A stretch of DNA of 64,000 bases from Parietichytrium sp. I65-24A (taxonomy: Eukaryota; Sar; Bigyra; Thraustochytrida; Thraustochytriidae): NCBI GenBank assembly GCA_012862575.1, contig BLSF01000059.1, positions 124,001 through 188,000 on the forward strand, read 5' to 3'. Positions 1 to 64,000 of the stretch are shown here, in pieces. The position numbers and the translations under genes were made by a program. The notes under the pieces are model-generated. The model had not been told where the DNA came from. It saw only the letters and a list, made by a program, of their open reading frames with translations, and made no database searches. Position 1 is the stretch's first letter. Each line of letters begins with the position of its first letter.

Positions 1-1266
1 AAAGAGAAAGACCGGATCTCCATTTTCCGCCTTTGAGGGCACCACGAAGAGATTGTGTGCGCGCCAGTTTGCAATATCGAGAAGGGTGCTCTGCACGTCT
101 TCACTCTCGTAGTTGGAAAGAAGTGATGCCTTCACAAGGGGGATGTTGCAAAGTGCTGACAATAACACGTTCGCGATGTTCTCGTAGTTTACGAACGTCT
201 GGTTCTGCCAGCTTCCGAGCAAGTCCGTAGGCTGCAGCGCGCGGGTCTTTGGGTCACTAAGTTTGGCAGACAGTGAAAAGAGCCCGGAGATGACCTTCAT
301 CTCGTTGAGCAAGACGTCCTTCAGCAAGTTGCCAAGACGTGCAAGCTTTTCGCGTGACGCGCGACGGCAGAATCCCCTGTAAGCATAGTCGCGCGCGCGA
401 GTCAAGTCTTCCTTGCTTGTGAGCATGAGCCGAAACATCTTGTCGTGCGAATCCGCGCGCATTCCGCTTTGCAGAGGTAAAGTCGCTGCCCCCCACACTT
501 CTTTCCTCTGCAGCAGCTCCAAATACCTGATCCTCCGCTCGATTTGCTGGTAGGTGCTCTGCTCGAAGATGTTTGCAGTTCTTAGCCAGTTGGTCGCCCA
601 CAGCTTGAGCTCGTGCAAGGTCAATGTGAGTGGGGTGATGTGCCCGCGTTTCTTTCTCAGCAGCTTGCCCAGAGGAACAGATCCGTGACGAACTCTAAGC
701 TCGCTGGACTGCGCGATGCAAATGTGCGAAACCATGGATTCTGCGATGGCTCCAAGGAAACGGTCTCCGCCCGGAGTGCGGAAGTTGTCCTTCCAGTAAT
801 TGAAATCATTTGTAGCCAGAAACCCTTGGTAGTCCTTGAACGGCACGTTCTTCGGCTCGCGGCCCTCGCCGCGCTTGGACCTCAGAACGCTATCGTGCGG
901 AAGAAAGTATTCTACATCTCGCTGCGGAGCACCGGAGGCAATGACAGGGGTTTCGCCGTCTTCGTCCAGCACGGGTTTCGACTTGGTTTCTGGGACCTCC
1001 TCCGGTCGATCAGCCGCAGCTAGCCTCGCCTTTTCAATCTCTGGCTGGTAGGTAGACCGCTTGCTCTTGCTCTCCATGGCGAAGAGGCCCATGAAGCTCT
1101 CGCTCTGCGACAAGTTTGCGAGGTCATTCGCATTGTCCTCTTCTTCCTCCTCGAACGCATCCACCAGCGCGGCCTTGTAGCTCTCCAGCACATGCTTCAT
1201 CTGCTTCGCCTCGCTGTTCTTCCACCGACTCGGCGGAGCGCCCAACATCGTCGACGCGTCCGGCAT
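1..1266 (-). CDS. Hypothetical protein, N-terminal 422 residues, cut by window edge
   Basis: An open frame on the minus strand runs without a stop from the in-frame TAA near 1470 to the left edge. The first ATG after the repetitive upstream stretch is at 1266 (protein starts MPDASTMLGAPPSRW). The visible part begins with an acidic stretch (EEEEEDNAND, about residue 45) and a charged linker. A conserved-looking helical region follows (FKDYQGFLATNDFNYWKDNF, then LHELKLWATNWLRTANIFEQ), and then LLSALCNIPLVKASLLSNYE near the edge. No signal peptide or membrane segment is visible. I do not recognise the family. The length of the open frame and its even, globular-looking composition make it a real gene; the C-terminus lies outside the window. 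An in-frame ATG at 1078 (MESKSKRS) is an alternative start. Confidence 0.75.
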   Translation of the reverse strand, partial: MPDASTMLGAPPSRWKNSEAKQMKHVLESYKAALVDAFEEEEEDNANDLANLSQSESFMGLFAMESKSKRSTYQPEIEKARLAAADRPEEVPETKSKPVLDEDGETPVIASGAPQRDVEYFLPHDSVLRSKRGEGREPKNVPFKDYQGFLATNDFNYWKDNFRTPGGDRFLGAIAESMVSHICIAQSSELRVRHGSVPLGKLLRKKRGHITPLTLTLHELKLWATNWLRTANIFEQSTYQQIERRIRYLELLQRKEVWGAATLPLQSGMRADSHDKMFRLMLTSKEDLTRARDYAYRGFCRRASREKLARLGNLLKDVLLNEMKVISGLFSLSAKLSDPKTRALQPTDLLGSWQNQTFVNYENIANVLLSALCNIPLVKASLLSNYESEDVQSTLLDIANWRAHNLFVVPSKAENGDPVFLF

Positions 1267-4200
1267 CCCAACCAGGCACTCAAAGTTCTTCGCCAGCTTT
1301 CCACAACCTAAACTTGCTGCAGATCCCACCCGCTCACACCCGGTCCCAGTGCTCTCCTCACTTGTACAAAGCACACAGACTGCGTTTCGCACCGCGTTCA
1401 CAATCCACACACGCTGCGCTGCCAAAGACCCCGATGCTAGTCTGCTTCTCTCGCTCTCGCCCTTGCTCTTTTACTCTTGCTCTTGCTCTTGCTCTTGGTT
1501 GTCTCGACAGGACTCTAAGCACGGTGTGTGTGTAGTGTAGGCTCCCAGCTATGCCCGAGCCTTCGCATGCCACCGCTACTTGCTTGCTTGCTTACTTGCT
1601 TGCTTGCTTGCCAGGATCAGAGATGTTCAGAGTTTCGGACTGTGAGTTGGGCGAAAGATTTGGGCGCTCTCGGTTGTCTCGGCCAAGGTCAAGGTCTCCT
1701 CAAGCGTTGAGGTTATTTCTTTCTTCGTGCCCGCTTTGCTTTGCTTTGCTTTGCTTCACTGTCGATCTTGGCAAGGTATTGAGTACGAGTTGATTGATCG
1801 AGAGTTTTTGGAAAAAGTACTAAGCTCGTTCGTTATTTATGAACTCGCACACCTTGCGTACCTTGCGTGCTGGTTAGACAACGCAAAAACAAAAACAAAA
1901 ACAAATAAAACAGTCCGATCTGATCTGATCTGACTGTGAATTCTTATCTGGTCTGTGGCTGTGATGTGCGAATGAGAAGCATCTATCTCCACTTGACCGT
2001 CCGTTCTGCCATCTGAATTCTGAATATGCTTATTCTGGATTTGACAACTAAACATTTTCAGGGGCCTACGGATGTCTAAGGGGTGGGTCTCGAACGACTG
2101 CGGAAACGGCGGGATACAAAGCTCAGCCACGGATGCATTGAATGCCCTTGGATCCTTTGCACACGTGTAGCCATCTGAACTGATCGGCGTGAGCATGTGA
2201 GCATGTGGCCATGTCGACTTGTTGGTGTATGGCTCCTTCCAGTTCCCCTCGTTTCATCAATCAATCATCAATCATCGAATATCGCTCACGGTCAGCAGCG
2301 AGCGGCGAGCGTAAGAAACGACTCCGCACTAATGGAGAGTACTAGCTCGGCGCTCGATTGGTGCAGTCGGGACAGTCGAAGGTCTAACCACGCTTTTGAG
2401 AGCTCGTACTCTCGGCTGGAGCAGTGTAAATAAGAATGTCGCAAAGCCCTGCACTCTCTGCGCCTGCCGAACAGATTCACGAGGTCGCTTTCCAGCATTT
2501 CCAGCCAAGCTTCGACTTGACTGTGAGTGCTCGCCAGCGATCGTGCATGATCATGGATGCGTTCTCGTGGACAGTGGACAGTGAACAGTGGACAGAGAGG
2601 ACGGTGGACGGGCGAGGGGGGGGGGCATTGCAAGCGGGTTCAATGCCCACCTCCAACGCATGGCTTCCAAGTTATAGCCGCCGCCATTCGTGCTCCCGAG
2701 TCATCGATTATTCAGCTTCCCGATTCCTTCTGCGCACAACCTTTCCCTCCAGCTTCAAGCTTCAAGCTTCGAGCATCTTCGCAACTTTTCATCTTCACAT
2801 TCTGCTTCGCAATAATCTCACACCTTCTCGGTTCAAAGAGCACGTGTGTCCCAGCGCGGTACACACTTCTGCAATCACGTCGCACACCTGTAACAAGAGC
2901 CTCTTAGTGACTAGAGAAAGACGTGAAATGGGATATCGGACGTCACATAGGGTACACCATGACGAGAGGGCATGTCTGGGGGGGTGCGGAGACGAGAGGA
3001 GGTGGTAATTTAAGAGGATTTATCGTCACTTGAACGGCTTCGTGACGCGAATTGTTCCAAAATTGACTTTCTTCCTCTTTCTTCGTTTTCTTCCTCTTCG
3101 TTTTTTGGAATCGGGAACATTTGCCTTTCGATCGCAGCTCATTTCGTGTTCATTTCAATGAACATGAGACTCAAGAGCAAGAAAGTCAAGTTGAAACAAT
3201 TGACTCAGCTACTCGAGCACGCAGGATCCTTGCGAATGATTGCACCAACTGTCCACACGACGACTCTCATTGAAGGTACCAGGAGCATTGGCACAGACGA
3301 TGCTTTTGTGACTTCGATCGGGTCGAAGGTGTGTGCGAAGTAAAGAAAAGTGTTTAATTGCAAGTGGGAAGAGTGACATAGTCGAAAGAGAGAAGCACCG
3401 GGGACATCAGGAGATGCACTTGGCTGCTTTGCAGAGAGAACAGCGAGTGGAGAAAGCAAGAAAGAAAGCAGTTGATGGCAGAGATGAGACGGTCATTCAC
3501 TCGTTCACGGCTTCCACAGTCAAATCATTTAAACATACTTAGGCCTAAGCTGCGCACCCGAATGAGGGAATGAGTGGCTGGAAGCGCTTTGCATCTTTGC
3601 ATCTTTGCAGCCGTGTATCATCGTGCATCTTTGCAGCGTTGAATCTTGGGTCTTCGCATGTCTTTGCTTGCTGTGCTCTTGCGATCAGTGAACGCGGTCC
3701 GGGTGACTGAAAGAGATGAAAGCAAGAAAGAGCAATCAATGCGATCATCATCACCTTCCAAGAGGCACGAGGCTTGCCTTGGGTTTTTGGGAGACTTGGG
3801 TGTGCGGCAAGTCATTGCTGCCGAGTGCGAAATGACGCGGAATGTAAGTATAATTTGCTCTGACCGAATCTGCTGTAAGCTCATTCTCATTCAACAAAAG
3901 GAAAGGTCAAAAAAGACACGGACTGTTAGTTCGTTTTGTTTGTGTTCACTATTCAAATTCGATGAACATGTTCATTGAAAGGATGGCTGAGAAGCACAAC
4001 CTCGAACGTCACGTGATTCACAGCCGAGGTACTTTCCTGAGTTGGTTGACATGGCGCTCTCGAGCTGGAACATTTGAGGTCGAGTTTTTGGCTGGCAGAG
4101 AAAGCGAGTGAAAGCTAAAGTGGTTCCCAAGGACTGGCCAGGCCATTTGTGGCTCGCGAACTTGGAACAAAAAGGTTGCAAGTTCAACTTGCTGACAACA

Positions 4201-5362
4201 TCGCCTCTCCGGCCGTACAAGTACAGTGCAGAGGAGGACGAGCTAGAAGGTCAAGCAACTTTGGTCGCGTGAGAAAGGAAGAAAGAAAACTGGCAGGAAA
4301 TGGCAGGAAAGGAAGAAAAGCATCCACGCGGTCCATTGACTGTGAGTCCGGAAGCATGAACTGCGAGAAGCATCATGATGACTTGAGTAGTAGTACCTTG
4401 TGATAACTTCCAGGTACCGGTGCGAGTACTAGTATCTCTCTTTGCAAAATGGGTAAAAGTGTTTCGCCAGACGAATTCCCGGCTATGTGGCGCCGCCTTC
4501 GCGTGCACATTTACAAAGGCATGTTCCGAAAGTGCACGCGTACGAGTACTCGTATACCTAATGAAAATTCATTCTAACTGCAATCAAATTGAATGAACTG
4601 TTTTTACTTGGGACTAACGCGCACTAACTGTAAGTACACGGACTCGCTGCAGCGTGGGCAAGAGAAAAGCTCGACTGTAAGTTACTTCTGATTTCACCGT
4701 GAACTCCGTGAACTGAGCGAATCCCGCGAAGAACAACACTCTTGCGCATGCTGAACACAAAGGCACAAAATTGCTGAGCAAGCTTACCAACTTTGAAGAT
4801 GCGAGCGGACCGTCTCATTCTCGCTATTCTCGCTCTGGAGACACTGGAGACTGACTATAAGGTACTCCCAAGTACATGGGGGCGTGGAGATCCATTCAAT
4901 GGGAGGCTTGAATCTTCCACTCAGTCTCTTTCATCCTAAAAGGAGACACACCTGCCGGCCATCGCGAACATCGTCAACACAGCGAACACAGCGATAATTG
5001 TCATAAGGATTCATGAGGATCAGGGATTTTTGTTGATGAGAAATGGGCGGGCCGTAGTTCCTGTGACCACGAACAAGTGAGACGCATCTTCATTCTTTTC
5101 GTCTCCACTGGCTTCGAATAAATATCACAACAACCATCGCTCATGAGGGTGCACAATTTGTGTCTCTAGTAGCTCCTCTCATCTTCCCCTCACTGTTGTG
5201 ATGGAAGATTGGCAATAGATGTAAGATGCTCGACCATGAAGTGGCGATGCCTTCATTTTGTGCGATCAATGATTGCACAGACTGCAACAGACAAGGCTGA
5301 GCAGACTTTCAAAACCCAAACGAGACTTTTGCGACAGAGGCTCTCAAAAGGCGAATAGGAAC
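1267..5362. other. 4.1 kb stretch without a supported gene
   Basis: It lies between the start of the left-edge gene (minus) and the start of the surface-protein gene (plus), so it is a divergent upstream region for both. No frame here looks like protein. It holds the microsatellites at 1474-1757, AAAAAC units at about 1885-1906, GATCT units at 1917-1933, GTGGACA-type units at about 2568-2597, a run of ten G at about 2616-2625, and GCATCTTT units near 3590-3640. Copies of the GACTGTGAGT-type motif occur at 1637, 1931, 2517, 4336, 4625 and 4672, and a one-mismatch copy of GTACCGGTAC at 4414-4423. Confidence 0.6.
1474..1757. repeat. Cluster of short tandem repeats
   Basis: Three separate microsatellites lie close together: (CTCTTG)4 at 1474-1497, a TTGC array at about 1579-1612 with one interrupted unit, and a TTTGC array at about 1733-1757. 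They lie just upstream of the minus-strand gene that leaves the left edge, so they may sit in its promoter or leader. Confidence 0.85.
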
Positions 5363-7414
5363 ATGCAGGCTCTTCTAAAGTTGTGCGCGGCTCTTGCCGT
5401 TGCGGGTACCGCCAACGCCGGAACTGGAGGCAGCCTCGGTGAGCTCGACTTTGCAGATCTTGTCAACGTGACCACCCCTGACCTCGTGGTGAGCCACTCA
5501 GAGTACGTCATCAAGAATGGCGTCAAAACAAAGCTTGAGCTTGACAAGATCGGAGCTTCCGGCGATGTTCTGAACGGAGTTACTTTCGGAGCACTTCTCA
5601 ACAAGCTCGGAGAACCAATCTTGGATTCGCTCACGCGCGAGCCTGTCATTTCCAACGACCCTGACTTCACCAGCATCTTGTTCGACCAGGAAACCCAATC
5701 CTCGATTTTCACGCTCACCCACTTTGAGCGACCAAATCCTGGCATGACTTACCTGACCCACATCAACCACAACAGCGAGACTTGCAGGCTCGAAGCCACC
5801 AAGTATGAAGCAGTCACTGTTGAAGATGTTGGCATCTGGACTCCTTGCTCTGGTTTCGTCACTCCTTGGAACACTCATCTCGGAAGCGAGGAATACGAGC
5901 CAGACGCAAGGCTCTTCGAGGAGAAAATGTACATCAGCGAAGATCTCGCCTGGCTGAACAACAGCACCGAAAGCATCTATGCTCGGTGGCAAATGTCCTA
6001 CTTTGGTTTTGACGTCCGTTTGGAAGTGCCAACCGATCATCCGGACTGGAATTCCACCAATCTGCCAACCATTGAGGACTGGAGACAAAACTTCAACCCA
6101 TACATGTACGGACACCCATGGGAGTTCTCTGTCCTCAACCCTGCTGGAGAGTACACCATAAACAAGCACTTTGCCTTCGGCCGCGTCTCTTATGAGATGT
6201 GCATTGTCTCTCCTGATAACAGGACCTCTTACTGCACCGATGACGGCTCGAATGTTGGCCTCTTCCAGTTCGTTGCTGACAATGAGCGCGACTTGACTTC
6301 AGGAAAGTTGTCCTGCGCAAGTGCTTCCCAGGTCACCGCAGACAACTATGGCGCGTGGAACATTACCTGGATCCACCTCGGCTCCGTACAGGATGCGGAC
6401 AACACTCTCCGCGCGCTCGCGAAGACGACAAATTTCTCCGACATCTTTCTCACCAGCGAATACAGCACTGAGACTGGATGCGAGGAGGGCTTCACCGCCG
6501 TTCAGACCGCAAACGCAAATGTCGAGTGCCTCAAGCTCAAGGACGACTCTGAGGAAACTGCTCACCTTGCGGCTTTCTTTGAGACCCGCCGCTACTGCGC
6601 CATGCTCGGAGGAACGACCGAGTTTACCAAGGGCGAGGGAATCACGCTCAACAAGGAGACCGGAACCTACTACATGTCCATGAGCGAAGTCAAGGGTGCA
6701 ATGACATCCAGCGAAAAGTACGACGTCGTGACCGGTGACAAGGTGTCCGTCGAAGAGAACAAATGTGGATGCGTGTACGCTCTTGAGTCTGATGGCAACT
6801 ACAGCATTACGTATATGCATGCTGAGCTGTGCGGAACTTGGATTTCGGAGAACTCCACCTGCAAGGTGGAAGGCCTCGCAAACCCTGACAATGTCGTCAT
6901 GCTCCAAGGATACAACGAGCTTTTCATCGCCGAAGATGGTGAATCTCGCTACGTGGATGGCATCTGGTACAACTACATCTGGACGTACAACCTCGAAAGC
7001 AAGAACATGACACGTGTGGCAATTGTTCCGCCAGGTGCTGAGGCCACTGGGACTACCGGTTACCACTTTGCTGATGTCAAACAATGCGACTACTATCTGC
7101 TCGTCAACCAGCATCCAACCTCCGGAGCTGCAGCTGTCCACTTCCTTTCCGCAAAGAACACCGAATCTGTAACAACATTGTCGCCAACAACTGCCTCCCC
7201 ATCAGCTCTTCCCACTGCCAGTGCGGCGCCAACTGCTTCTGCGTCGTCGGACTCCAGCTCTGGCGCTCTGATTGGAGCTATCGTTGGAGGTGTGGTTGGA
7301 ACTGTTCTCCTCATCGCCGTCGGGATGAAGTTGTTCAAGCCAGATCCAGAAGACCTGACGGAGGACAGCCTTGAAGCAGGAAAAGCTGTCGTCAACCCGA
7401 AGTATGAGAACTAA
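5363..7414 (+). CDS. Secreted-type single-pass membrane protein with NPxY tail
   Basis: A 683-residue protein. The start at 5363 is chosen because it opens directly into a signal peptide (MQALLKLCAALAVAGTANA); 30 extra upstream residues, open from 5273, are basic and would bury that signal. The large ectodomain has many cysteines and N-glycosylation sequons (NNST, NRTS, NITW, NFSD, NYSI, NSTC, NMTR). A Thr/Ser/Pro/Ala-rich stalk follows, then one membrane helix at about residues 632-656 (ALIGAIVGGVVGTVLLIAVG) and a cytosolic tail of about 28 residues ending NPKYEN. The topology, type I with extracellular N-terminus, is read from the sequence. NPKY matches the NPxY sorting signal recognised by clathrin adaptors in other eukaryotes; its use here is inference. 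I do not recognise the ectodomain family. Confidence 0.9.
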   Translation: MQALLKLCAALAVAGTANAGTGGSLGELDFADLVNVTTPDLVVSHSEYVIKNGVKTKLELDKIGASGDVLNGVTFGALLNKLGEPILDSLTREPVISNDPDFTSILFDQETQSSIFTLTHFERPNPGMTYLTHINHNSETCRLEATKYEAVTVEDVGIWTPCSGFVTPWNTHLGSEEYEPDARLFEEKMYISEDLAWLNNSTESIYARWQMSYFGFDVRLEVPTDHPDWNSTNLPTIEDWRQNFNPYMYGHPWEFSVLNPAGEYTINKHFAFGRVSYEMCIVSPDNRTSYCTDDGSNVGLFQFVADNERDLTSGKLSCASASQVTADNYGAWNITWIHLGSVQDADNTLRALAKTTNFSDIFLTSEYSTETGCEEGFTAVQTANANVECLKLKDDSEETAHLAAFFETRRYCAMLGGTTEFTKGEGITLNKETGTYYMSMSEVKGAMTSSEKYDVVTGDKVSVEENKCGCVYALESDGNYSITYMHAELCGTWISENSTCKVEGLANPDNVVMLQGYNELFIAEDGESRYVDGIWYNYIWTYNLESKNMTRVAIVPPGAEATGTTGYHFADVKQCDYYLLVNQHPTSGAAAVHFLSAKNTESVTTLSPTTASPSALPTASAAPTASASSDSSSGALIGAIVGGVVGTVLLIAVGMKLFKPDPEDLTEDSLEAGKAVVNPKYEN

Positions 7415-7636
7415 GTCTGAGCAGGTCAGAGAGAAATAGTGATGGCTACAACGTCACGCATGAGAAATATGTCTGTTTGGTACCTGTGTCCACGTAACCA
7501 AGAAAATTCATGTCCCGTCAATTTACTTGTGCTTTTTTATATCACCGCCAATACTTGCCTCGACGTTTCCCTTGCAAGGACCTAAACTTTTCAAACCTTG
7601 TTGTCTATTGAACAATTTTTCGAGCAGGGTTTGGCG

Positions 7637-8395
7637 CTACTGAAAGGCCGCAGGCAGGGCGGGCTCTGCAGTCTTGTTGCTTGCCTCTGAATCAGTTGCT
7701 TGCTTTGCCTCGCCAGCAGAGTCTGACTCTGGGTTTTGAGCACCGAATGTCACAGGCTGAGCTGTCGCCGAGGCATTGTGAATTTTTGCTAGCGCTTGGT
7801 GCACCCTCCTTTGCTCTTGCAGATTGCGCTCCAAGATGACTTTTGCATCCTGCTCGCGCGTGGTGGCGTCCACTGCAGTCTTTGCGTATGTGTATCTTTC
7901 AGGGAACGCGGGAAAGTGTGCCGGTACGTACCTGGGATGTTCACGATCTTTGCCCCTGATTCCCTTCTCGCCGAGCTTTGCCTCTTTCACGGCCACCCAT
8001 TCTGCATCTTCTGCAGTACCCTGCGGCTGATTGCTTGATTCGCCGTACTGAACTCTTCTCCGCCGCCTCTCGACTGGAAACTCGGGCACGCCACTCGTAT
8101 AAGGCACTTGCCAAGGCACCTCTCTGCACATTCTTTCCAGCTCCCTCCAGTCCACACTCTTGGGCTCCAGTCTTTCGAACGCTTGGAGCAAGTCCATCAG
8201 GTTGCTCTCCGTTCTTCTATCGTGCTCGGCGTACCTGCGACACAAGTTGCCGATCTTCTCAATGTACTTTCCGATGACATCAACCAGCATATCGAAAGCG
8301 TGCCCTTCCGCTGTGTCAAAATCGCCGAAAGTCTCGTGCCTACATACTTGCGCGACGGCGATGCGCATTACTTGCTCAGCAAATTGGTCTCCCAT
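7637..8395 (-). CDS. TAF8: Transcription initiation factor TFIID subunit 8 (TAF8)
   Basis: A 252-residue nuclear protein. Residues 1-75 form a bromodomain-associated histone fold (GDQFAEQVMRIAVAQVCRH, then FDMLVDVIGKYIEKIGNLCR). At about 154-173 is the TAF8 C-terminal motif, here PRYVPAHFPAFPERYTYAKT, which in TAF8 proteins is the Pro/Phe-rich stretch ending in TYxxT. In other eukaryotes TAF8 pairs with TAF10 through the histone fold and helps build the TFIID core. A basic patch (VERRRRRV, about 108-115) and a helical charged segment (about 183-203) are also present, followed by a low-complexity tail. The length is short for the family but both diagnostic regions are intact. It is read in one exon and its 3' end faces the surface-protein gene across 222 bases. 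Confidence 0.9.
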   Translation of the reverse strand: MGDQFAEQVMRIAVAQVCRHETFGDFDTAEGHAFDMLVDVIGKYIEKIGNLCRRYAEHDRRTESNLMDLLQAFERLEPKSVDWRELERMCREVPWQVPYTSGVPEFPVERRRRRVQYGESSNQPQGTAEDAEWVAVKEAKLGEKGIRGKDREHPRYVPAHFPAFPERYTYAKTAVDATTREQDAKVILERNLQEQRRVHQALAKIHNASATAQPVTFGAQNPESDSAGEAKQATDSEASNKTAEPALPAAFQ

Positions 8396-11052
8396 TCTCC
8401 CACGGATACAGATTTCCCAAACGCGCCGAGTCTTCCAGCTTCTTGCCTCCGTTTGCCTTCGTCGCCCGACTCGAGCTTCTAACCTAACCTAAAACTGAAG
8501 CGAGGTGGCACAGTTGGCACAGGGCGCACTTTGCCTCGGCCGTTTGCAATTATTGGCTTGCACTGGCAGAGCGCTTCGCCGATAGCGCCAGAACAGGTCG
8601 ATTTCTTGTCGCTGCTGCAACCTTTTCCGCGCTGCTGCGAGCCTCCTGCGCGCACTTTGTGTCCTTCCTCACAAGTGAATGAGTGAGTGGGACCGCCCTA
8701 GACTTATTGCGCAGCTAAGCTTTATCTTTTGATGTTGAGACGATGCGATCTCTATTGTAGACGTACAAGCAATTATTGGCTTGTTGGTTTTCTTTCGTTG
8801 CGTTTTGATTGACGACGACTCCTCGGAGTCAGGGTTCGGGAGCAAACATGCAGAGAGCGTTGATGCGCGGCCAAGTCTAGAGGAATGCGATAGAGGAAGG
8901 CTGAGCTTGAGCGAGGTTTGAGAGTTGTTCGCGGTGGCCGATGTCTGACAAGAACCGAAACATTTCGATTGGGATGATGGGGTCTCTTCTTTGCACGCCA
9001 TTGCTTCGCGCAAGACTCGAGGCTTGAGGACCTCAGCAATTCTGGGAGCAGACATAGCGCGGGGAGAAAAGGTCTCGCACGCATGCGTCTCTTTCGCCTT
9101 CGTGCCCTTGCATAAGGGATGGGGGGAACAGTCTAAAGAGAACATCTTCCGAGTTCTTGCGTCAAAGTTCTCGTGTTGGACTCCAAAGGCAAAACCTTTC
9201 TTTGATTCTAACAGCGTTTCTATTTTGCCTCTGCATCAATCATAATTGCCTAGACTCTCGTCGCACAGCAACCTCCGAGGCAAATCCTTGCTGGAACCAG
9301 ATTGTAAATTGTCCAAAATCTTCTTGCAAAATTAGTACAACTGAGTTTGAGTCACCATGCCACATCCACGATGCCAAATTCCCGTTTCAGCACCAACGAT
9401 CGGATGCATCACAAATGGGCTGTCCATGAGCACCATCGAGGCCGCAACTGGTTTGGCAGTTGGAGCAGCACCCCCTGAGAGCAGGACTCGTCGAGCAGGA
9501 TCCTAGCTTCGTACGTTTCGAGTGTTGGGGCTTTCCAAAACGGTTGTGCGCCCCCAAAAAGCAGTTTACTTGAGTCGAGTAAGCTGCATGATGGCACGAT
9601 AAAACCTCCCAGCTGCCCGACTCAACGCGAGCAAATCGTGCCGTGAATGTCGACAACATGTCCAGAAGATCTTGGCAATACGAGTCGAGGATGAGTCGAG
9701 AATGGATCCGGGGCTCTTGTATCGTTTTACAAATCCAATTCTTGAAACATCGCCCATTAGTTGTGTTTGTTGAATAGGTAAGGTTAATTTCACCACAGTC
9801 CATCTTAATCGGCAGAACGAAAAGCTTGGTATTGGAATTCACCACCCTTTGCAATATCTTTGTCTAAGTCAAGGTGGGAGAGTTCTTGCAACAAAGAAGC
9901 TTGCTCACAGAGATAGCCAGGCTCCAGAGCTCATCCCTGCTGGCCACAGTCTGTATTATGTTTGCTTTTCATTGACTTTCAGACCTGCCAGTGAATGGTT
10001 TCCACATTCTTCACACAACTCCTTCATTCTACATTATGCAGTTTCGTTTCCAAACCTTGAAATTTGGCAAGTGGGCTGACACTTTGCTCTGAATTGACAT
10101 GTGATGAATGATGATGAATGGTTATAAAATATTTGTCCTTGAGCCGTTCACAAAAGTGTAATTTCGGGTGGGAAAACTACACCTGCTTCTGATCGAAAGA
10201 GTCGCTGATCACTTTACGCTTGATGAATCCTACGCGGCACGCGAATTTGCTCAAGGAGTTCAGTTTTTAACGTGCACAAGCCACATGCAAACCCATATCC
10301 CTATGACCATCATACCCAGAAATCCCAGAATCCTGAGACTGCGAAAGAAGGGAGGGCCAGTCAGATTTCTACCAGATCCTACCAAACCTACGCTCCTTTC
10401 TCTACTATGCTTTCTATCTCTCAGGTAGCACTTCCCCAGGGCTAGGCGCATTCACTACTACACTAGTGCACCCAATTAAGAAAGCACTACGCTACCCTAA
10501 GCCCACTCTTGACCACTGACACGAGCGCCATACTTGACACGCCCGAGACCGTATACTACCCCTACCTATCTTTAATTATACAAGTACCCTCCAAAACTTT
10601 GAAGTTTACGCACATAACGCACATACCCGCAACAGTATTGTCCTAGCGCATCCTAGCACCATGTATGGCAAAGTGATAGCGAGTATTAGTGCGTGTAGAA
10701 GGAGGGTCCAATTGGTCTACGCAACATTAGGCAACGCAATTAGAGATGTGATGTTATCAAACAGGTTATAGTGATTGGTAATTTGAGAAAGAAGAGTTTT
10801 GCGAAGAGTTTGCGAAGAGTGCGAAGAGTTGAACAATCGTTTGTTGAGCAGAGACTGTGACAGGCGGCATCTGTTTGTAGTTTGTACTTTGTGGTTTGTT
10901 CAGATTGGAGCGACGTTGGTCTTGTTCGGGGTTTCGCGCGAGTGTTGCTCTCGTTAGGGCTCGAAAGAGTATCGAGGCCGCAAAAGGTCTGGGGCGGTTG
11001 GTCGAACCGGGAAACAGAAAAGCCGGGAAGGCAGGCATTATAGTGCGTGCCG
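8396..11052. other. 2.7 kb divergent spacer between TAF8 and the first MFS gene
   Basis: No convincing coding frame is seen. A 158-codon minus frame at 8669-9145 is Ser/Lys/Thr-rich and looks random. From about 10280 to 10640 the plus strand is rich in C and A and poor in G, ending about 400 bases before the MFS start. The last 250 bases before 11053 are G-rich and look like a leader. Confidence 0.5.
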
Positions 11053-12498
11053 ATGGCGCTCAGTGGCGCCGCAGATGCGGAGAAGCTGGTTGTAGGCGAT
11101 GAAGAGGCGGATTCGCTGGTGAAGCGCGATATGATTCGCGATATTGAGGCCGATAGCATTCATGGGGATGACGCGAGCCAGGAGATTCTTGAAGAAGGCG
11201 ATGTTATTTTACCCACCGAAGGCATCGCTGCGTGGCTCAACGTTCTGGGGTCGTTTTTGACGCACTTTGTGGTGAACGGGATTATTCACAGCTTTAGTTT
11301 GTTTGTGAAGGACTACGAAGAAAAGTACCAGGTCTCCCGCGGCACGATCAGCGTTGTGTTTCAGCTACAAATGGGAGTCATGTACACCCTTGGTTTCTTC
11401 ACAGGAAAGCTCTCCGATAGGCATGGCGTAACCAAAATTTATTTGATAGGGATCATCTCCCTCGTCTCCGGGCTTTTGGTAGCCTCGTTTGTCACCGATG
11501 TCAACGACTTTTGGAAAGTCATCATCGCGCAGGGCTTCATGGTTGGAATCGGAGCGGGCTGTCTCTACTGGCCGGCAGTCACTGTTGTGCCCATGTGGTT
11601 CGATAAGAATCGCGGCCTTGCCACTGGACTCTCCGTGTTGGGAACTGGAGTGGGCGACATCGTCGGAGGTGTCCTTGTAGAAAAGTCTTTGAGCACTGTC
11701 GGTGTGGAGCGTACTCTGCAATATGAAGCGGTCACTGCAATTGTCATTCTCATGGTCTCGGTGTCTCTTTTGAGAAGACGATTGCCGAGGATGAAGCGAC
11801 ACATTTGTTCTTCGGACTGGGACACCATCTCTGACAAAAGGTTCGTCATCATGTTTGTCGGAACTTTCCTGTTCCAGGGGTGCTACACGATCCCACTGGC
11901 AACGCTCGGAGCGTACGTGGAAGACTTTGGCCTATCGTCCGAGTTTGCAGGGCTATCCGTGGGAATCATTGGCATTGGCTCTGCCATCGGCCGGGTGCTT
12001 CTCGGGGCTGCAGCCGATTGGTGGGGCCGCGTGAAGAGCATGAAGTTGTACATGTGGGCCACTTTTTTCTCCTCCGCGGCTTGGCTTGCATGCCAGACGA
12101 AACCTTCCATTGTTGCGTTCGCGATCTTCTTCGGGTTCTCCACCGGAGGTGTGGTTAGCCTGGTTCCAGTGGTTATTGGTGAATTCTTTGGCGTTGCTCA
12201 GCTAGCAACCGTCATGGGGTACATCTCTCTGTCCCTTGTCCCAGGTTCTGTACTAGGACCGTTCATCGCCTCTTCATTGTATGATGCGAGCGTATCATAC
12301 ACTACGATAGTTAATGAAACCAGCAACGCACCGGAGACAGTGGAAGTCCACTCGTACACGTACAGTCTCATCTTCTGCGCGGCTCTTGGGCTCGGCGGGG
12401 CTTTAATAGTCACTCCTCTGAGAGAATCAGATGTGATGTCAACTGGCGATCTCCCCGATGCAGCTTCACCAAAGTCCCCGAGCTCTGAATCGAGCTAA
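11053..12498 (+). CDS. MFS transporter, monocarboxylate-carrier (SLC16-like) type, paralogue 1
   Basis: A 481-residue integral membrane protein with about twelve hydrophobic segments. The N-terminal tail is acidic (about residues 1-55). TM1 starts at AAWLNVLGSFLTHFVVNGII. Motif A of the major facilitator superfamily is clear at about 118-128 (GKLSDRHGVTK), and LLRRRLPRMKR marks the central cytosolic loop. The layout matches the SLC16/fungal MCT family, which moves monocarboxylates and related small organic solutes, usually with protons. The real substrate cannot be read. The ATG at 11053 is used; an in-frame GTG six bases upstream is not. It is the first of three tandem paralogues, and the most divergent: the last extracellular loop is longer and carries an NETS sequon, and paralogues 2 and 3 share more with each other. 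Spacing to the next gene is 1.65 kb. Confidence 0.92.
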   Translation: MALSGAADAEKLVVGDEEADSLVKRDMIRDIEADSIHGDDASQEILEEGDVILPTEGIAAWLNVLGSFLTHFVVNGIIHSFSLFVKDYEEKYQVSRGTISVVFQLQMGVMYTLGFFTGKLSDRHGVTKIYLIGIISLVSGLLVASFVTDVNDFWKVIIAQGFMVGIGAGCLYWPAVTVVPMWFDKNRGLATGLSVLGTGVGDIVGGVLVEKSLSTVGVERTLQYEAVTAIVILMVSVSLLRRRLPRMKRHICSSDWDTISDKRFVIMFVGTFLFQGCYTIPLATLGAYVEDFGLSSEFAGLSVGIIGIGSAIGRVLLGAAADWWGRVKSMKLYMWATFFSSAAWLACQTKPSIVAFAIFFGFSTGGVVSLVPVVIGEFFGVAQLATVMGYISLSLVPGSVLGPFIASSLYDASVSYTTIVNETSNAPETVEVHSYTYSLIFCAALGLGGALIVTPLRESDVMSTGDLPDAASPKSPSSESS

Positions 12499-14147
12499 CA
12501 ATACGCGTGTCACCCAACTTCTGCCCATAGGATTAATTGAATAAGTGTTGTGTAATCTTTAAAATCATGTCCTCTAATTGCGGCTGCGAGTCTCGGCACA
12601 ACTGAGACATTTGAGCGTCTTGTATACTCACAGACAGTACAGGTACCGGTACAGTACAAGAAGCTTTGATCGTCTGTGAACACATCCACACATCGATCTG
12701 TTCTTGCTGTATTTCCACAATTCTGCTTGAAGCAGCTGATCAACGCCAGAAGATGCCAGAAGGCAGAAAGCGGCTCAACTTTCGTGCTCCTTTCGTGATC
12801 CGGGAAAGCTGTCCAAACTATGCTGTAGCTCTAGTAGCGGTTGAACATAGAATGCAGTAGGCTTTCTTTGTCCGACAGCGTGTGTGAGAGTGGTGGGACT
12901 GGTCAATGAATCATTGATTGATTGGACGGACGGAGAGGCACTCAATAACGACTAAGCTGACTTGTCTGTCTCGTCTCTCTCATCGCCGGCGCGTAAGGAT
13001 CCAATCTCATAAAAGTATTGTCTTCGACTGTTGATCTTCACACCTTCACAACTTTAAGTTGCTTACAGTGTTGACTGAAAAACAGTAATTTCAAAGAACA
13101 CGATAACGCGCATTTGGGCTTCGTTTGGGACAGTACCAGTATTCCACTCGATAAAACTTTCAGTGTGCTGATCTCGCTTGGCTGGGCAAAAAAGAAAAAA
13201 GGAGTGTGCAAGGCTGGCAGGCGCATACCGCTTTCAGCGTTGGCTCTTCACGTTTCGCTTGCCAAATGGAGGAGTTTCATCGTAAGGCTTGATTGAAAGT
13301 GGATCCATTGTGGTAGGGTCGACCCCGTGCTACTCATCAGTGCACAGGTCTGTGAGGTCTCGTTCACCATGGTCCCCCCGAGAATCGAGATGGGATGGAT
13401 TTTGGAAGCGTATTTGTCCAACGAAAAGCTTCTCGTCGCAGGCTCGAGCACAGATGCTTTGGACTGGAGTTGTGTACCGATAATTGTATGCGAAGAAAAA
13501 GAGTCACGAAAAGATCCAGACCCAACATTGTTTAAGCTCACAGTCCTCAGTGTCCTCAGCCCGCAATTCTGCTGCCAACTGGAATGGCGACTCTTCTCAA
13601 CTGAAAGGGAATGCTTCTCGGTGAACGAAGACTTGGAAGGTGGTCCGGGCAAGAAGGAGAGCATTTCTGATCGTCGCGTTCTCCGTCAAGTCGCGCACGC
13701 CTTGCAGTCGTGCCAAGCCCGTGGAGTGGAGCGCAGAGGAGAGAAGTCGTACAAAAGCATTTCACAGTTGAAATCATCCCGAAGGAAAAGCGAAAAAGTT
13801 ACACAAGTCGTCCATTTCTACTTCTTCAACTGAAGTTCATTGCGAGTGCAAGAATTGAAAGAATGGCGGACTAACTACTCTACTCTGGCAATGTTGTTGT
13901 TGCGGCATTTTTTTCACGCACACACCCATCGTGTAACAGACTGTAACAGACTGGAACGTGTTGCGCTAGAGCATCGACTATGAGTTCCGTGGAGAGAGGG
14001 AGGTAGAGGAGAGAGAAAGAGCGCCAATTCCCGAATGGCAAGCGCTGCTGTGTTGGTGAATGCTTTGAATTTGGAAGGGAAGAAAGAAAGAAGGAACGGA
14101 CGCATTAAGGTTACGGCGCGACGGAATAGAAGAAGACACGCGAAGAG
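12499..14147. other. 1.65 kb spacer between MFS paralogues 1 and 2
   Basis: It holds the palindrome GTACCGGTAC at 12643-12652. A 168-codon plus frame at 13327-13833 overlaps a 138-codon minus frame; neither has a recognisable domain or even composition, so neither is called. The last 150 bases before 14148 are purine-rich and are probably the leader of paralogue 2. Confidence 0.5.
12643..12652. promoter_or_regulatory. Palindrome GTACCGGTAC, spacer 1 of the MFS block
   Basis: A perfect 10-base palindrome embedded in a wider symmetric context (GTACAGGTACCGGTACAGTAC-like, 12637-12657). It lies 145 bases after the stop of MFS paralogue 1 and about 1.5 kb before paralogue 2. The same 10-mer recurs once in each of the next two spacers. 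A role as a binding site is inference. Confidence 0.45.
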
Positions 14148-15623
14148 ATGGCGTCGGTGAAAGGCGAGTCCAGTCTCCCCAAACCCTCGTTTCGTATGGC
14201 GGAAGGGGAAAGCGACTACTCGGGCCAAAACGCAGAGAGTGAGGAGGGCCAAGCCACCCGAGCCGGGCAGAATGGGTCACCAGAGGATCCCAATCTGCCG
14301 CCGACGGAAGGCATGTTGGCGTGGCTGCAGGTGTTGGGGTCGTTTATGACGCACTTTGTCGCGTTTGGAGTCATGTATACTTACAGTTTGTACATTGTGT
14401 ATTACGAGGAAATGTATAACGAATCTCGCAAGCGGATTAGCATCATTTTCCAACTTTTGCTCGCGCTCATGTTTGGCAGTGGATTTTTCACAGGAAAGCT
14501 CACGGATCGTTATGGCGTCACTCGCGTCTATGCCGCAGGGATTGTGATGCTCATTTCTGGGCTCCTCATCGCAGCATTCGCTACCAACTTCACCATGGTC
14601 ATCATCGGCCACGGGCTTCTTTGCGGTCTCGGCTGCGGGTGGGTGTACTGGCCAGCTGTCACAGTTGTACCAATGTGGTTTGACAAACGCAGGGGCATTG
14701 CACTTGGTCTCGCTGTGCTTGGGTCTGGAATCGGCAACTTTGTAATGGGAATTGTCGTTGAGAGACTGTTGGTCAATGTCGGTGTAAAAAAGGCGCTATG
14801 GTATCAGGCTATCTGGAATGCCTTGGTGCTCATTATTTCGATGTTTATCCTGCGCAGGCGGCTCCCGCGCACTAGTACGCCACTCTTCAGGCTTGATCGA
14901 GACATAGTAAGCAATCGCCGCTTCGTGTTGATGTTCTTCAATGCATTCTTTTTTCAGTGCAGCTACAATATTCCGTTCGCAACGTTGGGGGCATACGTCG
15001 TTGACGTAGGTCTAAGCTCACAATTTGCTGGCTTCGCGGTGGGCCTTGTCGGTATCGGATCAGCAATAGGTCGCATTTCGCTAGGGGCGTTCGCGGACAA
15101 GTTTGGGCGGTTCCGGTGCTTCAAAATTGCCATCTTTGCTACAGTGGCTTGCATTGCAGCATGGTATGCTTGTGAGACCAGGCCATCTCTTATAGCCTTC
15201 ACCGTGCTTTTTGGATTCTTCTCTGGTGGAATGGTGAGCGTCCTACCTGTGGTTATGGCAGACTTCTTCGGAGCGCAACGACTGGCCACGGCGATGGGAT
15301 ACATTTCCCTTGCACTTATCCCGGGTTCCTTCATTGGTCCATTCGCAGCAGCGGCTCTCTTCGATGCGAGCGGGGCTTACAAAAACTCCATCATATTTTC
15401 TGCGGCGTTCGGCCTCGTGTCTGCATCCCTCTTACTTTTTATCCCCGGCCCCGAGCATGAAAAGGGTATGTTTTGCAAAGGCAAATCCAAATCGAGAGAA
15501 TCCTCTTCGGATTCTGACCTCGTTGAGCAGGACAAAACCACTGATCAATTATCCGATCCAGAGAGTGACACAGCTCCAGCTCTCCCGCGCAGGCCCAGCG
15601 ACAACAACATCGCATTTGTCTAA
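14148..15623 (+). CDS. MFS transporter, SLC16-like type, paralogue 2
   Basis: A 491-residue, twelve-segment carrier. The N-terminal tail (about 1-52) is acidic and Ser/Gln-rich. TM1 begins at MLAWLQVLGSFMTHFVAFGV. Motif A at about 116-126 reads GKLTDRYGVTR, and the central loop contains ILRRRLPRTSTP. The C-terminal tail is long, charged and Ser-rich (KSKSRESSSDSD), a possible place for phosphorylation. The start at 14148 aligns with paralogue 3 (MAS...KPSFRMA in both). The substrate is unknown; the family suggests a small carboxylate or zwitterion. It lies in the same direction as paralogues 1 and 3 and the CoA-transferase, which suggests tandem duplication and possibly shared use of one substrate class. 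Confidence 0.93.
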   Translation: MASVKGESSLPKPSFRMAEGESDYSGQNAESEEGQATRAGQNGSPEDPNLPPTEGMLAWLQVLGSFMTHFVAFGVMYTYSLYIVYYEEMYNESRKRISIIFQLLLALMFGSGFFTGKLTDRYGVTRVYAAGIVMLISGLLIAAFATNFTMVIIGHGLLCGLGCGWVYWPAVTVVPMWFDKRRGIALGLAVLGSGIGNFVMGIVVERLLVNVGVKKALWYQAIWNALVLIISMFILRRRLPRTSTPLFRLDRDIVSNRRFVLMFFNAFFFQCSYNIPFATLGAYVVDVGLSSQFAGFAVGLVGIGSAIGRISLGAFADKFGRFRCFKIAIFATVACIAAWYACETRPSLIAFTVLFGFFSGGMVSVLPVVMADFFGAQRLATAMGYISLALIPGSFIGPFAAAALFDASGAYKNSIIFSAAFGLVSASLLLFIPGPEHEKGMFCKGKSKSRESSSDSDLVEQDKTTDQLSDPESDTAPALPRRPSDNNIAFV

Positions 15624-16091
15624 CCCTTTCCTCCTTTGCTCGTTTGAGCTTCCATTATTTATCGCTTTCTCGTGCTGCTTGAGAGCTAAACGATCGGTTG
15701 CGGAGACTGCTCAACACTTAAGATTCAAAATTCAAAACTCGGGACCGAAAGTGAGCATGCATACGCTGGCTGGCAGATTATGGGAAAAGTTGAACCCGTT
15801 GTGCCGAACTTAGCGTTCACATTCTTGCAGGCTCTCTTCTGCAGGGGGCTTGTCAAAAGCTCTCACCCGTTCTGTTAAATAAACCTTCATCACCTTCACT
15901 TTATTGCTGATTCATTCCGCTGCCAACTTTGATAATTTTCCAGAGCTTTTCAACGTTTAGAAATTCAGAAACAATTTTACACCGACTGTGAGTTTCATTT
16001 TCTGCAAATAATTTGGTGGCAAATTTTTCCCACCAAAACGTCATGAAAATGCGTTCCTCGCGCACCAGCCGGCCAAATTTCCCGTTCAAGC

Positions 16092-16099
16092 TGACGTCA
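16092..16099. promoter_or_regulatory. CRE-like octamer TGACGTCA
   Basis: A perfect palindromic cAMP-response-element type octamer, bound by CREB/ATF-class bZIP proteins in other eukaryotes. It lies about 1.1 kb before MFS paralogue 3. The octamer could occur by chance; function is inference. Confidence 0.3.
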
Positions 16100-16453
16100 T
16101 CTCCTCATTACTTCCAGCTAACACAAAGAGTAATTATAATCGTCACGAACGACCTGACTCCGCCCTTTCGAGGCTCAAGCACAAGCAGTCAAAATACTTT
16201 CAACAACGAGCTGTCAGAACTCTGTCAGAGCTGTCAGAGCGCAGACACATGTAGACAAAGCACTTTCACAATTTCAATTTCACAATTTTAAAAAAGGAAA
16301 TAATTATTCACATTTAACAGCAACCTCTCCACTCCAATGATCTCCAATGCGCAGAAGAGAATCACTCTCGGTGTAATACACGATCGACCCGCGCTATACT
16401 GTATCAGGTACTGCGGATGTAACGAGTGGTTGCAACAAAAGGACGGAATGGAA

Positions 16454-16480
16454 AGAATGAATGAATGAATGAATGAATGA
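16454..16480. repeat. AATG tetranucleotide microsatellite
   Basis: About six units of AATG. Similar AATG arrays recur at about 27891-27912 and 47126-47161, all in non-coding DNA. Confidence 0.9.
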
Positions 16481-16514
16481 GAAGTATAGGGAGGAGATGA
16501 AGGGAGTCCTATCC

Positions 16515-16524
16515 GTACCGGTAC
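16515..16524. promoter_or_regulatory. Palindrome GTACCGGTAC, spacer 2 of the MFS block
   Basis: The second exact copy of the 10-base palindrome, 704 bases before the ATG of MFS paralogue 3. The flanks (ATCC before, AAGTGC after) differ from the other copies, so only the palindrome itself is kept, as expected for a binding site rather than a recent duplication. Confidence 0.45.
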
Positions 16525-16735
16525 AAGTGCCTATCGCTGTTTTTCCTTTTAGTTTTTTTGTTTTACTGTTTGTTTTTGTTTTGTCGCATCGCAATACATT
16601 TCACCTTTCACATTTCACATCTCACGTCCTTCTGCGTAGTCCTTCCTTCCTTCCTTCCTCTCCTTGTTGTCGTCCACGCATTCGCAGTCAGCCATGTCGT
16701 CGTTCGCAACGACTCATTCATCGTCCCTTTCTCGC

Positions 16736-16761
16736 AGAGAGAGAGAGAGAGAGAGAGAGAA
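16736..16761. repeat. GA dinucleotide microsatellite
   Basis: An uninterrupted GA array of about thirteen units. Confidence 0.9.
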
Positions 16762-16921
16762 ACAGAACAGAAAATTTCAATCAAAGGACAAAGGACGAAA
16801 GACGAAAGACTCGCCGGCCTCTGCTCGCGAATTTGCCGAGGCTGCGGAAGGCTAAAGTAAAAGATAAGAGGTCAGCATACGGGTCCGAGTGGTCCGACAG
16901 GTTGAGTTGTCGCTCGCTCCA

Positions 16922-17055
16922 CTACCAAGACATACCAAGACATGCCAAGACATGCCAAGACTGCCAAGTCTTCTTCGACTCATTGACAGTGAACTCATTG
17001 CACTCATTGCACTCATTGCACTCATTGAACGCATTAAACGCATTGAACGCATTGG
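16922..17055. repeat. Two short minisatellites, CCAAGACATG and CATTGCACT units
   Basis: From about 16922 to 16968 the unit is close to CCAAGACATG. From about 16994 to 17055 the unit is close to CATTGCACT, drifting to CATTGAACG. The second array directly follows a TTGACAGTGAA motif (16983). A 20-base piece of it, CTCATTGCACTCATTGCACT at 16994-17013, recurs inverted at 41693-41712. Confidence 0.8.
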
Positions 17056-17218
17056 CTGACAACAAGCAGCCAATAGTTGAATCTGGAGGAGTGAGCTGGA
17101 GAAGCAGACACCAATTCGGCGGTGCTTTCGGAGTTGGGCGTTAGGTTTTGGAGCATCAAGTGGAACGGCGCGGGAAATGAAGAGTGCTGCAGACACTGCA
17201 GACGCTGCAGACGGGACG

Positions 17219-18649
17219 ATGGCTTCGGAGCAAGGCAAACCGTCCTTTCGAATGGCCGACGACTACGAGGATGGCGACGGCGACGTGGAGAATGTGCGGG
17301 CGAAAGAAGATGGTGAGCGCGTGGCGGGAGCAGAGCCAGCGGCGCAGGTCGTGGAATTACCGCCTGTGGAAGGCTTGCTTGCGTGGCTGCAGGTGCTGGG
17401 CTCGTTCATCACGCATTTTGTCGCGTTCGGGCTGATATACACGTTCAGTCTTTACATTACAAGGTATGAGGATATGTACGGTGTCTCGCGGAAAAGGATC
17501 AGCGTCGTGTTTCAGCTGATGCTCGGACTCATGTTCGCCAGTGGCTTCTTCACGGGCAAACTCACTGACAGGTACGGAGTGACAAGGATATACGCCGTTG
17601 GCGTTTTGCTCCTCACGACTGGCATGCTTGTCGCTGCTTTCGCAACGAACTTTACGACGGTCATCATTGGCCACGGGCTTCTTTGCGGTCTCGGATGCGG
17701 GTGGGTATACTGGCCTGCGGTGACGGTCGTTCCAATGTGGTTCGACAAGAGGCGAGGCGTGGCATTGGGCATGGCAGTATTGGGCGCTGGAGTCGGGAAC
17801 TTTGTTGTTGGCGTGATCGTGGAGCGCCTGTTGGTCAACGTCGGCGTCGAGAAAACTCTGTACTATCAAGCCATATGGAACTTTGTGTTGCTCGTCTTTT
17901 CGATGTTTATTCTACGCCGAAGACTCCCAAGGACCAACACGCCCTTTTTCAAGCTAGACTGGGACATTCTCACAGATCTGCGCTTCATCCTCATGTTCGT
18001 GAACGCTCTCTTTTTCCAGTGCAGTTACAATATCCCTTTCGCAACGCTCGGTGCATATGTGACCGACCAAGGTCTCTCGTCCGAATTTTCAGGATTTGCG
18101 GTGGGGGTTGTGGGGATCGGGTCTGCTTGTGGCCGGTTTTCTCTCGGCTTCGTGGCAGACAAGTTTGGTCGCTTCAACTGCTTCTGCGGCTCAATTTTCC
18201 TCACGGCAATCTTCCTCTCGATCTGGTCGGTCTGCACCACCGAAACTTCGATTCTCATTTTTGCAGTATTTTTTGGATTCTTCTCTGGCGGCATGATTAG
18301 TCTCATTCCCGTGGTGATGGCTGATTTTTTCGGGGCACATCGCCTTGCCACTGTCATGGGCTATGTAGCCCTTGGTTTGGTTCCAGGATCGTTCATCGGA
18401 CCGTTTGCTGCAGCTGCTCTGTACGACGCCAGTGGAGACTACCAGAATTCCATCACATTCTCAGCAGTTCTCGGGTTCGCATCGGCTGTAGTTCTCCTCG
18501 GAGTTCCGTTCGCTTCAAAGCGACACGATGCCAAGCAAATGGCATTGGGATCCACCGAAGACGACTCTGACGCCTCCTCGGACCACGCTGAAAACGACAG
18601 CAGTGTAGGAGCGAATCCTGGGGAAGAATCGAACGTGAGCAGGGTTTGA
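17219..18649 (+). CDS. MFS transporter, SLC16-like type, paralogue 3
   Basis: A 476-residue, twelve-segment carrier. An ATG at 17177 is in frame, but the 14 residues it would add come from a GCTGCAGAC repeat. The ATG at 17219 gives MASEQGKPSFRMADD, matching the start of paralogue 2, so it is preferred. TM1 starts at LLAWLQVLGSFITHFVAFGL. Motif A is GKLTDRYGVTR, and the central loop is ILRRRLPRTNTP. The charged C-terminal tail is Ser/Asp-rich. Long blocks are near-identical to paralogue 2, for example GLGCGWVYWPAVTVVPMWFD, so these two are the most recent duplication in the array. The substrate is unknown. The next gene in the same direction is a CoA-transferase, 1.42 kb downstream. Confidence 0.93.
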   Translation: MASEQGKPSFRMADDYEDGDGDVENVRAKEDGERVAGAEPAAQVVELPPVEGLLAWLQVLGSFITHFVAFGLIYTFSLYITRYEDMYGVSRKRISVVFQLMLGLMFASGFFTGKLTDRYGVTRIYAVGVLLLTTGMLVAAFATNFTTVIIGHGLLCGLGCGWVYWPAVTVVPMWFDKRRGVALGMAVLGAGVGNFVVGVIVERLLVNVGVEKTLYYQAIWNFVLLVFSMFILRRRLPRTNTPFFKLDWDILTDLRFILMFVNALFFQCSYNIPFATLGAYVTDQGLSSEFSGFAVGVVGIGSACGRFSLGFVADKFGRFNCFCGSIFLTAIFLSIWSVCTTETSILIFAVFFGFFSGGMISLIPVVMADFFGAHRLATVMGYVALGLVPGSFIGPFAAAALYDASGDYQNSITFSAVLGFASAVVLLGVPFASKRHDAKQMALGSTEDDSDASSDHAENDSSVGANPGEESNVSRV

Positions 18650-20072
18650 GTTTAGTTTGTGGTATGGTCTCTATTCTTGGCCCTATAGTTTTTTTGCTCG
18701 CCCCTTGCGACTTGGTTGGAAGATAGTAGATGCATTGTATCATTGTATTGTACCATTTTCCAAAGTCCTGAGCTCTGACTTTCATTGACTACATGTGTGT
18801 GTAAAAAGAAAACAAGTTGATAGTTGTTAGCTCGTGTCCTTCGTGTCATTCGAAAATTCTCTCCAATGGAATTCTGAACAGCAAATACAACACGCCGGTC
18901 CCTCCCCGTCCGCTGTGTACACACGCCGTCGATACGTTGTTTGTGTTGACGTTCCGTTTCGTCGTTCGCGCCGTCCAAAGCCAGCCAAGTTTGAAGCTCA
19001 ACCTTTCCATGCTCAGTTGATGGTGACAGATTGGCAGCGAGAGCTGTGTAGGTACCGGTACCACTACTGAGTTTTAGTGCCAGCACACCCCGAAGTAAGT
19101 TAGTGCAAAGTGTCGGACAGAGCTTTGTGATGCTTTGTGCAATAGGACTCCATCCAAGCCCATCCATCCGTGTCAAAAGATGGCACGTTTTGCTGTGGCG
19201 GGCATTCCGGGCATGTTGGCTGTGAGTTGTGACATGTGATGTGAATCTTGCAACCCACAACTTGAACTTGCTACTAGTACCGAGAGGTGTCTTCCTTTTC
19301 TACTTATCTTCTCTCTTCTCGCTCGCCAACTTGCCCTTTTTAACGGCGCTGCTTTCGCATGTCAGTCGCCCACATCGTCACATCGTCAGGACATGTCAGG
19401 ACTCTGCACTGCCGGTATCTTTTTCTGAGACGGAGGTGGAGATGGTGGAGATGGCGGACATGGCGAGGCACTTTTCGTGCGCAGTGTGCATCCAATAATA
19501 ATTGCCTACATTGTGCCTCACTGGAGCTACTGAAGCTTTTGAAGGGTATGTGGCGAGCGCTGAGAAAGAAAACGAGATCTTTTTTCATTCATTGTTTCGT
19601 TCATTCATTCTCTTTTCTTCCTCTGTCTGTCTCTTCGCCCATGCTGATGTTTGCGACGTCTCGTTTCACATAATTGGTAAAGGATCTTTCGTATCTTAGA
19701 GAGTACGCGCACTGCGTTGGAGCTGTAGAGCAGTCACTGGCAGACTGCCAGACTCTGATTGACATTGGACATCATTGGAACGCAGTTGGCAGGAGAAGAA
19801 GGCCACAGTTCAGAATTGAGATCGATCAGAGCGCTTTCGCCAATCGCCAGCTCGTGCGCTCTCGTAGAGTCGAATTTCGGTCGAGTGGAGTGGGGCGGAG
19901 TGGAGTGGAGAGGATAGGTGGGAATCCTGCTTCCTGTCCGTGTGTCCGTGTGTCCGTCCGTCCGAAAGTTCGCAGTCTGCAAGCCGCGAGTCGCGCGTCT
20001 CGTGGCCGTGAGAATCCGCGAGAATTCCGCCTCTCGGTGAAAGGCTCGGCGAGGAGGCGCAGGAAGAAGCGA
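18650..20072. other. 1.4 kb spacer between MFS paralogue 3 and the CoA-transferase
   Basis: It holds the third GTACCGGTAC (19052-19061, inside the 12-base palindrome GGTACCGGTACC) and a TTGGCTGTGAGTT motif at 19216. The frame of the CoA-transferase stays open upstream to about 19674 but has no ATG there and is Arg/Ser-rich, so this part is taken as leader. Confidence 0.55.
19052..19061. promoter_or_regulatory. Palindrome GTACCGGTAC, spacer 3 of the MFS block
   Basis: The third exact copy, about 1.0 kb before the ATG of the CoA-transferase, here extended to the perfect 12-mer GGTACCGGTACC (19051-19062). No exact fourth copy was seen in the window; the nearest is a one-mismatch copy at 4414-4423. 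Confidence 0.45.
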
Positions 20073-22553
20073 ATGGAGAGCATTCAAAAGTCTGTGACGT
20101 GGGCAGGGGCGAGGATGTCTCAGCAGAAACTTGCCGCCGCGATTCTGGCTGGAATTTGCGTGTCGGGAGCGTGGGTCATGGCGAAGAAGAATGCCAAGAA
20201 GAAGCAGGCAGAAAAGATGCGTAAAGCAAGGCTGCCCGCAAAGCAGTCGAAGCGGGACCCGAATCAGGTCAAGGACAAGAAACTGTTCTCCGGGGTGCGC
20301 GTGATTGAAATTGCTTCCCATATCGCTGCGCCATCCGCAGGTCGGTGCCTCGGAGACTTTGGCGCGGAAGTTATCAAAGTAGAAATCCCGACTGGAGATT
20401 TGCTCCGATACCTGCTGGTGAATTTTGAGCCCCCGAGGACACACGGCACGTGCTTTGAGAACCAAAATCTCTCCAAGTATGGCATTCAGCTGGATCTGAA
20501 GAGCGAACACGGCTCGAGTGAGCTGAAGAAACTTCTTGCTGGTGCAGACGTAATTCTGGTCAACACTCGAGGCGCCGCGCTCCGCAAGCTTGGGCTCGAC
20601 TACGAAAGGATCCGACACGATTTTCCGCACCTCATCTACGCTCACGTCACGGCATGGGGAGACAAAGGTAATGACTGCGATCTTCCCGGGTACGATGCCG
20701 GGCCGTTCTGGACTGCAAGCGGGTTGAGTGCTCTCACCAACCCATCCGATCTATACTCTGTTTACCCTGGCGGCCTTGGAGATCAGACGACGGCACAGTT
20801 TTTGCTTTCGGGGATCCAGGCAGCGCTTTTTGACAGGCTCAAGACCGGGCGAGGGTGCAGGGTGGAGACGTCGCTTTTCCACGTCGGGTGCTATACTGTC
20901 GGGCCGCATGCCCTCACCGCAAACAAGACGGAGCGCGATGGACATGTGCCGGACTACAATTGCAAGGCAAAGCCCAAGGTCGTCGACAACATATATTGCA
21001 CGAGCGACGGTGTCATGTGCGCCATCTGTTTCAAGGGAAGCTTCAAAGATGAAAAAATGGCTGAGAAGCAGCTTTGCCAAGCTCTGGATCTGTCCTGGCC
21101 CGAGGACTTTGAGAGCGTGAAAGCCAGAACAAACTCTCTGACGTTCCACGCTTTGACTGAAAGTGTGCAGAAATGTCCAAGCCTCGAAATTACGCGCTAC
21201 CAGAATACCGTAGAGGCTTGGGACGTCCTCAAGAAAGAGACCGCGCTACCGACTTACACTCCAGAAAACGGTCCCCTCGACTTTACTCCAGAGGGTTTCG
21301 ATGATGTTCCTGTTTGCACTCGAGTGCCTTTTGAGATGTCTGAGTTTCCAAACCATGGCCCTCACAGCCGCGCACCGAACAAAGGAGAGCACACCGACGA
21401 TGTTATTTCGGAAGGCTGGCATAGCGTGCGCATTGCGTGGCCCGAGCCCTCTGCCGAGTCCGATCGGAAGCCTTTAGATGGCGTGGTAGTCTTGGAGTAT
21501 CTGAACACACAAGATCGACACGACACTTGTCTCTCCTCAGCTGGGAAAACCCTCCGAGAGCTTGGCGCAACGGTTTACAAAGTTCTAGCGGATGGGAAAG
21601 AAGATCCTTTGAAATCCGTTAACGAAACTATCTATCGTCATTTCAACGACGGCAAAGTCGAGAAAAGCGATGGCGACCTTCCGAAACTATTGAAGAGTGG
21701 TCCCGGCACGGTGCTTCTCACGGACTTTACATCCGCCAAATTGCTCAGTCAAGGCATCGACGCAGAGAAGCTTGTGGGTTCAGGTGTCATTGTGGTCCAA
21801 TTGAAAGCGGACAGTTCAAATGAAAAAGACTCATTCGCATTTCTTGACTCTGGATATCTCAATGGCGGCATTGCTTGCGTCATGGGGGGCCATCCTGCGG
21901 TTGAAATCCCCCGGTTCCCCGAGCACGCTTTGGAAGCTATGGCGAGTGCATTTGTTGTGTCGGGAACTACTGCTGCCCTCTTTCACTATCGAAGAACTGG
22001 TCGAGGTCAAATCGTTCGTGTGTCGTACCATCGCATCGCATTGTGGCTGGCCCAGCTCAACAATACATGGATTCTGCGCGATCCTCGGTACCTCACATTT
22101 GGGGGCGCCAGCTCCAGAGGGGTGCGCAATCACCCAATCGCAACGTTTGGATCACATGAAACCCAAGATGGTATGTGGATTCAGCTTCTTGGGCTGGAGC
22201 CCACACGCCATCTGCCGATTCTGATGAACGCCTTTTCGTATTTCCAGCTGCGAGTCTACCCTCAGCTCGCATACACCATGCTATTCAAGGTGCTGACGAA
22301 CTTTAAAGAGAAGAGCTTGCTGAAGAAGATGGAGCCCGCATTCGTCTGTCTCAACGACTCCATTGCGAACGAAATAGCAAAGTACAAGTACAACGACCTG
22401 CGCGACAAGTTCCAACAACACGACGTGTGGTATTCACCAATTCGTATGCCATCGCAATTGTTTGACTACCAACAAGTTTGGGACAACCAGTACTTTGCGA
22501 AGAGGCCTGATGGAACTGTACATGTAGTTTCCCCCGTGCGCATCGTGCAGTAA
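20073..22553 (+). CDS. Double-domain class III (CaiB/BaiF-type) CoA-transferase, membrane-anchored
   Basis: An 826-residue protein; the first in-frame ATG after a stop-free leader is at 20073. Residues about 15-40 form a hydrophobic helix (LAAAILAGICVSGAWVM) followed by a Lys/Arg-rich stretch, so an organelle membrane anchor or targeting region is likely. Two CaiB-like halves follow. The first starts at about 72 (GVRVIEIASHIAAPSAG) and keeps the catalytic-type Asp of the family at D237 (PGGLGDQTTAQF). The second starts at about 470 (LDGVVVLEYLNTQ) and has Glu621 at the matching place (EHALEAMASAF), with a conserved TGRGQ loop after it. Class III enzymes move CoA between carboxylic acids through an aspartyl-CoA intermediate; carnitine, oxalate and bile-acid enzymes are known members. 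The substrate cannot be read. The bacterial DMSP enzyme DddD also has two such domains, but there the active Asp is in the second half. Confidence 0.88.
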   Translation: MESIQKSVTWAGARMSQQKLAAAILAGICVSGAWVMAKKNAKKKQAEKMRKARLPAKQSKRDPNQVKDKKLFSGVRVIEIASHIAAPSAGRCLGDFGAEVIKVEIPTGDLLRYLLVNFEPPRTHGTCFENQNLSKYGIQLDLKSEHGSSELKKLLAGADVILVNTRGAALRKLGLDYERIRHDFPHLIYAHVTAWGDKGNDCDLPGYDAGPFWTASGLSALTNPSDLYSVYPGGLGDQTTAQFLLSGIQAALFDRLKTGRGCRVETSLFHVGCYTVGPHALTANKTERDGHVPDYNCKAKPKVVDNIYCTSDGVMCAICFKGSFKDEKMAEKQLCQALDLSWPEDFESVKARTNSLTFHALTESVQKCPSLEITRYQNTVEAWDVLKKETALPTYTPENGPLDFTPEGFDDVPVCTRVPFEMSEFPNHGPHSRAPNKGEHTDDVISEGWHSVRIAWPEPSAESDRKPLDGVVVLEYLNTQDRHDTCLSSAGKTLRELGATVYKVLADGKEDPLKSVNETIYRHFNDGKVEKSDGDLPKLLKSGPGTVLLTDFTSAKLLSQGIDAEKLVGSGVIVVQLKADSSNEKDSFAFLDSGYLNGGIACVMGGHPAVEIPRFPEHALEAMASAFVVSGTTAALFHYRRTGRGQIVRVSYHRIALWLAQLNNTWILRDPRYLTFGGASSRGVRNHPIATFGSHETQDGMWIQLLGLEPTRHLPILMNAFSYFQLRVYPQLAYTMLFKVLTNFKEKSLLKKMEPAFVCLNDSIANEIAKYKYNDLRDKFQQHDVWYSPIRMPSQLFDYQQVWDNQYFAKRPDGTVHVVSPVRIVQ

Positions 22554-25500
22554 ACGTCGAACAGCACGACCAAGTTCTCCTTTTTCTCGACTGCGAAACT
22601 AACAGTAAATTAACCAATCTCACTGTCAATTCCTGGAGCCTCCCTCCTTGCGAGAGATGTTTCAAGTCTCAGAGAGTCTGAACAATGCACTCCGCTTCAC
22701 CTCTCCTTCAGACTTGCACAGCATGCAGAAGCCCATCAGTCATACAAAACGGGCCTTTTTCTCCTGCCCAGAGTGTATCAGCGGGTCTCATGGTGCCTTC
22801 ACTGAGACTCGTTGGTGCCAGACAGAGAAGACAGAGAAGGGCAAAGGTGCAGGATGGCGCTTCACCGGTCATATATATGACGAGCGATAGCCAATGGATT
22901 CGATCGATTTGCATCTCACACAATGATTTGCGTATGAAACGTGCTCCGTCCAAACTGGTGCACAAGCGAGTGCAGAGAGACTTGGCCTTAAAGACCTGAC
23001 CACACCTGCCTGTGCGACTGATGCGCAGCTGCTGCAATCGCAAATGATGAACACTGTAAAAACAAGTCTCCGCTTGGCAGTCTGGTAGAGGCTGACGGTC
23101 TGACTTGAGGTTCGCAAACCCGAAGCGCATGTCAAGCACTTTGAGCACAACTATACTGCGGCCAACAGGACACAGGACCGCGCCATTATCGCCAGTCCAG
23201 ATCAGGAAGTAAAGTGGTTACGAAAGTCGGGCCAGTCTTTGACACGAATTGAACAATGGTGGTCTTGTAAAGATGGAGTAGGGTTGTGCGAATTGACAGT
23301 GAGTTTGTGTCCTTGCACAAGTCCGAGCCAGATGTTTATTTTTAAAGGTGAGCTGCAGTGCACTGCACTCTGCAGGCAGACCATGGCAGACTACCGTCCG
23401 GTGAAACGCTCCAGGTAGATGGCGTTTTCCTAGACTCTTTATTTCGCGGGAAGAAAGTTCAATGCCAATGCAATTCTCCTCTCCTCGCGATGCTCGCAGG
23501 GTTTTGGCTCGTGGGTTTTCCTCGCGGTCGCTTCATTGAACAAAGCCCGCTGCGAAATCCGCGTCGTCACAGTCCATGTCGGGCAGCTCGGACCTTACGA
23601 GTGTTTTCGTTGACTGTGTAAAAAAAAAATCACCTCTACTGATGTTAGCAAACAAAAATGGAAAAGGTTTCACATTCCCATAAAAGAATAGTGTCAAGCT
23701 GGCAAAGCAAAGCAATCTGCTGAATTCTGAATTCTAAAATTCTTCTTCACTGCAAGAATCACCAGCTTTGCACATAGTTTGTTGTTTCTCGGTGACTGCG
23801 CAAGCTTCTTAGGTGCTGGAAAATGCAGAATTCACTGTCAGAACAGCCTTTGAGCTGCTCTCGCGTGCGTAGCGCTGAGCACGGTGTCGTGGTTTCATCC
23901 TTTGCTCAGCTCGCTCATGCTAGTTAGCTCTCTTTACGCCGCGGGCACTTTTAGTGTGTTGCTCTTCGCTCGGCGGCGATCTTTTCCTCCAGCGCAGCTC
24001 CGGTCTCTCACTCGGTTTCGCGTAACACACACAAGGTTGTAGTTAGCACGGGATTTGCACAAGCACTTTTGCCAGAATTGAGAATTACCTGCTCTGAGGA
24101 TTCAGCGTTTTGCGCAAATTGCGCTGTCTCCTGGGCAGGCGCAAAGTCATATAAACCTGCTTAGCCAGAGACGTCGAGGGAAAACCTGACGAACCTGACG
24201 CGACGTTCAAATTTGCTTTGGTTTAGTGTTTTGTAGAAGTGTGAGAACCATACAAGCATCTACAGGCTGCGCTTTTCACAGAGTTCAGAGCGAGGAATCA
24301 AGATTAAAGATGTTCAGAGTTTCAGGATGTCCCGAATAAACGCGCGCCTGAGATTTCGTCTTGCCGATTTTCTGCGCCATCAAGCCAAGATTGACTCGCG
24401 AGCCTGGCATTCAATTAGCGAGCAATGCAATTGGTAGTTGAAATTCATCGAGTCAAGCTTAGTATTATCGTGATGAATCTTCACGCGCTCACTACGTTTC
24501 GTAGATCAATTCCTCCTCAGCCCGAGAGAGGGAGGTATAGATGGATGCCGATGAAGGGCGAGTTGTGTGCCTACAAGTTCCCATGGGTAGACTAGACTGC
24601 TTCTGTCATCAGAGAGAGCCCCGAGGTTCCCGGATGCCCCTCTCCATGTCCTTGGAGGATTTTTTTCCAAAATGAAAGAAGAGCAACGCTGCATCGCGCT
24701 CACTAGCTCGATGTTGGATACCCGCGTTCTCTTTTTTATTTGGTTCTCCATGTGAATCTAGAAAAGGCAATTGGCAACTTCTGACTCATAATATAATCCG
24801 GAAACACTGGAGAACTCCAATTTCTATATCGTGTTCGATACACAGCAGTGGGCCACCAAGTTGTTCATTCACGTAGGATGCAGAAGCCATTGGTCTCTGA
24901 TTTCGAGGAACAGTGACAGCTGTGAACTCCCTCTCCACTGTATGGAATGGCCACCAGAGACTCTCGGACCCTCTGCCTATCGCTGCCTTCGTCCTTCGTG
25001 ATGCATTTCTTAAATCGCGTTTCTTTCTATCCTCAAAAAGAAAATGTAGTATCAGAATTCAGAACTTTCAGAAGCCACGGTCAGTGCACCAGGGTCCGGA
25101 ATGATACACGAGTTCTCCAAGAATCTCAACAGCGAAGTCAGGCCCTGAACTTGCTTGACTGGCTTTCCAGCAATCAAAGCGAAAGAGTTTCTTTTCTTTC
25201 TGTCTTCTGTAGAATTAAAGTTTGCTTTCTCAGAGAATGATGGAAGGGATGGATAAGGTTCGATTGTCAATTTCGATGACAAGGCCAACACGAGAAAGTA
25301 TACTCCAGAGTATCGACGAATCCTCGCCTACACCTGCCTACAATTCCTTACTTCGTCCAATAAAACAAAATGGCAATTGAAGGTTCAGACACGATTTTCT
25401 CCTACCCAACCGACCTAGCCTTCATTAAGTCACACTCCTAGTGAAGTAACGTAGTAAAGCCCATGCGAGCCAAAAGCGGTCCCAGCCGCTCCTTCCTCCT

Positions 25501-27513
25501 CCCATCGGTTCAGCGTCCCTATCATACTCTCTATCAGTTGCTATTCTCTGTCTCCTTTGGGACGAGTCCTCGAATGGGACAGGTTTCTTCTTCCTCCCGC
25601 GAAAACAAGCCATCGCCGAATATCTTGGAAGGGCAAGAAAACTATTACGCATTCCGCCTAGGGATGGGGAATGAACTTCGTGTGAATGTAGTGTGTATGC
25701 GGGAAAAGGTAATGTCGAGAAACTCATTCTTTGCTGTCGATCGATCCATCGATCGAATTTGGAGCTTATTTAGCCATGGATGAATGGTGTCATCCGTCGC
25801 CCATGCGCCAAATAAGTAGAGTTTACGATAAAGACATCATTTGTTGTCAAGATTTAGAAGAATTTAGACAAATGAATCAAGCTAAATAACTCATCGTGAA
25901 CAACATCTCCAGGACAAATGTGTTGGTGGAGTATTCTCGGTCCGCCTGACAGCTTCGCTGAGTCTTTCGGCCACTTGTAGGGTCGTGCAGCACAACACTC
26001 CAAGATCTTTGACGGCTTTGGTAGAATTTAGAAGAAAGTTATCTTGAAAGGGAGTCTTTCTCTCAGTTTCTCGCGACGCGGATTAATTTCCCATTACGAG
26101 CACGCAACGCAATGAATGTTTTGGAGTCGATCTTATGTTGCAGCCCATCGCACGGCCCGATGATTTCGCCAAAAAACAAAGGAAATAAAATAAATAGAAT
26201 TTAGAAAGCTTGCTCCTGTTCCAACTATTCGAAGGCGTGTCTTTGCTCGGTCTTGAACGCTCGCTGGCAATCAGCAAGACGCATTTCCCTGAATAGATTA
26301 GGTGGTTGCAGCCACACTCCGAGAAAGGGTGACTAACGCACACTTCTTTCCTCGGCTCATCCATAGGCACTCATACCTTGCTATTTTACATTCGTCGTCA
26401 GCACTTTTCTTCCAATTCTGAGTATTCCGTTCTACAAGATATTTATGAAAAGCGTGCGCAGGTCTGCTAGGAATCGTCTTGCTCGGAAGAGAGTGAGCAG
26501 CTAAAATATTCCACAAAGCAGAGCTGCCTGAGAGGGAATCAGCCCAGCAAAGAAAATGAGCATTCAGAATCTTTACTCTCTTTCCTACGAGTTACATGGT
26601 AAAAAAGAAAAACTAAAAACAAAAAGAGATGAATGAATTGATTTGCAGTGTGAAATCGTTTTCCCTCCTCAGCAGAGCCAGGCTCTTCCTCCTCATCTTC
26701 AAGCGGTGGGCGACACAGCGAGCCTCTCTCCTGTGTGGGAGAGAGACTGTGAGGGAGCTGGAGAGAGTCTGTGAGGGAGCTGGAGAGAGGAAGAGGGCGA
26801 GTGAGAGGAATTGTGAGGGCCGACCGGGAATTGACCAAATCAATTTAATTCCACTGTCGCCCAGCTGCTGGGGACAGGGACTGCCCCGGAATGGCGAGGT
26901 TTTGCACCTAGTCCAAGTCTATATACACTTACGGCTTTACCGGAAGCGCAGGAGGAAGACGGCCGAAGTGTCTTTCGCGTTTTCTTTCTCCTGGCGAGTT
27001 CGCTGACTATGTAGATAGAATAGGGGATGTTAACAAGGTTGGAAGCAGTGGGAAGAAGATGGAAGAAAGATGGAAGAGCGACGGAGTGACGGACGAAAAA
27101 TTACATTCTTTAGTTGAGTAGAGAAGTTGCATCACTTCTTCTCTCTCGTCCACACAGGAAAAGATTAGTTCCTTACACTCACATTGTACTGCAACACAGA
27201 AGTAGGAAGAGCACGTGGCAGCAACTTTCGCTTCAACCATCATCACACATTCTTTGCCTGCTTCTATGATGATACATATGGGAGAGTTTTGCCAATGGAA
27301 CCTACGGAAATGCTCTCCTCCCGTGGTTGCTGCAGAGGTCATCGAAATTCGAAAAACTTCTTGAACCTGAGGTCCAGAGGTCTGCTCACAAAGCTGGTCT
27401 AAATCAATTCTTTCTTTGCTGGCTTGTCTCTCGAAATTGAAAAGTCCCGGAGTTTCGCACAAGCGCTTCAAGTTTATCTCGGCTTTCTTGTAGTTCGTGC
27501 CTTCCGATCGCTT

Positions 27514-27596
27514 CTTCCTCCCTCTCTCTCTCCCTCTCTCTCTCTTTCCTTCCTTCTTTCTATCTCTCGCTCTCTCGCTCTCTCTCTCCCTCTCAG
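27514..27596. repeat. CT-rich microsatellite tract
   Basis: Interrupted CT, CCT and CTTT units over about 80 bases. Confidence 0.85.
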
Positions 27597-27711
27597 CACA
27601 CGATGGAATTCATTTGTAAACCTTTCTCACTCTTCCTTCTTCGTTTGGTCGCCACATTAAATTCTGAGCACCAGAGTAGTACACGGATGGCCTGCGAAAG
27701 AGAGAGAGTAC

Positions 27712-27740
27712 GTGAGTGAGTGAGTGAGTGAGTGAGTGAG
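27712..27740. repeat. GTGA tetranucleotide microsatellite
   Basis: About seven GTGA units. An AATG array follows at about 27891-27912. Confidence 0.9.
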
Positions 27741-28660
27741 AAAATGCGAAAGTGAGTGCGGGGCGTCCACCTCCGATCCACCACATTTCGTGCGTTGAAA
27801 AGCTCAACTCGCCATAAATTTAATCTACCCTCATCGATGGTGCGTTTCTCGCTTGCGTGCAGCTCCTCGATGGTCGAAGAAGGGTTAACCAAATGAATGA
27901 ATGAATGAATGTGAATGCAAATGGGCTCCACCTTCGAAAAAGGAGGAGGAAGACTCTCGCTGAGAGGAAAGGAAGAGAAGAGAAGAGAAGCAAAGCGAAG
28001 CGAAGGAGGGCGTTCAAGAGGGAGAGAACTAGGAGAGGAGAGAAATGCAATAGTGGTGCGCTTGGTTGGTTTTGGTTTGTTGTGTGCGTGTAAATTATAA
28101 AACCAAAAAAGAAAGTTGGGCTGGGTTGGTCCCATCGTGTAAAACTCAGGGTATGTTTCATCCGGTCCATCTTGCAGCTCAGCAATTCCATAATTGGAGC
28201 TGATCTGCTGGTGGAGACAGAGCGCAGCGAAGGAAGAAGGACCCAGGCAGAAAGGTTAGGGGAACGGAAGGGGGAAGGTGTATTCTAGTAGAAAGAGTTG
28301 AATTTGGATCTGCGGCTCTGGCAGTCACTGATAGCCCCGGAGTCTTTCTTCACTCACTTACTCACTCATCCCTCCTCCATTCCATTTGATTCGTTCCTTT
28401 CATCTCCAAATACGCTTGTAGCCGACCTGGACGGGCACACAATCAGTCATCATCAGTTTCGCAAGCACAGGGGCTGAAACAGGTCCGTGTACCCTCGCAA
28501 ATTAGATATTTGAGCGCGTGATTTGCCGAACGTGCGAATCGATAGACGCACAAGCTGCGCCAGTCGCGCAGCTGTTGCGAAAAGGAACCACGCATCCCTC
28601 CCCCGACAAACAAAGGCCAGGCCGTCTTCGTCGCGAGGTGCAGCGGGATAGCAACAGGGA

Positions 28661-30638
28661 ATGATGGCAGGAAGACGTGTGATCACCCCTTCCAGGAAGC
28701 TGATGGACTCCGAGACGGGAGAAAATCGGAGCGTGAGTGCCAACCTACCACGTACAGCTGTCAATTACAACGGGACTCTGTCAAAATTGGCAGAGAGCTC
28801 AGATGCGCCATGGTCGGAAGAAGAGGACGAGAAGCTAAAGGAGATTGTGGAGTCCAACGCAAACAAAAATTGGAAGAAAATCGCTATGCAATTTTCCGGG
28901 AAAACGGAAGCAGATTGCATTCAGCGCTGGCAAAAGGTTCTCAACCCGAACCTCATTAAAGGCCCATGGAGTAAAGAAGAAGATGCCAAAGTTGTAGAAT
29001 TAGTAAAACTTCACGGCGCGAAGAAGTGGAGCATCATCGCTAGCCACCTGCCAGGTACGTTTCAACACTCGAAGTTATAATTTGCCCTTCCTCGTTTGAC
29101 TAACTTCGCAAGAACTAATTTACTACCACGCAGGTCGAATTGGCAAGCAGTGTCGCGAAAGGTGGCATAATCACCTGAATCCGAGCATCAAGAAAACACC
29201 ATGGACGGAGGAAGAAGACCGGATCATTTACGACGCCCACGAACGTATTGGAAACAGATGGGCCGAAATCGCCAAATTGCTACCTGGAAGAACCGACAAT
29301 GCGATCAAAAACCACTGGAACTCCTCCATGCGGCGCAAGATCGAAGGTTCGGTCCCGCCAAAGAAGGCTACCAAAGTCGCGCGGTCGAACAACATCCGCA
29401 TTACCACAAACTTAAAGAAACGTCCAAGCGTCCCGAGCAAGAACCCCACCCCGATGAGCACTGGAAGCAGGCCTTCATCCAAGGGAAGCAAGGGGCCATC
29501 ACCTGTTGGCGAGGAGCCTCCACCAATGACCCCGACCATAACTCTTGCTCAGACAACGAAACCTAAGGCTTCCCCGAACACCAAAGGAAAGCCAAAACAG
29601 CTCAAGATTCACACGACTGATCTCAACCCGACAAATGTAAACTGCCCAAACTCTGCAACCTCCATAGGCTCCGCACATGCCCTCTTTGACGCATTTTCAC
29701 CCAACTTCAGCGATGCGATGTTTGGGTTTGGCTTCCACTCCTCGCACGCATTCTCTGCAACGCATGGCCCAGTGTCCCCCATTGGCTCCGGAAACGGTCC
29801 AGATGGTACGCCTTCGTTCAGTCCTCGGGCTCTTGGGAGGATTTGGAACGAACAGCGTAGCCCACGCACAGTTTCAACCGATGGCCAGCTCACAGACCAG
29901 GATCTTGACAATTTCTTGATCCCGACCTTTGAAGAGTGTATGCCGCTCGGGTCATCGACACTTATGAACGTAGATTGGTCTCTGGCTGATCCGTGGTCCC
30001 CGCGAGTCGGAACTCCTCGCGCACTTGGTCTCTCGATCGGAAATTCGTCGCACTCCGCGTTACATGGAACTCCCGGGGTTTTGGGGCAAAACATTCAAGA
30101 CCCAGGCTCCGCGCACTCCTTGGCCATCAAAAAGAGGAAACGGGCTGATGGACTCCATCCGATAGCATTCGGCAAATTCGGGAACTCGAACAAGTCACAT
30201 GATGTCCACGTCGATTCGTTCCATATCCCTTTGACCCCGTTAGGTGGCAAGTCTGATCCGCATGGCCAGCAACCGTCTTTCTCTCCACTCCCGTCACCGG
30301 CGACACATAGCGCTGGACTTTTGTCTCCAACGTATGATTTGATGTCGTTTCAGCAACTACAGCAGTTTCAGACAACCTCCACAGCATCATTCCCAGTGCC
30401 AGTCTCGGGACCGAAATCGTTGACTCTGAAACGATCAGGCTCGAGTGCATCCTCTAAAGGGTCTGGAAAGCACTCGTCGTCGGGATCCGTGCCATCTTCG
30501 AAGAAGTCGTTCTCTTTTGAAGATCAGGATAGCCCTTCTGCCACCGCTGGAGGAATGAATAAGTCGTTTCACGCGCATCTCTCTAAGGAGAATCCTGCAG
30601 AGACGTGTGCTGAGGAGAGCATGGATACCTCAAATTAG
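28661..30638 (+). CDS. Three-repeat (R1R2R3) MYB transcription factor
   Basis: Two exons, 28661-29054 and 29134-30638, give 632 residues. All three MYB repeats are present with their spaced tryptophans. R1 is at about 49-98 ([16 protein letters not shown]51, W71, W90) and R2 starts at about 101 ([15 protein letters not shown]). Splicing joins SHLP to [17 protein letters not shown], completing R2. R3 reads [19 protein letters not shown] then [20 protein letters not shown], almost the animal c-MYB sequence. This is the 3R-MYB class, which in plants, animals and Dictyostelium binds AACNG-type sites and controls cell-cycle (often G2/M) genes. The long C-terminal part is Ser/Pro-rich with many SP sites (for example FSPRALG, DPWSPR), typical CDK targets. 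An ATG at 28664 is an alternative start. The gene converges on the PKA regulatory subunit across 384 bases. Confidence 0.93.
29055..29133 (+). other. Intron of the MYB gene
   Basis: A 79-base intron, donor CCAG/GTACGT and acceptor ACGCAG/GTCG, phase 1. It contains in-frame stops. Removing it restores the R2 motif [13 protein letters not shown], which is otherwise split between frames. This is the firmest splice call in the window. Confidence 0.93.
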
Positions 30639-31022
30639 ATCTTTTGACAGGTGGAATATTTTTGCGTTCCGCTTTGTCGCTTTCGGAGTAAGGGGCGCCC
30701 GTGCGCCTTTACCTCTTTCCCTTCTTTGTTATTTTTGCAGTTTTTTTCAGCTTAAAACAACACACAACACTGTTCTGACCCCACATTTCCTGTGCTGAAT
30801 TTCTCCTGTGCTAAGAGAACTTGCTTCAAGAACAAGAGGTCCTTCTTTGCTTCACGAAAACAACGTGGAGGAAGGACTGTCATAGAGTGTGTGCCTGATG
30901 TCTTCTACTGCGGCAAGTGCTTCGGTCTTGCCCTGGAGAAAAGTCGTTCAAACAATAGATATTTGATTCAAAGAAAAAGAGAAAAAAAGGTGACGTCAGT
31001 ATAGTTATAGTTTGAGAAGCTC
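30639..31022. other. Convergent spacer between MYB and PKA-R genes
   Basis: 384 bases shared by the two 3' ends. T-rich tracts follow the MYB stop. It contains a full CRE-like TGACGTCA at 30991-30998, 25 bases beyond the PKA-R stop codon. No gene is seen. Confidence 0.6.
30991..30998. promoter_or_regulatory. CRE-like octamer TGACGTCA
   Basis: A perfect palindrome placed between two convergent 3' ends, an unusual place for a promoter element. Chance occurrence is quite possible. Confidence 0.25.
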
Positions 31023-32183
31023 TCATTCTTCTGCAATGCCAAGGTACTCTTGATGGAGCGGGTTTCTGCGCAGGATCTCTCCCAGAGGCCCCATGAGTCG
31101 CTGAAAGGTTTTGCGATCAATAGCAAGAACGCTGGCCTCTGGACTTTCCACCTTCACGCTAGCCTGGCGAGGCTGGTTGTACAACAGCGCAATCTCCCCA
31201 AAATACCCTCCAGATTCAAGATTAAGAACTGGTTTGCCGTCTTTGATACACGTGACGGTGCCGGACTCCACAACGTAAAAATCCTGACCGACGTCCCCCT
31301 GGTGAATGATAGTCTCTTCCTTTTTGTACACACGCTTTTCGAGAGAATCCGCGAGGGTCATGAGTTCCAAGTCCGAAAGTGTTTGCATTAACGAACAACG
31401 CTTGAGGAACTCCATGTACTTTTCACGCTTGGCAATGACTCCGCCGACAATAATGCGCTTAAAGGTAGTTTGATCCAATCGCCAAGCTGTGAGTTCGGCG
31501 GTGGCGCGAACAGTAGCCGCACGAGGCTGATTGTACAGGAGAGCAAGCTCTCCAAAAGACTCTCCGGCAGTGTACGACTTGACAACCGTCTCGCCCTTCA
31601 GGGCTTCTGCCGTGCCGCTTTGGAGAAGGAAAAAGTGCTCTGCTTCCCGGTCGCCTTCTTGAATCACCACATCACCATTTGAAAAGCTGCACTTCTCGAA
31701 GGCTAGCATGATAGTCGTCTGATCGCCCTCTTCACATTGCTTGAACAGAGCATTCTGTTTCAGAGCGTTCATGATCTCGGTCTTCTCCTCATCGGACTTT
31801 TCAAATTCTGGCGCCTGTACGTCGCTTGCGTTCGCATATGACATGACACCAGCCGAGACGGAAGTCCTTCTTCCTGGTCCTCTTGTTGTTCGTGGGATCT
31901 TGACCATTTCGGCCACATCTTCTTCGGCATCGTCATCATCGTCGTCATCGTCATCATCGTCATCGTCGTGGTATGCCTCGATCACCTCCATGCGCATGCT
32001 CTTGGTCGCGTCGGGTTGTGCGCGGACATTGTACTCGGACGCGAGGAACTCTGCAATCTTTTCCAAAGGATTCTTCGGCCGCGACTTCAAGAGCTCCTCG
32101 ACGATGCGCACGAACAGCTCGTGGATTTTGTGCTTCTCGAGGTAGTCCTTGAGCTCGCGCTGCGTCTCTGTCTCGTTGTCCAT
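31023..32183 (-). CDS. cAMP-dependent protein kinase regulatory subunit
   Basis: A 386-residue cytosolic protein. Residues about 8-50 form an RIIa/DPY30-like docking and dimerisation helix pair (LKDYLEKHKIHELFVRIVEE). At 73-85 is a run of 13 Asp encoded by a GAT/GAC microsatellite. The inhibitor site at 105-110 is RRTSVS, a phosphorylatable type-II form (Ser in place of Gly/Ala). Two cyclic-nucleotide-binding domains follow, with intact phosphate-binding cassettes FGELALLYNQPRAATV (210-225, E212, R221) and FGEIALLYNQPRQASV (328-343, E330, R339). By family knowledge it holds the PKA catalytic subunit inactive until cAMP binds; both pockets look competent. The start at 32183 opens straight into the docking domain. 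Its gene converges on MYB and is divergent from the RhoGEF. Confidence 0.95.
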   Translation of the reverse strand: MDNETETQRELKDYLEKHKIHELFVRIVEELLKSRPKNPLEKIAEFLASEYNVRAQPDATKSMRMEVIEAYHDDDDDDDDDDDDDAEEDVAEMVKIPRTTRGPGRRTSVSAGVMSYANASDVQAPEFEKSDEEKTEIMNALKQNALFKQCEEGDQTTIMLAFEKCSFSNGDVVIQEGDREAEHFFLLQSGTAEALKGETVVKSYTAGESFGELALLYNQPRAATVRATAELTAWRLDQTTFKRIIVGGVIAKREKYMEFLKRCSLMQTLSDLELMTLADSLEKRVYKKEETIIHQGDVGQDFYVVESGTVTCIKDGKPVLNLESGGYFGEIALLYNQPRQASVKVESPEASVLAIDRKTFQRLMGPLGEILRRNPLHQEYLGIAEE

Positions 32184-33282
32184 GTTGCCTTCGGTGCTTT
32201 CCGTGCTTCGCCCCGAACTTTCGCGCTCCGCAATACCTTGCCCCTGGCACTAATGATCGATCGATCGAGCCTCGTGTCCGCGCTTCCTCGAAACACTTGT
32301 CACGCACGCTATGCAAATTGACCAAGGCAGCACCGGCACTGCTCGGGCTCAGCTCTACTCCAATTCAACAGACAAGTCTCGCCTTTGAAGTAAGTTAAGT
32401 CACCACTTCGTCCAACGGCCCCAGCGCTACCCAGAATGGGAGGACTACGGCACTGACAGTCGTGGGAGTATGGAAGCAGAGAGTTACCCGGCACCTAGCG
32501 GATGCCAGGTCTTTTCGTTGGCTGAAATGATGACACGAGAAAAGAGGTTGTAAACGGAATCAGAGACTCCGACTGTGCGTTCAAGCCAGCTTCACTACTT
32601 AACTATCGTGCCCCGCCAGTGGTGGTCCAACTCTTTCAGTCTTTGGACTGTTTCTTTCTGACGTCCAAGGTATCCAAAGATCCTGACACTCTTTTCCATC
32701 GATCGGCGCTTTCACAGTGCCAGCAAGTCGCCCGAGAATACAGCTGCAAACTCGAGAGCGCTTCTGCACTTTTCCATCCCCAAGCTCGCACATACTGTAA
32801 GCAACCGCAACCGCAATCGCTAACCAAGTCTCTCTACATCATTGCCAGACGCTGATCGCTGCCCAACACTCAGCGATAGACCGTTACATTCTGGCGCGTT
32901 CAAGTTGGGCTGTGCTATTTTCATCATGGCTGAGATCACGTGAATTTCGACGGCGACTGACAGTGAGTGTCCAATCCAACTCTCCTGAGCTCTGCGAGCA
33001 ATTCTTTTTAGAGCATGTTCATTCATCCTGTTCAATCAATGTTTTGTTGAAGCTGTTGAAACGAATGGAAAGAAAATTATGAAATGCCTCCAATGGAAAT
33101 GGATGTGGACATCAGTTCACTTCACTGCCATAGTGCGCATAGATGCATAGATGCCCATAGTGTAGCATAGTGTAGCATAGTGCCACATAATGCCACATAT
33201 TGCCAAAGTCCACAGTGAACAAAAGAACAAACGGACACGTTGGAAAGCGTTTCCCAAACCTCAGATACGTCATTCTCCCGGC

Positions 33283-33290
33283 TGACGTCA
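33283..33290. promoter_or_regulatory. CRE-like octamer TGACGTCA
   Basis: A perfect octamer about 1.1 kb upstream of the PKA regulatory subunit start (minus) and 1.8 kb before the RhoGEF. A half-related site (TACGTCA) lies 20 bases before it. Feedback of cAMP signalling on its own regulatory subunit is one reading; chance is another. Confidence 0.3.
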
Positions 33291-34792
33291 TTCGCCCCTC
33301 GCCACAACCACTACCAACTACCGTACATATTTCTAGTTGGCCACTATACACGCAATAGGTTGCTATTGCTTTGGTGCTAATAGCCTAGGCTGTACATAAT
33401 AATTCCTTGTATAGTGATAAAACTTAGAGGATGGTGTGTGCTTGTGGCACGTGCCAGTCACACCCTCTGCAATACAAGAAGCAAGAAGCCATTTGTCATC
33501 ATTTATTAGTCATGTCATTTGTCATTAATCATTTCTCATTTATCAGCTGTCATTTTTATCCTTTGGAGTTCGCGTGACAAGGGCAAAGGTCACACAATGT
33601 CCGCTTATTTACTTGTTCGTTTGCTTGCTTGACAGAGTGCAAATGGATCTGATGCAAGTGCTCCTGCGCAATAGTTCAAATGAAGTCTTTGTTCATTGAA
33701 GGAAATGCCTTTGCAAACAAGGCAGAGCATTCATTCATTCTCAGTTATCAGAGTCATCCAAGCAAAACTTGGGCATGCGTGCATCATTCTGCAGTCTGCT
33801 CGCATTCCTTGCTCTAGAGCGAAATTTGTACCAGTTCCACAGCTTTCAAGTGTCGCACCATCGTGGTGGTACTCAGTACTCACAGTCAGTCATTCGCTGC
33901 AGACTTCCCACCGAAGCGATCAAAGGCGACGAAAACGATCGAAAATGCAAAAGTCTTCTCAACATATCACGTGCTACAAACTTGAACCTTCGAGCCTGAA
34001 TGGAATGGAATGGCGGCTGCGCTCTGGAGCTCATCGTCAATATTTTCCTCGCTTCGACTAAAATTAATGCAAACTAACCAGCAACAGCAGCCATGGCGAG
34101 TAAGTTTTGCCATGTTTTGCCAAGTTTCGTCTTTGCAAATGCTTTGCTCAATTGAAAGTTGAAAGTTGAAAGTTCAATTCTTCACGCCTTCCCAAACACT
34201 CTTCATGCTAGCACTCCATAGTACAGTACACTCACTACACACCACCTATTACGACTCCCTAAGAGTGTCGCACACCTTCGTGCATCATGCGCATAGGAGT
34301 CAGCTAGTGAACTGGCGATCCCCTCTCATTCGGCCTATAGGAGTCCATAGTTGAAGCATAGCAAGGCTTCCTATGCCTCTGGGTGAAACGAGCGGCTGAA
34401 CGATTAGCAATTCTTCTATACTTTTGATACGCCGCTCGCCAGCATCTTTTGTTAAGCATTCATTAATAAACATTTACCGCAAACACTATACACTGCCTAA
34501 TAACTGCCCCAGCAATCACTGCAAAGTCTAGTTTGTACTTCTACCTCTCTCTCCACAGTAAACTCTAAAACTACATATACCTTACCTAAACCATAGCCAC
34601 CCTCACTAATCGCGCAGTAACCCTTGCTTACTTCAAACGGTACGACTGCAATTGAGCCACGAGGTGTGCGACAGTCCTTCGGCCACTAACAAACCACTAA
34701 CAAAACCCCTAGCAACTCGAGGGCGTACGCGCGCACGTACGCGCTCAGGGTCGGCGTAACGGCTGGGAGCCACTGTGGGACAAGACGAGAGA

Positions 34793-34830
34793 CAGAGAGA
34801 GAAAGAGAAAGAGAGAGAGAGAGAGAGAGA
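34793..34830. repeat. GA dinucleotide microsatellite
   Basis: About 38 bases of GA with two interruptions, 280 bases before the RhoGEF start, possibly in its leader. Confidence 0.9.
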
Positions 34831-35112
34831 ACGTTCGCGAACGTGGAGAGACAAGCTTGCGCCCATTTTGTTTGTTTCCCTTTGGAGAAAGAGGAGGAGG
34901 AGTAGGTCAAGTCCGGCGAGGTTGAATAGTATTGGAGCTTCAAGTTTGTACTGATCTTAGATTCGACGGTGTCACACGTTGTCCAACAAATTAAAAAATA
35001 TTTGTCTCTGACATTCTCTGACAGTCAGAAAGGCAGGTCCGAGGAGAGAAAGGGGAGTAAGGAAGTGTTGATTATAGTATATAATTCCAACACGGTGGGT
35101 GGGGTTGGCAGA

Positions 35113-38025
35113 ATGTCCAAACCATCCGTGGACGACATGCAGTCTCTGGAGCAGCTGCTTGTGGTGTACGAAGAACTGGGCGGCGACTGGGAGCCAGATC
35201 TAGGAGATCTTTTGAGCCCATTTCGAAGGCTCGTGGGGTCCCACAATGTAACGCTCAAGGAAATGGCTCGGCAAAAGACCGGCGATAAGGCTCGCATTTA
35301 CATTCTCAGCGACATTCTCCTAGTGGGGTTGAGCACACGACAAGCGAAAGGCGGTGGCAAGCGCGCCGGGACGCTGGACAAAGCTGGGAAGAACGGGACG
35401 TTGGAAATTAAGAAAGGCACACTGAGCAGGTTCCGTGGCGAATATAAGATGCTGCATTACCTGGACCTCCGCAACTGCAAGCTCAAGTCACTCGGAGAAG
35501 ACAGCGACGGGTTCCACGGGCTGCAACTCACTCATGTCTCGCGCGTTAAAGAAGCTAGCAGCAAAGGTGGGAGAAGTGGCAAGCACGGTACGATCAAAGT
35601 AGTGACAAAAATCGCCAAGATGGAATTGTGGCTGCCCACAAAGAGCGAATGCGCTGAGCTCGAAGCCCAGTTTCTGGAGGCTGCGCAGGAATTGCTACTT
35701 CTGGAGAGTCCTTCCGGCGGCAGCGCAGATGAGAATGACAACACTATCGTCGGCCGCGCCGCTAGCGTGGCTCAGAGTGTCAAGTCGAGGTTTTCGCTGA
35801 ACAGATCAGGCAGCACTGCTAGTGCAGGTGGCGGTGAGAAGCAGCGAAAGTGGGCCACAAATCGCGTGAGACGCACCACTCTGGAGAAGCAGGTGACGAT
35901 ATCTAGGCGCGGATCGAATCGCTCTGGCGCAGACGACGACACGGACGTTGACACGGATGACGGGCTGTCTAGAACGGACTCGTTTGCCTCAGCCGGAGAA
36001 AGCGTTTCAGCGGACTCTGTCGGTGGGCTCTCTCTCGCTGACTTGGAAAAGCGGTACAACATGGATCTCAGCACCGCGATCCCTGACGAAGGGGGGAAAA
36101 TGGAGCTTGAAGTGGAGTTCGGAGAAGGGAAGATGGGCCTCAGCCTTGGAAGTGGTGCTGGGCTCGGGGTAATCGTTGGCGCCTTGGCACCAAACGGCTT
36201 TGCAGAAATGGCTGGGGTGATGATTTCGGACAGGGTCTGCTCTATCAACGACGAGGAGGTCGGGCTCGATGATCACTGGCAAGAAGTGTTGGAGAAGCTA
36301 AAGAACTACCCTCGGCCCCTGCGAATCAAGTTTGAGCGGTTCACGGCAAGGACAAACGAAATCATGAAGGCCAATAAAGATATGAAACGCGTCCAAGGCC
36401 CTGCGGGTAGAAATCAAGAATCCACCAAGTCCCGGCAAGCGAAAGCTAACGAGCTCGCGAAAATTTTACTCAAAGTGAATCGTGTCATTGAACGCGGCGA
36501 GGGCATGCAGGGTATTCTCTCCTCCTTCTACGAAGCGCAGGAGCCCAGCTCCCAGGGTCGCAACGTGAGCGCTGTGTTGGAAGAGATCTCGAGGACAGAG
36601 ATCTCGTACGTGAAGGACTTGCGCAACCTCATTCACACCTACATTCTGCCCATTCGGAATGAGCGAGTTAAGACAAAGTGTAGGCACATCGAGGACGGCT
36701 CTACCTTCTGCGAGCACGGCCTTCGCAGCACATGCTTGCGCTCAGCAAGCGAGCACCAGCCGCTTCTCAGCCCAATCACAATGCAGAGCATCTTCTTGAA
36801 TGTGGAGACAATCATCTATATCAACACAGAGCTACTGCGCCAGCTTCAAATGCATTTAAGCACGGCGACCGCAGGCACCAAGACTGCGCAACTGGACAAG
36901 GTCATCAAAGCCTTTGCGGACTCTTTCAAGACTGTCATGCCATTTTTCAAGGCATACTCTGTGTACTGCAGAGGGTATGAAAGTGCAGTGGAAAATCTAG
37001 TGGAACTACGCAACACGGACAAACGTTTTGGCCAGTTCTTGACTAAAATTGAGCGTGCGGCCATGGACCACTCAGACCCAGACAAGAGGGTGCAGAGTCT
37101 CTCAAGTCTCCTGATCAAACCTATTCAGCGAATTTGCAAGTACCCGCTTCTTTTCAGCGAACTTCTCCGGAATGCGAAAGAAGGCATCCCCGGAATCGAG
37201 GAGCTGCAGAAGGCAGCCGAGGAAGTGGAACGTATCGCTGAAACCGTCAACCAGAAGGTTGGGGAGGAGAAACAGAACGAGCCTTTTAAACAGCTCCTGG
37301 ACGCGCTCTCAGTGGAAGATCGTGAGCTTATTGTTGCCCCCGCGAGGCGCTACGTCTTTGAGGCAGATGTCACAGTGACCGAGAGCCCATTTTCTTCGTC
37401 AGCAGCACAGCCACGAACCATTTTCATCTTTAACGATGCTATCGTGTTGGCGAAAGGAGAGGGATCCAGCGGGGGCACGATGCGCGGCAAATCTCTGAAG
37501 CGTGGATCTCTTAACCGCGTGAGATCGTCAGTAAGCCGTCCTTCGGACGGGCAAGTATCCGGGCTGGAGCGGTCTTGGAGTAAGTTTATGGGGCTCTTTG
37601 GTGGCAAAGCAGAGGAGGAATCTACACCACCATCGCGATCCAGCTTTATCCGTAAACCTTCGTTGACCCGCAAGCCGCGAGCTCTTAAAATCACCAACAC
37701 CTTCGAGCTTAAGCGTACCGAAGCAAAAGAGGAGGAGTCGAGCACTTCCGGCGTGCAGATCGTATTGACCGTCAAAGAGCGTGTGCCGGAGGAGAAAACG
37801 AAGCCAGGTGGAACCGAAAAGTGGAGGACGAATGTGAACAAGTATCTAGTGACAGTCGACTCGAAAAACCTCGCCAACGAGCTCTTATCCCACATCACAG
37901 ATCAACAGCGCCAATTGAAAGAGCTCGAGGTCAATCACGAAAAAGGCAAATCCCTTTACGGAATGAAAAAGGAAAAGCGCAGCTGGGCAAAGAAAACTGC
38001 GCCTTTGAAAGCAAAGGTGGTCTAG
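35113..38025 (+). CDS. Rho guanine-nucleotide exchange factor with PDZ, DH and PH domains
   Basis: A 970-residue protein from the ATG at 35113 (MSKPSVDDMQSLEQLL). The frame is open upstream without ATG. At about 50-190 is a PH-like stretch (RIYILSDILLVGL, then MELWLPTKSECAELEAQF). A Ser/Arg-rich linker follows. A PDZ-like domain is at about 330-410, with GKMGLSLGSGAGLGVIVGAL and GVMISDRVCSINDEEVG. The DH domain is at about 484-719 (VLEEISRTEISYVKDLRNLI, and the hallmark LIKPIQRICKYPLLFSELLR). A PH domain is split by a Ser-rich insert (RTIFIFNDAIVLAKG at its start), and the tail is basic. DH-PH proteins load GTP onto Rho-family GTPases at membranes; the KPIQRICKYPLL core looks active. The PDZ domain should bind a protein partner or lipid. 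Target GTPase unknown. Confidence 0.9.
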   Translation: MSKPSVDDMQSLEQLLVVYEELGGDWEPDLGDLLSPFRRLVGSHNVTLKEMARQKTGDKARIYILSDILLVGLSTRQAKGGGKRAGTLDKAGKNGTLEIKKGTLSRFRGEYKMLHYLDLRNCKLKSLGEDSDGFHGLQLTHVSRVKEASSKGGRSGKHGTIKVVTKIAKMELWLPTKSECAELEAQFLEAAQELLLLESPSGGSADENDNTIVGRAASVAQSVKSRFSLNRSGSTASAGGGEKQRKWATNRVRRTTLEKQVTISRRGSNRSGADDDTDVDTDDGLSRTDSFASAGESVSADSVGGLSLADLEKRYNMDLSTAIPDEGGKMELEVEFGEGKMGLSLGSGAGLGVIVGALAPNGFAEMAGVMISDRVCSINDEEVGLDDHWQEVLEKLKNYPRPLRIKFERFTARTNEIMKANKDMKRVQGPAGRNQESTKSRQAKANELAKILLKVNRVIERGEGMQGILSSFYEAQEPSSQGRNVSAVLEEISRTEISYVKDLRNLIHTYILPIRNERVKTKCRHIEDGSTFCEHGLRSTCLRSASEHQPLLSPITMQSIFLNVETIIYINTELLRQLQMHLSTATAGTKTAQLDKVIKAFADSFKTVMPFFKAYSVYCRGYESAVENLVELRNTDKRFGQFLTKIERAAMDHSDPDKRVQSLSSLLIKPIQRICKYPLLFSELLRNAKEGIPGIEELQKAAEEVERIAETVNQKVGEEKQNEPFKQLLDALSVEDRELIVAPARRYVFEADVTVTESPFSSSAAQPRTIFIFNDAIVLAKGEGSSGGTMRGKSLKRGSLNRVRSSVSRPSDGQVSGLERSWSKFMGLFGGKAEEESTPPSRSSFIRKPSLTRKPRALKITNTFELKRTEAKEEESSTSGVQIVLTVKERVPEEKTKPGGTEKWRTNVNKYLVTVDSKNLANELLSHITDQQRQLKELEVNHEKGKSLYGMKKEKRSWAKKTAPLKAKVV

Positions 38026-38380
38026 CCAGATTTCCGATGTGACCTGTATTGTGAATGAGCGACGAGTCGACTAGGCATGGATGGGTAAATTTGAAGTATA
38101 CTTTATAGCATTGTTGACAAGTCTAAAGGAGGTTTTGGCGGTCAAGTGTCAACTTTCTACTTTCTATTTTTTTTCTTTTTCCGAGCCGCAGAACTTGGAA
38201 AACGCGTATGCAACAAGCTTCTGCCAAAGGAGGAATGATTTCATTTGTAATCTTGGCAATTTTTTTTTACGGTATTGGTTTGGAGTGTTTTCATTCAACT
38301 CAAAGAAAAAGTAGTAGAAAAAAAAACAAGGTTCTGTTCCGGGATCGGATCATGATGTGGAACGGATCGGGAAGCAGAGG
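38026..38380. other. Convergent spacer between RhoGEF and bZIP genes
   Basis: 355 bases, A/T-rich with T runs near 38165-38285; the two 3' ends. Nothing else is seen. Confidence 0.6.
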
Positions 38381-39928
38381 TCAAGCCGGAGCAAAGTTGT
38401 TGATCAACTCTCTGTAGGATAGCATCGTTCGGACAAGCTCAGGGCTCAGGACTCCATTGTTTGAGACAATGTCGCCCTCAGGGACGAAAAGTCCGCGGAA
38501 AGCGTCATCTTCGAGTGAGATTGAGAAAACCATCGTAAAGATGCTTGATTCCGGGCCGTCTTGGTGAACGATTCCTCCAGAGTAGAGGTTTCCTCTGACA
38601 TGACTGGCACCGAAACCACGTGCTGGCGGTGAAACGATTTGAGCTTCGGCAAGGATTTTGTCGGCAGAGAAACTTGCGACGACATGGGCTCGCGACTTGC
38701 GCGAGCCGTCAGAGCTTGCTTCGCATGAAGAAGTCTCATTGCTGTAAAGAAGTTCAGGGTGGATGTCAGCAGAGGTCTTGCAGGAAAGAAACATTGCTTG
38801 GCGAGAAGGAGAAGAAGACTTGGCAGCCTCCTGGTATTTCATGCAATGCATTTCTTCGCCGCTCGAGGCGCAACTCAGGTTCCTGAGGTGTTCTGGGAAG
38901 AAAAGATCGGCTTGCCTCCTGACGCCATCCTGCTTGGACTTCATGGAGCACATTTTCTTTGCGAAGTCAGCGTCCGTAGTGGTCTTCCACAACATGTCTG
39001 TCACGACCTTTGCAGAGTTTGGGAATCTCATATCCAGCCTCAAGTTGATGCGCTTGGCAGTTGCAGCGCTGGACCCAAGCGGAAGCAGCTGGTATCGGGA
39101 ATTGACTTGATTAGCCCCTGCGCCAGCGCTCTTGCTGCACGACTTCCACGTCTTGTCAACACTGCTCGAGTACGCGAGGCCAAGGACGTGGTTTAACGTA
39201 CTGTCCAATCCGGTCTTCAGAACGCGATATTGCTCTTCGGCAGTGACAAGTGGAACTTGCTCCGCAACCTGAAAAATGCTCTTGGCAAATGCTTTGTGCT
39301 TGCGAATCTCTTCGCGAAGAAGCTCGTTTTCCTTCGTCAGGTCCAAAGTAGTGCCGCCGCACAATGCGCTGATAGAAGACTGCAGCTCTGCAATTCGCGA
39401 GAGATAAACATGCCTCTCGTCCTCGAGGCGCTGGTTCTTCTCGCGCAACTCTTCGGCCTCGCGCTTCCTCTTCGCGCGATGCTTTCTGCACGCCATAGCA
39501 TTCCTCTTCTTCTTGGATAGCTTGGATTCGTCCCCGAAATCTTCAGAGCCCGAGCTTTGGCTGCGTTCCAATGACCTAGGTCTTTCATTGGAAGACTCTC
39601 CACCGATGCTAGAGTCCCGATCACGATCGCGAACTGAGCCCGCCGCACTCGTCTTCTTGCGCTTCTTCGGTCGCAGCGAATCAGACAAGTCGATAATGGC
39701 ATCGTCGAGATCGCCAAATTCCGACTTGATGTCCAGTGGCAAAACGTCGAAATCCGTTGTCTGAATCGAGGTGGACTTTTCCAAGCCAGCGTCCATCCAC
39801 CACACTGGGCCGTCAAGCCAGTTCATGTCCTGCGGAGTTCGCGAGGCATCTGAAAGAGCGTCAAATTCCGGATCGAGAAGCTGAGCTGGGCCGCGACCCG
39901 CTTCAGTTTCGAAAAAGAATTCTGGCAT
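38381..39928 (-). CDS. bZIP transcription factor
   Basis: At least 515 residues from the ATG at 39928. An acidic, aromatic N-terminus (MPEFFFETEA; DGPVWWMD) looks like an activation region, and PKKRKK at about 87-92 is a nuclear signal. The basic region at about 140-156 reads KKRNAMACRKHRAKRKR and fits the bZIP N-x7-R rule. A leucine zipper follows to about 190 (EELREKNQRLEDERHVYLSR). The C-terminal 300 residues are a folded-looking region of unknown kind. The frame stays open for 78 codons upstream of 39928 with protein-like sequence and no ATG (an in-frame GTG is at 40000), so the true start may lie in an upstream exon. The DNA target is not readable; no unusual basic-region residue forbids CRE/AP-1-type sites. 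Confidence 0.85.
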   Translation of the reverse strand: MPEFFFETEAGRGPAQLLDPEFDALSDASRTPQDMNWLDGPVWWMDAGLEKSTSIQTTDFDVLPLDIKSEFGDLDDAIIDLSDSLRPKKRKKTSAAGSVRDRDRDSSIGGESSNERPRSLERSQSSGSEDFGDESKLSKKKRNAMACRKHRAKRKREAEELREKNQRLEDERHVYLSRIAELQSSISALCGGTTLDLTKENELLREEIRKHKAFAKSIFQVAEQVPLVTAEEQYRVLKTGLDSTLNHVLGLAYSSSVDKTWKSCSKSAGAGANQVNSRYQLLPLGSSAATAKRINLRLDMRFPNSAKVVTDMLWKTTTDADFAKKMCSMKSKQDGVRRQADLFFPEHLRNLSCASSGEEMHCMKYQEAAKSSSPSRQAMFLSCKTSADIHPELLYSNETSSCEASSDGSRKSRAHVVASFSADKILAEAQIVSPPARGFGASHVRGNLYSGGIVHQDGPESSIFTMVFSISLEDDAFRGLFVPEGDIVSNNGVLSPELVRTMLSYRELINNFAPA

Positions 39929-42900
39929 GTTTAGATCCCCAAGCTCGAGGCTCTGAACGTCGTCAAACCCCGATGATTGCCTTGCAAATTCCGGTTCCAC
40001 TCCAGCAGTAGAAAACCTACTCTCGCTGGTACTCTCCTCTCCTTCACCTTGTGCAACGCCTGCACTTGCGCCCGCTTTGCCTGCTTCAAAAGCTGCGCTG
40101 ATCCCTGGTTCACTGGTCGCACTGCCGATGCCTGTGCCTGTGCCGATAGAATTCTTCTCTCTCTAGACGTCTAAAATGATCTTCCCCCAGGCGCTTGACA
40201 ATCCATCTGACAGCACATCCTTGCTATCCGTAAACCCGTAGACTCGAGGTCCAATTTAGCAGCACATCTTGCAACTTGCTGATGACTGATTCTCTAAAAT
40301 ACTGAAATGAATTGTTGTTGTCAACCAAGAAAGAATGGCGCTCTTCTCCTTCTCGCTCTAGTTCTCAGGCTTCACTTGCTCGAACCGAAACGGACTGATC
40401 CTCCTTCTCCTGCGTTGGACGGCTTGGCTCACTGTATTGTTATGTTGTTCTCTTGCTTTTGGACTCTTCGCTTTGGCTCTTGTCTTGTCTTGTCTTGCGG
40501 TTGTTCTTGTTGCTTTGTGGTTTGGGTCATTTGGAGTCTGCCGTCTTTGGGCCGTGTTGCATTATCAACACTTCTTCCGCCTCTCACAAACCGGAGCGCT
40601 TGGGCACCTAGTGTATACACTGCCACTTTCCCTCAACCACACTAGAGCTGAATGAATAATTTTTTCCATCCCTTTTTTACCTTTTAGCTTGGCCTCGATC
40701 TCGGCAGCTTCTGTTGTTGGTGTTGTTGGGGATGTTTGGGCAAGTTGAGGAAAACGCGACGAGGGAAGTCAATTTCATCGTCTTCTTTTCTCGGAAGTAT
40801 AATTGACTGTGAATTGACTGATGTCAAGGAAAGGGAGGGTGGTCGATGTTTGGTCTCTTCTCATTTGGAACTAATGAAAGTTGAACGCAGCGCTCTTCAC
40901 GCTTTTCACACTCCTCTCGCTCTCTCTCCATTCTCTCATACCAGTAACTTACCGAGCAAGCAAGACACGGCGACGCGAAGGCTGCAAAAAAAACAAAAAA
41001 CACCTGGAATAATCACAGTAATTGTTCAATGAATGATGCGCAAGGAGCGCACATGAAAAACAAACATTCATTCGATCGAACTGGACGAACTGGACGGACT
41101 GGACTTTGCTCACAATAACTTATACTTTCGTTTGATTCCGCGACAAATTATCATCATTGATTCACAGTAAAACCGTCAAAAGGGCCAAAAGACGACTTTC
41201 ACTGTCAACCGACAGCTCTTTTTTTACTCACTCACTCGTCCTTTTTTCTTTTTTTCAAAAGCCTTTGCTTTTCTTGCGTGCCTCGCGCAGCCTAGCCGGG
41301 CTCTTACCCCTCACTACGCACGACTATCGCCGGGCTATCCTCGCTTAGGCGGTTCTCGCCTGGGATGAGAGGATGGGCTGCCTACCGCCACCGTAGCCAC
41401 CGCTACGCGAACGGCGCAGGAACAGTGCTTTCTTGCCGCACACGTTTGATGGACTGTGAATGACTGTGAACCCTTTCTTTCTTTCTGAGTTCTGTTTTTT
41501 GTCCTGTGTTTTTTCGTATTTCTTTTCTTTACTTTCTTTCTGTTTTCTGTTTCTCTGAATTCTGATTTTTTCTGAATTCTGCTTTCTTGTTCCACAGAAA
41601 CGGTTGAGAATTGAGAACGATAGAGGAGATATGGAGGACGGCCAGACTCGAAAAGAGCGGAAAGATGAATGTACAGTACTCACAGTCAGTAGAGTGCAAT
41701 GAGTGCAATGAGCTGAAAAATGTAATTCAAATGTCAATCTTGCCCTTGCCTTGACGCGCCAAGAGTGCCAAAAAAATAGATGATACTCGAGAGTCCCGGA
41801 TCGATTATTTGCGCAGCATTGACATGTATCTGAGGTGGCTTGTTTGCGAATTCTCGCATTCCGCTTGCACTTGCACGAAGTTACAGAACAGTCAAACGGA
41901 AGCTGGCCGTCAATTTACAATAATTAATTCAAAGTTCAGAACAGAGTAAGGTTTATGGGTATGGCAAGCAAGTGATGCTCTTGTAAAGTGCGTTGCCAGC
42001 GTAGCGTGTTGGGACGCAAGTTCACTTTACCCATTTCGATACGGCTGCTGTTTGTTCGCAGCCTTGCCAATGACCGACCACCCACGCGCAAGATCAGTTT
42101 TCTGAAGCTAATAAATCTGAATCTGAAATTTAAAATAAATCTGTTTTTTGGAGGAGCAAGAATAGCAAGAATGAGCAAGAAGCCAAAAGCCGGAGGGCTT
42201 TTTTCAGGGCTTTGGGGCTTTCCAGTTCGTTCGAGTTCATGTGCTTTACTTTTTATTCGTATTATGAACATCAACTTGTAACAACGCTCGGCGTCAGCAC
42301 GGCCGGTGGTCCCGCATGCCGCACAGACTGTCACCTGACCCTATGAAAGCGCATAAATAGGGACTAGCACCGGAGCGTTACAGATGGATGGATGCCTGCC
42401 AGTGCCAGTGCGCTGTCAAGTTTCTACTAGTCAAAATAGTACCTTGATAGTAGTGGTCTAGAGGTTGAGCTAGCTATTTAGGTAGACTAAGGTTGGAGTG
42501 TCGAAAAGGTGTGCGCGAGAAGATCGTTTTTGAGTTTTGAGGAGTTTGGGGTTAGAGGCAAAGTCGACGCTGCAGACTGATTAGTTACTCAGTGGTACTT
42601 GTCTTGTCATGGAAACAGAATTCACAATCAGTTTAATCAGTTTGATTCATTTAATTGATTCATTGATTCATTCATTGAACGGCAGAATTCACGCAAAGCC
42701 CGAGTGCATAACATGAAATCATATCTGTGCATTCGTTCCCAGAACGCGCCCCTCAAAAGCGTTACGCGACACTCGGTTTGGTGACAAAGCGCCGGCCAGG
42801 CAGCGCAAATGTTACAGACTTGTGTATCATTTCACCATCGGGAAACTGAAAATCTTTCATCATTGATTGATTTCAATTGATTTCAATTTGATTGACATGC

Positions 42901-43003
42901 AAAGTTGAAGAATGCAAGTGCGGCGGAAAAAGGGGAGGAACAAACGGGGCAGCCATTATCACTTTTAAACTTTTTCAGGCAGCTATTCAGAAGGAAACTC
43001 AAT
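39929..43003. other. 3.1 kb spacer upstream of the bZIP gene
   Basis: The first 234 bases are an open extension of the bZIP frame. Two small upstream open frames precede it on the minus strand: 40171-40218 (15 codons plus stop) and 40256-40267 (3 codons plus stop). Further out are motif copies at 40801, 41194, 41451 (tandem) and 41678, an inverted CTCATTGCA repeat at 41693-41712, T-rich tracts, and a G/T-rich segment near 42430-42560. No gene is supported. Confidence 0.55.
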
Positions 43004-45922
43004 TTACATGGCCGCGGCAGATGGCTCGTTGTCATAGATTCCCTTCACGCGGAGAGATTTTGGGTCGAACGGAGCAGAAACGTGCACAGAGGCAGGGTGG
43101 TTTTTGCCCTTGTCGCCAACCGCCCAAGTGCCCTCCTTGAGCCACTTGTTGGTGATCGCGTCTTCGCCCTCTGCGCGCTGGACGTATCCGTACACAATAG
43201 TCTTTCCGACAGTGTGGCCAAAGGCGGTGGACCGGACAAGTCCAAGGCACTCGCCGTTGCGCCAGATGGTCTCCATACCGTGAAGTGGCACATCGGCGTT
43301 GTCGACGGTGAGGCAAACAAGTTTCCTTCGGAGACCTTCAGCTTGCTGCTTCTCCAAAGCTGCACGGCCGAGAAAATCTGGGGCGTCATCTCCCTTGCGC
43401 TTGAGCTTCGAAAGGACGGTAAAGCCAATGCCAGCCTCGAGAGGGGTGTCCCTGTTACTCAAGTCCGCATGCCAATGCCTAAAGTTCTTTTCTGCGGAGA
43501 GACTGTCGATTGCGCGGTAACCTGCATCGCGAACTGGGACGTTGTGCTGCTTCTCGTACGCTTCACCGGCCTCCCGCACTGCGCGATACACAGCAGCAGC
43601 GTTCTGGGATGGAACGTGCAACTCGAAGCCGAGCTCGCCAACGAATGTGAGGCGGAGGCACAAAAGCTCAAATCCGGCAATGGAAACCTTCTGGCATTTG
43701 GAGAACGGAAGCTCCTCGTCACTGAGACTGTGTCCCGAAGTGACAACTTGCTGCAAAAGAGCGCGACTGTGAGGGCCTTGAACAGAGATCATGCAGAGCT
43801 CGTCACTCGAGTCCTTGAGAGAGACGTCGAAGCCTTTCTCCTCGACGACCTTGGAGATCCACTCGTAGTCCTTGGTGGCGGTGTTACCTCCGGCCGCAAA
43901 GTAATAGCCTGACTCGTCTGGCATGTAGGTGACTGTCAAATCAGCCTCTACTCCTCCATTTTGATTACACAGCGGAGTGTAGGTCACGCTGCCGGGCGTC
44001 TGCTTGTCCATGTCGGCACCGCACAGGTATTGCACTGCTTTTTGAGCATCTGGTCCGACGAGAAAAAATTTGCCAAAGTAGGATTGGTCAAAGATCGCAA
44101 CTCCGTTTCTAGCAGCTCGGCACTCCTCCGCTACGATCTTGAGGTTTTTGGACCATCCGAAAGTGAGCTCGGTTTCGACCAAGGAAAGGTACTTGTTGTT
44201 TTCGTTGGCTGGAATGCCGTCACCGGTAACTCGGCGTCCAGTATCCCCAAGACGCCAAGCGCCCTCCTGGTAGGCTCCATAGTAATCGTATGGCTGTGGC
44301 ACCTGGCTCCCAGCTTCCTCTGCACTCTGTGGGTACACGAACCAACCTGGACGCTCGAACCCGTGGCGCGCTTGGTGAAAGCATCCTCGCTTTGCAAGCT
44401 CCTCGTGCAACGCAGAGGTGCGGCTGTTGCGGCCGGACATGGCCTCATCATGCGGGAATACAATGGCGTACGTCTTGGCGTAGCTCTCGTGGGTTCTATC
44501 TTTGACCCACTTTTCGTCCGCCACAGAGTCCTTGTGGAACCTAGAGCAGTCGAAGGAGAAGAGGTCCAGCGAGGGCGAGCCCTGTGTGATCCAGGTCGCA
44601 ATCTCGCGGCCCATACCTCCACCAAGCATCATGCCCATCGAGTTGAAGCCACAGGCATTAAACATGCCGCGAACCCCTGGCTGAGGACCAACAAGTGGCT
44701 TGTGATCAGGGGTAAAGGACTCTGGCCCGCAAACCGTTGACTTGATACCAACACTGCCAACAGCAGGGCAGCGCTCGAGAGCGCCGTCGAGGTTCTGCCC
44801 AAAAGTCTCCCAGTCGAGCTCGAAGAGGCCGAAGGCAAAGGACTTCTCCACATTGTCCCAGAACTCTGGGTTCTGCTCGTACCCGCCAATTGCCATGGCA
44901 TCTCCTTGAGTCTTGAGGTAGATGCTCAAGTCATGATCGCGAACGTTTGGCAGTCCGGAGTGCATTCCAGGCATGGACTCAGTCACCACGAACGCATGTT
45001 TCATGGCGAGGAGCGGAAGCTTGACGTCCACCATTGCAGACACGTGGTTCGCCCACGCTCCGCATGCGTTCACTACCACGTTGGTCTTGATGCGATGTCC
45101 AGAGCTGGTTGTCACAGACTTGATGTATTTGGTAGTCCTCTTGGAGACTTGGTCGAATTTCTCGTCATACTCGATGGAGGCTACGGCGGTGTCCTCAAAG
45201 ATCCTTCCGCCTCTCTTTTTGGCAGCTTTGGCGTACGCATTCACAATCCCAGTAGGATCGATGGTACCGTCCGTAGGCGAGTACATTCCACCATACGCAG
45301 TGTCCGCGCTGATCAGCGGGTGAACGTTTTGAATTTCGCTTGGAGTCAAGTTGTGGCTCTCAATGCCGTAATACTTGCCAATTTCTGTCAAGCGCTCGTA
45401 TTCAGCCATGCGCTCCTTGTTCTTTGCGATGAAGAGACCTCCATTCTCGTGCCAACTGGTGATTTCAGTCTCCTCCTCGAGCTTTTTGCACATGTTGCGA
45501 GTGTGGGTGTGCAGCTCGACATCGATATCCGATGGGCGCAAACGCCACTGCACCAAAAACAAATCCCCAGACCGTCGATAAAAGGAAGGACACCATTGCG
45601 TCAGTAATTCGCCTTCTCCTGCCTCCCGAGCTGCTGACCAGTCAAGTTCAAAACCAAAGAAAACCAAACCAAACCAAACCAAAAAACTTACAAGCATGCC
45701 AGCACTGTGCCATGTGGTTCCAGCAGTAAGCTTGTCCTTCTCCAGCAACACCGCGTTGATCCCGCGCTCCTGAAGATGATAAAGCACGGACGATCCAATG
45801 GATCCTCCGCCAATCACCACAACATCTGCGGAGTCAGGGAGAGCGCTGGAGAGGTATCTTTGGCCGCGATTCTTGCCTGCGCCAAGCGCCCGCAAACTCT
45901 TCCGCACTGCTGCACGCTGCAT
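43004..45922 (-). CDS. SARDH: Sarcosine dehydrogenase, mitochondrial type
   Basis: Exons 45692-45922 and 43004-45547 give 924 residues. The N-terminus is basic and Arg-rich (MQRAAVRKSLRALGAGKNRG), like a mitochondrial presequence. The FAD fold starts at VVVIGGGSIGSS (about 34-45), and GTTWHSAG places His72 where mammalian enzymes bind FAD covalently. After the intron the protein continues WRLRPSDIDVELHTHTRNM, as in animal SARDH. Other shared blocks are PNVRDHDLSIYL, KSTVCGPESFTPDHKPL, GFNSMGMMLGGGMG and HESYAKTYAIVFPHDE. The C-terminal half is the folate-binding GcvT-like domain. The reaction is sarcosine to glycine, with the methyl group passed to tetrahydrofolate and electrons to ETF. The neighbouring DMGDH-like gene makes its expected substrate. 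Length and motifs fit SARDH better than DMGDH. Confidence 0.93.
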   Translation of the reverse strand: MQRAAVRKSLRALGAGKNRGQRYLSSALPDSADVVVIGGGSIGSSVLYHLQERGINAVLLEKDKLTAGTTWHSAGMLVSFLVWFGLVFFGFELDWSAAREAGEGELLTQWCPSFYRRSGDLFLVQWRLRPSDIDVELHTHTRNMCKKLEEETEITSWHENGGLFIAKNKERMAEYERLTEIGKYYGIESHNLTPSEIQNVHPLISADTAYGGMYSPTDGTIDPTGIVNAYAKAAKKRGGRIFEDTAVASIEYDEKFDQVSKRTTKYIKSVTTSSGHRIKTNVVVNACGAWANHVSAMVDVKLPLLAMKHAFVVTESMPGMHSGLPNVRDHDLSIYLKTQGDAMAIGGYEQNPEFWDNVEKSFAFGLFELDWETFGQNLDGALERCPAVGSVGIKSTVCGPESFTPDHKPLVGPQPGVRGMFNACGFNSMGMMLGGGMGREIATWITQGSPSLDLFSFDCSRFHKDSVADEKWVKDRTHESYAKTYAIVFPHDEAMSGRNSRTSALHEELAKRGCFHQARHGFERPGWFVYPQSAEEAGSQVPQPYDYYGAYQEGAWRLGDTGRRVTGDGIPANENNKYLSLVETELTFGWSKNLKIVAEECRAARNGVAIFDQSYFGKFFLVGPDAQKAVQYLCGADMDKQTPGSVTYTPLCNQNGGVEADLTVTYMPDESGYYFAAGGNTATKDYEWISKVVEEKGFDVSLKDSSDELCMISVQGPHSRALLQQVVTSGHSLSDEELPFSKCQKVSIAGFELLCLRLTFVGELGFELHVPSQNAAAVYRAVREAGEAYEKQHNVPVRDAGYRAIDSLSAEKNFRHWHADLSNRDTPLEAGIGFTVLSKLKRKGDDAPDFLGRAALEKQQAEGLRRKLVCLTVDNADVPLHGMETIWRNGECLGLVRSTAFGHTVGKTIVYGYVQRAEGEDAITNKWLKEGTWAVGDKGKNHPASVHVSAPFDPKSLRVKGIYDNEPSAAAM
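45548..45691 (-). other. Intron of the sarcosine dehydrogenase gene
   Basis: A 144-base intron with donor CTT/GTAAGT and acceptor TTTTTGGTGCAG/TGG, phase 0. It contains an AAACC-type repeat. It is a multiple of three and has no stop, so the unspliced frame stays open with 48 extra residues. The family alignment (AGML joined to WRLRPSD) shows these are intronic. Confidence 0.92.
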
Positions 45923-46857
45923 TCTTCACGCTGATCACGCTCCGCGACAGACAAACAACTTGACAGGATTGTCGAATTGGTCAATGCCGCCAACTGCGTG
46001 ATCCAAGTCCGCGTCGTCGAGTTACCACCGGGCAACCAGACAAGTAAACACAAGACAGACTCAGTGCACTACACCCGCCCAATCGGGCTTTGACTAGCTG
46101 CCGTAGAATCTCCAACCGCCCAACTCGCACAAGACGCCCTTCTGCCTTCCTAGTCCCCTCTTATTTGCCACACACAATTCACGAAAGCAAGAATATAGCT
46201 CAAACTGCTCCCGGCGTGTCGAGCTCTGCAATCCAGACTTTCCGCATCCCTCGAACGAGCAGCCCGGAGCAGACTGGCAGCAGCGCTACTACGACGGATC
46301 AGACTATACATCAGGCTGCTCTGGCCATCGCCGCTCCAGCCGAATGAAATAGGCCGTGCTACAATTTGTCTCGTCATGTGCCATAGCACGAATTACTTAT
46401 CTCTTCCTCCCATTCCCATTCCCATCCACATTCACTCACATTCACATTCACAATCTCGTTCTTATCCTCCCAGCTCAGCCTGTGCTCGCTCTCTTGGGCT
46501 CGCTTTTCGGGGCTCATCTTTTCGTTCATTCCCCAAACCAAAAACAACTTCACGGATCAAGAGTTGGCTGCGTAGATTATACAAAAGAAAAAACAATCAA
46601 GAAACAAGTGCAAGTGCGCCTTGCGCGCAACCTGAGTGCAAACACGTATGGTCCATCATCGGTCAGTCAGTACTATTGCTGCTCTCCTTCCCTCCTGTCA
46701 GCCTGCGCAGTCGTTTGGCGTCCTTTTCATTGAACAAAAGATGGATTTTCAATCAACTTTCAAACAAATCGACAGTGTCCAAAGCGAAAACTGACATCAA
46801 CAACGCTCAGAGAAAATTGACACCCCAAGTCATATCTGCCACACAACTCTCTCACCT

Positions 46858-46925
46858 ATCAGTCAGTCTCGCAGTCTCGCAGTCTCTCAGTCAGTCTGTC
46901 AGTCTGTCTGTCAGCCAGCCGGTCA
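46858..46925. repeat. CAGTCTG-type microsatellite
   Basis: Irregular CAGTCTCG, CAGTCAGT and CTGT units over about 70 bases. Confidence 0.75.
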
Positions 46926-47125
46926 GCCGCGCAAATGGCCGCTCCGTTCGTTTCTTTTCCATAAATAAAATGATTTGTTTTGTTCTGTTTTGACTTTTTT
47001 ATAGCTAAGCTATGAATAAATGAATTAATAAAAATTGATGAAAGACAGAAAGCCAATTTGGAGTGAACTGGAGAGCGACACTAGTCTCTGTAAGGTGAGA
47101 TGGAGAGCGGAAAATGGAGAGAGAG

Positions 47126-47161
47126 CGAATGAATGAATGAATGAATGAATAAATAAATAAT
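47126..47161. repeat. AATG/AATA microsatellite
   Basis: About five AATG units running into three AATA units. Confidence 0.9.
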
Positions 47162-48243
47162 TGACAAGCACGAGGAAAAAGGAAGAATGGGGGGAGCTGG
47201 AGAACTTACGACTCCACAGCACTCCTTCCTCTTCCTCTGTCCTACTTCGAATTATAGCCGCCGGGGTAGGGCAGCCGGCCACCTCCTTCCCTCTCCCAGG
47301 AGGAGGGCAGCGAAGAAAACTCCTGACCGCGCCGGGTCCCTGGACATTGGCGCCATCAGGCTGCAGGTGGTTCTCCACTTCTTCTCTCGCTCGCATTCTT
47401 TTCGCTTTCCCGTCTCCTCTCGGAGAAAAGTTTCCCCGACCCAAAGCTCCTGCAGCCAGCGTTGTAACGTATTGAGAATGCCATCAACACACTCACGGTG
47501 AGAGAAAATTAAACTCTTCCTTCATTCCTTCCTTCTGCAGTGCATTTTGCTTGGGAGTAAATTACACTTAATTTGTGAAAAGCGTTTAATTCTTCGTACA
47601 AAGAAAACAAGTAAACAGAACAGCTCACCTCTCTCTCCTCGGACACCGCTTTCCTAAATTAACCGTAACTGCATTCTGTAAAATTTAATGGATAACATTG
47701 ATCACATTTTCAGTCTGATTTGATTGACAGTGAATTCGAATGATTGATTGATTGATCAAGAATGAATGAATGAGTTTTCTCATCGTCTCAAAAAGGAAGC
47801 TCACAGATAGACAGACAGACTGACTGACTAAGTGACAAGAGGAGGTGCTCGCCGCGCGCGTGGGCTGTTCGGCGCTGTTCGATGCTGTTCGGACGATTGA
47901 TGGGATGTAATGTGTGTTGAAAGCTGTCAGGCACATTAATTAACAAACAAACAAACAAACAAACGAAAGAAGCAATGACACACTCGAGCTGGCCGCGCTC
48001 TCCACTCGTGCTTTCCAAAGGCTCGCAGTGGAGGGAGTGTTCACTCTCCTATCAAAACGAAACGAGCTGCCAGGATTCGAGCGGTAGCAAGTACGAATGG
48101 GAAGAGGATCTTCACAACCAACACGTCGAGTATCGGACTCTGTTGACCCAAAGCGCCGACAAATGGCTGAAAGTATATACATAAAAAGAGAGTCTGCCAA
48201 TGCAATGCGAACCACCAAACAACACGCAAGCAAGGTTTTTGAT

Positions 48244-48405
48244 TTAAAGCCGCGCTCGGAGCAGCAGCTCTTCTGTCGCCGTGCGGTTCTCGAGCTTTTG
48301 TCGCATCCACTGGAGCTCCACCTCCGGTTCCAAGGTTGTTTTCGCGAGCTCTCGCGCTTTAGCATATGCGCAAAAGTTCGGGGCAAAAGTCGGGCAAGTA
48401 AGCAT
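48244..48405 (-). CDS. Possible small protein of 53 residues
   Basis: A short frame on the minus strand starting MLTCPTFAPNFCAYAKARE and ending EELLLRARL. It has a charged amphipathic stretch (LEPEVELQWMRQKLENRTA) that looks more like protein than the frames around it. The frame is also open for 17 codons before the ATG, after a TAA. No family is recognised. It lies between SARDH and the DMGDH-like gene, in the same direction. It may be a chance frame or one exon of a small spliced gene. Confidence 0.3.
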   Translation of the reverse strand: MLTCPTFAPNFCAYAKARELAKTTLEPEVELQWMRQKLENRTATEELLLRARL

Positions 48406-49335
48406 GCGGTCGTAGGAACTCACAAGTTCCGAAGGTCCCAGGACTCCAATGATGATTTAATCTTCACATGACTTGACACATTGGACAAGGGGATCGAGAT
48501 GACCAATAGGCGCAAAAAAGATGGCAGAGGAAAGGCAGAGTAGTGAAACGGACCATGCGCGCAGTAGGAGGGAGGACCTTGAACCGAAGGAGGCGCACGG
48601 GGAAGTCATGGCGAAAGAGGAAGAGGAAGGAAAGAGATAGCGGCCGTTACGAGCGCCAGAGTCTCACCGACGTTTCTCGAAATTGCCGGGTGGCTTTTCC
48701 TATTGAACACGTATCTGCACACTTTTTCAGACTCACCCTTCGCAACTGCTCATGTGAGCAATGTGAGCAACGCGACACGTTGGCGGGTTTTCGAGAACCA
48801 AGCTGGCGTTTCCTCTTGCCACAGGCGGTTCCAAAGTTGGCGGCTGACAGCAACGAACGAACAGCAGCTGCCCAGCTTGCAGTGCGCTCGCCACGGGCCA
48901 TGAGTCGGGAAATGCGAGCCGTTGATGCGGGAAACTTCACATGCCGCGCCGGCTCTGTCACTGACTTGCATCAGTCCAAACGTACCTCGTAGATTGTAAC
49001 TCGCAATGAAATTTCAGATGCTGCACTTTTGGAGATGTCCATGCGATGCAACAAGAGATTTGCGCTGGGCCAGATGGACTGTTATTGGCGCGAGCTATTG
49101 TCACTCTATCGACGCTTTCACCGACGGAGAACTCTTTTCATTGTCAGTGTACCAAAACCGTTACGGGTTCGAAGCCCAAGGAGCGCAGCGAAGACAGACG
49201 CTCAGAGACACCACACGAACACTTATTTCTCAATATCACAAGACCAGAATTTATAGTCAGAAAGTATCACATCTTGTTTAAAGTCTCGTTAATTGTCGGT
49301 TTACAAGCAGAAAGTAAAGAAAGAGCAAGAACAAA
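48406..49335. other. 0.9 kb spacer downstream of the DMGDH-like gene
   Basis: No gene is supported. A 149-codon Arg/Ser-rich plus frame at 48543-48992 overlaps equally long minus frames. A GGGTTCGAAGCCC stretch near 49165 resembles a tRNA B box but has no tRNA around it. Confidence 0.5.
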
Positions 49336-51840
49336 TTACCACACAGTTCTATCTACTCCACGCATTGGTTGAGCGTGGAACTTGACCGGCCACTTGAACC
49401 CGAAGGTTTCGATGTAGAGGTCATTTTCTTCGGTGACGTTATCGGAAGCCATGACGTAGCCCAGCGCAACGGTCTTTTTAGTGATCGCTCCGCGGCACGA
49501 GGTCGTGGTGTAGCCCACAACCTTGTCATCAGACTTTCTGCGGATTGGAGAGTCACCGACGACGCTCCATTCCCAGCCTGGGGAGGTCTCCACCTCAAAC
49601 ATGGCGGAATGGCGGGTTGGCACGTAGCTGTCGTCGCGTCCGAGAAAGTTGCGTTTCTTGGTGAGGAACGCATCGATTCCACCCTCGGAGTAATGCGCAT
49701 AGTCCATGTCGGCGCGGAATTTAAAGCCCTTCTCGATACGAAGACTGTTGATCGCGGCAGAGCCAATGTGGCGCAAACCAAGTGGACCAGCCTTCTCGTT
49801 GCTCCAGATCAAGTCGTGGACCTTTGGTCCTTCCTTGGAATCAAAGTGGATCTCAAAGCCCATTTCTCCGGAAAAGCTGACACGGAACACGGTTGCGTTA
49901 AGACCCTTGACGTTGCCAAAGTCCTTGATCTCCCGCGCCCTCATAAATGGCATACCCTTGATGCGTGGCTCCACCGCTCCGAGCAAGTCGCCACTGTTTG
50001 GTCCGCACATGTGCAAAACACAGACCTCATCAGTGAGGTTCTCGATCTCGCATTCGCGGTCACCAAGCACTTGCTTCAGCCAGGCCTGGTCATGGCGATT
50101 GTGGTCTCGCGAGCCAACCAAGTACCACTCAGAGCCCTCTTTGTTCATACGAGTAATGGTGAACTCAGTCTGCAAGCGGCCCTTTGGAGTGGCGCAATAA
50201 GTGAGTTTGCATGGCATGTCAGACTCTTCCTTCTTTCCGACTGGAAGTCCTCCAGTGGTGAGGTCTCCCATGAATTCCTTGGCTGCAGGGCCCTTGACGC
50301 GGAACTTGGAAAAGGAGGAATACGCCAAGCCCACCTTTTCAAGGGCATGCTTTGCCTCTGCCTCCGCGTACTTGGACCAGCCAAACTCGTTGAAGGCCTT
50401 CTTGTCATGGAAGTCGACGTCGCCCTCTGGTACGTAGCAGAGTGGAACCTCGCATCCAGCTCCTCCAATAGGGCCAAACTTGGCACCATGCTTCGCGAGC
50501 ACGTCATGAAGTGGGTACACCGGCTCGATAGCCGAGCGACCTCCAGAGCGGTTCTCGTAACCGTAGGAGATCATGTTATTGTGGGTGTAGGTCTCGGTGA
50601 TCTTCTTCTCTGCGAAGCTGTCGTTTGCCCAGGATCCGTAGCGGAGCGGGTCAAAATAGTCGCTGGCCTCGAGCCACGATGGCTGCTCACCCTCAAGCAT
50701 GATGTGGCCGAGGTAATCTGCGAGAGCGAGACTCTGCGCAATTCCATAGGTGAGCGAGTTGAAGTCGTACCAGCCTGGGAGCTCGCTTCTGCCGACACGG
50801 GCGAGGGAGTCTCCAGTCCAGATGGTTGGTCCGTTGACGACAGCCTTGAAGCCGACCTCGCCCAGGCAAGGCACAAGCTCCATTCCGAGCATGAGGTTGT
50901 CCTCAATGCGGCCAAGGGCATCAGGAAACAGTTCCATGATGAAGTCTGATGGTGGGCCGCGAGGCATGTCTTTGCGAATGATGCACTGGTTCTCGTATGG
51001 TCCAATGAGAAAACCCTGTCCCTCCTGGCGGATATAGGAGGACCCCTTCAGGTCGCGCAGCACAGGGAGGCGACCGCCATTGTGGCCGGACTCAGACAGA
51101 GCCTTGACCGCAGGAATGGTCTCCGTAATAGCATACTGATGCTCAATGACGAAAGCTGGGTGCTCGCCCGGCTTGCCAGGGGCCATGTCGGTCACTCCAC
51201 GCGACCACAGACCAGCGGCGTTGACAACGGTGTCGCACAGGATTGGTTCGTCCTGGTCCTTGACGAAGATGGCAAAGCCGCCGTTTGGGCCCTTCTCCAC
51301 GCGCACCACCTCGGTGTTGAAGCGGTATTGAGCGCCATCTTTGCGAGCCAGCTTTGCAATGGCGTTGGTGAGTGTTGTTGGGTCAACATCACCGTCGTAC
51401 GGAGTGTAGAGACCGCACTCTACCTGAGAAATATCCAAGAGCGGATGCAGCTCTGCCACTTCGTCTCTGGAGATGAGACGGGTTGGGTATTTCGGGTCAT
51501 CGTACAGCGCCGCCATGGCCAGGTGCTGCTTGGCCTCGAAGAGGCGGTCCTGATTTCCGCGCTCAATGATGCGGATGGAGCCAGGGGTGTGAAGTCCCAC
51601 GCCAAACTTGCTGTGCATGTCAGTCATGATGTCTAAAGCACGCACATGGATCTTCTTCAGCTTTGGCGATCCGGCGAACCTGGTCACCAGACCAGCTGCA
51701 TGCCATGTCGAGCCGCTGCAAAGCTGACTTGCCTTTTCGAGCAAGGTCACTTGGACGCCAGCTTGCGCAAGAACGCGCGAGATGCTCGCACCGGCGACAC
51801 CTCCGCCGATGACGACTGTGTGCTTGGGGGCCCTGTGCAT
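49336..51840 (-). CDS. Dimethylglycine dehydrogenase-like flavoprotein
   Basis: An 834-residue single-exon protein. The FAD fold begins almost at the start (HTVVIGGGVAGASISRVLA), and CSGSTWHAAGL puts His47 at the covalent-flavin place of DMGDH/SARDH. YTPYDGDVDPTTLTNAIAKL and NAAGLWSRGV are further oxidoreductase blocks. The C-terminal half is a GcvT-like folate domain (SFSGEMGFEIHFD, EKGFKFRADMDYAHY). The family turns dimethylglycine into sarcosine (or sarcosine into glycine), giving electrons to ETF and methyl to folate. It is clearly a diverged homologue of the SARDH next door, in the same direction 3.4 kb upstream of it. Unlike SARDH it has no visible presequence: an in-frame TGA lies 9 bases before the ATG. 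So it is cytosolic, or a targeting exon is missed. Exact substrate is inference. Confidence 0.88.
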   Translation of the reverse strand: MHRAPKHTVVIGGGVAGASISRVLAQAGVQVTLLEKASQLCSGSTWHAAGLVTRFAGSPKLKKIHVRALDIMTDMHSKFGVGLHTPGSIRIIERGNQDRLFEAKQHLAMAALYDDPKYPTRLISRDEVAELHPLLDISQVECGLYTPYDGDVDPTTLTNAIAKLARKDGAQYRFNTEVVRVEKGPNGGFAIFVKDQDEPILCDTVVNAAGLWSRGVTDMAPGKPGEHPAFVIEHQYAITETIPAVKALSESGHNGGRLPVLRDLKGSSYIRQEGQGFLIGPYENQCIIRKDMPRGPPSDFIMELFPDALGRIEDNLMLGMELVPCLGEVGFKAVVNGPTIWTGDSLARVGRSELPGWYDFNSLTYGIAQSLALADYLGHIMLEGEQPSWLEASDYFDPLRYGSWANDSFAEKKITETYTHNNMISYGYENRSGGRSAIEPVYPLHDVLAKHGAKFGPIGGAGCEVPLCYVPEGDVDFHDKKAFNEFGWSKYAEAEAKHALEKVGLAYSSFSKFRVKGPAAKEFMGDLTTGGLPVGKKEESDMPCKLTYCATPKGRLQTEFTITRMNKEGSEWYLVGSRDHNRHDQAWLKQVLGDRECEIENLTDEVCVLHMCGPNSGDLLGAVEPRIKGMPFMRAREIKDFGNVKGLNATVFRVSFSGEMGFEIHFDSKEGPKVHDLIWSNEKAGPLGLRHIGSAAINSLRIEKGFKFRADMDYAHYSEGGIDAFLTKKRNFLGRDDSYVPTRHSAMFEVETSPGWEWSVVGDSPIRRKSDDKVVGYTTTSCRGAITKKTVALGYVMASDNVTEENDLYIETFGFKWPVKFHAQPMRGVDRTVW

Positions 51841-54800
51841 CTTGGATCACAACCAACGCAACACTTTTAACAACAGCAGAGACCTACGGAGGTATTACGA
51901 AGCGCAGATAGAATTGCTTGCCCACGGTCGACAGACCGATCGACAGACACGCAAAAGTCGAGAGTCCGTGCTCGCTCGTCGAGCTTGTTGCGCGGATTGC
52001 CAGAGGTTGCCAGATTGGGATTTGGTTTCCTGCTCAATTTGCCAATCTCCACAGCCGCCGTTCCTTCTCTGCTCACCGCCCTTTCTCTCTAGCATATCCC
52101 AGTACCTGGTACTGTACAGCTTTGCACATCATCCTCTCCACTACTCCTGCTACACACTCTTCAATGCTTCGATGGCAACGATCCGCTCTACTCCTAGACC
52201 GACCTGCGGAACGCAAGCGCGCCGGCGTAACTTGGTCGTCGGGGAAAGAAAGAATGGCGACCAAAGACCAAGGCGGAAGCCGCAACCATCTCGCCGTGCA
52301 GCCGGGCTACGGCGGACACGAGAGTCAGGCAAGCATGTGGTCAACCCGATTCGGTCGAGTTTGGCCAAAGTTGCAACTCGCCATTCCACTCATCCGCCTC
52401 TCTCGTGCACAGTATACCTATTCTCCATAGTATCCACTGGTTGCCATCATCGTCTGCTCGCACTTCCAAAGACACAAGCGACATTGCAAAGGCTGCCGTT
52501 GATCTCTCTTCCTCTTTCTCTTTCACTCTCTCTCTCTCTCTATGTGCGAGTGTGCGTGTCGGAGCTCCTGGTTCCTTCCTCATCTTCGCACTAGTATAGC
52601 TCGTTCATCCGTTCGTCCTTTGTTGTCCGGAGTCCGAAATAGTTGTTGTTTGCGTGGCAAGATGGGCGACAGTCTGGCTGACACTGGGCTCTGCGTCCGT
52701 CTTCGTTGGCGTTGTGTACTGAGTATATAGATATACGCTCCGCTGACAATGAGCAGTGAGCGCGTCCGTCTTGGTGGTCCGTGCGCGTCTTTCGCGGCGC
52801 ATTTTCGAGGTTGAAAAATGGGGGGGAAACAGTCAAAATTAGAATTTACGTGTTAGATTATTTAGATTGTGGAAAGTATTGATTTCTTTTGCCGAGTTTG
52901 ATGGATTTTACGAGGAGCGGTACTCGAGTGCTGAGTAATCAGTTCCTTTTTTCATTTGAAAGAATCAATTATTCAATGAAAATTTAATCGACAATTGCTA
53001 ATTTTCTTTCATTCACAGTCAGTTCCCTTCCAATCGCAGAGAAAAGTCGGGACGGCAAACTTCTTTCTTCCGGTCCAATGAGTACATAACGCAACGTCTA
53101 GCAGCCTGGCAGCTGCGGGACCTTCTACCTCCTCCCGCCTGGGCTGCTAGCGTAAACCTGTGGGGAGCTGTAGCACCCCTGTCCATTCGCCAACTTGCGC
53201 ACGGCACACAAAGTCGGAGAAAATGCCGTTAGAGTGAGAAAGAGCGGGGAAAAAATGGGAAGGAAGATGCATGAGAAGTGGACTTTGCGAGTCGAACTGC
53301 TCTCACACGCCCTCACTGTCGTGCTAGTGCACGGAAACTGTTGAACAGGGCTGACGGAGGAGATATGACTGTGATTTCATAGTCTAAAACGTTTCTTTTG
53401 TTTCAAAATCTCAATCAATTGATTGCGAAGAAATGTTCTCGCTTTTTATTCTTCACGGTGGAGGGGAGTCTTATCAAGTGTCTACCTACAATCTTAAGAC
53501 ACATAAGAGAGACCAGAAACTGGGACGACAACCGTATCCAGAGTCACATAGTATATTAAATAGGAGCGCCTGATGGATTGTGTGCTATGGTTCAAGTTAT
53601 TGATGGTTAGGAAGCTATGAGGTTGGTGCAGGGAGCCTCTCCAGCCCTCAAATACTATTGTTTCGGTTGAGAAAGTATTAATACTACACTTTGTAGCGCA
53701 ATTGTTTTTCTCGATATGAATTGTTAAGGTGAATGGTTAACTCGGGAGATGAATCTCAGCATTGGATCAAATGCTGTTTTCTTGTTAAAATTGCCTTTTT
53801 CCACGGTCAATGAATACTTTGGGTACGTGAGAAGCTACCCCTCAAGTGCGGGAGTTAGGCTGTGTAGCAACTGCTACACATCGTATGAATCTCAAACGTA
53901 CATTTCTACGTTATACGCTGTCTCACATGGTCTCAGAACACACAAGCGTATCACCAAGAGTGACACCTGTAGTCACCAGCGTTTCAAACGGCTTCGCCAA
54001 TGCTTCGCCCCACCGCTTCCAACAACTGTATTCTACCATACCTGGTAAGCGACCTGATGAGGCAACACATCCTTTCAGCACCAAACTTGTCTCCCTCCTT
54101 TCGAAACGCGCTTTTCGTAGCGTCCGACAATGTGGCAACCGTCGCGAACTTGAAAGCTGCGCTTAAAAGCTCTAATCTGATTCACAAGTTCATTCAAATT
54201 TTGCGCGTGCGCTCTCTGATCTCTGCTCTCTGCGCAGAGCAGTCCGATTCGATTTCAAAATAATGAATTCAACAAAAAGCTGGGAAAGTCTAAAAAGATC
54301 CAACTTTCACGGACCTGCAGCCTGCTCGGAAAAGAAAGCTAGCTCCTCAGCTCTTCCCTCCCTTGCACACCGAACGCACTTGCTCATTAAGATTCTGCGT
54401 AGCGCCTCTCCTCTCCGGGGGTTACGCTTCTTTCCAACTAGGAAGACGGCCAACTGTAAGTATCTCTTGAAACTGGAAGAATTCGTTACTCTCAGTTTGT
54501 CAATCAAAAATCAATCTTGAAATCAATCACTCAAATAGGGACGGGAAGGGTGAGAGCAAACCATGGAGCTTTTCTGCCAAGATTTAAAATTAGCTGTGAG
54601 CTAACAGCAGCCGAGAACTAACATGTGATTGAAAATCCACAATCAGTGAAAAAAGTACTCCTTTCGAAAGACATCCCCATCGGGAATCAAAATAGCTGTG
54701 TCTGTTTTACCACCACTTGAACCTCAGTGCTTTTCCGCTCCGTATGCCTCGCCCAACCTGCGCAGCAGTGCGCCGGGTCTCGTATCGGATGCACTGACTA

Positions 54801-56434
54801 CCATATTTGATAGTATCTGTTACCCCTACCTCCTCCTCGATCACCACTCATCCCGCCGACCTACAGGCGCTAGTCGGGTCGGGTAGGGGCGGTTTCAACC
54901 TCCTCCCGGTATCTCTTTTCCGCAGATGGGAGATGAGAGGAAAGCTTTCCTTTGTTTCTTTCTTTCTTTGTTTCTTTCTTTCTATTTCTCTCTCCAGATC
55001 TGCAGAGTGGAGAGCGGTTGTGAGAAACGAGCTGAACAGTGCGCTCATTTTTGCGCAGCACACTCGCTTCTTCCCCTCCTTCACCTTCTTCCTCTTCATC
55101 TTCAGCCCGCCGGCTCCCTCACAAGTGTCGTCTCCTCCTTCCCCCTCCTCCCTCACTCCCTCATTCCCCCCCTCCCCACTCGCACCAATTTTCACATAAC
55201 TTAGTGAAGAGTGACAAAGTGAGTGCTGAAAGCTCCCAAGATCTGACATTTGAGATCTCAGAAGACAGAAAGCTTTGCTGAATCCTGTTCGTCCAAGTAG
55301 AATCACTTGATTCATTTCCATCTTTCCGTCATCTCTAGACTAGATAGAACAGAAACTCTGCATGGATGGATCGATTGGCTGAATGAAGAAACGAATGAAT
55401 TACCGAAAGTCAAAGCAGCTTGCGGTTTCCCTCCCACCCACGCGCCTCCTCCTTCTCTTCCTCTTGCTGCTGCTGCTGCTGCTGCTTCCTTCGTCATGCC
55501 ATGAGATAGATGTGTGCAAGTTGAACTAAATTATTGCGATTGTTCGATGTTGCAGTTTCTGCATGTTTCTTCTCCTCTTGTTTGCAGGCAGCTGGAGTTG
55601 GGAGATGTAGGCTGCAAACTGCAAAGCTGCAACCGCTCGTTCGTGCTCTCGCTGGAGAAGCACAGCGAAAGGTTTTCCCCGAGTGCAGAAAGCGCATCGC
55701 GGAAGGCAAAGTAGGGAAGGAACGAGTTTGATGTTATTGAGGTGGCAGACACGCTAGATGCGCCATAGCGCCGCGGCGAAGAGCTGTCTCTTCCTCTGCG
55801 AGATTCTCCGTGAGACGCGAGCCAGGTTCATCGCTGTCCAACGTCCAAAAAGTCAATATTCTACAAGGTTTTTTAAGAGCCTTTCATTCAGCCTTGCCCG
55901 CGACAGTGGAGAGAGGCAGGCTGAGAGAGCTGATGAAGGAGAAGAAACAACAAATAACAAACTGCAACGAGAAAAAGTAAGTAAAGTAAGAAAGAAAGTT
56001 CGACAGCCTGCCAACTGTTCTGTGCTCGCTCGAAGTTTGGGAGTTTCGCCGACAGAAAGGAAAGTCCAACTTTGCAAACTTCTCCCAACTCCCACAGGCT
56101 GCTGCATTCCGGGGAACAATCCACAAACTGAAGCAACAGCAGCCCGGTTTCCCAAGCGATAGAGGCTATAAGCAAGTTGGACCGCGAGTGGCCTTCTGTG
56201 TACTTGGAGTCAAGTGTTGGCAGAAAGAGCACCGAGGAAACACCGTGAACCTGAAGCACTGACTTGGGAGCTGAGTGCGATTGTGAAAGAGCTGCTCTTG
56301 GCCAGGCACCAGCAAACCTGCAACTCCAAAGCACATTCCTTCCTGCCTTCAATCGCCTAGCACAGTGCAAGCTGCTAGTCCGTTCAAAGCGAGCAATTTC
56401 TATTGAAAGCCTCTTTTTAAAAAAGTCGAGCAAG
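51841..56434. other. 4.6 kb divergent spacer between DMGDH-like and Rieske genes
   Basis: No gene is supported. It holds a CT array (about 52526-52541), TTTC units (about 54949-54996), seven TGC units (55465-55485), motif copies at 53011 (minus) and 54451 (plus), and AGTACCTGGTACTGTAC at 52101-52117, a loose relative of the MFS-block palindrome. The Rieske frame is open upstream to 56264 without ATG. Confidence 0.55.
55465..55485. repeat. TGC trinucleotide microsatellite
   Basis: Seven perfect TGC units. Confidence 0.9.
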
Positions 56435-58171
56435 ATGCTGTCGCGAAGCGCCAAGGAGATCGCCAGGTTTGGCAGACTCACCATCCGCGTGCAGCAGGTG
56501 CGCCGCTTCTCGCCATCCGTGACCGCGGGCGGAAGCGACCAGAAGAGGGGCCCAGGGGCTGACTGCCCGCACCTCAAGTCCGGCCAGGCTGCCAACTTCT
56601 CTTCTGAAGCCACCGCGACTGCCACCTCCGCAGCTGGCGCCGATGTCGTGCTCGATGTAAAGTTCAACAATGAACTGCCTCCTAACGCTCCAGAAACCTG
56701 GGACTTTACCGACCCAAAAACGTATGAGAGAACCATGCGCGCACCGCACGAGGCGTACACCCTCCACCCTATTAGCTACAAATCCGAGAAGTACTACGAG
56801 GTCGAGAAGGAGCGCGTCTTCGGCAAGTCTTGGGTTTGCGTGGGCTTTCTTGACCAGGTGCGCAAGCCTGGTGACACCATCGTCGCTGAGCTTGGCAACC
56901 AGCCGGTCTTCATCGTGCGCGACAAACAGGGAGAACTGAACGGGTTTCTCAACGTGTGCAGACACCGCGGCTCCAGGCTGGTTCGCAAGAATGGAAGATA
57001 CCCTGTCATCAGTTGCCCATACCATCGCTGGGGGTACGCTCTTGACGGCCGTCTCCTCGCGACCCCACTATGGGATACCGTCGAGGGTGGAGACCGCGTG
57101 GACAAGGAGGGCAAGGTCAAGGCCAAGAAGACCAAGCGCGCAAAGACCATCTCTGAAGCCATGCGCGAAGAGCACGAGAAGGCTACTCAGGAGGTCATTG
57201 CTGCAGAGAATGCAGCGATTGAGGCTGGCAAGATGAAGGCTGAGGACGCTGGATGCGATCAGCTCAAGGCCATCATGGAGGCTTACTCAACGGCCCACAT
57301 CAAGGCCTTTGACAAGAAGGACTTTTCCCTCTTCGATGTGCGCGTCGAGACCTGGGGTCCATATGTTTTTGCGACCCTCAACGAGGAGGCCCCATCGCTC
57401 TTGCAGAGCCTTGGAGACCTTCCAAACTTCTTGCAGAACTACCCTCTGGATGAACTCATCGTGGTTCGCTCCAAGGATTACTCGAGCAATGCAAACTGGA
57501 AGCTCCTTGCCGAGAACTACATGGAGTACTACCATCTCCCATCCGTGCACCCTGCATTGGCAACCGTGAGCACCGTGGATAATCACTACAGAGTGCAGGG
57601 CCCTGGCCAATACGTCGGTTTCACCACCAACCCGCTGACCAACGCTGGACAGCCAATCGACCCTGACATCCTGCCACCTATGCCTGGCCTCAAGGGAGAG
57701 GAGACAGTTGCAGCTCGCTTCAACCTCCTCTTCCCAAACACTTTCTACTTCATCCTCCCAAGTCACATGTTCGCCATGTACGTGACCCCTAAAGCCGCTG
57801 GATACTCTCTAGAGTCCGCCCGTCTTCTCGTTCACCCAAGCCTCATTGATGATGCCCGCGTGAAGAATGAGACTGAGGTACTCAACAAGAAGTTGGATGA
57901 CATCATGGAATTCTACAATAAGGTCAACCTTGAGGATATTGATGCATGCGAGAACGTGCAAGAAGGAGTCCAGTCTGTTGCATACGATGGCGGCCGCGTG
58001 TCTTTCCGCTTTGAGGAGACCATTCACAGGTTCCAAAACATGCTTATTGACCACATGACTGGCCACTATGGCCGCGTCCCAAAGGGCGACGAGTCGCTGC
58101 CGTTCTACATTGGTGGTCTCTCTGATGAAAAGGCGCAGAAGAGCTTGGTCGACGTTAGCCAGCTCCAGTAA
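56435..58171 (+). CDS. Rieske non-haem iron oxygenase, quaternary-amine type (betaine/carnitine/choline-like)
   Basis: A 578-residue protein from the ATG at 56435, opening with a presequence-like MLSRSAKEIARFGRLTIRVQ. The Rieske [2Fe-2S] site is complete: C175-x-H177 (CRHRGS) and C194-x2-H197 (CPYHRW). The mononuclear iron site is H367, H372 (ENYMEYYHLPSVHP) and probably D501 (EDIDACENVQ). The residue three before H367 is Glu364, where many ring hydroxylases have Asp; bacterial carnitine oxygenase CntA is recalled to use Glu. Between the two halves is a Lys/Glu/Ala-rich insert of about 75 residues (219-293). Such enzymes demethylate glycine betaine (GbcA), hydroxylate choline (CMO) or cleave carnitine (CntA), and need a reductase, not seen here. 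The DMGDH-like and SARDH genes nearby favour betaine demethylation. That is inference. Confidence 0.85.
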   Translation: MLSRSAKEIARFGRLTIRVQQVRRFSPSVTAGGSDQKRGPGADCPHLKSGQAANFSSEATATATSAAGADVVLDVKFNNELPPNAPETWDFTDPKTYERTMRAPHEAYTLHPISYKSEKYYEVEKERVFGKSWVCVGFLDQVRKPGDTIVAELGNQPVFIVRDKQGELNGFLNVCRHRGSRLVRKNGRYPVISCPYHRWGYALDGRLLATPLWDTVEGGDRVDKEGKVKAKKTKRAKTISEAMREEHEKATQEVIAAENAAIEAGKMKAEDAGCDQLKAIMEAYSTAHIKAFDKKDFSLFDVRVETWGPYVFATLNEEAPSLLQSLGDLPNFLQNYPLDELIVVRSKDYSSNANWKLLAENYMEYYHLPSVHPALATVSTVDNHYRVQGPGQYVGFTTNPLTNAGQPIDPDILPPMPGLKGEETVAARFNLLFPNTFYFILPSHMFAMYVTPKAAGYSLESARLLVHPSLIDDARVKNETEVLNKKLDDIMEFYNKVNLEDIDACENVQEGVQSVAYDGGRVSFRFEETIHRFQNMLIDHMTGHYGRVPKGDESLPFYIGGLSDEKAQKSLVDVSQLQ

Positions 58172-58431
58172 AAACTTTATCTGCGCCGATTGGTTTTGTT
58201 TCATGCTTGACGTCAAGTCCGTCTTCTCTCTTACATCCAGAGCTCTGATATCTATCAATCTTATGTCCATTCAACATCTCCCTTCCCTTTTTTGTTCCTA
58301 GAGCGCCATCGAAGGCGCCTGCTCACCCCTTGTTATCTGACTGTAAAAAGGTGATCGACTACCCACTGCACACACACAAAAAAAAAGGGCTGGAAAGTAA
58401 CAACAGGACACAAACTTTACTGAGCTTTTTT

Positions 58432-59703
58432 CTACGATATTGCGCAGCATCCACAAGACTTGGGCTGCTTACCAGTGTCCACATTCTTCAGGGAAGGTGA
58501 TGATGATGATGACATTGCTTCAAATTTTGGATTCGCGGACACAACTTCTTGCCGGAGTGTCTTGATGGCATGGTCTTGCGGCGATCCTTCTGGTTTTGAA
58601 TCCTCCTTGTCACGCCCTTCCTCCTCCTCCTCCCCCCCTTCAGGTTCGTCAGCTCTCAAGTTGCGCACCCAATCCGTGACTGCATCAATCGTGCGCTGAA
58701 ACATATCCATAAGGCTATCTGGCTCGACCACCTCGGGCTCCACATGTTCGTCGACGCGAGTATTGGGGCCAATCTTGACGCTTCGTCGAGCGGGAACGTA
58801 GAGGTGCATCGGAAGGCCTTGCTTCTCAGTGCGATAGATGGAAGGCTCGCTCTGGAACTCTTTGGTGATTCGCCCACCTGGGACGATAGGAGGGTTGCAG
58901 TAGTCGTCGCCGTTGATCACAAGTTTACCACCCAGCGCTTTTGGAAGCTGATCTGCGTCAATGTGTTCCAATAGGACCTTTGCGGGGTTCCCGGAAACCA
59001 CCTCCACCTGCTCTCGTGTCGTTTCGTGAATAAAATTCTTAATAATATTCCATGCCATGGCGAAGACGTACGGCGCATTGATGATCACCAACTTGCGAAA
59101 CCTAAGCGGGTAGCGGACGTCCAGCGCGCTCAAAATTGCTTTGATGACTTCAATTGTCGCGGGGACGAGGTGGTGCGCTCCAAGCCCTTTGAGGTCCTGC
59201 ACAACGAACGTCTGGTAGATCTGCCGCCCTTCTTTCTCCGAAAGCGTCCGAAACACCTCGGTCAGGACCTCCTGCTTGAGAATTTCGTAGTCCCGCAGCT
59301 GATCCGTGGCACTGACATCTTTCCCGATCGGCTTGCACTGCTTCAACCTGTGCAGCACCTTCGGGTCCGCCATTCCAAGTCTGTCATAAAACACTGGACA
59401 GCCCATTTTGTCGCATCCCAGAAACCCTCCCGGCCGAAACGTGGTGATGAGATTGCTCGGCTGGTACGTCTCCGCAATAAGCATCGGGTCCACTTCCTTG
59501 CGCCATTCAATCGTCTCCCTGTACAATTTCTCCGCCTGCCCAACCTTGCATCGTCTTGCGCGCACGTGGCGAACCAGGCATTCGTCCGACAAATTGTGCG
59601 TGGCATCCTCCTCATCCTTCACATCTTCCAGTCTTTCGCGCAGACTATGCACGGCGTCCGCCTCCTTCTGCGACTTGAACACCCACCCATCCACCTCAAT
59701 CAT
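58432..59703 (-). CDS. SEC14/CRAL-TRIO lipid-transfer protein with CaaX C-terminus
   Basis: A 423-residue protein from the ATG at 59703 (MIEVDGWVFK); the frame is open upstream without ATG. A CRAL-TRIO N-terminal helical part at about 30-75 (DECLVRHVRARRCKVGQAEK) leads into the lipid-binding lobe at about 80-265, with FLGCDKMGCPVFYDRLGM, VVQDLKGLGAHHL and FRKLVIINAPYVFAMAWNII. The part after 300 is charged and acidic (EGGEEEEEGRDKED). It ends KSCGCCAIS, a CaaX box (CAIS, favouring farnesyl) preceded by extra Cys that could be palmitoylated. SEC14-like proteins carry or present phosphoinositides and other lipids. The tail suggests permanent attachment to a membrane, which is unusual for the family and is inference. 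It converges on the Rieske gene across 260 bases. Confidence 0.9.
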   Translation of the reverse strand: MIEVDGWVFKSQKEADAVHSLRERLEDVKDEEDATHNLSDECLVRHVRARRCKVGQAEKLYRETIEWRKEVDPMLIAETYQPSNLITTFRPGGFLGCDKMGCPVFYDRLGMADPKVLHRLKQCKPIGKDVSATDQLRDYEILKQEVLTEVFRTLSEKEGRQIYQTFVVQDLKGLGAHHLVPATIEVIKAILSALDVRYPLRFRKLVIINAPYVFAMAWNIIKNFIHETTREQVEVVSGNPAKVLLEHIDADQLPKALGGKLVINGDDYCNPPIVPGGRITKEFQSEPSIYRTEKQGLPMHLYVPARRSVKIGPNTRVDEHVEPEVVEPDSLMDMFQRTIDAVTDWVRNLRADEPEGGEEEEEGRDKEDSKPEGSPQDHAIKTLRQEVVSANPKFEAMSSSSSPSLKNVDTGKQPKSCGCCAIS

Positions 59704-60169
59704 TCGCGCCACACTTCGCCAACCCACCCAGCAACACACCAACACAGCAACACAGCAACACAGCGACCCAGCAACTGCCCGAACTTCTCTGCGTACTCTG
59801 TGTGCTTATGTTATTGTCTGCTAGTGTCCGCGAGTACCCTTTCAAAGAGAATGAGAATGAGATTGAGCATGAGAATGAAAAACTATGAAAAATAATGAAA
59901 ATGAGTAAAATGAGAATGATAAAGAGAGAAGCTGGGCTCGGTTAATTGTTTACGGTAGTTGGGCTTACTGTCACTTTTCGTACCGCAGCGAAGCAGTTGC
60001 CAGCATGGTGGCTAGCTACTACTAGTGCGGTGTAAGGAGTGTTAAGGATATGCAGTAGCGCTGTTAGGCGGGGCATGGCGGTCAACGCGACCTTGCCAGG
60101 TACTGGTTGGCTAGATGAATGTGTAATGATGGAACTCCTACACTCGTTTCACTCCAAGTGGCGCAGAGG

Positions 60170-60210
60170 CTACCGATCCGGTAGATGGTGCTAATACCCA
60201 CCGGTCTACC
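60170..60210 (+). other. Overlapping hairpins, possible structured element
   Basis: CTACCG-ATC-CGGTAG (60170-60184) is a perfect 6-bp stem with a 3-base loop. The same strand GGTAGA (60180-60185) can instead pair with TCTACC (60205-60210). Just before it, TGGCGCAGAGG resembles a tRNA-type A box, but no B box is convincing. It could be a remnant of a pol III-type short element ending in the downstream A-run, or a structured leader; unproven. Confidence 0.3.
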
Positions 60211-61046
60211 TCCACGGGTAGTTGCAACTAAGCCTCACGTTTAAATGCGAGGGACTGCTATGGACGCCTAGCAGGAGATAGCTCGAGATGAACTAGGCCT
60301 TTGCTTGGGACCAATGGAGAGCGTCTAGGAAGGGTGTGCGCTTGGCGTGGCTATAAGTAACTACTAACTAGCCACATAGTGTTAGTTATATATTATAGTA
60401 GCATGGTGGTAGTGCCGGGAGTGGGATGATGGCTCTTTGTTTTCGTCAACCTCACTCATTGTAAAAAAAAAAAAGAATAAAAAAATGNATGATAATCATT
60501 TTTTGGCTGTTTTCCTGTTTATTTTTTCGACGATTTTGATTGACATTGAATTGTGAGTTAGATTGATAATGCGAATGCAAATGGGAATGGGAATTGGAAT
60601 TGGAATGAAAAGAAAAAGAGGGAGAAGCAGAGGGATTTTGCAGTGTTCTTAATTCTTGATTCTTACTTTACAGAGGCTAGCATGGTTTGTTTGGCGCGCA
60701 CCCATGGGCATCCACGGACTCCAAGGCTCGCCATCGATTGCACGCCATGTTGCCATGTTGCCATGTTGTACTCTCAGTACGCAGTGTGGTACGCAGGAAA
60801 GCATAGGCCGCTCAGCTCAGCTCAGCTCAGAGGCTTAGAGGCTTAGAGGCTCATCCCTATCGCAACGGTCCTGAGATATCCTCAGATGCTGACGTCGATG
60901 ACGGCGATGACCGTAGCGCAGTATCTTCGCAGTCAGCGTTGTTTGGTCGGCTTTACTCTCGCTCAGGCTTGCGACTCACGGACACACGGACACACGGGCT
61001 CGCGGACTCGCGGACTCGTGGACTGAGAGCGCAGGTCGAAGGTCAC

Positions 61047-61235
61047 TTGAATTGGGATTTGGGATTTGGGGATTGGGATTTGGGATTTGGGATTTGGGAT
61101 TTGGGATTTGGGATTTGGGATTCGGGATTTGCAATTTGCGATTCGCGATTTGCGATTTGCGATTTGCGATTTGCGATTTGCGATTTGGGATCTGGGATTT
61201 GCGATTTGGGATTTGCGATTTGGGCTGTGCCGTAT
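61047..61235 (+). repeat. GGGATTT/GCGATTT heptamer minisatellite
   Basis: About 26 heptamer units. The first block is mostly GGGATTT, the middle block mostly GCGATTT, and the last block alternates both. Block structure suggests local expansion of variants. The first block meets the G-quadruplex rule (runs of G3 with 4-base loops) on the plus strand. Length is a multiple of seven and open in several frames on both strands, giving chance repeat peptides. Confidence 0.95.
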
Positions 61236-61474
61236 TGCAAAGAATCAGTTGTCACGGTCAAGGTGTGAGCCGATGGTTTTTACGCGCGATTGGAAACGGA
61301 GAGAGGTCGTACAAGTTGGCGGAGCTGGCTGCATGGCACGGAACAAAGGCAACTGTTGGGCGATTTAACGGATACGAAAGGAAGACAAGATGGGTTGGTT
61401 TTGGTTCAAGTGCAATTTTTAAAAAGTAGTGTTCAACAGAGCGAACGGTCGGGCAGCCCGGCAGTTCGCTTCGC

Positions 61475-62680
61475 TCAGACGTAATCTTCATTGTCCAAGT
61501 TGTCCTCGGCTGGCTCGTGGTACGACACTTTCTTCTCTACAAAAGACGCGACGGTGATAGGCTGTGAAGCGGCGATCACGGTTCCGATCCTGGACTCGTT
61601 GGAAGAGACTACCTTGGAATTGAGGGACAGCCCCGTGCCGCTGGAATAGGCTTCTCCGTCATTGTAGTAGGAGGACTTGTTGGATTCTGGGGTTGAACTG
61701 GACTCGCCGGTCTGGCGAACTTGTGTGAAGGCGAGCTTCTTGCCAAGGATGTGAAATGCCATCCACCCAATTGGCAGAAAGTAGTCGTGCTTGTTGTAAA
61801 GGTATGGCCAAGCAGCGAACAAAAAGTAGAGAATCGACTGCAAGATAGACTGCAGCTGCACCTCGCGCTGAATCTCTCTGAGCGCTGACTTGATCTCCAG
61901 GACACGCGGCGATCTTGTGAGCACGAAGCTCTCATCCAAGACTTTGCTAACAGCGTGCTCGATGTACCAAGCCTGGAGACCAAAAAGGGTCAACTGCAAT
62001 CCTGTGCCGCCCATGAGCAAGTACCAAGTGACAATCTGCACAGTGTCTCCGGGCTCAGAGCCAGCGCACAGGAAAGGCAAAAAGCCCAAGAGTGCGGCAT
62101 ACAGACAAAGCCAAAAGCACATCTTGTCAGCCAAGTTTGTGAACTCCTTGGTTTGGCTCTTTCCCTTCAGGACGCTTCTGAGCAGAGCTGGTTGGAACGC
62201 GAAGACGGCGAGATAAAAACCGCATTTGGCGATGGCATACAGCAAGTTGAGCATTGCATTCTCGCCAAGGTGGAGATCGGGGTTGATGATTTTAATTAGG
62301 CCATAGAGCTGCACGGCCGGGAATACTGCAAATATGTATCCGTAGATCGCAACCAGCCCTCGGTTGTTCCACAAGGTAAATTTTTGACCTTGAGCTCGCT
62401 TCAAGTCGCGCGTCTCGGCGTATGTCTCGTACCTTAACTTGATTCGAGGAATCGACATGAATAACATGACGCATCCCAGCATGAAATTGAGCACCCACAG
62501 CAGGCGCACAGCGAGCAAATTGACTTGGCAATCCGAGCCAAGCGTGTTGACGATATCCGACCCGCCTGACCAGTTCTCCTGGCATTCGCAAACGCTCTCT
62601 ACACAGATGCCGTGGCTTGAGCAACTTCCGCGAAAGTTGTTCACTTCGAATCCATAATTCAAAGTCACGCACTCAGCCAT
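61475..62680 (-). CDS. Seven-transmembrane protein with N-terminal EGF-like domain
   Basis: A 401-residue membrane protein starting MAECVTLNYG at 62680, with no cleaved signal visible. Residues about 18-51 are a single EGF-like module (CSSHGICVESVCECQENWSG, ending in GSDC). About seven hydrophobic segments follow, starting at LLAVRLLWVLNFMLGCVMLF, GLVAIYGYIFAVFPAVQLYG, LLYAIAKCGFYLAVFAFQPA, MCFWLCLYAALLGFLPFLCA, VTWYLLMGGTGLQLTLFGLQ, SILQSILYFLFAAWPYLY and FLPIGWMAFHILGKK. The Ser/Thr-rich cytosolic tail has many possible phosphorylation sites and ends in acidic DNLDNEDYV. An extracellular EGF module on a seven-helix core suggests a receptor- or adhesion-like surface protein. No known receptor signature is recognised, so function is open. 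Confidence 0.85.
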   Translation of the reverse strand: MAECVTLNYGFEVNNFRGSCSSHGICVESVCECQENWSGGSDIVNTLGSDCQVNLLAVRLLWVLNFMLGCVMLFMSIPRIKLRYETYAETRDLKRAQGQKFTLWNNRGLVAIYGYIFAVFPAVQLYGLIKIINPDLHLGENAMLNLLYAIAKCGFYLAVFAFQPALLRSVLKGKSQTKEFTNLADKMCFWLCLYAALLGFLPFLCAGSEPGDTVQIVTWYLLMGGTGLQLTLFGLQAWYIEHAVSKVLDESFVLTRSPRVLEIKSALREIQREVQLQSILQSILYFLFAAWPYLYNKHDYFLPIGWMAFHILGKKLAFTQVRQTGESSSTPESNKSSYYNDGEAYSSGTGLSLNSKVVSSNESRIGTVIAASQPITVASFVEKKVSYHEPAEDNLDNEDYV

Positions 62681-64000
62681 GGTTGCTCTCCTGCGTGCCC
62701 TGACCCTCCTCCCTGCGTCGTCAGTTCTTCTCAGCTCAAGTGACAGGTCCGTATTCTGCCTGCCGCGCGGTGCTCAGAAGCCTCTTGCAACGGCGTTCAA
62801 GCAGCACTCTGTGATTTCCACTTGATAGGAGATTGATGACGGAAACAATCACCGGCATAGTACCTGGCAGGGCTCTTTCCTCTCACAAGGCCTCATCAAT
62901 CAACGATATATGAGAGGATTTGCTAGCACGGTTCGGGATGGACCAACCCTTCCACATGAACACTTGGAAGAAAATTTACAGTAGCATCTGGCGAGTTGTC
63001 CATCAATTCACCACATCGCGTGTGTGCGTGGGTCATTTTGTGTGCTTGATCCCTTCCCTCGACCTAGCCGGCTTCTAAAATATCAAATTTCGAAAAGGTA
63101 GTACTCACAAACCTAGATTGCAACGTTTCACTTACTGCTTCTTCTGGAGTTGTTGAACTATTTCATTCACTCATCTATGAGCATGAGGATGACTCGGAGG
63201 CCGCGCAATCCACGGTCTGGAGAGTAGAGCTTTATGTTCTGTTCAACTAGCCTCGTGTAAGAATTGCGAGAACTCTGAACTAACTGTACTACATGTATGT
63301 AAACCTCTCCTCTCTGGATTTCAGATGTAGAATTCCCAAGCTTGTCCACTAACTTATCAGCTCATTCACATGAACGTGAACAGCGCACAGGCGAGGGAAG
63401 TTGCGCACGTTTGTGTATTGGTGTCTACGGGAAGTCTTATTGAGTTAATGCACGGTTTGACAGACACTAAAGTAGTAATAACGTTCGCATTTCCTTCGAC
63501 GATCTGTGCGAGATAAAAGAGGGAGAAGGCTTGCATTACTGCACAGCTCGCGTTTTGGAAGCTGCACACTTGCAGTCTCTACCTAGCGGTCGGCGCTCGA
63601 GCATCTAACATTTCAAAAGCTCTTTTAAAACCTGGCCTTGTGTCACGAGGAGTCATCTAGTGCAGCTCACCAACGCAAGAGGAAACTCTCACAATCGCTC
63701 ACGCTTCCCTCCCTCGAGCCAGTTTCTGGCCAGAATTCCTCTGTCTTTCGAGACTCAAGCCTGTTTCGCCAGAGTTCCATGAGTTCTCATGCACCTTGGT
63801 AGTGAGTGGGTCATCATGAGGTCCGAGGAGATAACATGTTCCGTCTATGACCTCCTCCCACTGCCTCTCATCCACTTTTATTTCAACGAATGTGTGCATC
63901 AGATCGACGGAGAAGATCTACACGATGGCCAGAACTGCAGAGTTCTGTTTCTATGTGCAAATCGCATTGCTTCATGCACATCAAAACTGCACCTCTTCCC
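62681..64000. other. 1.3 kb at the right edge without a supported gene
   Basis: It is upstream of the seven-TM gene. A 66-codon minus frame at 63699-63899 (MHTFVEIKVDERQWEEV) has somewhat protein-like composition but no family and no support around it. No frame enters convincingly from the right edge. Confidence 0.5.

Follow-up and report, generated by a model that had tools for sequence, protein, structure and literature searches.

The closest described systems are inverted-repeat promoter motifs predicted in oomycetes. According to the accessible portions of the respective reports, promoters of P. infestans, Phytophthora spp., and Plasmopara halstedii contain the core TACCGGTA as an over-represented motif (PMC3597505, PMC3520976, PMC10031896). 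In P. infestans, M94 is TACCGGTA itself, a palindromic sequence over-represented in promoters, and M93 is TACATGTA (Roy et al. 2013, PMC3597505); the available part of PMC6165875 merely mentions a motif similar to TACATGTA. Phytophthora motif-9 is GTACCGGTA (PMC3520976, Seidl et al. 2012; sequence as cited in PMC10031896). It lies in the 5' regions, upstream of 1,284 genes, has been tied to infection-stage expression and to RXLR genes, and expression-correlated inverted repeats of this study were read by its authors as possible homodimer sites (PMC3520976). Streme-5 of Plasmopara halstedii (ATACCGGTAT) is found upstream of 206 genes and was matched to motif-9 by the authors (PMC10031896). The accessible portions of PMC3597505, PMC10031896, and PMC3520976 name no established binding protein for the motif, and among the literature matches listed, judged by title and start of the abstract, there was no motif study of GTACCGGTAC as a string.

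The sequence GTACCGGTAC, which is the subject of this work, matches these predicted regulatory sites. M94 is exactly its core, motif-9 shares both the inverted-repeat core and the outer G, and streme-5 has the same core but A/T as outer letters, where GTACCGGTAC has G/C. GTACCGGTAC and motif-9 are both abundant.

Our starting point was a 64 kb window (the whole stretch of DNA analysed), in which a first-pass annotation had reported three exact copies of GTACCGGTAC, one in each spacer of four co-oriented genes. A recount confirmed this and gave no further exact copy in the window. The genes, which are given as context only, encode three MFS transporters (11053–12498, 14148–15623, and 17177–18649; Pfam MFS_1 at 1.5e-37, 1.8e-44, and 7.2e-41) and a CoA-transferase of family III (20073–22553; Pfam CoA_transf_3 at 1e-73), and all four are located on the plus strand. 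According to the gene calls, copy 1 (12643–12652) lies between the first and the second MFS gene, copy 2 (16515–16524) between the second and the third, and copy 3 (19052–19061), which is part of GGTACCGGTACC, between the third MFS gene and the CoA-transferase gene; no strand was assigned to any of them. Copy 1 is embedded in a cluster of four GTAC words (12637–12657, no strand), which start at 12637, 12643, 12649, and 12654 and form an imperfect array with a spacing of about 6 bp. Copies 2 and 3 fall within mechanical open reading frames (223 aa, 16473–17144, and 202 aa on the minus strand, 18652–19260, respectively), where the coding model calls no gene. Three one-mismatch copies are present in the window and one of them (12637–12646) overlaps copy 1. 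None of 100 dinucleotide shuffles of the window contained at least three copies.

When the whole genome (42.54 Mb) was searched, we found GTACCGGTAC at 1036 places, whereas the control with reversed letters occurred 94 times. For the core TACCGGTA, the corresponding numbers were 2390 and 712. Since the word is so strongly enriched genome-wide, the chance figure that the first-pass annotation had quoted for a 10-mer in 64 kb is misleading. In 151 kb of non-coding DNA, TACCGGTA was the most over-represented of the 256 palindromic 8-mers (12 seen, 0.77 expected); these 12 include the three window copies, which were kept when 60–80 bp around each selected site were omitted. The core was absent from 167 kb of coding DNA, which means little as a mere 0.38 copies were expected there.

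The location of the sites relative to genes was read for those listed first on contigs C1 and C2, for four tandem loci (C2, C3, C5, C6), and for the window. Here, we found that 48 of 49 independent sites were outside predicted exons (binomial 2e-14 at 51.6% coding). At these sampled sites, GTACCGGTAC is over-represented in non-coding DNA adjoining genes. The highly iterated palindrome HIP1 of cyanobacteria is an octamer that is present in coding DNA too; like GTACCGGTAC, it is short, palindromic, and far more frequent in the genome than expected, but it differs from GTACCGGTAC in this coding occurrence. Position within spacers was evaluated for L005–L024 and the window, and the 23 sites in bounded spacers were spread roughly evenly, about in proportion to intergenic length. 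With rough gene models, 5 of these 23 were within 500 bp upstream of a start codon (6.8 expected), so that there was no upstream enrichment; 15 were within 1 kb (12.5 expected, P 0.20) and 2 were in convergent spacers (2.3 expected). In this small sample no upstream bias was seen, whereas motif-9 was described from 5' regions. A promoter link had been hinted at by the first tandem sites, of which 6 of 7 were located 290–550 bp upstream of start codons. This placement, which was predicted beforehand, recurred in none of four new tandem loci, although the 2 kb stretches used may miss neighbouring genes. Thus, a promoter element at fixed distance is unsupported, both by the bounded sites (n = 23), in which no preference was seen, and by the new tandem loci (0/4).

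To describe the element itself, GTACCGGTAC is a perfect inverted repeat that consists of the core TACCGGTA and nearly independent flank preferences. The outer flank letters are G or C in 64.5% per side, compared with 37.4% in the control, and the outer G of GTACCGGTA is among the preferred letters, as in the motif-9/M94 class. Independence of the flanks is near (1036/1013/341 seen, 996/1094/301 expected) but not exact (chi-square 13.1, P 0.0003). Among the 3324 places of GTACNNGTAC, the 92 plus-strand rows listed for contig C1 carried the centres CG (27), TA (14), CA or TG (17), GC (4), and AT (2). In non-coding DNA, the most prominent centres are CG (12 seen, 0.77 expected) and TA (12 seen, 1.31 expected), with AT far behind at 3 seen and 0.82 expected, which is a difference from P. 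infestans. The sequence GTACGCGTAC corresponds to GTACCGGTAC with its centre swapped.

We consider that GTACCGGTAC is probably a recognition site, common genome-wide, of a dimeric sequence-specific DNA-binding protein, of the same kind as the predicted oomycete sites motif-9/M94. It is one case of a mainly intergenic inverted-repeat element with the core TACCGGTA and an outer G/C preference, often flanked by more GTAC words about 6 bp apart. The predicted protein would recognize this element as a dimer with one subunit per GTAC half, further subunits would occupy adjacent 6-bp repeats, and binding may serve a regulatory role. The first-pass annotation had proposed a dimeric factor site common to the gene block. 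Its dimeric factor is retained here as a probable reading, which is supported by the perfect inverted repeat with its nearly independent flank preferences and by the same core predicted as an inverted-repeat factor site in oomycete promoters, but its restriction to the block is abandoned. Several observations count against a binding site: there is no enrichment upstream of start codons, the promoter hint of the tandem sites was not repeated, flank independence is inexact, and hexamer-echoing flanks in repeat-rich non-coding DNA are what repeat slippage predicts.

The main rival of the binding-site reading is a decaying hexanucleotide repeat, in which short (GTACCG)n tracts arise by slippage in intergenic DNA and are eroded by mutation without any binding protein. 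We regard this explanation as the less probable one, but it has to be taken seriously. The 16-mer tandem is present in 77 copies (control: 1), the sequence on either side of single sites is reminiscent of the hexamer, and the sites are evenly spread in the spacers. Moreover, period-6 10-mers are, taken together, 3.6 times as frequent as expected, and for 4-mer repeats at 5, 6, 7, and 12 bp the ratio to expectation is 2.2 to 3.3. However, slippage should favour the six registers of a hexanucleotide microsatellite equally, and in the two registers compared the half-shifted palindrome CCGGTACCGG (259 places, control 85) was four times rarer than GTACCGGTAC. CpG is little depleted in non-coding DNA (0.92 observed/expected) and therefore CpG loss is no ready explanation of this imbalance. 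The centres give a mixed picture: in the 92 rows of contig C1, words of the same form with GC or AT were much rarer than those with CG, but per word, the counts for TA and CA/TG centres were lower by a factor of only about two to three. Finally, the same core is enriched in promoters of other species, as stated in the accessible portions of PMC3597505 and PMC10031896, which also argues against slippage. Short local repeats are a general feature of the non-coding DNA in this genome.

It is highly improbable that GTACCGGTAC is a regulon site reserved for the MFS/CoA-transferase block, a reading based on three copies in three block spacers and none elsewhere in 64 kb. At the genome-wide rate, at least three copies should be found in 17–21% of 64 kb stretches, and random scatter alone should give about nine triples per genome that are as tight as that of the window. 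Neither an MFS nor a CoA-transferase gene was present among the 40 flanking genes scanned (of 63 listed), a check on neighbours that the first-pass annotation had suggested; the sampled sites adjoin unrelated genes, and there is no visible tie of GTACCGGTAC to either gene type. A common word, spread in rough proportion to length in the sampled intergenic DNA, is the pattern which that annotation had itself named as speaking against its proposal. Thus, the block is not special, because GTACCGGTAC is common genome-wide and spread beside unrelated genes, and the genome-wide counts together with the neighbouring genes led us to reject the block regulon. That the copies were left by a mobile element, as its footprints or its ends, is scarcely credible and, like a duplicated spacer, was rejected. 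The copies are dispersed, intergenic, and palindromic, but BLAST comparison of the flanks of 43 sites (second site in L020 omitted; E up to 1e-3) gave no more than 14 matches, all of 20–32 bp and confined to the site with its repeat array. Around the three window copies, flanks of 700 bp had no mutual BLAST match, and the first-pass annotation had likewise stated that the flanks differ.

Several protein families were searched in the genome. SBP-box sites have a GTAC core and Grainyhead/CP2 sites an ACCGGT core; there were no matches to SBP or CP2 proteins, but the controls of both searches likewise remained without match, and neither result speaks against such a protein. As a marker of the host lineage, the elicitin family also yielded no match in a search in which no positive control matched either. 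For the PUFA synthase PfaA, 13 partial matches were obtained, none of them above the cut-off, and 11 of 14 control genomes matched too. The Homeobox_KN profile matched four times, with three places involved and E values of about 1e-15, which indicates presence only and is silent on site specificity. For the sibling motif TACATGTA, TALE/Homeobox_KN binding has been proposed in the accessible part of PMC3520976.

The genome of this eukaryote contains, about elevenfold above control, a sequence that matches predicted oomycete motifs. A more far-reaching idea, which we regard as rather unlikely, is that TACCGGTA represents an old regulatory or chromatin-organising site reaching beyond oomycetes, which would occur here as homotypic arrays of GTAC halves with 6-bp steps and a pyrimidine-purine centre in all kinds of intergenic DNA, and not in promoters only. 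If this is true, its occurrence over all intergenic kinds would point away from a stage-specific activator and towards a factor that organises the genome in general. If the host is located outside the oomycetes, the TACCGGTA site would have a wider distribution than is evident from the oomycete papers, and the question of which protein reads it would become tractable.

Scanning the window, we found three exact copies of the palindromic 10-mer GTACCGGTAC at 12643-12652, 16515-16524 and 19052-19061 (copies 1, 2 and 3) and no fourth copy in the 64 kb, as described in the first-pass annotation. At most one mismatch being allowed, six places were counted in total, one of which overlaps copy 1, and in none of 100 dinucleotide shuffles of the window did three or more copies occur. 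Each copy lies in a different spacer of a block of four genes in the same orientation, as had been noted, and these are three MFS genes and one CoA-transferase family III gene. The flanks of the copies gave no BLAST match to each other, which agrees with the earlier statement that the spacers are not plain duplicates. Copy 1 is contained in an array of four GTAC words (12637-12657). The three consecutive MFS genes (11053-18649) resemble a local tandem duplication, as judged without protein alignment. Two large fusions of an FAD oxidoreductase with GCV_T, together with a Rieske ring-hydroxylating oxygenase, are encoded at 43007-58168 of the window. We take the fusions to be of the sarcosine or dimethylglycine dehydrogenase type, and with the oxygenase, the three MFS genes and the CoA-transferase the window is possibly a quaternary-amine breakdown neighbourhood. 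At 7640-8395, Bromo_TP and TAF8_C domains mark a small protein as the likely TFIID subunit TAF8.

The palindrome had been read as a dimeric factor site shared by this block, and its genome-wide count does not bear out a tie to the block. In the 42.54 Mb of this single genome (172 contigs), whose genes mark it as eukaryotic, GTACCGGTAC was present at 1036 places compared with 94 for a control of the same letters read backwards. For 42 independent sites on contig C1 and among the sites listed on contig C2, the 40 inter-site gaps averaged 57 kb (coefficient of variation 0.76), and clustering was not above chance. When about 959 independent sites (1036 minus 77 tandem extensions, an approximation) are scattered at random, one expects about nine triples as tight as that of the window, and at least three sites in 17.5% of the 64 kb bins (Poisson 0.18 to 0.21). 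Among the real bins examined, C1 has 3 such bins out of 21 and C2 has 1 out of 17. Since such triples and bins are expected under random scatter, the block is unremarkable for its three copies. A wider association with transporter and CoA-transferase genes was not recovered either: 40 of the 63 listed genes flanking sampled sites (loci L005-L024, all on C1) were Pfam-scanned, and neither MFS_1 nor CoA_transf_3 was matched among them. Ten of the 40 had no Pfam match; the remainder included a single ammonium transporter, a single ion-channel protein and a single thiolase, besides myosins, ubiquitin enzymes, proteins of flagellar type and others.

The palindromic 8-mer core TACCGGTA occurred 2390 times in the genome (control 712). 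An outer G/C was present on both sides in 1036 cases, on one side in 1013 (515 + 498) and on neither in 341. Per-side agreement with this preference was 64.5% (control 37.4%), and the two flanks are nearly, not exactly, independent (chi-square 13.1). We ranked all 256 palindromic 8-mers in 151 kb of non-coding DNA, from which the selected sites were excluded and the window copies kept. Here, TACCGGTA ranked first (12 seen, three of them window copies, vs 0.77 expected) and TACTAGTA, possibly a sister site centred on TA, ranked second (12 vs 1.31). Neither occurred in 167 kb of coding DNA, which says little because merely 0.38 and 0.23 were expected. The more general GTACNNGTAC was found at 3324 places (control 1672). 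Among the 92 plus-strand matches listed on C1, pyrimidine-purine centres predominate (27 CG, 17 CA or TG, 14 TA, 4 GC, 2 AT).

We next consider 49 independent sites from loci L005-L048 (44 loci) and the window, using rough gene models that were called from a simple coding score and include neither introns nor transcripts. Only one of them was inside a predicted exon, with a predicted coding share of 51.6% (binomial 2e-14). By a cruder mark, stop-free frames of at least 150 aa hold 7 of 29 copies and those of at least 250 aa none (L005-L024 and window). Of 23 sites in spacers bounded on two sides, 14 lay in tandem, 7 in divergent and 2 in convergent spacers, shares close to those of the spacer bases (48.6, 33.1 and 9.0 kb). 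The mean position in tandem spacers was 0.48 of the distance to the downstream start. Proximity to starts did not significantly exceed that of random spacer positions: 5 of the 23 sites were within 500 bp of a start where 6.8 were expected, and for 1 kb the count was 15 of 23 against an expected 12.5 (P 0.20). An apparent promoter link in 6 of the 7 initial tandem sites was not repeated in four additional tandem loci, none of which fitted the pattern.

A 16-mer carrying a third half occurred 77 times in the genome and its control once. The flanks of 37 single sites carry a hexamer echo (G at +2, A at +5 and C at +6, each 30/74), and GTAC repeats at 5, 6, 7 and 12 bp rank first, second, third and first of 90 four-letter words. 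Because the non-coding DNA of this genome has many short local repeats in general, with period-6 10-mers at 3.6 times expectation, birth of GTACCGGTAC from hexamer repeats is a serious rival explanation that retains a substantial probability, though less than the binding-site reading. However, the half-shifted palindrome CCGGTACCGG was found at only 259 places (control 85) and CpG is little depleted (0.92), both of which speak against such an origin. A mobile element was rejected, since BLAST of the 700 bp flanks of 43 sites gave 14 short matches (20-32 bp), only on the site or its arrays. In non-coding DNA of L005-L044 and the window, 8-mers of GACTGTGA, GACAGTGA and their extensions (e.g., TCACTGTCAA) were about 5-8 times above order-3 expectation and 10-mers of this family 23-36 times. 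Both have a somewhat higher density at distances of up to 200 bp from the palindrome (0.70 vs 0.38 and 0.46 vs 0.30 per kb).

The anatomy and the enrichment of the palindrome are observed directly, and from them we infer protein binding, a dimer and a function. Most likely, a dimeric DNA-binding protein would read one GTAC with each subunit across the pyrimidine-purine centre, and additional subunits would occupy adjacent 6-bp units. Since a promoter bias was not found, the element could serve an organising function instead of an activating one. Homeobox_KN domains are encoded at three places of the genome, which proves only that such proteins exist. Searches for elicitin, SBP and CP2 gave no match, and their controls were silent as well. 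Partial PfaA-model matches lie in open frames of 5583 aa (C66:8562-22499) and 1965 aa (C68:17460-18278), which suggests giant modular polyketide synthases.

Excerpts of the oomycete literature describe similar elements. In P. infestans, M94 (TACCGGTA) and M93 (TACATGTA) are among the high-confidence promoter motifs, and both are palindromes (Roy et al. 2013, PMC3597505); M94 is identical to the core in the present genome. Motif-9, an inverted repeat, is located upstream of 1,284 genes; expression-correlated inverted repeats were interpreted as possible homodimer sites, and Homeobox_KN proteins were proposed for TACATGTA (Seidl et al. 2012, PMC3520976). Motif-9 has been written as GTACCGGTA, and ATACCGGTAT (streme-5) was reported in Plasmopara halstedii (PMC10031896). 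Because M94, motif-9 and ATACCGGTAT resemble it, the element belongs, as judged by sequence likeness, to a kind already predicted. The present analysis adds its count in another genome, the preference for CG and TA centres over AT, and the array habit.
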